From Branchiostoma lanceolatum (taxonomy: Eukaryota; Chordata; Leptocardii; Amphioxiformes; Branchiostomatidae), in assembly GCF_035083965.1 (NCBI RefSeq), contig NC_089722.1:30244958-30308957 (forward strand): DNA of 64,000 nucleotides, in the 5' to 3' direction. Shown piece after piece: positions 1 to 64,000 of this stretch. The first letter of the stretch is position 1, and each line of letters begins with the position of its first letter. The notes beneath the pieces are model-generated. The model was not told the DNA's origin. It saw only the letters and a program-made list of their open reading frames with translations, and ran no database searches. The position numbers and the translations under genes were made by a program.

Positions 1-3000
1 CAATTCCGCGTCTATTGAGTCCTGGTTTGTCCCATTTGAAGCACTTTTCAAAACCGCAAGGGTTAAGGCCGGGCTTAGCCCTTAAGGACTTTAAACACTA
101 ATAACTCGGCAACCAAGCACGATAGAATTAATCCGTTTTCAGATTTGAATTTGCCGTGCAATTCCGCGTCTAATGAGTCCTGGTTTGTCCCATTTGAAGC
201 ACTTTTAAAAACCGCAAGGGTTAAGGCCGGGCTTAGCCCTTAAGGACTTTAAACACTAATAACTCGGCAACCAAGCACGATATAATTAACCCGTTTTCAG
301 ATTTGAATTTGCCGTGCAATTCCGCGTCTAATGAGTCTTCATTTGCTCCATTTGAAGCACTTTTCAAAAACGCTAGGGTTAAGGCCGGGCTTAGCTCTTT
401 AGGACTTTAAACACTAATAACTCGGCAACCAAGCACGATATAATTAACCCGTTTTCAGATTTGAATTTGCCGTGCAATTCCGCGTCTAATGAGTCTTCAT
501 TTGCTCCATTTGAAGCACTTTTCAAAAACGCTAGGGTTAAGGCCGGGCTTAGCTCTTTAGGACTTTAAACACTAATAACTCGGCAACCAAGCACGATAGA
601 ATTAATCCGTTTTCAGATTTGAATTTGCCGTGCAATTCCGCGTCTAATGAGTCCTCGTTTGCTCCATTTGAAGCACTTTTCAAAAATGCAAGGGTTAAGG
701 CCGGGCTTAGCCCTTAAGGACTTTAAACACTAATAACTCGGCAACCAAGCACGATAGAATTAATCCGTTTTCAGATTTGAATTTGCCGTGCAATTCCGCG
801 TCTATTGAGTCCTCGTTTGCTCCATTTGAAGCACTTTTAAAAACCGCAAGGGTTAAGGCCGGGCTTAGCCCTTAAGGACTTTAAACACTAATAACTCGGC
901 AACCAAGCACGATAGAATTAATCCGTTTTCAGATTTGAATTTGCCGTGCAATTCCGCGTCTCATGAGTCCTCGTTTGTCCCATTTGAAGCACTTGTCAAA
1001 AACGCTAGGGTTAAGGCCGGGCTTAGCTCTTAAGAACTTTAAACACTAATAACTCGGCAACCAAGCACGATAGAATTAATCCGTTTTCAGATTTGAATTT
1101 GCCGTGCAATTCCGCGTCTAATGAGTCCTCGTTTGTCCCATTTGAAGCACTTGTCAAAAACGCTAGGGTTAAGGCCGGGCTTAGCTCTTAAGAACTTTAA
1201 ACACTAATAACTCGGCAACCAAGCACGATAGAATTAATCCGTTTTCAGATTTGAATTTGCCGTGCAATTCCGCGTCTCATGAGTCCTCGTTTGTCCCATT
1301 TGAAGCACTTGTCAAAAACGCTAGGGTTAAGGCCGGGCTTAGCCCTTAAGGACTTTAAACACTAATAACTCGGCAACCAAGCACGATAGAATTAATCCGT
1401 TTTCAGATTTGAATTTGCCGTGCAATTCCGCGTCTCATGAGTCCTCGTTTGTCCCATTTGAAGCACTTGTCAAAAACGCTAGGGTTAAGGCCGGGCTTAG
1501 CTCTTAAGAACTTTAAACACTAATAACTCGGCAACCAAGCACGATAGAATTAATCCGTTTTCAGATTTGAATTTGCCGTGCAATTCCGCGTCTATTGAGT
1601 CCTGGTTTGTCCCATTTGAAGCACTTTTCAAAACCGCAAGGGTTAAGGCCGGGCTTAGCCCTTAAGGACTTTAAACACTAATAACTCGGCAACCAAGCAC
1701 GATAGAATTAATCCGTTTTCAGATTTGAATTTGCCGTGCAATTCCGCGTCTCATGAGTCCTCGTTTGTCCCATTTGAAGCACTTGTCAAAAACGCTAGGG
1801 TTAAGGCCGGGCTTAGCTCTTAAGAACTTTAAACACTAATAACTCGGCAACCAAGCACGATAGAATTAATCCGTTTTCAGATTTGAATTTGCCGTGCAAT
1901 TCCGCGTCTATTGAGTCCTGGTTTGTCCCATTTGAAGCACTTTTCAAAACCGCAAGGGTTAAGGCCGGGCTTAGCCCTTAAGGACTTTAAACACTAATAA
2001 CTCGGCAACCAAGCACGATAGAATTAATCCGTTTTCAGATTTGAATTTGCCGTGCAATTCCGCGTCTAATGAGTCCTGGTTTGTCCCATTTGAAGCACTT
2101 GTCAAAAACGCTAGGGTTAAGGCCGGGCTTAGCTCTTAAGAACTTTAAACACTAATAACTCGGCAACCAAGCACGATAGAATTAATCCGTTTTCAGATTT
2201 GAATTTGCCGTGCAATTCCGCGTCTATTGAGTCCTGGTTTGTCCCATTTGAAGCACTTTTCAAAACCGCAAGGGTTAAGGCCGGGCTTAGCCCTTAAGGA
2301 CTTTAAACACTAATAACTCGGCAACCAAGCACGATAGAATTAATCCGTTTTCAGATTTGAATTTGCCGTGCAATTCCGCGTCTAATGAGTCCTGGTTTGT
2401 CCCATTTGAAGCACTTTTAAAAACCGCAAGGGTTAAGGCCGGGCTTAGCCCTTAAGGACTTTAAACACTAATAACTCGGCAACCAAGCACGATATAATTA
2501 ACCCGTTTTCAGATTTGAATTTGCCGTGCAATTCCGCGTCTAATGAGTCTTCATTTGCTCCATTTGAAGCACTTTTCAAAAACGCTAGGGTTAAGGCCGG
2601 GCTTAGCTCTTTAGGACTTTAAACACTAATAACTCGGCAACCAAGCACGATATAATTAACCCGTTTTCAGATTTGAATTTGCCGTGCAATTCCGCGTCTA
2701 ATGAGTCTTCATTTGCTCCATTTGAAGCACTTTTCAAAAACGCTAGGGTTAAGGCCGGGCTTAGCTCTTTAGGACTTTAAACACTAATAACTCGGCAACC
2801 AAGCACGATAGAATTAATCCGTTTTCAGATTTGAATTTGCCGTGCAATTCCGCGTCTAATGAGTCCTCGTTTGCTCCATTTGAAGCACTTTTCAAAAATG
2901 CAAGGGTTAAGGCCGGGCTTAGCCCTTAAGGACTTTAAACACTAATAACTCGGCAACCAAGCACGATAGAATTAATCCGTTTTCAGATTTGAATTTGCCG

Positions 3001-6000
3001 TGCAATTCCGCGTCTATTGAGTCCTCGTTTGCTCCATTTGAAGCACTTTTAAAAACCGCAAGGGTTAAGGCCGGGCTTAGCCCTTAAGGACTTTAAACAC
3101 TAATAACTCGGCAACCAAGCACGATAGAATTAATCCGTTTTCAGATTTGAATTTGCCGTGCAATTCCGCGTCTCATGAGTCCTCGTTTGTCCCATTTGAA
3201 GCACTTGTCAAAAACGCTAGGGTTAAGGCCGGGCTTAGCTCTTAAGAACTTTAAACACTAATAACTCGGCAACCAAGCACGATAGAATTAATCCGTTTTC
3301 AGATTTGAATTTGCCGTGCAATTCCGCGTCTAATGAGTCCTCGTTTGTCCCATTTGAAGCACTTGTCAAAAACGCTAGGGTTAAGGCCGGGCTTAGCTCT
3401 TAAGAACTTTAAACACTAATAACTCGGCAACCAAGCACGATAGAATTAATCCGTTTTCAGATTTGAATTTGCCGTGCAATTCCGCGTCTCATGAGTCCTC
3501 GTTTGTCCCATTTGAAGCACTTGTCAAAAACGCTAGGGTTAAGGCCGGGCTTAGCTCTTAAGAACTTTAAACACTAATAACTCGGCAACCAAGCACGATA
3601 GAATTAATCCGTTTTCAGATTTGAATTTGCCGTGCAATTCCGCGTCTATTGAGTCCTGGTTTGTCCCATTTGAAGCACTTTTCAAAACCGCAAGGGTTAA
3701 GGCCGGGCTTAGCCCTTAAGGACTTTAAACACTAATAACTCGGCAACCAAGCACGATAGAATTAATCCGTTTTCAGATTTGAATTTGCCGTGCAATTCCG
3801 CGTCTCATGAGTCCTCGTTTGTCCCATTTGAAGCACTTGTCAAAAACGCTAGGGTTAAGGCCGGGCTTAGCTCTTAAGAACTTTAAACACTAATAACTCG
3901 GCAACCAAGCACGATAGAATTAATCCGTTTTCAGATTTGAATTTGCCGTGCAATTCCGCGTCTATTGAGTCCTGGTTTGTCCCATTTGAAGCACTTTTCA
4001 AAACCGCAAGGGTTAAGGCCGGGCTTAGCCCTTAAGGACTTTAAACACTAATAACTCGGCAACCAAGCACGATAGAATTAATCCGTTTTCAGATTTGAAT
4101 TTGCCGTGCAATTCCGCGTCTAATGAGTCCTGGTTTGTCCCATTTGAAGCACTTTTAAAAACCGCAAGGGTTAAGGCCGGGCTTAGCCCTTAAGGACTTT
4201 AAACACTAATAACTCGGCAACCAAGCACGATAGAATTAACCCGTTTTCAGATTTGAATTTGCCGTGCAATTCCGCGTCTAATGAGTCTTCATTTGCTCCA
4301 TTTGAAGCACTTTTCAAAAACGCTAGGGTTAAGGCCGGGCTTAGCTCTTTAGGACTTTAAACACTAATAACTCGGCAACCAAGCACGATAGAATTAATCC
4401 GTTTTCAGATTTGAATTTGCCGTGCAATTCCGCGTCTAATGAGTCCTCGTTTGCTCCATTTGAAGCACTTTTAAAAACCGCAAGGGTTAAGGCCGGGCTT
4501 AGCCCTTAAGGACTTTAAACACTAATAACTCGGCAACCAAGCACGATAGAATTAATCCGTTTTCAGATTTGAATTTGCCGTGCAATTCCGCGTCTAATGA
4601 GTCCTCGTTTGTCCCATTTGAAGCACTTTTCAAAAATGCAAGGGTTAAGGCCGGGCTTAGCCCTTAAGGACTTTAAACACTAATAACTCGGCAACCAAGC
4701 ACGATAGAATTAATCCGTTTTCAGATTTGAATTTGCCGTGCAATTCCGCGTCTATTGAGTCCTCGTTTGCTCCATTTGAAGCACTTTTAAAAACCGCAAG
4801 GGTTAAGGCCGGGCTTAGCCCTTAAGGACTTTAAACACTAATAACTCGGCAAAGCACGATAGAATTAATCCGTTTTCAGATTTGAATTTGCCGTGCAATT
4901 CCGCGTCTCATGAGTCCTCGTTTGTCCCATTTGAAGCACTTGTCAAAAACGCTAGGGTTAAGGCCGGGCTTAGCTCTTAAGAACTTTAAACACTAATAAC
5001 TCGGCAACCAAGCACGATAGAATTAATCCGTTTTCAGATTTGAATTTGCCGTGCAATTCCGCGTCTATTGAGTCCTGGTTTGTCCCATTTGAAGCACTTT
5101 TCAAAACCGCAAGGGTTAAGGCCGGGCTTAGCCCTTAAGGACTTTAAACACTAATAACTCGGCAACCAAGCACGATAGAATTAATCCGTTTTCAGATTTG
5201 AATTTGCCGTGCAATTCCGCGTCTAATGAGTCCTCGTTTGTCCCATTTAAAACCCTTTTAAAACCGCAAGGGTTAAGGCCGGGCTTAGCCCTTAAGGACT
5301 TTAAACACTAATAACTCGGCAACCAAGCACGATAGAATTAACCCGTTTTCAGATTTGAATTTGCCGTGCAATTCCGCGTCTAATGAGTCCTCGTTTGTCC
5401 CATTTGAAGCACTTTTCAAAACCGCAAGGGTTAAGGCCGGGCTTAGCCCTTAAGGACTTTAAACACTAATAACTCGGCAACCAAGCACGATATAATTAAC
5501 CCGTTTTCAGATTTGAATTTGCCGTGCAATTCCGCGTCTAATGAGTCCTCATTTGCTCCATTTGAAGCACTTTTCAAAAACGCTAGGGTTAAGGCCGGGC
5601 TTAGCCCTTAAGGACTTTAAACACTAATAACTCGGCAACCAAGCACGATAGAATTAATCCGTTTTCAGATTTGAATTTGCCGTGCAATTCCGCGTCTCAT
5701 GAGTCCTCGTTTGTCCCATTTGAAGCACTTGTCAAAAACGCTAGGGTTAAGGCCGGGCTTAGCTCTTAAGAACTTTAAACACTAATAACTCGGCAACCAA
5801 GCACGATAGAATTAATCCGTTTTCAGATTTGAATTTGCCGTGCAATTCCGCGTCTCATGAGTCCTCGTTTGTCCCATTTGAAGCACTTGTCAAAAACGCT
5901 AGGGTTAAGGCCGGGCTTAGCTCTTAAGAACTTTAAACACTAATAACTCGGCAACCAAGCACGATAGAATTAATCCGTTTTCAGATTTGAATTTGCCGTG

Positions 6001-9000
6001 CAATTCCGCGTCTCATGAGTCCTCGTTTGTCCCATTTGAAGCACTTGTCAAAAACGCTAGGGTTAAGGCCGGGCTTAGCTCTTAAGAACTTTAAACACTA
6101 ATAACTCGGCAACCAAGCACGATAGAATTAATCCGTTTTCAGATTTGAATTTGCCGTGCAATTCCGCGTCTCATGAGTCCTCGTTTGTCCCATTTGAAGC
6201 ACTTGTCAAAAACGCTAGGGTTAAGGCCGGGCTTAGCCCTTAAGGACTTTAAACACTAATAACTCGGCAACCAAGCACGATATAATTAACCCGTTTTCAG
6301 ATTTGAATTTGCCGTGCAATTCCGCGTCTAATGAGTCCTCATTTGCTCCATTTGAAGCACTTTTCAAAAACGCTAGGGTTAAGGCCGGGCTTAGCCCTTA
6401 AGGACTTTAAACACTAATAACTCGGCAACCAAGCACGATAGAATTAATCCGTTTTCAGATTTGAATTTGCCGTGCAATTCCGCGTCTCATGAGTCCTCGT
6501 TTGTCCCATTTGAAGCACTTGTCAAAAACCGCAAGGGTTAAGGCCGGGCTTAGCCCTTAAGGACTTTAAACACTAATAACTCGGCAACCAAGCACGATAG
6601 AATTAATCCATTTTCAGATTTGAATTTGCCGTGCAATTCCGCGTCTAATGAGTCCTCGTTTGTCCCATTTGAAGCACTTTTCAAAACCGCAAGGGTTAAG
6701 GCCGGGCTTAGCCCTTAAGGACTTTAAACACTAATAACTCGGCAACCAAGCACGATAGAATTAATCCGTTTTCAGATTTGAATTTGCCGTGCAATTCCGC
6801 GTCTAATGAGTCCTGGTTTGTCCCATTTGAAGCACTTTTAAAAACCGCAAGGGTTAAGGCCGGGCTTAGCCCTTAAGGACTTTAAACACTAATAACTCGG
6901 CAACCAAGCACGATAGAATTAATCCATTTTCAGATTTGAATTTGCCGTGCAATTCCGCGTCTATTGAGTCCTCGTTTGCTCCATTTGAAGCACTTTTAAA
7001 AACCGCAAGGGTTAAGGCCGGGCTTAGCCCTTAAGGACTTTAAACACTAATAACTCGGCAACCAAGCACGATAGAATTAACCCGTTTTCAGATTTGAATT
7101 TGCCGTGCAATTCCGCGTCTAATGAGTCTTCATTTGCTCCATTTGAAGCACTTTTCAAAAACGCTAGGGTTAAGGCCGGGCTTAGCTCTTTAGGACTTTA
7201 AACACTAATAACTCGGCAACCAAGCACGATAGAATTAATCCGTTTTCAGATTTGAATTTGCCGTGCAATTCCGCGTCTAATGAGTCCTCGTTTGCTCCAT
7301 TTGAAGCACTTTTAAAAACCGCAAGGGTTAAGGCCGGGCTTAGCCCTTAAGGACTTTAAACACTAATAACTCGGCAACCAAGCACGATAGAATTAATCCG
7401 TTTTCAGATTTGAATTTGCCGTGCAATTCCGCGTCTAATGAGTCCTCGTTTGTCCCATTTGAAGCACTTTTCAAAAATGCAAGGGTTAAGGCCGGGCTTA
7501 GCCCTTAAGGACTTTAAACACTAATAACTCGGCAACCAAGCACGATAGAATTAATCCGTTTTCAGATTTGAATTTGCCGTGCAATTCCGCGTCTATTGAG
7601 TCCTCGTTTGCTCCATTTGAAGCACTTTTAAAAACCGCAAGGGTTAAGGCCGGGCTTAGCCCTTAAGGACTTTAAACACTAATAACTCGGCAAAGCACGA
7701 TAGAATTAATCCGTTTTCAGATTTGAATTTGCCGTGCAATTCCGCGTCTCATGAGTCCTCGTTTGTCCCATTTGAAGCACTTGTCAAAAACGCTAGGGTT
7801 AAGGCCGGGCTTAGCTCTTAAGAACTTTAAACACTAATAACTCGGCAACCAAGCACGATAGAATTAATCCGTTTTCAGATTTGAATTTGCCGTGCAATTC
7901 CGCGTCTATTGAGTCCTGGTTTGTCCCATTTGAAGCACTTTTCAAAACCGCAAGGGTTAAGGCCGGGCTTAGCCCTTAAGGACTTTAAACACTAATAACT
8001 CGGCAACCAAGCACGATAGAATTAATCCGTTTTCAGATTTGAATTTGCCGTGCAATTCCGCGTCTAATGAGTCCTCGTTTGTCCCATTTAAAACCCTTTT
8101 AAAACCGCAAGGGTTAAGGCCGGGCTTAGCCCTTAAGGACTTTAAACACTAATAACTCGGCAACCAAGCACGATAGAATTAACCCGTTTTCAGATTTGAA
8201 TTTGCCGTGCAATTCCGCGTCTAATGAGTCCTCGTTTGTCCCATTTGAAGCACTTTTCAAAACCGCAAGGGTTAAGGCCGGGCTTAGCCCTTAAGGACTT
8301 TAAACACTAATAACTCGGCAACCAAGCACGATATAATTAACCCGTTTTCAGATTTGAATTTGCCGTGCAATTCCGCGTCTAATGAGTCCTCATTTGCTCC
8401 ATTTGAAGCACTTTTCAAAAACGCTAGGGTTAAGGCCGGGCTTAGCCCTTAAGGACTTTAAACACTAATAACTCGGCAACCAAGCACGATAGAATTAATC
8501 CGTTTTCAGATTTGAATTTGCCGTGCAATTCCGCGTCTCATGAGTCCTCGTTTGTCCCATTTGAAGCACTTGTCAAAAACGCTAGGGTTAAGGCCGGGCT
8601 TAGCTCTTAAGAACTTTAAACACTAATAACTCGGCAACCAAGCACGATAGAATTAATCCGTTTTCAGATTTGAATTTGCCGTGCAATTCCGCGTCTCATG
8701 AGTCCTCGTTTGTCCCATTTGAAGCACTTGTCAAAAACGCTAGGGTTAAGGCCGGGCTTAGCTCTTAAGAACTTTAAACACTAATAACTCGGCAACCAAG
8801 CACGATAGAATTAATCCGTTTTCAGATTTGAATTTGCCGTGCAATTCCGCGTCTCATGAGTCCTCGTTTGTCCCATTTGAAGCACTTGTCAAAAACGCTA
8901 GGGTTAAGGCCGGGCTTAGCTCTTAAGAACTTTAAACACTAATAACTCGGCAACCAAGCACGATAGAATTAATCCGTTTTCAGATTTGAATTTGCCGTGC

Positions 9001-12000
9001 AATTCCGCGTCTCATGAGTCCTCGTTTGTCCCATTTGAAGCACTTGTCAAAAACGCTAGGGTTAAGGCCGGGCTTAGCCCTTAAGGACTTTAAACACTAA
9101 TAACTCGGCAACCAAGCACGATATAATTAACCCGTTTTCAGATTTGAATTTGCCGTGCAATTCCGCGTCTAATGAGTCCTCATTTGCTCCATTTGAAGCA
9201 CTTTTCAAAAACGCTAGGGTTAAGGCCGGGCTTAGCCCTTAAGGACTTTAAACACTAATAACTCGGCAACCAAGCACGATAGAATTAATCCGTTTTCAGA
9301 TTTGAATTTGCCGTGCAATTCCGCGTCTCATGAGTCCTCGTTTGTCCCATTTGAAGCACTTGTCAAAAACCGCAAGGGTTAAGGCCGGGCTTAGCCCTTA
9401 AGGACTTTAAACACTAATAACTCGGCAACCAAGCACGATAGAATTAATCCATTTTCAGATTTGAATTTGCCGTGCAATTCCGCGTCTAATGAGTCCTCGT
9501 TTGTCCCATTTGAAGCACTTTTCAAAACCGCAAGGGTTAAGGCCGGGCTTAGCCCTTAAGGACTTTAAACACTAATAACTCGGCAACCAAGCACGATAGA
9601 ATTAATCCGTTTTCAGATTTGAATTTGCCGTGCAATTCCGCGTCTAATGAGTCCTGGTTTGTCCCATTTGAAGCACTTTTAAAAACCGCAAGGGTTAAGG
9701 CCGGGCTTAGCCCTTAAGGACTTTAAACACTAATAACTCGGCAACCAAGCACGATAGAATTAATCCATTTTCAGATTTGAATTTGCCGTGCAATTCCGCG
9801 TCTATTGAGTCCTCGTTTGCTCCATTTGAAGCACTTTTAAAAACCGCAAGGGTTAAGGCCGGGCTTAGCCCTTAAGGACTTTAAACACTAATAACTCGGC
9901 AAAGCACGATAGAATTAATCCGTTTTCAGATTTGAATTTGCCGTGCAATTCCGCGTCTCATGAGTCCTCGTTTGTCCCATTTGAAGCACTTGTCAAAAAC
10001 GCTAGGGTTAAGGCCGGGCTTAGCTCTTAAGAACTTTAAACACTAATAACTCGGCAACCAAGCACGATAGAATTAATCCGTTTTCAGATTTGAATTTGCC
10101 GTGCAATTCCGCGTCTATTGAGTCCTGGTTTGTCCCATTTGAAGCACTTTTCAAAACCGCAAGGGTTAAGGCCGGGCTTAGCCCTTAAGGACTTTAAACA
10201 CTAATAACTCGGCAACCAAGCACGATAGAATTAATCCGTTTTCAGATTTGAATTTGCCGTGCAATTCCGCGTCTAATGAGTCCTCGTTTGTCCCATTTAA
10301 AACCCTTTTAAAACCGCAAGGGTTAAGGCCGGGCTTAGCCCTTAAGGACTTTAAACACTAATAACTCGGCAACCAAGCACGATAGAATTAACCCGTTTTC
10401 AGATTTGAATTTGCCGTGCAATTCCGCGTCTAATGAGTCCTCGTTTGTCCCATTTGAAGCACTTTTCAAAACCGCAAGGGTTAAGGCCGGGCTTAGCCCT
10501 TAAGGACTTTAAACACTAATAACTCGGCAACCAAGCACGATATAATTAACCCGTTTTCAGATTTGAATTTGCCGTGCAATTCCGCGTCTAATGAGTCCTC
10601 ATTTGCTCCATTTGAAGCACTTTTCAAAAACGCTAGGGTTAAGGCCGGGCTTAGCTCTTTAGGACTTTAAACACTAATAACTCGGCAACCAAGCACGATA
10701 GAATTAATCCGTTTTCAGATTTGAATTTGCCGTGCAATTCCGCGTCTCATGAGTCCTCGTTTGTCCCATTTGAAGCACTTGTCAAAAACGCTAGGGTTAA
10801 GGCCGGGCTTAGCTCTTAAGAACTTTAAACACTAATAACTCGGCAACCAAGCACGATAGAATTAATCCGTTTTCAGATTTGAATTTGCCGTGCAATTCCG
10901 CGTCTATTGAGTCCTGGTTTGTCCCATTTGAAGCACTTTTCAAAACCGCAAGGGTTAAGGCCGGGCTTAGCCCTTAAGGACTTTAAACACTAATAACTCG
11001 GCAACCAAGCACGATAGAATTAATCCGTTTTCAGATTTGAATTTGCCGTGCAATTCCGCGTCTAATGAGTCCTGGTTTGTCCCATTTGAAGCACTTTTAA
11101 AAACCGCAAGGGTTAAGGCCGGGCTTAGCCCTTAAGGACTTTAAACACTAATAACTCGGCAACCAAGCACGATAGAATTAATCCATTTTCAGATTTGAAT
11201 TTGCCGTGCAATTCCGCGTCTAATGAGTCCTCGTTTGTCCCATTTGAAGCACTTGTCAAAAACGCTAGGGTTAAGGCCGGGCTTAGCTCTTAAGAACTTT
11301 AAACACTAATAACTCGGCAACCAAGCACGATAGAATTAATCCGTTTTCAGATTTGAATTTGCCGTGCAATTCCGCGTCTAATGAGTCCTCGTTTGTCCCA
11401 TTTGAAGCACTTTTCAAAAACGCTAGGGTTAAGGCCGGGCTTAGCCCTTAAGGACTTTAAACACTAATAACTCGGCAACCAAGCACGATAGAATTAATCC
11501 GTTTTCAGATTTGAATTTGCCGTGCAATTCCGCGTCTAATGAGTCCTGGTTTGTCCCATTTGAAGCACTTTTAAAAACCGCAAGGGTTAAGGCCGGGCTT
11601 AGCCCTTAAGGACTTTAAACACTAATAACTCGGCAACCAAGCACGATATAATTAACCCGTTTTCAGATTAGAATTTGCCGTGCAATTCCGCGTCTCATGA
11701 GTCCTCGTTTGCTCCATTTGAAGCACTTTTCAAAAACGCTAGGGTTAAGGCCGGGCTTAGCTCTTTAGGACTTTAAACACTAATAACTCGGCAACCAAGC
11801 ACGATATAATTAACCCGTTTTCAGATTTGAATTTGCCGTGCAATTCCGCGTCTAATGAGTCTTCATTTGCTCCATTTGAAGCACTTTTCAAAAACGCTAG
11901 GGTTAAGGCCGGGCTTAGCTCTTTAGGACTTTAAACACTAATAACTCGGCAACCAAGCACGATAGAATTAATCCGTTTTCAGATTTGAATTTGCCGTGCA

Positions 12001-15000
12001 ATTCCGCGTCTAATGAGTCCTCGTTTGCTCCATTTGAAGCACTTTTCAAAAATGCAAGGGTTAAGGCCGGGCTTAGCCCTTAAGGACTTTAAACACTAAT
12101 AACTCGGCAACCAAGCACGATAGAATTAATCCGTTTTCAGATTTGAATTTGCCGTGCAATTCCGCGTCTATTGAGTCCTCGTTTGCTCCATTTGAAGCAC
12201 TTTTAAAAACCGCAAGGGTTAAGGCCGGGCTTAGCCCTTAAGGACTTTAAACACTAATAACTCGGCAACCAAGCACGATAGAATTAATCCGTTTTCAGAT
12301 TTGAATTTGCCGTGCAATTCCGCGTCTCATGAGTCCTCGTTTGTCCCATTTGAAGCACTTGTCAAAAACGCTAGGGTTAAGGCCGGGCTTAGCTCTTAAG
12401 AACTTTAAACACTAATAACTCGGCAACCAAGCACGATAGAATTAATCCGTTTTCAGATTTGAATTTGCCGTGCAATTCCGCGTCTAATGAGTCCTCGTTC
12501 GTCCCATTTGAAGCACTTGTCAAAAACGCTAGGGTTAAGGCCGGGCTTAGCTCTTAAGAACTTTAAACACTAATAACTCGGCAACCAAGCACGATAGAAT
12601 TAATCCGTTTTCAGATTTGAATTTGCCGTGCAATTCCGCGTCTCATGAGTCCTCGTTTGTCCCATTTGAAGCACTTGTCAAAAACGCTAGGGTTAAGGCC
12701 GGGCTTAGCCCTTAAGGACTTTAAACACTAATAACTCGGCAACCAAGCACGATAGAATTAATCCGTTTTCAGATTTGAATTTGCCGTGCAATTCCGCGTC
12801 TCATGAGTCCTCGTTTGTCCCATTTGAAGCACTTGTCAAAAACGCTAGGGTTAAGGCCGGGCTTAGCTCTTAAGAACTTTAAACACTAATAACTCGGCAA
12901 CCAAGCACGATAGAATTAATCCGTTTTCAGATTTGAATTTGCCGTGCAATTCCGCGTCTATTGAGTCCTGGTTTGTCCCATTTGAAGCACTTTTCAAAAC
13001 CGCAAGGGTTAAGGCCGGGCTTAGCCCTTAAGGACTTTAAACACTAATAACTCGGCAACCAAGCACGATAGAATTAATCCGTTTTCAGATTTGAATTTGC
13101 CGTGCAATTCCGCGTCTCATGAGTCCTCATTTGCTCCATTTGAAGCACTTTTCAAAAATGCAAGGGTTAAGGCCGGGCTTAGCCCTTAAGGACTTTAAAC
13201 ACTAATAACTCGGCAACCAAGCACGATAGAATTAATCCGTTTTCAGATTTGAATTTGCCGTGCAATTCCGCGTCTCATGAGTCCTCGTTTGTCCCATTTG
13301 AAGCACTTTTCAAAAACGCTAGGGTTAAGGCCGGGCTTAGCTCTTAAGAACTTTAAACACTAATAACTCGGCAACCAAGCACGATAGAATTAATCCGTTT
13401 TCAGATTTGAATTTGCCGTGCAATTCCGCGTCTAATGAGTCCTCGTTTGCTCCATTTGAAGCACTTTTAAAAACGCTAGGGTTAAGGCCGGGCTTAGCCC
13501 TTAAGAACTTTAAACACTAATAACTCGGCAACCAAGCACGATAGAATTAATCCGTTTTCAGATTTGAATTTGCCGTGCAATTCCGCGTCTAATGAGTCCT
13601 CGTTTGTCCCATTTGAAGCACTTTTAAAAACCTCAAGGGTTAAGGCCGGGCTTAGCCCTTAAGGACTTTAAACACTAATAACTCGGCAACCAAGCACGAT
13701 AGAATTAATCCGTTTTCAGATTTGAATTTGCCGTGCAATTCCGCGTCTCATGAGTCCTCGTTTGTCCCATTTGAAGCACTTTTCAAAAACGCTAGGGTTA
13801 AGGCCGGGCTTAGCTCTTAAGAACTTTAAACACTAATAACTCGGCAACCAAGCACGATAGAATTAATCCGTTTTCAGATTTGAATTTGCCGTGCAATTCC
13901 GCGTCTATTAAGTCCTGGTTTGTCCCATTTGAAGCACTTTTCAAAACCGCAAGGGTTAAGGCCGGGCTTAGCCCTTAAGGACTTTAAACACTAATAACTC
14001 GGCAACCAAGCACGATATAATTAACCCGTTTTCAGATTTGAATTTGCCGTGCAATTCCGCGTCTAATGAGTCCTCGTTTGTCCCATTTGAAGCACTTTTC
14101 AAAAACGCTAGGGTTAAGGCCGGGCTTAGCTCTTAAGAACTTTAAACACTAATAACTCGGCAACCAAGCACGATAGAATTAATCCGTTTTCAGATTTGAA
14201 TTTGCCGTGCAATTCCGCGTCTAATGAGTCCTCGTTTGCTCCATTTGAAGCACTTTTAAAAACGCTAGGGTTAAGGCCGGGCTTAGCCCTTAAGAACTTT
14301 AAACACTAATAACTCGGCAACCAAGCACGATAGAATTAATCCGTTTTCAGATTTGAATTTGCCGTGCAATTCCGCGTCTAATGAGTCCTCGTTTGCTCCA
14401 TTTGAAGCACTTTTCAAAACCGCAAGGGTTAAGGCCGGGCTTAGCCCTTAAGGACTTTAAACACTAATAACTCGGCAACCAAGCACGATAGAATTAATCC
14501 GTTTTCAGATTTGAATTTGCCGTGCAATTCCGCGTCTATTGAGTCCTCGTTTGCTCCATTTGAAGCACTTTTAAAAACCGCAAGGGTTAAGGCCGGGCTT
14601 AGCCCTTAAGGACTTTAAACACTAATAACTCGGCAACCAAGCACGATAGAATTAATCCGTTTTCAGATTTGAATTTGCCGTGCAATTCCGCGTCTCATGA
14701 GTCCTCGTTTGTCCCATTTGAAGCACTTGTCAAAAACGCTAGGGTTAAGGCCGGGCTTAGCTCTTAAGAACTTTAAACACTAATAACTCGGCAACCAAGC
14801 ACGATAGAATTAATCCGTTTTCAGATTTGAATTTGCCGTGCAATTCCGCGTCTAATGAGTCCTCGTTTGTCCCATTTGAAGCACTTGTCAAAAACGCTAG
14901 GGTTAAGGCCGGGCTTAGCTCTTAAGAACTTTAAACACTAATAACTCGGCAACCAAGCACGATAGAATTAATCCGTTTTCAGATTTGAATTTGCCGTGCA

Positions 15001-18000
15001 ATTCCGCGTCTCATGAGTCCTCGTTTGTCCCATTTGAAGCACTTGTCAAAAACGCTAGGGTTAAGGCCGGGCTTAGCTCTTAAGAACTTTAAACACTAAT
15101 AACTCGGCAACCAAGCACGATAGAATTAATCCGTTTTCAGATTTGAATTTGCCGTGCAATTCCGCGTCTATTGAGTCCTGGTTTGTCCCATTTGAAGCAC
15201 TTTTCAAAACCGCAAGGGTTAAGGCCGGGCTTAGCCCTTAAGGACTTTAAACACTAATAACTCGGCAACCAAGCACGATAGAATTAATCCGTTTTCAGAT
15301 TTGAATTTGCCGTGCAATTCCGCGTCTCATGAGTCCTCGTTTGTCCCATTTGAAGCACTTGTCAAAAACGCTAGGGTTAAGGCCGGGCTTAGCTCTTAAG
15401 AACTTTAAACACTAATAACTCGGCAACCAAGCACGATAGAATTAATCCGTTTTCAGATTTGAATTTGCCGTGCAATTCCGCGTCTATTGAGTCCTGGTTT
15501 GTCCCATTTGAAGCACTTTTCAAAACCGCAAGGGTTAAGGCCGGGCTTAGCCCTTAAGGACTTTAAACACTAATAACTCGGCAACCAAGCACGATAGAAT
15601 TAATCCGTTTTCAGATTTGAATTTGCCGTGCAATTCCGCGTCTAATGAGTCCTGGTTTGTCCCATTTGAAGCACTTTTAAAAACCGCAAGGGTTAAGGCC
15701 GGGCTTAGCCCTTAAGGACTTTAAACACTAATAACTCGGCAACCAAGCACGATAGAATTAACCCGTTTTCAGATTTGAATTTGCCGTGCAATTCCGCGTC
15801 TAATGAGTCTTCATTTGCTCAATTTGAAGCACTTTTCAAAAACGCTAGGGTTAAGGCCGGGCTTAGCTCTTTAGGACTTTAAACACTAATAACTCGGCAA
15901 CCAAGCACGATAGAATTAATCCGTTTTCAGATTTGAATTTGCCGTGCAATTCCGCGTCTAATGAGTCCTCGTTTGCTCCATTTGAAGCACTTTTAAAAAC
16001 CGCAAGGGTTAAGGCCGGGCTTAGCCCTTAAGGACTTTAAACACTAATAACTCGGCAACCAAGCACGATAGAATTAATCCGTTTTCAGATTTGAATTTGC
16101 CGTGCAATTCCGCGTCTAATGAGTCCTCGTTTGTCCCATTTGAAGCACTTTTCAAAAATGCAAGGGTTAAGGCCGGGCTTAGCCCTTAAGGACTTTAAAC
16201 ACTAATAACTCGGCAACCAAGCACGATAGAATTAATCCGTTTTCAGATTTGAATTTGCCGTGCAATTCCGCGTCTATTGAGTCCTCGTTTGCTCCATTTG
16301 AAGCACTTTTAAAAACCGCAAGGGTTAAGGCCGGGCTTAGCCCTTAAGGACTTTAAACACTAATAACTCGGCAAAGCACGATAGAATTAATCCGTTTTCA
16401 GATTTGAATTTGCCGTGCAATTCCGCGTCTCATGAGTCCTCGTTTGTCCCATTTGAAGCACTTGTCAAAAACGCTAGGGTTAAGGCCGGGCTTAGCTCTT
16501 AAGAACTTTAAACACTAATAACTCGGCAACCAAGCACGATAGAATTAATCCGTTTTCAGATTTGAATTTGCCGTGCAATTCCGCGTCTATTGAGTCCTGG
16601 TTTGTCCCATTTGAAGCACTTTTCAAAACCGCAAGGGTTAAGGCCGGGCTTAGCCCTTAAGGACTTTAAACACTAATAACTCGGCAACCAAGCACGATAG
16701 AATTAATCCGTTTTCAGATTTGAATTTGCCGTGCAATTCCGCGTCTAATGAGTCCTCGTTTGTCCCATTTAAAACCCTTTTAAAACCGCAAGGGTTAAGG
16801 CCGGGCTTAGCCCTTAAGGACTTTAAACACTAATAACTCGGCAACCAAGCACGATAGAATTAACCCGTTTTCAGATTTGAATTTGCCGTGCAATTCCGCG
16901 TCTAATGAGTCCTCGTTTGTCCCATTTGAAGCACTTTTCAAAACCGCAAGGGTTAAGGCCGGGCTTAGCCCTTAAGGACTTTAAACACTAATAACTCGGC
17001 AACCAAGCACGATATAATTAACCCGTTTTCAGATTTGAATTTGCCGTGCAATTCCGCGTCTAATGAGTCCTCATTTGCTCCATTTGAAGCACTTTTCAAA
17101 AACGCTAGGGTTAAGGCCGGGCTTAGCCCTTAAGGACTTTAAACACTAATAACTCGGCAACCAAGCACGATAGAATTAATCCGTTTTCAGATTTGAATTT
17201 GCCGTGCAATTCCGCGTCTCATGAGTCCTCGTTTGTCCCATTTGAAGCACTTGTCAAAAACGCTAGGGTTAAGGCCGGGCTTAGCTCTTAAGAACTTTAA
17301 ACACTAATAACTCGGCAACCAAGCACGATAGAATTAATCCGTTTTCAGATTTGAATTTGCCGTGCAATTCCGCGTCTCATGAGTCCTCGTTTGTCCCATT
17401 TGAAGCACTTGTCAAAAACGCTAGGGTTAAGGCCGGGCTTAGCTCTTAAGAACTTTAAACACTAATAACTCGGCAACCAAGCACGATAGAATTAATCCGT
17501 TTTCAGATTTGAATTTGCCGTGCAATTCCGCGTCTCATGAGTCCTCGTTTGTCCCATTTGAAGCACTTGTCAAAAACGCTAGGGTTAAGGCCGGGCTTAG
17601 CTCTTAAGAACTTTAAACACTAATAACTCGGCAACCAAGCACGATAGAATTAATCCGTTTTCAGATTTGAATTTGCCGTGCAATTCCGCGTCTCATGAGT
17701 CCTCGTTTGTCCCATTTGAAGCACTTGTCAAAAACGCTAGGGTTAAGGCCGGGCTTAGCCCTTAAGGACTTTAAACACTAATAACTCGGCAACCAAGCAC
17801 GATATAATTAACCCGTTTTCAGATTTGAATTTGCCGTGCAATTCCGCGTCTAATGAGTCCTCATTTGCTCCATTTGAAGCACTTTTCAAAAACGCTAGGG
17901 TTAAGGCCGGGCTTAGCCCTTAAGGACTTTAAACACTAATAACTCGGCAACCAAGCACGATAGAATTAATCCGTTTTCAGATTTGAATTTGCCGTGCAAT

Positions 18001-21000
18001 TCCGCGTCTCATGAGTCCTCGTTTGTCCCATTTGAAGCACTTGTCAAAAACCGCAAGGGTTAAGGCCGGGCTTAGCCCTTAAGGACTTTAAACACTAATA
18101 ACTCGGCAACCAAGCACGATAGAATTAATCCATTTTCAGATTTGAATTTGCCGTGCAATTCCGCGTCTAATGAGTCCTCGTTTGTCCCATTTGAAGCACT
18201 TTTCAAAACCGCAAGGGTTAAGGCCGGGCTTAGCCCTTAAGGACTTTAAACACTAATAACTCGGCAACCAAGCACGATAGAATTAATCCGTTTTCAGATT
18301 TGAATTTGCCGTGCAATTCCGCGTCTAATGAGTCCTGGTTTGTCCCATTTGAAGCACTTTTAAAAACCGCAAGGGTTAAGGCCGGGCTTAGCCCTTAAGG
18401 ACTTTAAACACTAATAACTCGGCAACCAAGCACGATAGAATTAATCCATTTTCAGATTTGAATTTGCCGTGCAATTCCGCGTCTATTGAGTCCTCGTTTG
18501 CTCCATTTGAAGCACTTTTAAAAACCGCAAGGGTTAAGGCCGGGCTTAGCCCTTAAGGACTTTAAACACTAATAACTCGGCAAAGCACGATAGAATTAAT
18601 CCGTTTTCAGATTTGAATTTGCCGTGCAATTCCGCGTCTCATGAGTCCTCGTTTGTCCCATTTGAAGCACTTGTCAAAAACGCTAGGGTTAAGGCCGGGC
18701 TTAGCTCTTAAGAACTTTAAACACTAATAACTCGGCAACCAAGCACGATAGAATTAATCCGTTTTCAGATTTGAATTTGCCGTGCAATTCCGCGTCTATT
18801 GAGTCCTGGTTTGTCCCATTTGAAGCACTTTTCAAAACCGCAAGGGTTAAGGCCGGGCTTAGCCCTTAAGGACTTTAAACACTAATAACTCGGCAACCAA
18901 GCACGATAGAATTAATCCGTTTTCAGATTTGAATTTGCCGTGCAATTCCGCGTCTAATGAGTCCTCGTTTGTCCCATTTAAAACCCTTTTAAAACCGCAA
19001 GGGTTAAGGCCGGGCTTAGCCCTTAAGGACTTTAAACACTAATAACTCGGCAACCAAGCACGATAGAATTAACCCGTTTTCAGATTTGAATTTGCCGTGC
19101 AATTCCGCGTCTAATGAGTCCTCGTTTGTCCCATTTGAAGCACTTTTCAAAACCGCAAGGGTTAAGGCCGGGCTTAGCCCTTAAGGACTTTAAACACTAA
19201 TAACTCGGCAACCAAGCACGATATAATTAACCCGTTTTCAGATTTGAATTTGCCGTGCAATTCCGCGTCTAATGAGTCCTCATTTGCTCCATTTGAAGCA
19301 CTTTTCAAAAACGCTAGGGTTAAGGCCGGGCTTAGCTCTTTAGGACTTTAAACACTAATAACTCGGCAACCAAGCACGATAGAATTAATCCGTTTTCAGA
19401 TTTGAATTTGCCGTGCAATTCCGCGTCTCATGAGTCCTCGTTTGTCCCATTTGAAGCACTTGTCAAAAACGCTAGGGTTAAGGCCGGGCTTAGCTCTTAA
19501 GAACTTTAAACACTAATAACTCGGCAACCAAGCACGATAGAATTAATCCGTTTTCAGATTTGAATTTGCCGTGCAATTCCGCGTCTATTGAGTCCTGGTT
19601 TGTCCCATTTGAAGCACTTTTAAAAACCGCAAGGGTTAAGGCCGGGCTTAGCCCTTAAGGACTTTAAACACTAATAACTCGGCAACCAAGCACGATAGAA
19701 TTAACCCGTTTTCAGATTTGAATTTGCCGTGCAATTCCGCGTCTAATGAGTCCTCGTTTGTCCCATTTGAAGCACTTTTCAAAACCGCAAGGGTTAAGGC
19801 CGGGCTTAGCCCTTAAGGACTTTAAACACTAATAACTCGGCAACCAAGCACGATATAATTAACCCGTTTTCAGATTTGAATTTGCCGTGCAATTCCGCGT
19901 CTAATGAGTCCTCATTTGCTCCATTTGAAGCACTTTTCAAAAACGCTAGGGTTAAGGCCGGGCTTAGCTCTTTAGGACTTTAAACACTAATAACTCGGCA
20001 ACCAAGCACGATAGAATTAATCCGTTTTCAGATTTGAATTTGCCGTGCAATTCCGCGTCTCATGAGTCCTCGTTTGTCCCATTTGAAGCACTTGTCAAAA
20101 ACGCTAGGGTTAAGGCCGGGCTTAGCTCTTAAGAACTTTAAACACTAATAACTCGGCAACCAAGCACGATAGAATTAATCCGTTTTCAGATTTGAATTTG
20201 CCGTGCAATTCCGCGTCTATTGAGTCCTGGTTTGTCCCATTTGAAGCACTTTTCAAAACCGCAAGGGTTAAGGCCGGGCTTAGCCCTTAAGGACTTTAAA
20301 CACTAATAACTCGGCAACCAAGCACGATAGAATTAATCCGTTTTCAGATTTGAATTTGCCGTGCAATTCCGCGTCTAATGAGTCCTGGTTTGTCCCATTT
20401 GAAGCACTTTTAAAAACCGCAAGGGTTAAGGCCGGGCTTAGCCCTTAAGGACTTTAAACACTAATAACTCGGCAACCAAGCACGATAGAATTAATCCATT
20501 TTCAGATTTGAATTTGCCGTGCAATTCCGCGTCTAATGAGTCCTCGTTTGTCCCATTTGAAGCACTTTTCAAAAACGCTAGGGTTAAGGCCGGGCTTAGC
20601 TCTTAAGAACTTTAAACACTAATAACTCGGCAACCAAGCACGATAGAATTAATCCGTTTTCAGATTTGAATTTGCCGTGCAATTCCGCGTCTATTGAGTC
20701 CTGGTTTGTCCCATTTGAAGCACTTTTCAAAACCGCAAGGGTTAAGGCCGGGCTTAGCCCTTAAGGACTTTAAACACTAATAACTCGGCAACCAAGCACG
20801 ATAGAATTAATCCGTTTTCAGATTTGAATTTGCCGTGCAATTCCGCGTCTAATGAGTCCTCGTTTGCTCCATTTGAAGCACTTTTAAAAACCGCAAGGGT
20901 TAAGGCCGGGCTTAGCTCTTAAGAACTTTAAACACTAATAACTCGGCAACCAAGCACGATATAATTAACCCGTTTTCAGATTTGAATTTGCCGTGCAATT

Positions 21001-21108
21001 CCGCGTCTAATGAGTCCTCATTTGCTCCATTTGAAGCACTTTTCAAAAACGCTAGGGTTAAGGCCGGGCTTAGCTCTTTAGGACTTTAAACACTAATAAC
21101 TCGGCAAC
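1..21108. repeat. 158-bp satellite DNA array with higher-order structure
   Basis: A head-to-tail tandem array with a constant period of 158 bp: the word CAATTCCGCG recurs at 1, 159, 317, 475 and onward to 2213 = 1 + 14x158. About 134 monomers are present. The array ends abruptly after TCGGCAAC near 21108 and its left end is outside the window. Monomers differ at a few diagnostic sites: TCTATTGAGTCC/TCTAATGAGTCC/TCTCATGAGTCC; GGTTTGTCCC/CGTTTGCTCC; CCGCAAGGG/CGCTAGGG; and AGCCCTTAAGG, AGCTCTTAAGAAC or AGCTCTTTAGG. Rare variants are a 3-bp deletion (GGCAAAGCACG) and a CCCATTTAAAACCC version. These variants recur in fixed order, showing higher-order blocks of 14 and 18 monomers. No ORF of 60 codons or more occurs in it. 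A pericentromeric or heterochromatic location is plausible but not shown. Confidence 0.98.
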
Positions 21109-21117
21109 TAATCAAGA

Positions 21118-21640
21118 TTTTTCGCTTGTTTCATGAACTTGTTTGAATGAAAGGTGGCTTTCCAAAATAGCACCAAATTTAGGATGCTATGTTTCATTGT
21201 TACTTTACTTAATAATCTAGCACTGCAAACAAAACCCAGTTTTCCACTGGAGGACCATGAAAAACTGTAGACCAACTGACATCCGGACTAGAAAAGTTGA
21301 TGGATTACTTACATATGTATGTAAGTACCGGTTTATGTGGTTGATTTACAATCACGATGACAGAAATGCGGTACAAGCACCGCCTATTGTTAACTTCTAA
21401 AGAAGAATCAACGCATTGTATGGTTACTGTAGGTTCAAAGTAAGGCATCGATCGTCTGTTCTGTGATCTTTCGTATGTTTCGTATGTACCGGTTTATCTG
21501 GTTGATTTACAATTACTGATTTGGTGTCAGTAGAGATGAATACAGAAATTAGTATGTGGTTCTTATATGATTGTACTAAAGATTGTATTAAGTACAACAT
21601 GATCTTATTCAAATATTTCTTCAGTTAACATGATGATCAT
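21118..21640. repeat. 5' flank segment duplicated beside the LRR genes (copy 1)
   Basis: Noncoding AT-rich DNA between the satellite and the first LRR gene. Two blocks, about 21125-21350 and 21418-21612, match the single segment at 23440-23835 downstream of that gene. Shared words include GGTGGCTTTCCA, TTGTTACTTTACTTA, TAGCACTGCAAACA and GATTTACAAT. This indicates that the LRR gene was duplicated together with its flanks. The segment GAAATGCGGTACAAGCAC near 21363 recurs near 29221. Confidence 0.75.
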
Positions 21641-21849
21641 GTTATAATCAGGGAGATTTCTGGATCGGAAGAAAAGGTGTTCTGCAAATATCAAAGACTT
21701 TTCAAATAGAAACAATTCTTTGTTGTTCATTAAGTTGATTATCAGCTAGATGTTATCAGAAAGGCAATGTTGTGCTGTTGATAAGGAAACGGGAAATGCT
21801 CTTGCTATTTAAGGAAGAAAAGGGGTTAATAAAAAAAGTTCGACTATCC

Positions 21850-21985
21850 ACGACAGCGACATGACAGTCTGCAAACGTACACCTCATCCTTTTTTATATG
21901 CAAATCCGTAGACTGTTTGCAAAACAGACGTCACTAAACACCATCACGAACTGTAATCAGAGAACTCAACTGTAAAACCTTTTAG
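21850..21985 (+). promoter_or_regulatory. Conserved upstream block of LRR gene 1 (GACGTCAC type)
   Basis: About 130 bp that is closely repeated at 24474-24606 and 24889-25008 upstream of the second LRR gene. The best conserved part contains CAGACGTCACTAAAC followed by CTGTAATCAGAGAACTCA. GACGTCAC resembles the CRE/ATF half-palindrome. Position (about 130-260 bp before the start codon) and conservation suggest a promoter or 5' UTR module; function is inferred only. Confidence 0.45.
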
Positions 21986-22114
21986 ATTTGTTCTCAAGTT
22001 GTTCTCAAGTTTGTTCTTAAATTGTACATCTTGGTATCTATTTAATCGGTCATTGTAAGCTTCTGCGTATTTGTCCATTGCTGACCTACAGACAAGGGGG
22101 ATCAACCGTTAAGT

Positions 22115-23125
22115 ATGACAGTCAGTGTGTTGTTGCTGCTCGTTACGTGGGGTTCTCTGTGGTCGGATTGTTCTTGTCTGCCAGCTGAATGTGTGATACG
22201 GGAGCAGCGGTACATTGGAACATCATTGGTTGATTGTAATTTTCTAAACCTCACCACCATTCCTGATGGCATACCTCTCAACGCTGGGCGATTTACTGCC
22301 GCGTTTAATAACATTAGAAATGTCACCTACCTGCCGCAACTACCGCAACTGTCTACACTGGACCTAGGTATGAACTCAATGGAGTCGTTTTCCTGGATGT
22401 CTTTGCGTGCTCTGCCGCGTTTACGCATTTTACGTCTAAGTATAAACCGACTACGTCACGTGCAGCTGGAAAGCGTCATCGAGCATCTGCCGGAGCTGAA
22501 AACCGTTGATGTAAGTTTTAATAAACTTGTGTCGATCTCTCAGTTCGAACTTGGGTGGCCACAGGTGACCATGGCTTGGATCATGGGAAACCCCTTTCGC
22601 TGTGACTGCGACCTCTCCTGGCTGATTGACAAGCTGGCGTGTTTACAAGCCTGTATGGGGAGAGGCAAGGAGGCCTGTTGTCTGTCGTGTTCAGCCTGCT
22701 TTCTGGCTGATAACCTGAAAAATGCAGGCAAATCTGTCTGCCACAGTCAAAGTGGACTGAATCGGCTACCTTTATCAGACGTGTCCAGTCAGCAAATGGG
22801 TTGTGGACCACACCAGCCGACCACAAAAGTTGCCATGGTTACAACGTATGGGGCTCAGACTCAACCCGCTGACCAGTCACAGGCTATGGTCACCAGCATC
22901 GTGCACGGAACTGCCCGCTATGACGTCAGACCCAAACCAACAGAGCATGAAAATGGTGCAGGTACAATTGCCTGGAATCCTACCAACGGAACAAGTGGTA
23001 ACTCTACAACTCCCCAAAACATTCTACTCAGCGCCATGGCAGGGACAATGAGTTGCCTTACCCTGATGATATTGTGCCTTCGTCTGTACAATAGGAAATG
23101 CTACAGCTATACTCAAGCTGGCTAA
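22115..23125 (+). CDS. LRR single-pass membrane protein, short tail (LRR paralogue 1)
   Basis: A 336-residue protein of the extracellular LRR class. Residues 1-22 form a signal peptide rich in Leu and Val. An N-terminal cap with few cysteines follows (about 23-45), then about four to five LRRs (LSTLDLGMNSMESF, LRILRLSINRLRHV, LKTVDVSFNKLVS). The C-terminal cap starts at NPFRCDCDLSWL (about residue 160) and carries an unusual cysteine-dense insert (CxxxCx6CCxxCxxC). A Thr/Ser-rich stalk leads to a membrane segment near 305-325 and a tail of about 12 residues. The ATG at 22115 precedes the signal peptide directly. AATAAA lies at 23199-23204, 74 bp after the stop. The paralogue at 25609 has a very similar ectodomain but a different membrane segment and tail. 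The ligand is unknown. I see no intron, but an upstream noncoding exon is possible (CTACAG at about 22086). Confidence 0.85.
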   Translation: MTVSVLLLLVTWGSLWSDCSCLPAECVIREQRYIGTSLVDCNFLNLTTIPDGIPLNAGRFTAAFNNIRNVTYLPQLPQLSTLDLGMNSMESFSWMSLRALPRLRILRLSINRLRHVQLESVIEHLPELKTVDVSFNKLVSISQFELGWPQVTMAWIMGNPFRCDCDLSWLIDKLACLQACMGRGKEACCLSCSACFLADNLKNAGKSVCHSQSGLNRLPLSDVSSQQMGCGPHQPTTKVAMVTTYGAQTQPADQSQAMVTSIVHGTARYDVRPKPTEHENGAGTIAWNPTNGTSGNSTTPQNILLSAMAGTMSCLTLMILCLRLYNRKCYSYTQAG

Positions 23126-23198
23126 GACTGCTTAAAACAATGTAGCAGAACATGGGACTGACACTGCTAGCTCAGTCAGGGCTATGTGGTGCTTACAA

Positions 23199-23204
23199 AA
23201 TAAA
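23199..23204 (+). other. Polyadenylation signal of LRR gene 1
   Basis: AATAAA located 74 bp downstream of the stop codon of LRR gene 1, at a typical distance for a eukaryotic 3' UTR. Confidence 0.5.
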
Positions 23205-23439
23205 CATGTAGCATTCAATAGACAGAAACTATGTAAATCCATCTAAGATAACACTGTGACTTGTGCTGGTGTGACCATCATGCAAATGACAATGTACAAT
23301 ATACTTAAGGGAATACAAGGGTTGCATGTTGTAAAAAAGTATTTTCTTTACTTCCAATATAGTTGTTCTGTGGAATAATGCTTCACCCAAGCAGTAGAAA
23401 CAAAAGTTTTGTTTACATGATAAAAGCACCAGATGTATA

Positions 23440-23835
23440 TATCATAACACATTGTATGGTTTCTGTAGGTTCAAAATAAGGCACCCTTTATTCTGTAATC
23501 TTTCGCATGTTTCATGAACTTTTGTGAATGATTGGTGGCTTTCCACAATAGCATCAATTTTAGAATGTTATGTTCTATTGTTACTTTACTTAGTAATTTA
23601 GCACTGCAAACAGAACCCAGTTCTACTGGGGGATTATGAAGAACGTACACCACCTAATATCCGGAACAGAAAGGCTGAGGGATTGCTTAAATACATATTG
23701 CCAGTACTGGTTTACGTGGTTGATTTACAATATTGATTTGATGTTAGTAGAGATCAATATAAAGATTAGTATTCTGTTCTCATATGATTGTACCAAAGAT
23801 TGTACTTAATACAACATGATCTTAATAAAATTAAG
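23440..23835. repeat. 5' flank segment duplicated beside the LRR genes (copy 2)
   Basis: Matches the sequence at 21118-21640 in the same orientation but as one continuous block. This is expected if a unit containing flank plus LRR gene was tandemly duplicated and copy 1 was later rearranged or interrupted. No coding potential is seen. Confidence 0.7.
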
Positions 23836-24473
23836 ATGAAATATTCTATCATTTGCACATCTGTCAATAATGCCAACCTAATTTTTGATCGGCTTGTTGA
23901 ATGCACTATAACAAGAATAAATTTTTCTTTGTATATTCAAACTTGGATCGTCTTAACCTTTGTTTTCAGTGAGGTTAGAACTGTTGACACTACAGACAAG
24001 AACATTTTGTTTTTATCATGACGGGAATACGATATATGACCCTCTGTTTTAATATCATGGTCAGTTTAAAGGGGGTTCAGCAAATATCAAAGGAAATCCT
24101 GATACAAAATCCGAGTAAAAAAAACACTAGTCGTTCTATAAGATACAGAAGACACTAAATTAACTAGATACAGTCAAGCCTGCACAAGTAATCACCTGAG
24201 CGCCTACATAAGTAGCTCCTGGTCAATGAGACAACTTTCTGGTGGTCCCTTACGTAATTTTTACTATTGACAAAAGTATTGCAAATCCTATCTATAGTGA
24301 CCACCAGTCCCTACCACAAGATTTTATTGGTCCCTGGGTGGTCGTATTGGGCAATTTTGACTCACCAATCTACCGGAAATACTATGCTAAATAGAGGTTG
24401 TTCGTTAAGATACCCTAATGGGAATTTCACCCTTAGGAAGTGACGTCAGCGGACAGACTCCCCTCCACGGCAA

Positions 24474-24606
24474 AGACAAGACAGTCTACAAACGTACACC
24501 TCACCCTTTGTATATGCTAAACTGTAGACTTCTTACACAACAGACGTCACTAAACACCATCACGTACTGTAATCAGAGAACTCATCTGTAAAACGTCCTG
24601 TTCTCA
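24474..24606 (+). promoter_or_regulatory. GACGTCAC block, distal copy upstream of LRR gene 2
   Basis: Second of three copies of the conserved block. A full CRE-like TGACGTCA palindrome lies just upstream at 24442-24449. Regulatory function is inferred from repetition and position. Confidence 0.4.
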
Positions 24607-24888
24607 GAATTTTTCAAAAATTGGTCTTCAGGTGGGGCCGTCAAAGGAAAGTTGAAAATGAAGGAAAGAGGAAATCGCATTGTCATTGTGATGTAGGAGC
24701 AAAAAGTGCAAAGACACAACAAAAGATGCAGAGCAGCCCAGTCGCACAGTTAATGTAGATAATCAGTTGTAAACTTTTAGTATGATCAGATGAAAAAGCT
24801 AGCTAATCTTGAAGTAATGTTGATGATATGAACATCAGAGAAGTGACGTAAGCTAAGAGAATTCCCTGGTCCATGGCAACAAGACAGT

Positions 24889-25008
24889 CTATGAACGTTT
24901 GCCTGGGACTTTTGATATGTTAATCTGTAGACTGGTTACACAACAGACGTCACTAAACGCCATCACGTACTGTAATCAGAGAACTCATCTGTAAAACGTC
25001 ATGTTTTC
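24889..25008 (+). promoter_or_regulatory. GACGTCAC block, proximal copy upstream of LRR gene 2
   Basis: Third copy of the block, about 600 bp before the start codon of LRR gene 2. The core GACGTCACTAAAC is intact, whereas the upstream CRE-like site has become TGACGTAA. Confidence 0.4.
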
Positions 25009-25608
25009 AGACTTCTTCTCAGATTGGTCTTCAGGTGGGGGTGTAAGTCAATTTCCCAAGGAAGGGAAGAGGAAATCACATTGTCTGTGCTGCTGCTCAT
25101 GGATATGTATATCTTTCTTGCAAATCTTATCAGATTCATTGTGTGATGTAGAAGCAAAACGCACAAAGACACAACAAAAGATGCAGAGAAGCCCAACCTT
25201 AATGGGAATGTAGATATTATTTGTGAGCTTTTGATATGATGAGACGAAAGAACTAATCTTGAAGTAATGTTGATAACCCGAACATAAAAACTATGATGCA
25301 TTTTGTTTGTTCCCGTACCCTGAACCAAAGCAATGTGGTACGTACGCCAAAGTTGCAGACATAATGGAAGATGGACTTGAATAAATATGGTCATCCTGGT
25401 ATGTAAAAGGATATGACATAAATATATCTGCTTCAGACAGAAGTCGCTCAATCTCACTGTCGCGCGTACCGTGGCACATTGCTGTTACAAACAAACACAC
25501 AAACGGGTAACTTTGTACCTTTAAGTATCTATTTAGAACGAAGTTATCGGAAGTATCTACATAGTTTTCCGTTGCTGGCCGACAGTCACGGAAGACCAAC
25601 CATTGAAT

Positions 25609-28600
25609 ATGAAAGTAAGTGGACTGTTGCTGTTGGTTACGTGGGGTTCCTTGTGGTCGGATTGTTCTTGTCTGCCAGCCGGATGCGTGATACGGGAATC
25701 GCAGCTGGATCGGACATCAATTGTCGACTGTAATTCTCTGAAACTTACCACGATTCCCGATGACATACCGCCCAATGCTGGACAATTTACTGCCATGTAT
25801 AATAGCATAAGACATGTCACCTACCTGCCGCAGCTACCACGACTGTTAACACTGGACCTAGGATATAACGACATGGAATCGTTTTCCTGGATGTCTTTGC
25901 GTTCTTTGCCTTTTTTACACAATTTGCGTCTAAGTGGAAACCGACTACGACACGTGCAGCTTGATAGGGTCATTGCGCATCTGCCGAAGCTGAAAATCGT
26001 TGATGTAAGTTCTAACAAACTTGTGTCGTTCTCTCAGTTCGAACTGGGGTGGCCACAGGTGACCTGGGCCTATATCATACTAAACCCCTTCCACTGTGAC
26101 TGCGACCTCTCCTGGCTGATTGACAAGCTGGCGTGTTTACAAGCCTGTCAGGGGAGAGGCAAGGAAGCCTGTTGTATGTCGTGTTCAGCCTGCTTTCTGA
26201 CCGCTAACCTGAAATATGCAGGCAAATCTGTCTGCCACAGTCCGAGTGGACTGAATCGGCTGCCTTTATCCAACGTGTCCAGTCAGCAAATGGGTTGTGG
26301 ACCACACCAGCAGACTACAAAAGCTGCCATATCTACGGCGAAGACTAATAGTCAACAACAGAGCAATGACACTTCTCCCATCAAACGTTTCGAAGATACG
26401 ACCAAACTAGACCCGAAACGGAAAAGAACACAGCAATCCTACACGAACGATGTCTCGACAATGATGAACCCTACACAGAACACTACAAAGTCGCCTGATA
26501 ACAGCAGGGATATGAAGAAAAGAGAGACTGGCAAACTTCCGGCTCTCTACATCCTCACAATTGTGACGGGAACCATTCTGGCCTTGGCCTTTATCATCAT
26601 CATCATCATCGTCGGAATGAAGATAAAGAACAAACTATGCTGCAACTGCCGAGAAGAAGCCAACATGGGTTTGTTTGTTTGTTTGTTTATTTGTTTGTTT
26701 GTTAGGATACCAGTAGCAATTCTCCCAGTATGTCCCCTTGTAAAATCAGACATACCAAAATTATATCAAATATTCATTACAATAAAACACCTTTAGTGAC
26801 GATTTCAAATACAGATTTAAAATGCACATGATTTATACTTGATGAACCTTGTCTAAAACTAGAATAGTTTACGACTAACTAGAGTTCCACGACCTCATAC
26901 CTTCGCCAAATGATTTTAACCTTTATGACTGACGTATTAGGAGTGTTTCTCATCAATAATAAAACACACCAGTTGATTGTCTTAGAATATGACATGTCCA
27001 AAGTATCAGCTTAACAAATTATGAGCTTAACACAAAGGTTATGCTCATATTTATCATCAATTATGCAAAAGAGGCCCTTATTAACATAATTTGATATCAA
27101 CGATGCTCACATTCACATAACTTCCCGATGCCACAAAAAAAGTATTAAAATGTATGAAATTGCCGTCATTTGCCAGTGTGGAATAATACAAGTTACTCAT
27201 TAAGTATGCAAATTAGGCCCACATTTGCATATTTTCTATGTATTAACAGTCCTCTCTTCCTCAGTTACAATTTGAATAGTCATATCATGGAACAAAGCGG
27301 ATTTTTAAAGTTGCCTCATTAATTATGCAAATTAGAATCTGATTTGCATAATTATCATCCAATCATACTAAGCATCACACAAGCTATCCACATACCAAAA
27401 ATGATGACCATCCATCAAGGCCATCTTGTTATAGTATTTTCTCATTAATTATGCAAATGAGGTCTTCATTTGCATAGTTTATATCAATTAATATTTCTCT
27501 CTTCCTCAGTTACATATGCCACATGTTTCAGAGTCCTATCATGGAATTTGGCGGATGTATAAACTTTCCTCATTAATTATACAAATTAGATACTGATTTG
27601 CATAAGAAGTGTCTTATCATGGACATCATCACTCAAGCTATCTACTTACCAAAAATCATTACCATCCATCAAGCCCTTCTTGAGTTATTCCCTTTCAAAG
27701 TCAGACGCAAAACCTGCTCCTGCAGTTCAAAAAAAGCCACTAGGGGGCCCAAACCCACACCACTTACTCTCTGTCCAAAGATCTATCTACCACTCAAAAA
27801 TAAGTTCCATAGCATGTCCGGAACACGAGATATCAAAACAGGAAGTTCCGCTGCAGTACCGTAAGAAGCCGCTAGGGGGGCCAAAATCTAATCGTTTTTA
27901 GGTCTCATCAAAACCTACCAACAGACCAAATATGAAGACAATCCATCAAAGCATTCTCGAGTTATGGTGGTCCACTACAGACACACACACACACCCACAA
28001 ACGCTACCCTCTGCATAACCTTCTCGGCGAAGGTAACTAGGTAAGGTTACACATCACCATAGTCGACCTAGATATATTATAAACAAGTCACAGAGAGGCT
28101 AGAGGTCTGAATATTACAGGTTTACAGCACTAAGAGTTTAGTGATATCTTAGTCTTTACTGAATTGGAACAAAAACACTCCAGTACATCTGGTCGTACAT
28201 TGTATATTTGCAGGAGCTGTCAATCACGGATACCCAGCTGTCAACCAAATCACACCACCAGCAGCCAACTCTCTCTGCCAAGACACCGCGGATGAATATG
28301 ATCTGCATTACTACGGTTATGCATATGATTCTGCTAAAAATGATGAAGACCAAACTCCGGCACCAACCCTAAACTCGACACACCAGGGCATCTCTGAAGA
28401 AGGCTTGAATCCAGAACATCTAGCCGTCTCGGAGAACGCTCATCACTTCATAGGATCTACACATAGCGGGCACTCCCAAGTGACAACTGAAGAAGATCCG
28501 CATTACTGCAATGATGATTTAGCAGCCATGGATGGAAGCCAAAGTCCGGAACCAACCCTAAACTCGACACACGAGGGCATCTCTGAAGAAGGCTTGGATC

Positions 28601-28989
28601 CAGAACATCTAACCGTCCCGGGGAATGCTGATCACTGTATGGCATCCACACATATCGGGCACTCGCAAGCGACAACTGTGCCGTCCCGCTTGTATGCGTC
28701 GTCGGATGCCAACACCTCTGGAGAACACTCAGCCATTCCGCACAATGAGAACTGCGCAGAATGTAATGATGTGTACAATCATCCCCAAGCACCAATCGCA
28801 TCGGCCCATTTGTACACGTCAGCTAACGTCAACTCAGCAAACTTTAGCACATCTGCGGAAGGTTTGAATTATGGACACCCTCTGGGTACTGATGACCTTT
28901 GCAATGAAACCATATATGGCAGGCGTTCGCAAACAAATGCTACATCATCCAGCCTGTATACACCAGAACACAACTCTGTAAACCTCTGA
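25609..28989 (+). CDS. LRR single-pass receptor with long repetitive tail (LRR paralogue 2, two exons)
   Basis: Exons 25609-26668 and 28214-28989, joined in phase 1, give 611 residues. Exon 1 encodes a signal peptide, N-cap, LRRs (LLTLDLGYNDMESF, LHNLRLSGNRLRHV, LKIVDVSSNKLVS), a C-cap beginning NPFHCDCDLSWL with the same cysteine-dense insert as paralogue 1, a polar stalk with basic patches and a membrane segment near residues 305-325. The donor is CAACATGG|GTTTGT and the acceptor TTTGCAG|GAGCTG; the frame stays open across the join and runs on to the stop at 28989. The first in-frame ATG is at 25609. The ectodomain closely matches the 22115 gene, while stalk, membrane segment and tail do not. 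Unspliced reading gives an alternative hydrophobic end stopping at 26796, with AATAAA at 26781. Ligand and signalling partner are unknown. Confidence 0.78.
26781..26786 (+). other. Possible intronic polyadenylation signal in LRR gene 2
   Basis: AATAAA lies inside the last codons of the unspliced reading frame, about 115 bp after the exon 1 donor. Use of this site would give a short isoform. No transcript evidence is available. Confidence 0.25.
26898..28035. mobile_element. Possible non-autonomous transposon filling the LRR gene 2 intron
   Basis: The segment begins with TACCTTCGCC (26898-26907) and ends with the inverted copy GGCGAAGGTA (28026-28035). Inside are the ATGCAAAT-rich repeats and two versions of a sub-repeat (CTGCTCCTGCAGTTC...GCCACTAGGGG and TTCCGCTGCAGTACCG...GCCGCTAGGGG). 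The second sub-repeat recurs at 62525-62570, so this is dispersed repeat DNA. No transposase ORF and no clear target-site duplication are seen, so the boundaries are tentative. Confidence 0.35.
27040..27610. repeat. Octamer-rich near-palindromic repeats (ATGCAAAT / ATTTGCAT)
   Basis: Five blocks, spaced roughly 110-130 bp apart, each have the form ATTAATTATGCAAAT-spacer-ATTTGCATA or a decayed version. The best, at about 27449-27475, is a perfect 11-bp inverted repeat with a 5-bp spacer (TATGCAAATGA / TCATTTGCATA). The words CTCTCTTCCTCAGTTAC at about 27252 and 27497 show a longer period near 245 bp. The whole lies in the intron of LRR gene 2. Confidence 0.65.
28214..28989 (+). CDS. Exon 2 of LRR paralogue 2: cytoplasmic tail with internal duplication
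   Basis: Encodes the last 257 residues, acidic and rich in Ser, Thr, His and Tyr, with no recognised domain. A segment beginning near DEDQTPAPTLNSTHQGISEE is repeated 63 codons later as DGSQSPEPTLNSTHEGISEE, showing an in-frame duplication. After it come three spaced tyrosine motifs: SRLYASSDAN, AHLYTSANVN and SSLYTPEHNSVN. They do not match the classical ITAM or ITIM spacing. They could be phosphotyrosine docking sites, which is inference. The acceptor at 28213 and frame agreement with exon 1 are the evidence for the join. Confidence 0.7.
28290..28690 (+). repeat. In-frame tandem duplication inside the LRR gene 2 tail exon
   Basis: The sequence around 28341-28496 is repeated around 28530-28685 with an offset of 189 bp (CCAACCCT at 28363 and 28552). 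The similarity extends upstream to GATCTGCATTACTAC/GATCCGCATTACTGC. The duplication keeps the reading frame. Confidence 0.85.
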
Positions 28990-29484
28990 GTCAGCAGTTA
29001 GGACATCTCGCCTGTAAAACTAGTGTCAGACTAGTCTCCTACTTACTGAAGAGGCCGTACAGACCAGAGCCTCAATCAGTACAGCCACTGTAGGACTCAT
29101 ACAATTCTTACAGAAAGTCCTAGGGACAAGCCCCGACAGGCACACCCACTGATATATACGTGGACGGTTGGCTTAGACATCATTGGGACAGGGCTACATC
29201 AGGATTGATAAGATGCTTACAGAAATGCGGTACAAGCACGTCTAGGGTTAACTTATAACGATGGATGAACGAAACATTAGGGACCTTAACACCACAGGAA
29301 TCATTTCAGAAATATATAGGGTCAGGCACCTTGGAGTCTACATGGTAACGATGGACGGGCTAAACATCAAAGGTAGACATTGAGCAGAAGTGATGGACAC
29401 ATTGGAGGTGATGTCCTCAAATGGAATCATAAAAGCAAAATAGCCCGTCGATCAGTACCAAACCATAATAAACAGCACCTGGGA

Positions 29485-29720
29485 CTGAACTTCCCGTTAT
29501 GACACTAAGCCCAAATCAACTGAACATAGCAAGTATACAGGTAACAAATATCCCCACATTGAGCACCTGGAAATACTGACGGATCAAGTGGGAACTTTAC
29601 AACGGCAAAAGGACTCACTCCAAACAACATTCTACTCGGCGCCATCGCAGGGACGATTGACTTATTATTACACCCTGGTGATATTGTGTCTGTACAAGAG
29701 AAAATGCTGTGGCTAACCCC
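29485..29720 (+). pseudogene. Decayed 3' fragment of a third LRR gene
   Basis: Matches the stalk and membrane-segment region of LRR gene 1. CTTCCCGTTATGACACTAAG and ACATTCTACTCGGCGCCATC align with CTGCCCGCTATGACGTCAGA and ACATTCTACTCAGCGCCATG there, followed by GCAGGGAC and CTGTACAAGAGAAAATGCT. Frame-breaking indels and the absence of LRRs upstream mark it as a relic. Its position after gene 2 fits a former three-copy tandem array. Confidence 0.7.
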
Positions 29721-31592
29721 AAGTGCAACGTAACCAACCGCTGGGAACGTAACCAACCAAATAGCAGTTTTTCAAGCAACTGGACATGATTTTGGAAACG
29801 GTCAGACGTTTGAAGTAGCATCCACTGCTTTTCGTCAGTGATCTTATTACCTAAATGTCTAACCTTCATCAATGTATTAAGGTTAATAATTCATTGCTTT
29901 TTTGTTGTTGTAAGCAGTCAAAACTGCCAAAGAAGACTCAAGGGACCAGTGTTAATCAGCTAACTTTTATTACTCGTTCCAAGTAGTTGATAGCTCACCA
30001 TTAATGAATTATTTGATCATAGCTAACATTACTATGGGCAAATAAGAACATCAGAATGATGTCTATAAAATGCCCAGCATATTACATCATACATGTGTGA
30101 TGAATATATTGATTGTGCGTTTACATTATGCATTGCGATAACTTTCCATTCTTGCTCAGAAACAAGTTACTTGGAATGCTTTGAAGCTTAACAGTTTTAC
30201 ATGGCAAGAAAGTGTGCACTGCACATTGCTTTTATTATTGCAATTCTCAAAATATACAGATTTTGCTTTTACTTAATACACGTATAAAAAAATCAAAGAG
30301 TGCTAGCAGCACTCATGTTAAACTTTACGTGATAATTCCATTTAAAGAATTACAAGTGGTCAGAATAAGTTCTTAAAGATAGGAATCTTTACAAAGAAGT
30401 ATGGATATAAATACATGGCTATGGAAATTGCATTTACCCTGCTGTAAACATTTAATCTATAATTTCCACATCAAATGTTCTTAAGGAATGTACTCCAACA
30501 TATCAACACCAGACATGTTGAACATTCATATAAGTCACCTCTCACCCATTTGCTATAATCTCAAAATATACAAACTTTCTTTCAACAAATCTCAAAACCT
30601 GATTGTACAAAACCTTCACTTACTCTACACGTAAGATAATATTGTTTGTGAAATCAACATGAAACTTTTTGGCCCCATCTATTTTGTTGCCCTCAAAAAG
30701 CTCTTCAGTAATCATTGTTAGTTAATCTCAATGTAGAAAATAGATTTCATTCAATAGACTCCATTGAAATATACAATAACCTGTTGTCCTGAATTCTGAA
30801 TGTATAACATTAATACACATTGCTATGCATACAAAAGTTATTGCAGACTTAAGTACTTAGGGACAGCCTACTAGTAAGATGGAAGTAGGGGAAGCTTCTG
30901 TGACAATTTCTTTAAAGGCATCCAGAGCATTTTATGAGGCTTGAAACTTGAATAAAAGAACTCCAATTTCTAGTCATTCCTACGCGTAGTAAGTTTCAAT
31001 AACACTATAACATTACATATCGACAGGAGCAAAGATACGATGTCGTTGTGTGGTGAGAACTGATAGAAAATCCAAGCCCTGATAGACTGATCCTGAGTGT
31101 CCATTACAATTAGCGGTTTGACCAATGAGAGTGTGACTGCATGTTCGTCAAATATTTGCATTTTCAGGTTTTAATTTTGCATTTCTACGTATTGACGGAG
31201 TTGGGCGGGGCTATGGTTGGTCTATTTACACTAGGCGCGTGAAACTAAAAGATCACCATATAGCTTACTTTTGGGCGGTTTTTTTAGCACTATTGATAAG
31301 AAATCCGCACTCAAATGTGGTTAACAGCGGCATTAAATCTCAATTTCATAAAGATTACAGCAACTAGAATATTTCCAGTTTTCAAGCCTCATAAAATGGT
31401 CTGGGTGTCTTTAAAAAAAAAGAGTTTTGCCGATAAATGTGATTTCACCTCTTTCTTCATAATTATCAACTTTTTTGCAATTCTTTTGCAACTACTTCTA
31501 ATTTTTGCTCCCTATTTACGTCCTCCTTATCCTTTTTCCTCCATATTTATGCTTGTGTGACTCCTACAAACCTGCCTCTATCTACGCCATAA
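29721..31592. other. Intergenic, AT-rich, nothing recognised
   Basis: No supported gene, RNA or repeat is seen between the LRR relic and the 3' end of the minus-strand exchanger gene. The 3' UTR of the exchanger should lie at the right end; an ATTAAA on the minus strand near 31170 is a weak candidate poly(A) signal. Confidence 0.5.
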
Positions 31593-34500
31593 TCACATCT
31601 CTCCAAAGGCCCCAAACTCTGTTGCAATAGCCAGCCCCAGGAATGCGATGTACACGACGATCAGGTAGATGCCGTACCATCTCCCCACCTTGAACTTGAA
31701 CGCTGGGATGAGGATGAGTGAGGAGAGGAGGCTGAACCCTAGTGACCCCGCCAAGACGGACTGGAGCATTGTTCGCTTCAGCTGAAAGAAAAATGAGTCA
31801 AATCAAACTGTATTAGCTTCAGAAAACAACAATAACACAATACAGTAAAACCTGAATATAGTGACCACTCAAGGGACTTTAAGAAAATGGCCACAGACTA
31901 CTAGACAAGTGATCACTATAGACAGGATTGTTAATGCTTGATTCAATAGGAAACATAATGTATTCAGTATCAGGGATAGAGACACCAGCCTAATCATAAT
32001 TTTCAGGGACACCGGCCTTAAAGGGAAGTCATTCAGCACCAAGGACAAGGACACCAGCCTTAGTGGTGTGTTATTCAGTACCAAGGACAGGGGCACCAGT
32101 CTTAGTGGTGTGTTAATCAGCACCAAGGAAAGGGGCACCAGCCTTAGTGGTGTGTTAATCAGTACCAAGGACAGGGGCACCAGCCTTAGTGGTGTGTTAA
32201 TCAGCACCAGGGACAGGGACACCAGCCTTAGTGGTGTGTTAATCAGCACCAGGGACAGGGGCACCAGCCTAAGTGGTGTGTTAATCAGTACCAAGGACAG
32301 GGGCACCAGCCTTAGTGGTGTGTTAATCAGTACCAAGGAAAGGGGCACCAGCCTTAGTGGTGTGTTAATCAGTACCAAGGACAGGGACACCATCCTTAGT
32401 GGTGTGTTAATCAGTACCAAGGACAGGGGCACCAGCCTAAATAGTGTTATTCAGTACCAAGGACGGGGGAAGCGGCCTTAGTGGTGTGTTATTCAGTACC
32501 AAGGACAGGGGCACCAGCCTTAGTAGAGTGTTATTCAGCACCAGGGACAGGGACACCAGCCTTAGTGGTGTGTTAATCAGCACCAAGGACAGGGGCACCA
32601 GCCTAAATAGTGTTATTCAGTACCAAGGACGGGGGAAGCGGCCTTAGTGGTGTGTTATTCAGTACCAAGGACAGGGGCACCAGTCTTAGTGGTGTGTTAA
32701 TCAGTGCCAAGGAAAGGGGCACCAGCCTTAGTGGTGTGTTAATCAGTACCAAGGACAGAGACACCAGCCTTAGTAGAGTGTTATTCAGCACCAGGGACAG
32801 GGACACCAGCCTTAGTGGTGTGTTAATCAGCACCAAGGACAGGGGCACCAGCCTAAATAGTGTGTTATTCAGTACAAAGGACGGGGGAAACGGCCTTAGT
32901 GGTGTGTTATTCTGTACCAAGGACAGGATCACCAGCCTTAGTGGTGTGTTAATCAGTACCAATGACAGGGGCACCAGCCTTAGTGGTGTGTTAATCAGTA
33001 CCAAGGACAGGGGCACCAGCCTTAGTGGTGTGTTAATCAGTACCAAGGACAGGGGCACCAGCCTTAGTGGTGTGTTAATCAGTACCAAGGACAGAAACAC
33101 CAGCCTTAGTAGAGTGTTATTCAGCACCAGGGACAGGGACACCAGCCTTAGTGGTGTGTTTATCAGCACCAAGGACAGGGGCACCAGCCTAAATAGTGTG
33201 TTATTCAGTACCAAGGACAGGGGAAACGGCATTAGTGGTGTGTTATTCTGTACCAAGGACAGGGGCACCAGCCTTAGTGGTGTGTTAATCAGTACCAAGG
33301 ACAGGGGCACCAGCCTTAGTGGTGTGTTAATCAGTACCAAGGACAGGGGCACCAGCCTTAGTGGTGTGTTAATCAGTACCAAGGACAGGGGCAACAGCCT
33401 TAATGGCAGGTTTTTCAGCGAAAGATTACTTCTATGCCCTTTCCCATTGAATTGGTTTTGGGCCATAGTTAGTACTGACCATCAGAACTGGGCTACAGAA
33501 TTAGAATATAAAATTAGAATATCTACAAAAAGACGACACGTTCTTCAGAGAAACAACTTGAAGTCTGTGCATATAGAATACAACACGGGGTATTCCGTAT
33601 CACCCGAGGTACCAGCCCGACCACAGGTATGATTGCTCGACAGCTGTAGGCCGGAGTGAGATCCAACCCGCGGGAGGGCTGGGACTGAGGGTGATGCGGA
33701 ATACAACGTGTTATGTCATACCCACCCGAGAAAACACATCTTTCAATACAGAATGCACCAGAAGTTGAGGGAGTTTTGTGTCCTCGAACAAAAAACTGTA
33801 ACAAAATTGATTCCAACCTCTCAATCCGGTATTCGAATTTTCGACGGGGGCAACCGGCGCGCTCGAAATGCATTCTAAATATTCTATGGAAGCCTGTGTG
33901 ATGCAACTCTAGAACCTCATGTGAAACAGATAGTTATCACACGGTCCGGAACACCCGTATCAGGCCCAGGCATGACATAAAAGTCTGTACAGCAGATGTA
34001 GACTTACCGGGAAGTTCCCTCCATTCTTGATGGTAGCTATTGTGCAGGAGATGCCTATACCCATCAGCATGTCTGTTAGGGGTTGAGGACTACAACATAC
34101 CCTGCTTTGGAGGGTTGAGGCACTGCTTGTTATAGTTAACATTACATCTTATACAATGTAACTACATTTGAATCTGCACCGCTGTATTTGTGTAAGTAAA
34201 AATACTTACCCATACTTAGCCAGTTAAGGCAGAAATGTACAATAAAGGTCATCATATATTTCCATTTGATTGTCAATGGATAACTGCAATACATAATTTG
34301 CCAAGTTTGTTTGTTTGTTCATCTACTACTATTTCACCAAGGGAAAACATATTGCTTAAAAAGGTGCTTTTCAATGTGCCCTGGGGGAGCAGTTATACAA
34401 GAGGAATAAAGAATATCAACAAATATGTACCATAACCTATAATTGTAAGTTTTGAAAAGGATACTGAAGAGTGGTCCCCCGAAGCAGGCTGACACACCCA

Positions 34501-37500
34501 TCCTCGGGAATCCCTGCCTGGCCATGGCAGTGTCTGCTACCAAGTCTGGAAACGTTCATGTCCGGATAAGTTATTTGTAAACAACCAGAGAGTTATAATA
34601 CCTAGCCGACATTTTGGTGACCATCTGTCACCTTCCTCTGGTTTTTGTTTACACTGCATCTAGGTGTCACTGCTGTAGTGTGAGGAATTCAGTCCTAAAC
34701 TTGACCAAGTTTATATACCCCTCATCACAGTTCATGACTGGAGTTGATTTCTGATGAATGCATCTGTAGTAACTCTCTGATTGTGTACTTTGTTGTCCAA
34801 TGATTTGCCAACTAAAGGAAACTCTTCATGAACGTCAATGTCCGTTTGAAAATGTTGATGGGGTTGTTGATGCATGCAGCCACTGGCTTTATCATTGTGC
34901 CCATATCACAGCTGCAGAGTCAGTGTGACTGCAGCACCGAGGTTATGTCCTTGAGACTAACTTTAACATGTAGGGAATCAGAAGGTAAAGCTGAACATAG
35001 AGCTACATTTACTGTGACTATCACACAGGTAAGGGATGTCCCTACAGCTCAACTGGTAGCAACTTCACAGTTAAGCTCATGGCTCCAAATAGTTGCTTAC
35101 TGGCCCAGTCCTGGGGCTGCACCCGTCTTTCGAAGGGACGTAAAATGGGGGTGCCATGTTCGTGGAGGTGCATCAAGCACATTCAAGGAGAAGGGCTACC
35201 GACCTCTCCCTGTAAAAATATACCCTGCTACTGAAGCAGCGAGGAAACTTGCTGTCCTATGTGCGACTAGGAACTACAAGGGTCTGAGCGAACCTACAAA
35301 CAATCATACAGGCCAACCTACCTCCAATGCTGTTCCCCCAGGCAAGCAGGGTCAGACCCAGGATGGCATCACTGATGTTGAAGACGAGACCGAACACCTG
35401 CAGCAGGTTCACGATCTCGTTAGCTGTGGCGTAGATCCAGACCACGGACACAACAAAAGCCAGGTAGCCAAAAGCCTGGAAAGAAGGAAACAACATCTGA
35501 GAAACAATTCAAATGTTTCATAAACTTTTGACAAACTTTTTTTAGATATCTGTCAAACAGGTTTTCTCCACTTCCTATTTACAGACAGTAGAGACTAAAG
35601 TCAGATGAATAACGCAAGTATAGAAAACCTTTTAAAACAATGTTGATCTGAGGACGCGGACACCAGCCTTAGTTGTGTGTTATTCAGCACCAAGGACAGG
35701 GACAACAGCCTTAGTGGCGTATTTTTCAGAGCCAAGGGTCACCAGCCTTAGGGGTGTGTGTTATTCAGCACCAGGGACAAGGGCATCATCCTTAGTGATG
35801 TGTTGTTCAGCACCAAGGACAGGGACAGCAATCTTAGTGGTGTGCTATCCAGTACCAAGGACAGGGGTACCAGCCTTAGTGGTGTCTTATGTAGTGTTTT
35901 ATTTGAGGACAGGGGCTCCAGGTGATGTGTTGTTCAGCACCAGGGACAGGGGCACCAAACTTAGTAGTGTGATGTTAAGCACCAAGGACAGGGGCAAATA
36001 CCTTGGTGGTGTGTTATTCAAGGACAGGGACACCAGCCTTAGTGGTGTGTTATTCAGTACCAAGGACAGGGGCAACCGCCTAAGCAGTGTGTTGTTGAGA
36101 ACCAAAGACAGGGGCAAAGGCCTTTGTAATGTGTGTTATTCGGGAACAGGGACACCAGGTGATGTGTTCTTCAGCACCAAGAACAGGGACAGCAATCTTA
36201 GTGGTGTGCTGTGCAGTACCAAGGGACCTCAATGGTATGTTATTCAGCACCAGGGACAGGGCCTTAGTCAGTGGTGTGTTATTAAAGGACAGGGACATCA
36301 ACAAGTTAGTGGTGCATTATTCAGCACCAAGAAAGGGGCACCAGTCTTAGTGGTGTGTTATTCAGCACCAGGGACAGGGACACCGGCCTTAGTGGTGTGT
36401 TATTCAGCACCAAGGACAGGGACACCAGCCTGAGTGGTGTGTCATTCAGGGGCACCGGCCTTAGTGGTGTGCTATTTAGCAACAAGGATGGGGCACCAGC
36501 CTCAGTGGTGTGATTTTCAGTACCAAGGACAGGCACACCACACTCATCAAAACCTTTTGTCCTTACCCAGTGGTAGATGGGGTAAGTTTCATCATTGGAG
36601 GTGCAGAAGACGACGATAGCTAGCAGCAGTCCGCACACCGCTACAACTGCCCACACTGGCACCATACCTCCTATCTTGTCAAAGCCATCTGTGGATCATA
36701 AGAAAAAAGATTTGCTAGGGTCGTGTAGCAAGGTTAAACAGATCATGCAGCGGTCTGGTTTAGAAAAGGATCACCAAGTTCATGTTTAGTTCAGAATTAA
36801 TCACATTACTGTGAATTCTTTTACTTTTGCTGTGGTTTTATTTCATGGTAAGAGAGAACTCGAGAAAAGGAACAATTCTGCAGTCTGGTAGCAATGCAAT
36901 GGAAACAAATATTTGCGGTGTCATGAAGTTGAGGTAGAGAGGTCACCATGAAAACCGATAAAACAAAACCACCGCAAAAGTTTTAAAATTTACAGTAGTC
37001 AGCAAAATTAGAGCATATTCATTTTTAATGACTCTGTCTATAAACAAACATACAAACAAAGAGATAAATTGCAAAAACTGGGATAACTCTTACTCACTAT
37101 TGATGGCAAACACCACAAAGAGGGGTCCAGTGATACAGTGAAGACAGTTGAGAGGGCGGTTCCAGTTGTGTTTATCCTCTTCAAAATCCACAATAGACAC
37201 TGTCAGGTTCAGGACCAGCTGAATGGGGGCCTGGGGTCAAACACAAAATAACAAACTTTACACTCAATATCCTACTCTACAGCATAGTTGGCATCCAGTG
37301 TGCTACACTCATTTCTTAATGACACATATACTCATCTGAAGAATTGTGGCATAGTGCACTAAATGCTACAAAACTACACCTCTTTTAACTATTAAGGTTT
37401 ATGGTGCCTTGAACCTTTCCATGGTCATTGAAGGTTCAATCAAAACAAAAGGCCTTATAATCAATCTGCAAAACAGCAACTAGCAACAGTCCATTGTATT

Positions 37501-40500
37501 GGAAGGACTGACCATAACACATTGACAGGAGGAAAAGTGATGTAGAATAACTACAAATCACATCTAAAAGTAGCACTCTTATTGAGATCAAACCCTGACC
37601 TAAAGTTTGTAAAGATGTGACAAAAAAGAACTACATACACAACACACATACATGTATTATCTACAAGTGGCACGCTTATGGAAAATCAGACACTGACGTA
37701 AAAGAATTTTCACCTAAAACAACAACACAGCATACCTACAAGTGACAGTCTTATTGAGATTTACATTTGTAACACTGACCTTGAAGACTTCGTAACCCTT
37801 GCCGAACGCGCCCTTGCTGCTCCACCCTGCAGTGTCAATGGGGTTCAGCCCCTCCCACAGTTCCGTCCGAAATGCTAACGGAGTACAACACCCAGCATCC
37901 TCCTCTCTGATGCTGCCCAGCAGAGGCATTCTTTCTCCTAACAAACCAGATGTTTGTTAACTCAAAAGATTGAAGGCCTTTCATCCTATTTATCAGAGAT
38001 GCTTAAGTATTCATACAGATTTTACAGGAGATTTATGGAATACATACGAATCTTACTGAATTCATGCAATCAACTACTAAGAAACATGTACATGTTTTAC
38101 AGCCCTAGACGGCAACTGCTTAGCGACCAAAATTGGATTTTGATTATTGATTAAGTTGAATATGATACAAGATGTAAAAGTATGATTTCAAAGACAACAA
38201 AATCCACAAAACATTAAACAAATTTTCATCATCTATGAAATTTGTTGAGTGAAATTTTTGGTCACTCAGTGGTCACTCTGGTGGAAAGGCTGCATCAGTC
38301 CTAGTCCTAGTCATATTATATTATCTCCCCAAGCACCCAGACCAATCAAACGCATTGAAACTCAGATTCGAATCAGCCATTTCCCGACAAATCCCTTTCT
38401 ATCCCTTTCCAAATACGCCCGCGATTTAACGTTTAGAAAAAAATAGTTTCTACTACTTTTCTCTAAACCTTAAGTCGCGGACGGATTCAATCACTTCCAC
38501 AGTGCCAAAATTGTCAATCTGAAAACATCTTTTGGAAGCTAACACCTTCCACCATCTCACTGGCGAGTTTGTTTTGTCAGATTTAGTCGTTAACGCAACT
38601 TAGAAAGCGATTTCTCGGGAAATGGCTGATTTGAATTTGAGTTTTAATGCGTTTGATTGGTCGGGGTGCCAAGGTAAATCAAGCTTCTACCAATTCACCC
38701 CGACCAATCGAATCAGATGAATCGCATTGAAACTCAGATTCGTATCAGCCATTTCCCAACCAATCGCTTTCTGACTTGCGTTAACAACTACATCTCACCA
38801 AACAAACTCGCCAGTGAGATGGTGGAGGGTGTCAGCTTTCCAAAGATGTTTTCAGATTGACAATTTTGGCACTTTGGAAGTGATTGAAAGTGACCGCGAT
38901 TTAACATTTACAGAAAAGTAGTAGAATCTAGACGTTAAATCGCGGTCACTTTCAATCACTTCCAAAGTGCCAAAATTGTCAATCTGAAAACATCTTATTT
39001 GGAAAGCTGACACTCTCCACCATCTCACTGGCGAGTTTGTTTGGTCAGATGTAGTCGTTTACGCAAGTTAGAAAGCGATTTGTCTGGAAATGGCTGATAC
39101 GAATACGAGTTTCAATGCGATTCACGTGATTCGATTGGTCGGGGTGCAATTCTACCACTGATTGTGGAGGCGGACCAATCGGCCCCCAACAGGAAGAGAT
39201 TGTGTGTAATAGGCTATCCTCTCCCCTAAGCAGTATAAAATGCCCACCTGAGTTACTGAAGGAGCTCCTGCTGAGGTCCACACTAGTCTGAGCCTGTAGG
39301 GCGGGGTTGACTCCAGCCTGTGCCCCCAGCAGTGGGCCAACTGTCACCCCTTCTGTCACCTGTAGAGTTCCTAGGATAGCCACAAAACACCAAAATTAAC
39401 ACTCGGTGATCATTCCTCTCAAATATGTTGGAACTTTACATGGACATGTAGTCAAATCAACTCAATCGCTCATAAAAATCTGAACAATGAATAGAGATAT
39501 TTCAATTTTAAGAAGATATGTAACATCTACTATTAACGTAATTCCAGCAATGTACATAATTCCACCATCCTGAAAAAGATACGTCCAAACATATCTCCAA
39601 CCAACAGTGTATATCTTAACTGTGCATAATATACCTGGGGGTGCTGCACTAGAGATCTCTCAAATCCACTGTTTTTCAAAGTGGCGGATTAATGTTAAAG
39701 GAGGTTACATGTACGTAAATCAACCCCATCACTCATAAAACTCTGAATAACAAATAGAGACATTTCAGTCTCAAGAAGATATATACCTTTGCCTTTGCCT
39801 TTGTGCCAAATTTCAACTTATGTGATGAAAAAGATGAAAAAGATGTTCTAAAACCGCTTGCATTCACTTTTTGAATCCCCCATGCATGTATCTAAATGTG
39901 TAGTTCTTAAAAATTGCCTCCTTGAAAGTCATCATAGCACGTCCAATGAAAATACAAATGTACTTGTTACGACTCACCTTCAATAATACCAGCTCTGAAA
40001 GTCTGTGATTGGATGCTGCCATTGTTATCATCAGTAATTACTGGTATTTTTGAATCATCTGGCAATAAACAATTCATTGTGATCGATTAAATCAGTGATT
40101 AATTCAGCAATGCATATCATTTGACAAGTAATCATTGTGACAATCATTGGCAAATTCATTATGAGAAAGGAAAATATAAACATCAAAAAGGGCAGTACAA
40201 AATCACAACAATAACTCAAGTTAAGGGCGGTTTTACTGGCTATACAGATACAGATACAGAATGAAGACAAGATATCTGAAGAATTTTTAATTCATCAAGC
40301 TCATATTAGGTACTAGATTATGTACTTAAGTTCAACAAAATAAATTTCTGTGATTAAATACATATTCGATAAAATGTCATGAGTTCCATTTGGCAAGCTG
40401 TACCTTTGACCGCCCTTCTAGGGTTGACATGTTTTCCTGAAGGTTGTCTGAAGGACAGATACTCCTCATCTGGATCTGCCGATGTCCCGTTTATACTGAA

Positions 40501-43500
40501 GGAAAATATAAGAGATAAGAATGACAAAGAAAGCAAAAAAACCCAGATCAAGTCATCAGCAATGGGATAAATGTACTCAAATTGTAACAAATTACAAAAA
40601 GAAATGACTGATAACTATCGTGCTAATTGCTGACAAACGTGACAAAGTTTACAACAAAATAAAAGTAAATTGAAAAGAGACAGGAGACATCACAACTTGT
40701 GTCCTAATAATTCCTTTTTGTAAATCCTGAATGAGGCGTTATAAGACTTTAATTTTGGAATTTTAACTTTAAAAAGAAAGAAATGAACAATTCAGCTTTC
40801 TTTGCATGAATACCTACTTGTAGTTGTTGCTAAAATCTGTTGGAATTCTTGATTGGCTCTGAGACGCCTTGAGTCGTGATTGCCTTATTTGTCGGCCAAC
40901 TAGGACAACGAACACATACACAACATACAGACCAATGAAACCTGCAAAAACATAAACAAAACAAAATGATACATCATGCTAACTACAAATCCAAAGGATT
41001 TGAACCATCAGAAGAATAACATAAACATCAAATGCAAGACAAATGATTTACAAAAATATATCAGTTCAATTACAAATTTGTTGAAAAGTATAATACAATG
41101 GGACATGAAGCTACGGAAACTAAATTTATCAAAGGAAAAAACATGGTTCAACTTGCATAGTGAACAGTGACAGTTGAAGTTAACTAAAAATCATGCTAAC
41201 AGACCTTTCAGGCTACAAGTAAAGAAGTGAATATTCTTGTCAGTAAAGGGCAGCACATTGGCAAAACGTAAGTTTTTAAGGTCGCGGTCGTGTATTTAAG
41301 GTAAAAATCTCGTATATAGGCTCATATAAAGAGATATCTTATGCAACGGCTGTTACACCGATGCAACGTTGACCAAAGAGAACAGTTATGATAGGTTTAA
41401 ATAGCAGGCTAATTACCATATATGCATTGCGTTCTGCCGACGTGCTGTAAAGGGCTAAAGGTACTCTACATTGTCAACAAATGACTGCATGACTGTGTGA
41501 ATGAAACCTACCTATGGCCTGAGGTAAACTGATATTCTTGAACCACAGGACGCACCACGTCCAGAACGCTGCTGCTATGTAGAACACGACATCCCGCAGG
41601 AACGGGCGCTGCATCATCTCAAACGGTGTCAAGATTCCAACTGCCCCAACGACGACTGTGGTCACAAACACACCAGCACCTATGGGATAAAATAACCAAA
41701 GACATGTACAAATATATAGAGAGTTGTCATTGGACTGATAAGATAACCTATTGGTTTCACCTCAGTCTGAGGCATCGCCAAAAGAGACACATGTACATTT
41801 GTGTTACCAACGACTAGGCAGAAAAAAAGATAACTTACTTCTTTCCTATAGACACACAATTACAATTTGACTACAAACAACTAGGAAACAGAATTTGGTG
41901 TTGCCAAATATGTGTAATTCCCATTTTCCTACTGTACTGTTACTATCAAATGAAATGAAAACAGCATTGATAACTTATCATATTGACCTGAAGCAGAAAG
42001 CAACATTGTAGTGTAGTTGACATAGAAACTATGAGGATATAGACACAACAAGACATCAAGATGAACAACTGCAGCATAGGGCCATATCACCAGTGAATAC
42101 CTGGTCTAGTTTCAAGCTTTAGTCTGTTCCAAATGATACTTACCAAATAAGGCTCCGATGGCGAGCCCAGCATCCCCGCCCTTAGAGTTAGTGATGGCGG
42201 CAACTGCGCTGAAGATGTCGGGAGCTCCATTTCCAAAGGCAAGAAAAGTTACACCTTGAGAAGGAGTTAAGGTTCTCTCTCCATTTCTGAACAAACTGAG
42301 CTTCCAACACTATATAACATTTAACATTCACAATTAAAAGGACGATTTTGTAAAAAAATGGTACATGACATAAATTCTATTACCCATTACAGTGAGAAGA
42401 AAGCAATATTTTGTCTTTTTGGGTGCTCTTTTAACTTGAGGCACCTCCTAGAACATGGGATGCCCATTTTTTTCCCTTCCAAAAGATTGGTGCAGCCCTT
42501 GAACCAAGATGTTCTGACCCAGGATTGAACCAGGGTCTCCCAGTAACCAACTGATTGGAGCCATGAGCTCAACTGTGAGGCTGCTACATGTATCAGTTGA
42601 GCTACAGGGACATACAAACAGACTGTCATTATAACCGCTATAATTCATCTACTGTCTGCATCTATGATTCATGAAAGTTTACACATGTAGAGGATATAGC
42701 GATGTTCTGGCTCAGTTTCAGAGTGTCGGAGATCACCTTCAGGGCTGGGCAAAAACTGTGAGAAAAGAGGAGAAAGTCATTGAATTGAAATACATATTTG
42801 ATGCATTACTATGTTCCTTATATAAACGTAAATAACAGGAAGAAGTATTGTTATCTATAAATGAAAGTGGAACTCACTAGTCATCCGCTGTCACACCCAG
42901 TAGCACAAACAGTACCAGTAGCCACAGGAACTGTAAATGCAGAAGTAAAGAGAAACAGAAGTCAGGTTTTCATAAACAAGCAATATTCATAAAGTGCAAC
43001 AGAGTAGTCAGTCAAAGTGTATGTAAACTGAGGCATGGCAGAAGCTTCATAAACTTTCAAAACCATTAACTTACAACCTTTCATTAAACAAAACAGTGTG
43101 TAACGATTATATATAAGAGGTGTATTTTAGTCAGAAGAATAAAATGATTAAGACCAATTATCATTGGTTATCGTATATCAAAGATTAGGATTATCAAACA
43201 TCATATGCGATGGCTGAGTACTACTGAAAAATGCGGACACACGCTCATGAAGACCCGGAGCTTACTAGTACATTGTAGTAGCATCGAGGAGGCCTTCTGA
43301 CAAGTGCCAATCATTTGCCAATCATCCTAAACCGACGACAACCCAAACATCAGAGACTAATTTCATCAGGTTGGTTAATGACATGGATATTGGAGTTTTC
43401 TTTTTTCACAACCAGTAAATTCTCACCTGCTGACGTTTTGTTTAGATAAGAAAGTCAACACCAGTGATGAACCGGGACGAGGGGGAATACAAGCTTAGCC

Positions 43501-45185
43501 ACGTTTGGGATTGTGTTCTCGCCGCAAAAGCGCCACCTTCATCGGCTACATATAGCGGCGAGAACTAACTCCAGCCAGATGCTCTGAAAAAGGTGTCTGA
43601 CTGACACCGAAACGTCAGCCGGTGAGGATTTACTGGTTGCGAAAAAAGAAAACTCCAATATCCCAACCCAAACATCAATCAATGTGAACCTCACCAGTAT
43701 AACGAGAGCCAGTGGCACCAGGTTAGGCAGGGAGCAGTAGGGGAAGTGTAGGTAGTTAATGAACCCTTCATCTATTCCACAGTCCGACGTGTTCCTGATG
43801 AACTCACACTGAAGACTGGAGTTTAGCTTGTGGTAGTCACGGCACTATCAGGAGGAAAAAACAATATGTCAGCTGCAGCTTTATGTAGGAACAGTCAAAT
43901 TTCACATGAATGGTCAGCAAAACTGCGACAATAGTTTATATATTTATGTTTTTCATTCCAGTGCACTAGAAATTATGAGATTTATATGTGGATAACAATG
44001 AACCAATCATGGTTTTAACTTTTACAGAACTAGAGAAATACTTTGGGGATGTTAGTGCCTGTTGAAATTAAAATATATTTAGTTTGCTTCCATAGGAATA
44101 TCCATGTTTTTTTTCATATGCTATAAATGTGATTGATTAATATGTTGTTCTCATTGTCTTTGGTTATAATTCATTTGACAAAAACTAGGTATTGAGTTTG
44201 AGAACATCAAAAAGAAGAAATCTGCTGCACAATTTTTCTAATTACCGTCCCATCTCCAAAGCTTTGCTATAAATAAATAGCTTCACAACCAAATAAATCA
44301 GAGCATGATAAAATCTTTTCAATCAATAAACTGACCTTCCAAAGTGCTCTATTTAGTCCAAAATTAATCTGGACGTTGTTCCTTGTCTTGTTGAGTAAGC
44401 AAAACATCTCACAAATGTTGCTACTTTGATCACAGCAAACAGTTGACATAATGTCACCTGACTGTCGGTTCAATAGATTTCAAGGTAGGGAGGAAATGGA
44501 GTGTTTGCGTTTGAAACATTTTAGGGAGTAAGCAGGCCGAAGACAGAATAAGCATTTTCGCGGTAGTTTAAGTTGGCAGTGTCAGGACTGAAGAGCTTGA
44601 CGCAAAAAAGTTATGTGACCATTAAACCACTGCAAAAATTTAACATTTACAGTCTCCTGCTTCCCGGCTGTCAAGACTGATGACTTGTTTTCCAAACATC
44701 TTTGTCTGCTAGTTCAAAGGTCCGGGGTTTAATTGTGTTGCCTTTGCCAAGCTACACAGTGATCTGGACAATGTACCAATAGTCCACAATTTGTCCTGTA
44801 AGTTTGGGTAAGGACTACAGGGACTGACAGTTTGGTGGCATAAATACTGACAGGAAGTTCTGTGTTTCAGGTTCAGTGAAAATGAGAAATGTACACTGTT
44901 TACAAATTTATTATTGGCATGAAGATATTTACTGTCAACCACAACAAAGTTTGGGTTTACTATATATAACGTTAGTACTAAACCAGCATCATAGAAGTCA
45001 ATAACCGGGGATCTTTCTTTTGTCTTTTAGAACCCTAACATTATATGTAAAACGGATCATAGATTGTCAGAAAACTTCCTGTTGCTTACCTCAACGTCGC
45101 CTGTCGGTTCTGTTGTTGGAATCAGAGCTGCCACGCCGGCTAGTGTCTGTCGCAAAGTTGTGTTCAGAAGCTGTGCTCCCATCAT
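31593..45185 (-). CDS. Mitochondrial-type Na+/Ca2+ exchanger NCLX, complete 17-exon gene
   Basis: Exons in transcript order: 45185-45090, 43844-43695, 42930-42878, 42755-42698, 42255-42144, 41679-41512, 40941-40818, 40495-40404, 40058-39978, 39370-39248, 37937-37780, 37230-37098, 36688-36567, 35475-35322, 34545-34465, 34072-34008, 31781-31593. They total 1959 nt, a 652-residue protein, with matching phases throughout. Seen: a cysteine-bearing N-terminal region (residues 33-82), the alpha-1 repeat with GVTFLAFGNGAPDIFS (120-135), a polar loop (about 235-375), the alpha-2 repeat with AWGNSIGDLVADTA (535-548), then ARQGFPRMGVSACFGGP, and a hydrophobic C-terminus ending TEFGAFGEM. The paired acidic motifs GNGAPD and GNSIGD are hallmarks of the Ca2+/cation exchanger family to which NCLX belongs, which exports matrix Ca2+. 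All introns look GT-AG except intron 4 (listed separately). The start has two adjacent ATGs. Confidence 0.9.
31955..33415. repeat. 42-bp minisatellite array in NCLX intron 16
   Basis: About 34 copies of a 42-bp unit of the type TTAGTGGTGTGTTAATCAGT followed by ACCAAGGACAGGGGCACCAGCC. Unit variants (TTATTCAGC, AAATAGTG, GGGGGAAGCGGCC) recur in blocks, indicating internal duplication. Because 42 is a multiple of 3 and the unit lacks stops in one frame on each strand, long ORFs appear on both strands (14-residue repeats STKDRGTSLSGVLI and LINTPLRLVPLSLV). These are shadows, because the array sits in an intron. Confidence 0.95.
35025..35205 (+). repeat. tRNA-derived SINE copy (decayed)
   Basis: Contains an A-box-like CAGCTCAACTGG and then CACAGTTAAGCTCATGGCTCC and GGGCTGCACC. 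It matches the better copy at 42425-42630, which is in the opposite orientation. The B-box region is partly lost here. It lies in NCLX intron 14, just outside the 35322-35475 exon. Confidence 0.6.
35655..36540. repeat. 42-bp minisatellite array, diverged copy in NCLX intron 13
   Basis: The same unit as the 31955-33415 array (CACCAGCCTTAGTGGTGTGT, TTCAGCACCAAGGACAGGG), but more diverged and with shortened units. It starts about 180 bp beyond the acceptor of exon 14 and ends about 25 bp before the donor of exon 13. Confidence 0.9.
36855..37005. repeat. Short dispersed repeat (CACCGCAAAAGTTT type), copy 1
   Basis: Shares GCGGTG...GAGGTCACC...ACCACCGCAAAAG...TTTACAGTAGT with segments at 44535-44655 and 56870-57010. 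An unclassified interspersed repeat in NCLX intron 12. Confidence 0.4.
38330..38672. mobile_element. Foldback (palindromic) element, copy 1
   Basis: The left arm begins ACCAATCAAACGCATTGAAA and returns as the inverted right arm ending GCGTTTGATTGGTCGGGG. The interior shares GTGCCAAAATTGTCAATCTG and CCATCTCACTGGCGAGTTTG with copy 2. No ORF is present. A MITE-like, non-autonomous element in NCLX intron 10. Confidence 0.75.
38695..39150. mobile_element. Foldback element, copy 2: near-perfect palindrome
   Basis: Arms of roughly 215 bp (about 38695-38912 and 38938-39150) are inverted copies of each other, from CACCCCGACCAATCGAATC to GATTCGATTGGTCGGGGTG. The centre is a short loop (ATTTACAGAAAAGTAGTAG region) between CGCGATTTAAC and GTTAAATCGCG. 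It carries the same family sequence as copy 1, placed in tandem in NCLX intron 10. Confidence 0.85.
42256..42697 (-). other. NCLX intron 4, apparent U12-type intron with AT-AA ends
   Basis: On the minus strand the intron begins ATATCCTCT (42697-42689), a near match to the U12 5' splice site consensus ATATCCTT. It contains CCTTAAC (42272-42266), a match to the U12 branch site, about 11 nt from the end. To keep the reading frame and restore the family motif NIA|GVTFLAF, the intron must end in AA immediately before GGTGTAACT. Ending at the following AG would bring TAA in frame. There is no GT at the required donor position. Confidence 0.6.
42425..42630 (-). repeat. tRNA-derived SINE copy inside the U12-type intron
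   Basis: Read on the minus strand it has an A-box-like TAGCTCAACTGA and a B-box-like GGTTCAATCC about 75 bp later, followed by GGGCTGCACCAATC. This is the arrangement of a tRNA-derived SINE. The second copy is at 35025-35205. Confidence 0.6.
43385..43663. mobile_element. MITE with about 55-bp terminal inverted repeats
   Basis: The left end GGATATTGGAGTTTTCTTTT continues to CTGACGTTT and is matched almost perfectly by the inverted right end, which finishes GAAAACTCCAATATCC. The roughly 170-bp interior has no ORF. It lies in NCLX intron 2, about 30 bp from exon 2. Target-site duplications are not evident. Confidence 0.8.
44535..44655. repeat. Short dispersed repeat (CACCGCAAAAGTTT type), copy 2
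   Basis: Contains GCGGTAGTTTAAGTTGGCAG, ACCACTGCAAAAATTT and ATTTACAGT. Related to 36855-37005 and 56870-57010. It lies in NCLX intron 1. Confidence 0.4.
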
Positions 45186-45639
45186 AACAATGTAACGTTA
45201 TCCAGCAGTGAAGCCTTGTCATGACACTCTAAAAGTCTACTTCTAAATCTGGGAAACCTGGTAACACCTACTACACCCCTACAAGCAGAAGTTGTCATTA
45301 GATCACGAGACTAGTGCATGAATCTGGGGGTCAAAGTTTGCACTGGAGTGTTTTCCGGCCGCCAGATTGAACCCGGAAGTAAGAAAGTAGACTTGCAGTT
45401 TTAATATATATCGGTAGATGTCCTTCATGTACGGGGAAAGAAACTTCCAAGTAGATGTGCGGCTCGGTATATTTTGCAAGCCTACTTGTGGCGCTTTGTA
45501 GGGTTTGGTGCGTCTTTTAAGCGTTCCATTATTCTCCCTGTCTATTTTGTCACACGTGTGGCTACTTTAACACAGGAAAGGTGAACCGCTAAATCTAGAG
45601 AGACGCATGTAACTCCACTATTAATCAAGCCGGACACAC

Positions 45640-45745
45640 ACACACATCTGCTTGGAGATTAAGTATATAACCGGTTAGACAACTTTATCCTTCTGTTTCA
45701 TGGCGGACAGAAATAAACGACTTTTCAACCGTTGAATCGTATCTG
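45640..45745 (+). repeat. Shared 5' flank of tRNA-Lys gene 1
   Basis: ACATCTGCTTGGAGATT (45644-45660), ACCGGTTAGACAAC and AACGACTTTTCAACCGTT lie about 240 bp before the first tRNA-Lys gene. A related sequence lies about 230 bp before the second (49025-49135). This suggests the tRNA gene was duplicated with its flank. Regulatory function is not shown. Confidence 0.55.
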
Positions 45746-45886
45746 TTATGTTATTACTGACGTTATCCAACTGATATATAACGCTGCCATCATTTTTTTT
45801 CAGTCCGAGTTAGAGTTGGAATTTCAGGAAATTTTATGTGAATTAGGACAAGATAAGTCTTGTCTTGTAGCTTCTGAAATACGAGT

Positions 45887-45983
45887 GCCCGGTTAGCTCA
45901 GTCGGTAGAGCATCAGACTTTTAAGCGTTACACTCCTGTGTGAAGCTATCTGAGGGTCGCGGGTTCAAGTCCCTCATCGGGCG
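45887..45983 (+). tRNA. tRNA-Lys (anticodon TTT) with 24-bp intron, copy 1
   Basis: Cloverleaf: acceptor GCCCGGT pairs with ATCGGGC, discriminator G. The A box TAGCTCAGTCGG and B box GGTTCAAGTCC are intact. Anticodon loop CTTTTA|A is interrupted after position 37 by a 24-bp intron (about 45925-45948), giving a 73-nt mature tRNA. The T stem GCGGG/CCCTC has one mismatch (C50-T64). A T4 terminator follows within 15 bp (TTCTCTTTTATT). The T-stem mismatch makes it slightly less certain to be functional than copy 2. Confidence 0.85.
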
Positions 45984-46189
45984 ATTCTCTTTTATTATCC
46001 ACAACATAACAGATCGTTCAAGTAACTAATTAACATCAGATTAGCAGAGCTTTATTGTGAAAGTTGAACAAGATAGTCGAACTTTGTTCGGAAATGTATG
46101 GCAAACTGCTGAGAGTAGGTTGATGAGGCAGTGGAAATCCTAAACTAGTTATATTGATTAATAGTTCTTGGGTTGTTGTTTTAAATGTT

Positions 46190-48848
46190 GCCGATGCATA
46201 CTCTGACGTCAACCTTGACAACTTCCAGTACGCAGACGACGCAGCAGCCTGGAAGACCGGAGAAGATGTCCAAGCCGTGAAGAAATGTGTAGAAGAAGGG
46301 ATCTCCAAAGTGATGCTAAACTGGTGCCCACAATGGAACATGAAGGTTGAGCCAAGCAAAACCAAAGCCATGATCTTCCCCCCTCCACATGCAGACAAGA
46401 CTCATACTGAGGACTTGAAAGTTGACAGCAAGAACATACAACTGGTTGATGACTTCAAGCTGGTAGGAGTAACCCTGGACCAACAGCTCACCTTCAGCAA
46501 TCACATCACAACAACGAGGACAAAAGCATTCAAGGCCCTGAAAGCCGTAAGCAAAGTCACACAAGCAAAGAAGAATCCTAACCAACAAGCCCACATCCTG
46601 CTTTACACAACACTAGTCAGGCCCATCCTAGACTATGCTTCGGAATGCACAATCACCGCCAAAGACAAACTGGAGAAAGCCTACTCGCCCATACAAAGAC
46701 AAGCACTGATAGCAGCAACCGGGTGCCTCGAGAGAACAAGCACTGAAGCTCTGGAAACACTGGCAGGAATCCCACCGATCGACATCCACCTCAGTTGCAG
46801 ACAAGCCCAGGCGTACCTAAGAATGACCTCAAAACACACAGGAAACCCCATCTACGACACCATATCTCACATGAAATCTCAAAAAACAACAACCCAGACA
46901 GGATCCCCGCTCCACCTACTCCAGACAAGACTCAACGAGCTAAAGGGAGAGATGGATGAAACCACCGTAGACAAAGAACCATACTTCGACGCCAGACTCC
47001 CCCCTTTCACCATGGGCAGTATAACTGGAACTTTCGCAGCAACGACCAACACCACAGAGGGAAAAGACAAGGCACGTGAAGATATCCTGGACACTCTACA
47101 ACACATCTCAAACAGCAAGGAACCAACAACCGTCATTTTCACAGATGGCTCAGCGCTAGGAAACCCAGGGCCCACTGGGTGCGCTGCAGTCATCTATGAA
47201 AGATGGGGGGTCACTGAACCTTTCGCAGTACGCAAACCTGTAGCAGCCAAGTCTAACAACTATGAAGGAGAACTTGAAGGACTTCACCTTGCCATCGACA
47301 CCATCAGCAGAAGACAATCCACTACCACTAACTTAAAGGTCCTCATACTCTGCGATTGCAAGGCTGCAATAGATAGTGTCTTAGGAGTACAGCACGCTCC
47401 TTCACAGCGTCGTAATAAATTGACTTGTTCCACTGAATATGCGAGTGCGAGTCTTTTATGCAATTCACTTTTTGGCCGCATGAGGGCTACTATAGCGGTT
47501 TGTTCGCAAAGACAGCCCTGGGACAGAGAGCGTATTTTTGGTGCGCGAAGCATGCTGGGAGGACGGTAGTATCCTGGGGACGTGAATGTATGTGGGAGAA
47601 GGCCAAACTCGCTACCGTAGCAAACTCCCTTCCGTGACATAACTCCCCTCTCGGCAATCTAGAAGGGTAATCTAACACCCTCGCAGCGCCACCAAATTAG
47701 GTACATTTTAAAGTTCCCTTTGATATAACGTATCACCATTGTGGCAACATTTTACCCCCGAAATAGTAAACTTTCGTCTTGTTTTCGCCTCGGTAACTGT
47801 AGAAAATACTAGCTAACTAGTGTACAGTCACACGTTGTATAGAGACGCACACAAGAGTCACACAACTTACGATTTGCTAAGGTAATTGAGACAAACACAA
47901 AACAAAACAAAATGACAGCCGTGGATTCCATATAGTTTTATTTTGTGTATTGGTTGAGCCCACGATCTAAACCTATGGCTTCTTCGCGGCGCTGGGTACG
48001 AGCGTGGGAGTACAGCTAGTAGACGCCTACAACAGCCTGGTGCACACCATCCGCAACAAACTACGGGCACTCAAACTGCAAGGTCTCACCATACAGATCA
48101 CCTGGTGCCCGGGACACATGGGGATCCCTGGAAACGAGATTGCAGACAAGGAAGCCAAACTGGCAGCAGACGAAGCTACAAACATCCAATACACATCTTG
48201 GACGAAACATCAAGCCATGAAGCACATTGAAGCACAAGCACATGAGAGATGGAACAGAAGGATGAAGCTGAACATGAGAAGTGAACACATGCAGAAAATC
48301 GCCACTAACATGAAAAAGAAAGGCAGAACACATGGAAGAAGAAACACACAAGTAAACATCAATCAGCTAGTGAGCGGCCACACCAGACTCAACGCCTACC
48401 AAAACTGGAAGGACCCAGAGGTCTCACCAAACTGCCCAAACTGCGGTGCTCTGGAGACCACCAGACACTACCTGTACCACTGCCCTCGGTACGAAAAGGA
48501 AAGACAACACATGCTGCTAGAAGCTGAGAGCTTATACGAGACATACAACATTGCAGAGGGAAGCAGAGACACGGACATCGTCACTCTAGCTGGGATGAGA
48601 GAAGACCTTTCCGAGACAATCAACAAGCAGATGTACTTAGCTCTCTCCCGGTACATCGAGAGCACGCACAGACTCGATGTGCTCTCCTAGAAACACCTCC
48701 AGCAGTTCGCAAGCACAAGCCACCAAGAGTTAAACACCTAGAGAGACATCAGCCTCGTATGAACCAAGCGTAACACAGCACCAAGAGACCACGTCTAGCG
48801 ATATAATAGACGTTAAACAAGGACAACAACAACAACAACAACAACAAA
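46190..48848 (+). mobile_element. 5'-truncated non-LTR retrotransposon, interrupted by a DNA transposon
   Basis: The element begins near the reverse transcriptase catalytic motif YADD (46229-46240), so its 5' part is missing. It continues through the thumb region into an RNase H domain (TDGSALGNPGPTGCAAVI, GELEGLHLA, ILCDCKAAI, then ITWCPGHMGIPGNEIADKEA). It ends with a zinc-knuckle-like CPNCGALETTRHYLYHCPRY and a stop at 48690. A 3' UTR of about 130 bp ends in a (CAA)n tail at about 48821-48848. The coding frame is broken only by the insertion at 47393-48006. RT plus RNase H plus CCHC suggests an I/Jockey-like clade; the clade is not established. Confidence 0.85.
47393..48006. mobile_element. 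614-bp non-autonomous DNA transposon with 9-bp target-site duplication
   Basis: Flanked by direct repeats GGAGTACAG at 47384-47392 and 48007-48015. The ends are inverted repeats: CACGCTCCTTCACAGCGTCG on the left, and CACGCTCGTACCCAGCGCCG when the right end is reverse-complemented (16 of 20 match). Removing the element and one duplication rejoins the RNase H frame. No transposase is present. A 9-bp duplication fits Mutator-like elements best; an 8-bp duplication, as made by hAT or P elements, cannot be excluded. Confidence 0.85.
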
Positions 48849-49024
48849 TGTAAGCCAGTACTTGCATTTATAATCTTTAGACATGGTTTGTTGTGACCTG
48901 TACTTTGCCCATCGTGGCAAAAATGTGTAAGAAAGGTCTCCATTTATTCATTGCAAACGCGCAGCCACTCAGTGACTGAGGCGACATACAATACGCTGCT
49001 ATGCTATGTGAGAAACAAGCCGCA

Positions 49025-49135
49025 TCCTTACATCTGCTTGGAGATTATCTAAAAGGGCAGTCCGGTTAGATAACATATTTGCATACAAACAAACAGACAA
49101 AGCAAACGACTTTGCGACCGTTCAAATAACCTAAC
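49025..49135 (+). repeat. Shared 5' flank of tRNA-Lys gene 2
   Basis: ACATCTGCTTGGAGATT (49030-49046), TCCGGTTAGATAAC and AACGACTTTGCGACCGTT match the block before tRNA-Lys gene 1, at nearly the same distance from the tRNA. Confidence 0.55.
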
Positions 49136-49260
49136 CGTGCACTAAACTACATTTACAGACATCCCTACATGTAGATCAGGATATAAAAGTAAGTTTTGTT
49201 TAATAGGTAATACTTCTGCGATGGAAGAACATGGCTAAAATACTTACTCTCTCGCCAGTA

Positions 49261-49357
49261 GCCCGGTTAGCTCAGTCGGTAGAGCATCAGACTTTTAAGC
49301 GTAGTACGCCTATGCAATGTGATCTGAGGGTCAGGGGTTCAAGTCCCCTATCGGGCG
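49261..49357 (+). tRNA. tRNA-Lys (anticodon TTT) with 24-bp intron, copy 2
   Basis: The same cloverleaf as copy 1, with a perfect T stem (AGGGG/CCCCT), intact A and B boxes, and a different 24-bp intron after position 37 (about 49299-49322). The intron begins AGCGT in both genes, then diverges. A T4 terminator follows (CTCTTTTATC). This is likely the better functional copy. Confidence 0.9.
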
Positions 49358-49558
49358 AAACTCTTTTATCTGCCACTGCTTTTATTGTAACACCACTGGA
49401 TTTTCGCTTCCCATCAGAAAAGTCATGTCAACCACAAATCTACCTCAAACTCAAATTCAATGTCGTGAACCAGGGGACTTACGTTAACGCAATACTGCAA
49501 TACCGAAGATATCCGCACGGAGGCAACCGCTCCATTTTAGGCGTGCGGTAATGTCGGT

Positions 49559-50332
49559 AATCTCCAAGCAGATGTTGGGTGCCAAACCCTTTACGTTTTT
49601 CTATCAACCCACTTCTGTTTTCAACAAATATGTCTACGGGAAGACTCATTACAGGTTTGCGTAGCAAAACCTTTATTGGATCCATTGGCATGTGTGGTGG
49701 CCGCCATCTTGAATTGTGGCCTCACAGGGTCGCCATACCATTTTATTGGGAGGGGTGTTTTTGGGGGTCGCTAGCGTTCTCACTATTTGTAACAAATCGG
49801 CACACAACTATCACACATTCAACTCAAATAAAAACAACAATTCTATACCAATCCATATTCATAAAAAGACCCCGTAATCGCTTAACTAACATAGCAAACC
49901 TGAAGTATATGTAGCACAAATACTTAACTCTCGTTGAACAAACTCTGGAAGGCACACTGTGACAAAAACGGGGAGCTAGAAAAACGTAACGATTTCCCAA
50001 CATCTGCTTGGATAGATGCCATCCCATCAAAATCGCGGGCCTTGTCATATGTATACTTATTAAGGAGGTTTGAAAGTGCAGTTCTAGTGATTTCATTATT
50101 TTTCATACAATAACACGAACAGAATCTTTAGAAAAGAACGTACTTCATAATCGCATTTTTTTTTCAACAACGTACAAATGTAGTCTCCAAGCAGACCCAA
50201 CGGTTGACCGTATCCAACTGGCAGAAGGAGCTTTTTTTGCAATCCGACGGTGCCTGACAACTTCTCTGGCTGACTGGAGCTTCTCTGGCTAGCTTGCACG
50301 ATTTTGGCATCGCGGAGATCTGCTTGGAGATT
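49559..50332. repeat. Cluster of ATCTGCTTGGAGATT motif copies
   Basis: Copies at 49559-49575 (minus), 50000-50012 (plus), 50182-50195 (minus) and 50317-50332 (plus). Further copies lie at 45644-45660, 49030-49046 (plus) and 56577-56593 (minus). Several are extended by CCCAAC on the 5' side. Probably the conserved end of a dispersed repeat family, but the family is not recognised. Confidence 0.55.
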
Positions 50333-52500
50333 GCAAAACATGTAAACACCCTTAATTCAGTTCTTAGAATTGACAAGCATCGACAGCAATGGGAACAGTC
50401 CATGATGATGTTACGTCTATGTCTAAGTAGAAGAAAAACGCGGAATTTCTTTTTCAAACCAACCTCCTCATTCAAACTAAGAAAAAAAGAAGTCTTTGTA
50501 TAAAAAATGGAAAACAATGGATTCTGTCGTTTCCGGTGTATTTACACACCTTTATTGTGACCAGGTAACTCTTGCCCCTCGCTTCCTGTGTCGCGGGGTT
50601 AAGGCGCTAAGAAAATATACATCTTAAAGGACCCCTGTGCCGCTCCGGTTAAGTTTAGTCCCGCACAAGGTCCCGCCGACAAAGACCCCACACGTGCTGG
50701 CAGGCTACCTTTCCTGACCTGTTCTTTCTAAGCCGTGACCCGCGGTAACACGAGATCCCACGGTCGGAAGCAAAATTTGTGACCAGAAGGAATTAGCAAG
50801 GATGTCGACCCTGGAGGTCGGAGAATAGTGCAGCAGCCCTTTGGGAGTTGAACATTTAAATGTCTTAAATAGCTTTTTTGGGGAGTAAGTTTTCAACCAA
50901 AAAGAAAACTGCCTGTTCTGACAAGGTACGCGGGCCTCGTCCTTGTTTGCGTGTTTCTTAGAATGAAAGTGCGTGTCCTTCCAGTGGTGTACAGTACTGT
51001 ACGTAAATGGAGAAGTTGTGGACAGTTCAGGATGACTGCATGAACGGAATGCTGCAGGAAAAACCAGGGCACGAAACTGCGAATCGAGTTTATTTACGTC
51101 TAGTGTAAGCAAGGTAAATCCAGCTCAAAACGTTATCTCAGCGCTAAGCAATTCGGGATAAACTCCTTTATCTCTGGACGCATTGGCGAGTGAAGTGGAA
51201 GAGCTGCATCACAAGAGGACAAGACAAGAAAAGAACGGACAAGCGACCGGTAAAGATAAACCATTTTCACTTTCCTCAGTTTCTTCGCGATCGAATGACG
51301 TCACCTTCTTTCAGTCAGTCGTCTGAAACAGGTTTTGTTTTCTTAGCATATTATTAACGATTAGATAAACAGGTGTTTCTCCGAGCATAGAAAGTTTACA
51401 AAATGGACAGGATGTTTGTTTATGTTGAAACGAACATCTGAAGGGTTGAAGTTTCCGTTACAGGTCCGTTGCTTATGCTCAAAGTGCGAAAACAACATGT
51501 CTTCTTTTGTAAACATGTAACGTTAACGTTACTATGTAGGTTTCATGTTTCATTCTATGATACCAAAATGAGGGGGGGGGGGCTTCAGCGCATGGTTTTC
51601 ATTTTCACTCGTTTCCGCGGAAAACTACGAACAGGATTTTTATGTCACAGTCGGGGGACGAAGGTCAAGTTTTCCAAACGTCACGGCTTGCCAATATAGT
51701 TTTGCTGTGATTATTTCCATGTGGGGAAAGTTTCCGAGCCACTGCTATTGAATCCTATTGGTGTGTAGATATTGGAGTTAGCTGGACGTTGACAAATACG
51801 TTTGGAGTTTGGAGACATCTTTCATTTGATAACCAAGTTACAACGAACAGTGAGTATAATGTTTATAGGTTATGCATAATTCGGGTTATCCAAGTATCAG
51901 CAATAGTATAAAACTCTGACTTCAGTTTGATAAGACTGGGATAAAAGTAAGAAGAATTTAGGTTCAGCTTTACGCGGTATCATTTGGTAGAATTTTCCAC
52001 ATAAGTGATAAATATTTGATCTCTTGGTTGTTGGAACTTTGACGAAAAGAATGTACTTGTATTTGAAGCAAACGTTCTAACGTTACATACTCTCAATGGG
52101 GAAGCATGCTAACCCAAATACTTGTACCATGACGAATCCGAGAACTCTCTGATTTCCCCCTCTGTTTGTGTTAAGTGTAGATGTCAGAACGTGTTTTTGT
52201 GCGAATCCCAAACTCTGCATTGCTTCTGCTCAAAGTGCGTGCTTAGGAGGCACGCGGGCTTACGTCTTACTCAAGAGCGTGCGTCAGACCTTGGGATTCC
52301 TTACCTCCGTGACGTATTTGCCAATACATGAGACCAACCTCCTTGATCAGACAGTAACCGATGTTGTTTAGGACGTTAAGGGCATGCACGGTGTGGCTAT
52401 ATCTTTATTCATTCTCTTTCTTATACTTTATTCCTCCTCTTGGGAAAGCAATATAAAATCACAATATGCTGTATGGAATAGAATAAGTACACTTAAAATC

Positions 52501-52596
52501 TTCATTCATTCATTCATTCATTCATTCACTCACTCACTCACTCACTCACTCACTCACTCATTCACTCATTCGTTCGTCCGTCCGTCCGTTCGTTCG
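52501..52596. repeat. Tetranucleotide microsatellite (TTCA)n/(CTCA)n
   Basis: A run of TTCA units grading into CTCA, then GTTC and GTCC units: an imperfect, evolving tetranucleotide tract. Confidence 0.95.
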
Positions 52597-53033
52597 CCAG
52601 CTCATTTATTGTTTCATTTCTTCTAGAAATCTCAAGTATCTATGACACCTAGTACATCAACCAGCCAAGATACTTTTGATATCCTTTTACTGACCTACGT
52701 TCATATTCAACAATCAAAAAACCTTTAAAATACCGGAAATTAAGTCTTTACCAGACGTCTTGCTTTAGATACATTCATTCTTAAGTTGTTATTTTATACA
52801 GAACAAGTTCTCCTTGAAATCAGGCTGGGTTAAACACATGAACATGGGGAGAAATTCCGAGCATGTCAGCAGGTCAGCCCCGGGGAAGGTGTGACCTGTG
52901 CCATGTGAGCTCCATATCCTACATTCCTACAGTAGGACACAACAAGGGAGGGACATCCTCTGTATTTCTTAACTTCCGTCCCCCTTCTTCTCCCTCTTCT
53001 TACAACCGTCTGCATTTCTTAACTTCCGTCATC

Positions 53034-53235
53034 CTTCTCCTTCTCCTTCTCCTTCTCCTTCTCCTTCTCCTTCTAGTTCTTCTTCTTCTTCTTCTTCTTC
53101 TTCTTCTTCTTCTTCTTCTTCTTCTTCTTCTTCTTCTTCTTCTTCTTCTTCTTCTTCTTCTTCTTCTTCTTCTTCTTCTTCTTCTTCTTCTTCTTCTTCT
53201 TCTTCTTCTTCTTCTTCTTCTTCTTCTTCTTCTTC
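53034..53235. repeat. (TTCTCC)n followed by (TTC)n microsatellite
   Basis: A short hexanucleotide run is followed by about 160 bp of uninterrupted TTC (about 53 units) from about 53076. The flanks contain a duplicated ACAACCGTCTG word. Poly-Leu and poly-Arg ORFs here are artefacts of the repeat. Confidence 0.97.
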
Positions 53236-55319
53236 TCACAACCGTCTGTAATTCTACATCCAAATGTGACACACGATGTGGTTTTTCACCTCCGTGAAAA
53301 CAAAGGTATTGTTTTCGGTCTGTGTGTTTGTTTGTCTGTCGTGGCGTGTGTCTACAGATATTTGAATGTTGTACGTGACAAGATGTGAGGTGAAAGATAG
53401 TGAAACCGGAGATGGCAGATGGGAAAGTTGGCTTGTTACAGAAGTTTATTTATAGTTGAGACAGGTAAGAGTTCGCTTCCCAACTCCCTGTGATATCTAA
53501 ATGAGCCTAGGTGATCTGAAAGCAGTGCAGGTGAAGGCTGTCTTCGCGTTGTTACAGTCTTCTGACATTTCCGGACACTGTCTGGCAGATAGACAGCAGA
53601 TAATGACGTTCATTGGAAGTTGGCTAGTCTGGGTAACATCAAAGTTGTTGTGAACGAACCCTCTACGAGGATGATACCCAAGCTTTGAACTTGGCAACCA
53701 GATTTCATATATTTCAACCAGGTGTGAGTCATCATCGGAGAACTGACAAAGAATTATGAGTAATTTTCCCCTCTTGGAATTAAGGGTATTATAAGACAGC
53801 GGGGAGTTCTCTCAGTTTAGTTCCCATGTGCCCCCTTCATCTCGAGATCCTTCAAGTGGCCGATGATTGACAAGGAACTGTCCTAAGAACTGGCATTTGC
53901 GTGTAGTAGTACGTGCAGCGTTGCAGCCAAGCGGCTCCGCTTTCCAAACTGTTTGCGGGACGCCCTGTTTCGCCAGCCGCGGTGGTCTCAGCTCTCTTCA
54001 CAGTCACTGGAATACGTCATCACTGTAAATCTTAGAGCTACCGGTTACTTTTATGTCCTGGGGAATGTACACCGTTTTGGCTCTTCGGCTAAACAGTTGT
54101 TTTACGGTGAGTATCTACAGCAAGCAGGTGGCATGGTGTATTTCACGAAGACTTCCCACGCTGCCAGTGGATCCGGAGCTTCTCTATCTTTCAAATCCTC
54201 TGCCAGTTCAATACTTTATATCAAAGGTTATAAGTTAGCATTGCGCCCGGCTTCCTAAATGGAAAATGGTTCAAGTGGGACCTACTGGAGTGGCCTACTA
54301 CCGCTAAGCGACGAGTTTATATATAGATCATACAATGATCATGATGTGTGACTAAATCATTTGACAGACCGCTGAACGAATTTTACAGACAAAGAACGAT
54401 GTTTTATAACGTATTTTAAATCATCATTTTACATCGTGCATCATATATTGCAACTACAAAATCAAGGGCCACACCATATCTGGCCGTCAGGTGGAACGGG
54501 GGCTTCAGATCGCAAAAGGGGTAAAATAAATCAAAGCTTACCACAATTTCAGTACTGGAGAAGTTGGTACTAGACTCAGGACCATTTTCACTGGAACAGT
54601 CGGACTATGATTTCTAGCTGCCGAGTGACTGAACAGAATAACTGCCTCAACAACGAAAGGATGTGGCAGCGACATGTTTATCTACACATAGATCAGTACT
54701 AGTGCCTAACTTCGAACACTGTCACACAACAACGTTATCATTGAAATAGCACTTTTACCTTCCAGTATCATATTAAAAGTCCTGGAAAAGCGAAAGCCGA
54801 ATAAACGTTTGATTGTCTTGAAGAGAAACATTTATTGGTCTAATTTAAGTTATCAAATACACTTATTAATTGAAGGTGAGATAAATGTTATTTGTAACAA
54901 TTGCCTATCTAACGTAATTTCATTATGATCGATAACACTTTCAGGTGTGACACTGGGAGTCAATCGTCGTTCCGTCAATCCATAGCACTTTTTATGTTCC
55001 ATTTCATTGATTTCATTCCTTTTAAGGCGAGAAAGGGTTAGGGTTGTCCTTAGACCAAGTTACATCCTGAACGGAATACTTGAAATAGTTTCTCGCTGCC
55101 CCCTCACGACCCATGACTACCTTCGAAGTATACCATTCTAGTTGGGGATAATTTATGTTTGTAAATTATTTGACAGACAAAATTCTAATGAAAGATGACT
55201 TTTGTTGCATATTTTATAATAAAAACATATTTAGATATGATAATTCCACTATGATATGTTTTCTTTTACTTTGTATAACTAAATTGTATGGTTGTACGAT
55301 TTACTAGCACCCCTTTTAG

Positions 55320-55560
55320 CCAAATGCGATAGTCCCCTGACTCACTTCCGGGATCGTTCCTCAAAGAACGGTTTGTTTTACACACAGACGAAAAACCGTT
55401 TGCGAACGTTAGACAAACCTGTTTGTTGAGTTCCCCTTACTAGCTACTGTTTTCTCGGAGGGGAAACTGACGGTTGTCCTTATCGTTTGTGCAAGTTTTG
55501 ATTTGTCTTTTTGTGTTCTTTTATTTGTTAATCCGGCGTGAAATTTGAATTTGTGGCGCG
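55320..55560 (+). promoter_or_regulatory. Probable 5' UTR/promoter of the smoothelin-family gene
   Basis: This 240-bp segment directly precedes the start codon. It contains CACTTCCGGGA, an ETS-type word near 55343, and GAACGGTTTGTTTTAC and AACCGTTTGCGAACG words resembling each other. Promoter assignment is by position only. Confidence 0.3.
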
Positions 55561-55626
55561 ATGGCGACAGAGCGTGGAGAGCAACTCATACTCACCGGTA
55601 AAGACGAGGAAACGCTCAGGGAAATG
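55561..55626 (+). CDS. Smoothelin-family gene, exon 1 (start)
   Basis: The ATG at 55561 (context GGCGCGATGGCG) opens 22 codons ending GKDEETLREM, then a GTAGGT donor in phase 0. With exon 2 at 63409 it gives LREM|LESCTDLSQRKKIRAAIREV, which has the shape of the N-terminal smoothelin domain: a leucine-rich helix, an acidic aspartate-containing turn, then a basic helix with IR-A-IRE. Smoothelins bind actin and occur in contractile cells; vertebrate members end in a calponin-homology domain, which would lie beyond the window. Confidence 0.65.
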
Positions 55627-58600
55627 GTAGGTTTGTTTCTGGTATTTCCAGCTTTTGAAAAATAACGGAAATGGGAAGAAAATGGCACTTGCTTTGCTGT
55701 TTTCTTCGTGCTTTCTTGGAAATTATGATTCTTTGGTAGATTCTTTTGAGGGGGAGGGGGGTCGTGTCGATGAAGGTGTCCCTTTCAGCTGTTTTGTTTT
55801 CATACGGAAGTTAACCGTTACGGCGTTACAATTTTTGCATTTCTGGTATCCTAATTTTAAGTGTCTAATATAAGATTATCGAAAAAGTGCAGTTACCCGG
55901 AAGGTCGTAAAGGTGTTCTTATCTATAACAGAGAAACATTTACCGTTAACTTAACCGTTATATTTTTGATTACTTAACGTGACGTTAACCTTAAGAGCCC
56001 TTAAGGCATTTACGTAGGTTTTAAATTTGAGATGACTCAAGGTCACTTGGGGTAAGAAAACCTAGAAAAAGCGGTGACTTGTAGTGAGAAGGAAGAAAGC
56101 CCCTGAGAACTCAAGTTATTATGAATAATCTTTCTTTAAAGTTTAAAGACAATTGAAAATTTGAGAATGCCCCCCCCCCCCTCCAGGATAAGAAATGTCT
56201 GGAATTTGATGTGGAGGTATGGTATATTTGCTTTTTTGTTGTTGCAATGTCAGATGTAGAGCTTTTCGACCTTTGAGAGAATGCCAAGATTTTTTTCTTT
56301 CTGGCTTACTTCTTCCAAAGATGTCATATTTTGTAGACACAGGATCAAGGAATCTGATATTTTTAAAATCAAAATCTATGCGTCATTGTTGACTGGAAGT
56401 TAAAACCGTTGGCATGTGTCCTGGATGCCAGGACTGATGCCAGGTTGCCTCTGTAACCTTGGTGGAAGCTTGTCTTGAAATGCTGCCAAAAATACCTCCA
56501 GTGCAGGGGTTCTATAATTGGGTGCCAAATGGTAACTATTTATATCTCTATAGACTATACACCTGGCGGACTAGCAATCTCCAAGCAGATGTTGGGTTAG
56601 AAAATCGTAACCACAGTTTCTGGGTAGACTCACTGTCTTCTAAATAAAAAGAAAACAGGCAGCACGAAAGCACCACAAATGCCGGGATAGTGCACAGCAA
56701 GAACACATTACAACTGTTTCGTGTTAGGAAAACATGCCAGCTAGAAAATATTATGATTTACCATCCCAATGTTTGTTTGCTTGAAGAGAGTACTGTTAAT
56801 GCTTTTATGTTCGCAGAGACTTAATTTGGCGGTATGGAGAAAATGAAACTTGTTGGCAATGGTTTTGAGGTCACGGTTGAAATACGGTGGTACTAGTGGG
56901 CAGAAGCCAGAACAAGCATTTTTTTGGTGGTTTTAAGTTTGCAGAAAAGAGGTCCCCTTGAAAATCTTGAACATTGAACCACCACGAAAATGTCATCATT
57001 TACAGTAGTAGCAATACCTCATAGGTGTTACTGCCTCTCAACTGGCTGACTGCCAGTCACAAACCACTCACACAATCCCATGTGCACCTCATATTTGAAC
57101 ACTCGAGCGAGTTGACCCCAGGAGTACAGTTCACAGACACAAGTGGAAATGGCCTAGCAGGTTGGCACTTGTCTTTCACCAGGCCCCATTTGGTTGTAAG
57201 TCTTCTTCAGTTCTGTGTACCTCAGAAATGGAGTCTCCCATTGTGTGTTCCTTTGTCTTCTCCTTTTGTGCTTATCTCAAACAAAAGCCTCAGTGTGTAC
57301 TTAAACTCACCTGGAGGTCATAAGTGCTATTTCGGTAATGAGGTTGCTGTGACAACACAGATTGCATGATGGTCTGCTTACAATTTTGCTATGTGAGGGC
57401 CTAGGACACGGATCGAAGCTATTGTTTGAAAGTGCAATGGGTGATATACTGTGTGCCTACATTTATAGGTAGTAGTTAATCAGTGGGCCGATTTCTTTGA
57501 ATCACCTATCAATGTACATGTAGGTCTTTAACTTAGCTGGATTATGTTTTTTCTTTTATAATCTATCGATTCGAAATACATTATTTCAGCTTATTGAAAT
57601 TAATTTATAGGAGTATTACTTGGTGTGTCCAAGAAACTTCCTTGTGCCCAAATCTTTTTTATTGTGGTGCGCCTAAATTTTTGCTGGTGCGCCTAATTTT
57701 TTGGGGTTGGGAGCACAGTGCTCCTAAGTCAAAAAGTAAGTCTGGACCCCTGCATCTGTTTTATATAAATATAGTGATGTAACTGTGAGGGATATACTAG
57801 ATCTATTTATGGACAGCTATATCCTCATATACTTCATCTTGAGTTCATATAAACGAGAAGATGTATGCAGACTAAGAAATACATGATGTTTAATCGAAAA
57901 TGAATGTCACACACTCAAATCTTTGAAAACATTAATTTGCCAAACTGTATATTGCACAGCAAAGATGACAACATATTACATACATGTCAACATGTCATAC
58001 ATACATGTCAATCTTTTTAGATACTTTTCCCAAATAAAACTTAGTTACTTTCATAACTAGAATGGAAAACCAAAAAGATTAACATAAACAGTGAAAACTG
58101 TATTTTGGGCTTTCCATTGCAACTTATAAATTATATTTCATTATTTCTCTGTTCCATGTCAGTTACCAGTTTCCTTTCTCCTTTTCTTAATCATTCAAAC
58201 TGTACAGCACCATTTCATATTGTATCTGACCCATTCACTAGCTTAGAATTTGTTCGTCCCGGTATTGTTTTGGAGACCCTATTGTTCATTTTCGCTGTTG
58301 AATCCGTCCTTTCATTATCAAAACATCTTTTCATCAATTTCATGTCATGAAGTTCAGATTTTTTGGACGGAAGGGGTGACATTTTTTCCTGTCCCCACAA
58401 AGAAATTTCTGTCCCAGGAGGGAGCTCAGCTTGTGATAGCAGATACATGTATGTAAAAAGCCAGCTGGCCCAAGCTGTGTTTTCACAGCTCGGCATTCTT
58501 GCCTTATGAGTCAACCACAAGACCCCGTTCTTCACCTGAAGACTATGTACCTGGAGGAACAATGACTCTTTGTTCTTTGGGGTTCTTTGGGGTAAAGGTA

Positions 58601-59375
58601 GATAATTAACATGCCTTAAAGGATTAGCCTAAGTGTAGTTCGCTTGCATAGTTACAAAGACTGGCATCCTTCATATGCATCCATCCACACAAAATTCCTC
58701 TTACCGACATGTGCGAAAGCAAAACATGTTCTGTTTTAATTCTAAGCAAACTATATGAATTCTGTTTTCTGATTTTCTATGTATTGTTCCAGTATTTCAT
58801 ACCTAGTCTGTATAACGCAAACTCCAGCTGTCCAGGGGTTTCTCGCTCCTCCCCGTGGGTTGCGAGGCGGTTACAGGGCGGCGAGCGGTCACAGGAGGCT
58901 TGATTGAATTCAGGCTATTTCATACCCATTTCAAGTGTTTTTGAAGTACAGCGAGCGAGACTTGCTTTTACAGTGGCAGGACCCTTTAAGGTTGTGTACA
59001 GACTTATAAGGGCTCCAAGTAACATTTTATGATTCTATAATTATATGCCGCTATCAATCAATCAGGAAGTCAATATGTATTTGTAAAACAAGCCTTAAGT
59101 CATTTTTCTCCGCCATAAACCCATGGTTTGGGTAAACATTTCAATCCAACCTTGACTTTCAATTTTCTGGCATTATGCAGTAAGAAAATGCATTCAAACT
59201 CTGTATATTCCCAAATTCTCGTTCCTTTCAACTGAAGTTCAAATAAAAATAAAAATTAAAGGTAACTGAACCGTACCATCAAAGTTTAAACTGCTGATTC
59301 ACAATGTCTCTCTCCTTTGCCAAGCTTAGAAATAAAAGAAATGGTAGTATCATGTACTTAAACTAAGCTATCAGT
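55627..59375. other. Smoothelin-family intron 1, left part: noncoding
   Basis: No convincing exon is seen. It contains a poly-C run near 56170-56182, one ATCTGCTTGGAGATT motif copy (56577-56593, minus), a dispersed repeat (56870-57010) and a doubled GGTGCGCCTAA word near 57667 and 57687. Confidence 0.5.
56870..57010. repeat. Short dispersed repeat (CACCGCAAAAGTTT type), copy 3
   Basis: Contains GGTGGTTTTAAGTTTGCAG, AAAAGAGGTCCCCTTGAAAA, ACCACCACGAAAATG and ATTTACAGTAGTAGC. Related to 36855-37005 and 44535-44655. Confidence 0.4.
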
Positions 59376-61334
59376 TCAGTAAACTCTTGATGTCTTGACT
59401 GCCTTGAGTGGTTTTGCAGTGAGGGTGCATGTACGGATGATTGCACTGCTTTCATTCATTCCTCCGGGGAAAGCTGAGAGTCTTTCCCATTGGTTCTTCT
59501 TGATGTTGTAGCTCAAGACCACGCCTCTGTCGCAGAAGTTGATGATCTTCCCTCCCATCGCCCTGGGGACGCGCTTCACGTTTCTCGACTGGGCCGCTCC
59601 GTTAGGCGGGAGCGTTATGCAGTCTGTCCACTCGCCCGATATGACGTTGTACGTGGCGATTTTCTGCTGTCCCACCACGTAAACGTGGCTGTGGTCCGCG
59701 ACCAGGTCTCCGAGAGGCATCCCCGACAGTTCGAACTTCATGTCCGCCCACTCCGCGTACTTCATGGTCTTCCACTGGTTGGTGTCGGGGTCGTAGCACA
59801 TCAGCCGACGGTTCTTGTCATCCCAGCACGACGGGTGCGCCGACAGGTAGATCTGTCCGAGACACACCGTGGACGTGGGGTTGACCACGCCCGTCGGGAG
59901 GGGGCACGCGAATTCCCAGGTGTCCGTCTCGATGTTGTAGCACTCTACACAGTTTACCTTTGGTCTCTGGCAGACCATCCCCCCACTGTCAGCTGCAAAC
60001 CCACCTATGGCATACAGGTGTCCGTCAAATGCCGTCAAGGCATAATTGTACCTCGGCATCAACAGAGGGGCGAGTTCGGACCACGAGTCTGTCTTGGTGT
60101 CGAAACAAAAGACTCTTCCAGACGGCTTGCTTTCTGTCACCATTTGCGAGTTGAAGGATCGACCGCCTGCGATGTAAATGCAGCCGCCGGTTCCAGCGAT
60201 TTCAAAGTGTTCTGTGGTCCGTAGCTCGTCTGGTAACGTCGTCAGCTGTACCCACGTGTCCTTCTTCAGGCTGAAGTAGTACAGGCCGGGCGTCTCCGCC
60301 CAGGATGTGTTCCCGATGTACTTGCTGGAGACAGCCGCGATCAGTTGCTGCGGAAGGTTCTTCAGATGATTCAGGTGCTTCTGTGGAAGTTGGTGAAGAA
60401 TGATGTGCCCGGCTTCGTCGCGGGGGTCGATGTGGGTTGCCATGAAGTCGTACACCGTGCTGACCAAGTCTGTGAGACCGTACGCCTCCGCGATGATGAG
60501 GACGTCACAGCAGTTCTCCATGTCCAGGTGGATGTACAGAAACTGTGCGCACGCGTCGAGGAGGGTCTTCACCTGGAGGAAGCTGGCCACAGCGAGCACG
60601 TCCTGCACGTTGTCTCTCTTGATGGCGATCTCGGAAGTGTACATGAAGTCTAAGATGCCTCGGAGACCGCCGGCCGTCACGCCCTTCAGATCTATCGCAT
60701 CCTGCGCGCTCTCCTTCATTCCACATGTAAACATGGTGTGAAAGTACATGCTCCCCGCAGCCAGCACGTTCTTGTGCGCCTTGAAGTTCCTGCGGTGGAC
60801 GCGGATGCAGATGTCGGAGAACTTGCGCTGCCGTCGGTAGGTCTGCAGCCTGGCCATGACCATCCTCTGCACGTCGTCTTTCACCGCCGCCAGCAGCTCT
60901 GGGTAGACGTCCACCTCGACCGGGGCACCCTTCTTTCTCGAGGCGCCACATGTGTTGGCATGCAAACACACCGGAATTTGGAGCTTCTCACAAGCACAGA
61001 CAAGGTCAGGCACTTGCTGGTCCTTGAAGATCTCAGGTTCATAAACAAGGGTGTTTAGAGCTTTGTATTCATTGGTGGTTAAGTCAGGCAGCTCGACGAC
61101 GTCCGGTCTCTCGCTCGTCAGCCCCGACTCGACGATCGCCTGCAGGTATTCGCTGCAGGCCGCCAGCACGTTGCGGTTCGCGGCATACTTCTTCCCCTCG
61201 ACTAAGACGTGGACGTCACTGAAGCTCTCGTCTTTGAGGAGGCAGCTGAGGTTCTGGAAGAGGACCTCTCGGTGGTGGCGGTTGATCTGCTTCTTGAGGA
61301 GCGGGGCGACGCTGCCGGCTTCGCACGTTGCCAT
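59376..61334 (-). CDS. Kelch-like protein with two BTB domains, uninterrupted ORF
   Basis: 652 residues. The start is the ATG at 61334 in a strong context (CACCATGG); the reading frame extends six codons further upstream but without an ATG. Seen in order: BTB 1 (about 33-125, FSDVHVLVEGKKYAANRNVL), BTB 2 (about 168-270, FSDICIRVHRRNFKAHKNVL), a BACK-like helical region (about 275-340) and about five Kelch blades (345-620; CIYIAGGRSF, HLYAIGGFAA). BTB-Kelch proteins typically recruit Cullin-3 and present substrates through the propeller. A tandem BTB pair is unusual, as most have one. The gene is antisense within the first intron of the smoothelin-family gene. A TTCTCACAG acceptor on the minus strand just 5' (about 61445) suggests an upstream noncoding exon. 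Confidence 0.88.
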   Translation of the reverse strand: MATCEAGSVAPLLKKQINRHHREVLFQNLSCLLKDESFSDVHVLVEGKKYAANRNVLAACSEYLQAIVESGLTSERPDVVELPDLTTNEYKALNTLVYEPEIFKDQQVPDLVCACEKLQIPVCLHANTCGASRKKGAPVEVDVYPELLAAVKDDVQRMVMARLQTYRRQRKFSDICIRVHRRNFKAHKNVLAAGSMYFHTMFTCGMKESAQDAIDLKGVTAGGLRGILDFMYTSEIAIKRDNVQDVLAVASFLQVKTLLDACAQFLYIHLDMENCCDVLIIAEAYGLTDLVSTVYDFMATHIDPRDEAGHIILHQLPQKHLNHLKNLPQQLIAAVSSKYIGNTSWAETPGLYYFSLKKDTWVQLTTLPDELRTTEHFEIAGTGGCIYIAGGRSFNSQMVTESKPSGRVFCFDTKTDSWSELAPLLMPRYNYALTAFDGHLYAIGGFAADSGGMVCQRPKVNCVECYNIETDTWEFACPLPTGVVNPTSTVCLGQIYLSAHPSCWDDKNRRLMCYDPDTNQWKTMKYAEWADMKFELSGMPLGDLVADHSHVYVVGQQKIATYNVISGEWTDCITLPPNGAAQSRNVKRVPRAMGGKIINFCDRGVVLSYNIKKNQWERLSAFPGGMNESSAIIRTCTLTAKPLKAVKTSRVY

Positions 61335-62524
61335 GGTGACAGGTGATGACACTTTCTCGCTGTTTCGTTTCCAGTAGCAACAATGATGCAGATGCTGGTA
61401 ATGACTTCCTCTTTGAGGTCCTCAAATGGCTTGATGAGAGGGACCTGTGAGAATGAAGACACAAGTCTTATCATGCACAATTTGTACTAGAACCAGGAAG
61501 TAGTGCAGACCCAATAGCACTGTCTCGCTCTGCCTATTTATATCCATGTTTTGATGCTTCTCAATATAGCTTGCAGTTTTGACATGCAACGAGTTAGATA
61601 AAGTAGATCCTCTATTTCTCATATGTGTTCCCGCAAGTTTTCATCAGGCCACCTCAACCAGAATAGAAGTGACATACATTTATGTACTTCGAGCAGTCTA
61701 GGGTTCCATAATGTCAGCTACACACGACAGATGGTTCATGTACGGGGAGACATGTTGTTGGCCAGGAGTCGACTCCCGCATACTTGGTTATGAATTCCTA
61801 GATCAATCACAAGCCTTAGCACTCGCGTAACCCCCAACCTTTCATCCCGACATACAAAAAATTTGTTGATCACAAAAATACTAATGAAATGTACTAACCT
61901 TCTAAGACAGGTGCAGGCTGTGTAGTTTTAGATAAAGGGAGGACGGGCTGGTTGGGGACTAGTGTGGCTGCCGGCTTATTTTGCCCTCCATTCTGCAAAC
62001 ACGGGTCCTTGTTTAGACAGAGGTCGGTGGTGAGTCGCCTGGCCTTGCCCCTCCAGCCGAGCTGTCCTCTCTGTAGAAATGACAGGAATGTCAGTCAGCT
62101 GGGGCGTCCAGGGATCAGGTTTGGGTGGTATGATGCCTATATTTGTCAATACACCAGCTTCATAGAGAGATTTCCTGGACTTCTGAGGCGTATTTGGTGT
62201 GACATATCGTAGAGCAAAGATACTAATTACCATTGTATTTAATTAGTGTATATATAACCCTTTTTTTGTTAAGGTGATTGATGATGATTTTCATATTTGT
62301 CAATACACCAGCTACATTTCCAAGACTTGTGAATCTTATAATCTTGCCTTAGTTTATATTATTACATGTGTGACAATATTTTATTTACAAAATTTGGTAC
62401 CACAGTATACAAGAGACTGTACAATATTCGTGACAGTATATACATTGTATTAGATGAACATATGAATAATATCCGAGAAAAAGTCTTTGTAAGCTCTGGC
62501 TACTAGCCTGCTAAAAAAAACACA

Positions 62525-62725
62525 CATCCAAACCGGAAGTTCCGCTGCAGTACCGTATAAAGCTGCTAGGACTACTAGTAGGAGGCCAATTATTGAACTT
62601 GACCTTTGTTTTCCCGACCCCTACCCACCTACCAAATATCGTTCATTATGATCTAAATGTATCCACAGCTTCTTGAGTCATGCTGTTCACACACAGACAT
62701 ACAGACACGAGCACAAAGGGTACAC
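62525..62725. repeat. Dispersed repeat copy related to the LRR gene 2 intron repeat
   Basis: GGAAGTTCCGCTGCAGTACCG near 62535 repeats 27841-27861, followed by an AAGCTGCTAGG-type word, CTACCAAATAT and a CACACACAGACATACAGAC tail. An interspersed, noncoding repeat in smoothelin intron 1. Confidence 0.6.
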
Positions 62726-63408
62726 CGAAAACATAACCTTCATGACAAAGGTAAAAAACTTCAATCTGTGCCATGTCGCCTTGACATGAGTGAAAAGTTT
62801 GACTCTGAGTCTGTGTGTACAACTGTCTTGTGTCAGTGTCACAGAAATGTTGCTTTGTCGCCATTACAATACCATGCCAATTTTTTCTCCTCTTCCAACG
62901 TTCTTTCTGAATTTCTCAATCAAAACAACAACATGTTAAGGTCTAGTTACCATAGAGACCAACCTTCAATGTCACTGTCACCTGTCAAGCAGTCGCAACT
63001 GTTCCTAATTAAGATTCCAGCCCTCCAATTTCCTCGACATTGACACAGTTCCAAATATGTCTTAGGCATGTCAGCCAAGGAATGGCCCAACTGCTTGGAA
63101 TCTTATTTGCACCTGCCTGATTCAATTTACCTGGTTCTTTAATTGTTTTCTTAAGATGTTTGGTCACGGGCGATTTCCACTTCATTGAAGAAAAGTAAAA
63201 TGTCAGTTTAATGGTGTAAATTCTCTAAAGAATTTACTCTCAGGGGTTCGAAGTCTGTACAGTGTTAGATTAGTACTTAGCCTTAGTCTGCTCAAACCTG
63301 GAATTGGAGCAGGCTTGCTGAGTCAACTCTCTTGTTGACCCTTGACTCAAGCAACTATTTAGGAAGCAAATCTAAGAAACCCGCCTTCTCTCTTCTTTCC
63401 CCCTACAG

Positions 63409-63747
63409 CTGGAATCTTGCACCGATCTTTCGCAGCGGAAGAAGATCCGTGCTGCGATCCGCGAGGTCATTTGCCGCGAGGATGTGAGCACGGCGTGGTC
63501 ATCGTCCAAAAGGTATGAGAAGTCGAGCAAGCGGCCTTCAGACAAGGAAGCGAAGGAAAACAGAGCCCCTGTCATTAGCAGAACTACTCGACCCATTAAC
63601 AACATTGGCAGAAGTCCTAGTAGAGCCAAGATGGAGACCAAAGAGAAACATGAGGCCGGCACAGAAACTCATGTCAATGGGGACGGCGCAGGACACTCTA
63701 CCAAGGCATTGGAAGACATTGACAATGAAGAAGAACTCCTTCAAATG
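63409..63747 (+). CDS. Smoothelin-family gene, exon 2 (gene continues past the window)
   Basis: Acceptor CCCCCTACAG|CTGGAATC and donor CAAATG|GTAAGG enclose 113 codons in phase 0. The first part, LSQRKKIRAAIREV, completes the smoothelin-type helix begun in exon 1. The rest is polar and probably disordered (Ser, Lys, Glu-rich, KENRAP), ending in an acidic stretch EDIDNEEELLQM that resembles the start of a second helix. Exons 1 and 2 give 135 residues; the remainder, including any calponin-homology domain, is outside. What is seen is the frame and motif; the family assignment is from the short N-terminal domain only. Confidence 0.65.
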
Positions 63748-64000
63748 GTAAGGCAATTCAAGCTTATTCTTAGAAATATTAAGACTTAAAAGAGATTCTT
63801 GGAGCTGGACCTTATTTGTATCTTTCTCTGGAATATGTCCAGATTTACCTAGTAAATACTTGGAAAAGGTTGTATCCATCCAGAAGAAGTTAGAGCCTAA
63901 TTATCTACTTTCTTATCATAGAAGATACTCACTGCTCACAGGTCCTATTCTAGTGGAGCTTCACACTAGTACAGGGAAGATTTTAGTATCTGTTGACATG
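63748..64000 (+). other. Start of smoothelin-family intron 2
   Basis: Begins with GTAAGG. The frame reads through only 13 more codons to a stop, so it is intronic. The window ends within it. Confidence 0.5.

Follow-up and report, generated by a model that had tools for sequence, protein, structure and literature searches.

A putative U12-type intron with AT-AA termini in an NCLX (SLC8B1)-like exchanger gene of Branchiostoma lanceolatum

The window analysed here is a 64,000-nucleotide stretch of Branchiostoma lanceolatum DNA (contig NC_089722.1, positions 30,244,958 to 30,308,957). The coding span of an NCLX (SLC8B1)-like Na+/Ca2+ exchanger gene lies at 31593..45185 on its minus strand. An exon model built from protein homology plus splice sites gives, when spliced from the window, 17 exons and a CDS of 1959 nt (652 aa) that stays in frame and carries a single terminal stop; exon count and length agree exactly with the initial annotation. 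The gene is predicted to encode an NCLX (SLC8B1)-like, mitochondrial-type sodium/calcium exchanger because its translation matches Pfam Na_Ca_ex (PF01699) in two stretches (1.4e-54), and because its best solved relative is the NCLX chain 9ps1_B (E 2.8e-135). The protein is closer to NCLX than to NCX (SLC8A), with 455.5 bits to 9ps1_B versus 24.2 bits to NCX1 (8jp0_A). The alpha-1 and alpha-2 motifs GNGAPD and GNSIGD are both present in the translation, and both alpha repeats align with 9ps1_B (residues 28-266 and 379-648), whereas the middle loop (about 267-378) lies outside the alignment. Among the 16 introns, 15 are GT-AG, and intron 4 alone has AT-AA ends.

A satellite-like tandem array with a 158-nt unit (133.7 copies, 96% matches) covers positions 1-21108 and runs to the left edge of the window. 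Two minisatellites with a 42-nt unit reside within the exchanger gene, at 32033-33406 in intron 16, where long open frames are present on both strands, and at 35651-36540 in intron 13. Intron 10 (38333-39146) contains overlapping inverted repeats that resemble a fold-back transposable element, with arms of 214 nt, 149 nt and 68 nt that are 86%, 92% and 97% complementary, respectively. Related copies of a dispersed element are found in opposite orientation in introns 4 (42428-42625, minus strand) and 14 (35020-35200, plus strand), and their arms, 64 and 48 nt long, show 77% and 88% complementarity. The copy in intron 4 (GTAGCTCAACTG, GGTTCAATCC) is similar to a tRNA-derived SINE, and by eye it has a B-box-like stretch that is one base short; in the copy of intron 14, the second part is missing. 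A strict tRNA A/B-box pattern had no match in the intron 4 element and matched only two tRNA genes.

These two tRNA genes, identified with Rfam, are at 45887-45983 and 49261-49357 on the plus strand, are 97 nt each, and are identical in 83 of 97 columns. Most of their differences are in the middle of the gene, in an intron-like stretch after a TTT anticodon, which by eye suggests tRNA-Lys; ARAGORN in its bacterial setting found no tRNA genes. Other open frames were classified by eye. Those at 46127-47569 and 47971-48690 (plus strand) resemble the end of a reverse transcriptase with RNase H as encoded by non-LTR retrotransposons, a 681-codon frame at 59376-61421 (minus strand) appears BTB-kelch-like, and frames at 22085-23125 and 25537-26796 (plus strand) appear leucine-rich-repeat-like.

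Intron 4 (42256..42697, minus strand, 442 nt) follows exon 4 (42698..42755), which ends ...AAC ATC GCT (N-I-A) in phase 0, and precedes exon 5 (42144..42255), whose first codons encode GVTFLAFGNGAPD. Both exon boundaries come from the splice model and the alignment with solved NCLX, which is gapless at exon 4. In a numbering derived from exon lengths, the phase 0 intron falls between Ala119 and Gly120, seven residues ahead of GNGAPD. The initial annotation had the intron interrupting the codons just before this motif; its coordinates are as described, but it was slightly misplaced relative to the codons, none of which is split. The U12-type assignment of this intron draws on the splice model, the match to known signals, a scan of alternative joins, and an estimate of chance occurrence.

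The intron starts ATATCCTCT and finishes ACCTTAACTCCTTCTCAA. Its 5' splice site (42689..42697) matches TATCCTT in six of seven places (intron positions 2-8), the sole mismatch being C for T at position 8, and the pattern [AG]TATCCTY is found as ATATCCTC at the homology-defined exon end. The branch site CCTTAAC (42266..42272) agrees with its consensus in seven of eight places (ACCTTAAC versus TCCTTAAC), with the branch A 11 nt ahead of the final base of the intron. Both ATATCC and CCTTAAC, which are published as U12-type consensus strings (PMC3033335), are found in the intron. Its 3' terminal dinucleotide, read from the sequence, is AA (42256..42257), such that the homology-defined join has the AT-AN form (an AT start and an end of A plus any base). 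Exon 5 opens with G, which together with the final A of the intron forms an AG one base past the AA end. The limits, the U12-like 5' end and the CCTTAAC about 11 nt from the 3' end that had been proposed for an AT-AA intron of U12 type were thereby reproduced exactly. The pyrimidine fraction ahead of the 3' end is 0.71, which lies within the 0.53-0.94 seen in the gene's 14 ordinary introns and does not discriminate.

U12 signals were judged by plain consensus-match counts instead of a weight-matrix score. The 14 ordinary introns reach at most four of seven matches to TATCCTT at positions 2-8 of the 5' site, and their best branch-like sites at most six of eight when the branch A is allowed to lie 6-39 nt ahead of the intron end. 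Intron 4 has six matches at the 5' site and seven at the branch site, and intron 15 has seven at each. In the 64-kb window, RTATCCTY occurs six times on the two strands, and two of these six occurrences are exactly at exon ends of the exchanger gene; the other four are at +52679, +57819, -42040 and -25414. Using frequencies in the gene span, which include the two sites themselves, the expected number of introns among the 16 that start with RTATCCTY and carry CCTYAAC 8-20 nt from the end is 2.4e-5, and the two observed are more than chance would give. With intron base composition, the expectation for the same two signals is 2.4e-6. Both expectations assume independence and were calculated once the motifs were already known. 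CCTTAAC has 141 copies on the minus strand of the window, and this count is an unfair background because most of them fall in the 158-nt satellite.

Intron 15 (34073..34464, minus strand, 392 nt), on which the initial annotation was silent, appears to be a second U12-type intron, in this case with GT-AG ends (GTATCCTTT...TCCTCAAC-CCCTAACAG). It begins GTATCCTTT and ends TCCTCAACCCCTAACAG, with TCCTCAAC as its branch-site string; the 5' site matches in seven of seven places, the branch site in seven of eight, and the branch A is 10 nt from the end. This phase 1 intron interrupts codon 569, which belongs to the alpha-2 region. No other of the 4729 in-frame joins scores as high as its model join, which reaches 180 versus 178 for the runner-up. 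Two of the 16 introns of the exchanger gene thus look minor-type, one A-type (intron 4) and one G-type (intron 15), and the presence of the second strengthens the case for the first. If both are real, we infer that the animal must possess a functional minor spliceosome.

How far the protein dictates the AA end was addressed by shifting donor and acceptor by up to 60 nt to either side and scoring the resulting in-frame, stop-free proteins against the alpha-1 region of solved NCLX. Two ordinary introns of the gene served as controls. The model join of intron 3 ranks second, at 229, behind a join that lacks splice signals (230), and that of intron 5 shares first place in a three-way tie; therefore, the protein score alone is no proof of a join, and splice signals are also needed. 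For intron 4, there are 3514 in-frame stop-free joins, and two tie at the top score of 275, with AT-AA and TA-CA ends. The TA-CA join is one base off the AT-AA join and encodes an identical protein. The AT-AA join, by which NIAGVTFLAFGNGAPD aligns gaplessly with NVAGVTFLAFGNGAPD of solved NCLX, is alone among the top-scoring joins in beginning on the U12 consensus, and TA-CA ends are not a known splice-site form. The initial annotation held an AA end to be the only one that keeps frame and the motif NIA-GVTFLAF. The AT-AA join does keep both, but "only" is slightly too strong, given the protein encoded by TA-CA.

Joins with accepted ends (GT-AG, GC-AG, AT-AC or AT-AG) score lower; 66 of them are in frame and stop-free, and the best reaches 255 versus 275. 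This best join has AT-AC ends (+2/+8); it reduces NIAGVTFLAF to NIAIFLAF and starts with ATCCTC, which is no U12 site. A TA-AG join, a one-base shift that gives NIASVTFLAF, scores 269 and is not strongly excluded by the protein score; TA-AG ends are not a known splice class.

Introns that resemble intron 4 have been described in other organisms. According to the available text of PMC4176328, the 5' A of U12 introns can join any 3' base, with AC preferred, because the branch point weighs more in recognition. AT-AC, AT-AA, AT-AG and AT-AT are listed as A-type endings in the consulted portion of PMC8280824, where a strong dependence of A-type introns on CENATAC is reported, with its depletion in human cells affecting 92% of A-type versus 24% of G-type introns; in the corresponding portion of PMC8329584, CENATAC serves AT-AN introns. 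With the A-type AT-AN introns as they are presented in PMC8280824, intron 4 shares an ATATCCTY start, CCTTAAC near the 3' end, an AT start, and a variable last base. It differs from them in no tested feature, although AA is a minority ending in the class.

Among the conserved minor introns of animals, ~3.8% have non-canonical ends according to a pan-eukaryotic survey (PMC10639083, main text). In the same text, AT-AA, with termini identical to those of intron 4, ranks first among non-canonical endings of minor introns in both animals and plants, accounting for almost 75% of such endings in plants and less than half that share in animals. The initial annotation, which had called AT-AA rare, thus overstated its rarity. 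A human intron set includes one AT-AA intron, and SLC8B1 is not mentioned with it in the available text of PMC10853796.

One alternative to an AT-AA intron concerns the last base itself. A sequencing error or a private variant could hide a true AC end and thus an ordinary AT-AC U12 intron, and a single sequence copy underlies the AA reading. AT-AC is also far commoner, accounting for 26% of human U12-type introns, versus 5.2% for all ends besides GT-AG, GC-AG and AT-AC together (PMC7367187, Table 2). However, AT-AA introns as a class should be far more frequent than one-base errors exactly at this site, and if the base is a variant, the intron of this individual remains AT-AA. We therefore consider this explanation improbable.

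Use of the AG that is completed one base downstream (CTCAAG/G) would make the intron AT-AG, with AT-AA a minor or unused form. This AG is the first past the branch site, and AT-AG is among the A-type endings listed in the consulted portion of PMC8280824. Nonetheless, splicing there shifts the frame, and the product, ...NIAV* with a stop at codon 121, would wreck a gene whose reading frame otherwise stays open for 1959 nt and whose product aligns with NCLX for most of its length. It is thus very improbable that this AG is the one mainly used, and if the exchanger gene is functional, AT-AG splicing would be a side product at most.

A U2-type GT-AG intron could be drawn from a donor 13 nt downstream (CAT/GTGTAAAC) to the same CTCAAG/G acceptor, replacing one Gly with five residues (NIA-ISSTC-VTFLAF). 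This join is in frame and stop-free, and of the six canonical-type joins listed it is the GT-AG join with the highest score, 238, versus 275 for AT-AA. It would, however, place four extra residues, missing from solved NCLX, within the conserved alpha-1 repeat; its donor, GTGTAA, matches GTRAGT in three of six places by eye, and the ATATCC-CCTTAAC pair would be left unexplained. We regard such an intron as highly unlikely.

If the last A were edited to inosine ahead of the second step, the intron would act as AT-AG at the same position. This explanation has a precedent in the human A-to-I editing documented for GT-AA (last A) and AT-AG (first A) introns in the available text of PMC4176328 (Table 2), but is extremely improbable here, as A-type introns have no known need for editing and the fold of intron 4 with 16 nt of exon 5 is unremarkable (z -1.40, with 8 of 100 shuffles equally good).

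Intron 4 is thus very probably a true minor-spliceosome (U12-dependent) intron that belongs to the A-type (AT-AN) subtype, judging from its sequence signals. These signals, the reading frame and the protein consequence of the AT-AA join are directly observed in the DNA, and from them we infer that the minor spliceosome excises intron 4 in the animal with AA as the main end used. U11 and U12 snRNPs would jointly recognise ATATCCTCT and CCTTAAC. As much of the recognition falls to the branch site, the last base of the intron would be loosely specified, and the second step would favour the A located 11 nt beyond the branch point over the AG formed with the following base. The predicted spliced product is full-length NCLX with the alpha-1 repeat unbroken. 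The AA end requires no new mechanism, because the 5' A of U12 introns can join any 3' base and AT-AA is a listed A-type ending.

The overlapping AA and AG ends (CTCA-A/G) might also constitute a one-base splicing switch, in which AA yields full-length NCLX and AG the stop at codon 121. We view this idea as unlikely. If it is true, use of AG would presumably lead to mRNA decay, and the amount of the calcium exchanger would be governed by how accurate or active the minor spliceosome is.

The main text of the pan-eukaryotic survey (PMC10639083) does not name SLC8B1, Branchiostoma or the lancelet, and the available portions of PMC8704543 and PMC3033335 say nothing on amphioxus minor introns. A literature search returned no report tying SLC8B1/SLC24A6 to minor introns, and gene lists of this kind are often in supplements and databases beyond such a search. 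Vertebrate SLC8B1 is suspected to appear in published minor-intron gene lists.

Intron 4 is a rare but known intron variant, as the AT-AA class has already been described. Gene predictors restricted to GT-AG, GC-AG and AT-AC introns would misjoin the exchanger gene beside an ion-binding motif, and annotations derived from such predictors are likely to be wrong at intron 4. With two minor-type introns, one of them AT-AA with a rival AG one base away, the gene is a small natural system in which to examine the choice of the last intron base by the minor spliceosome.
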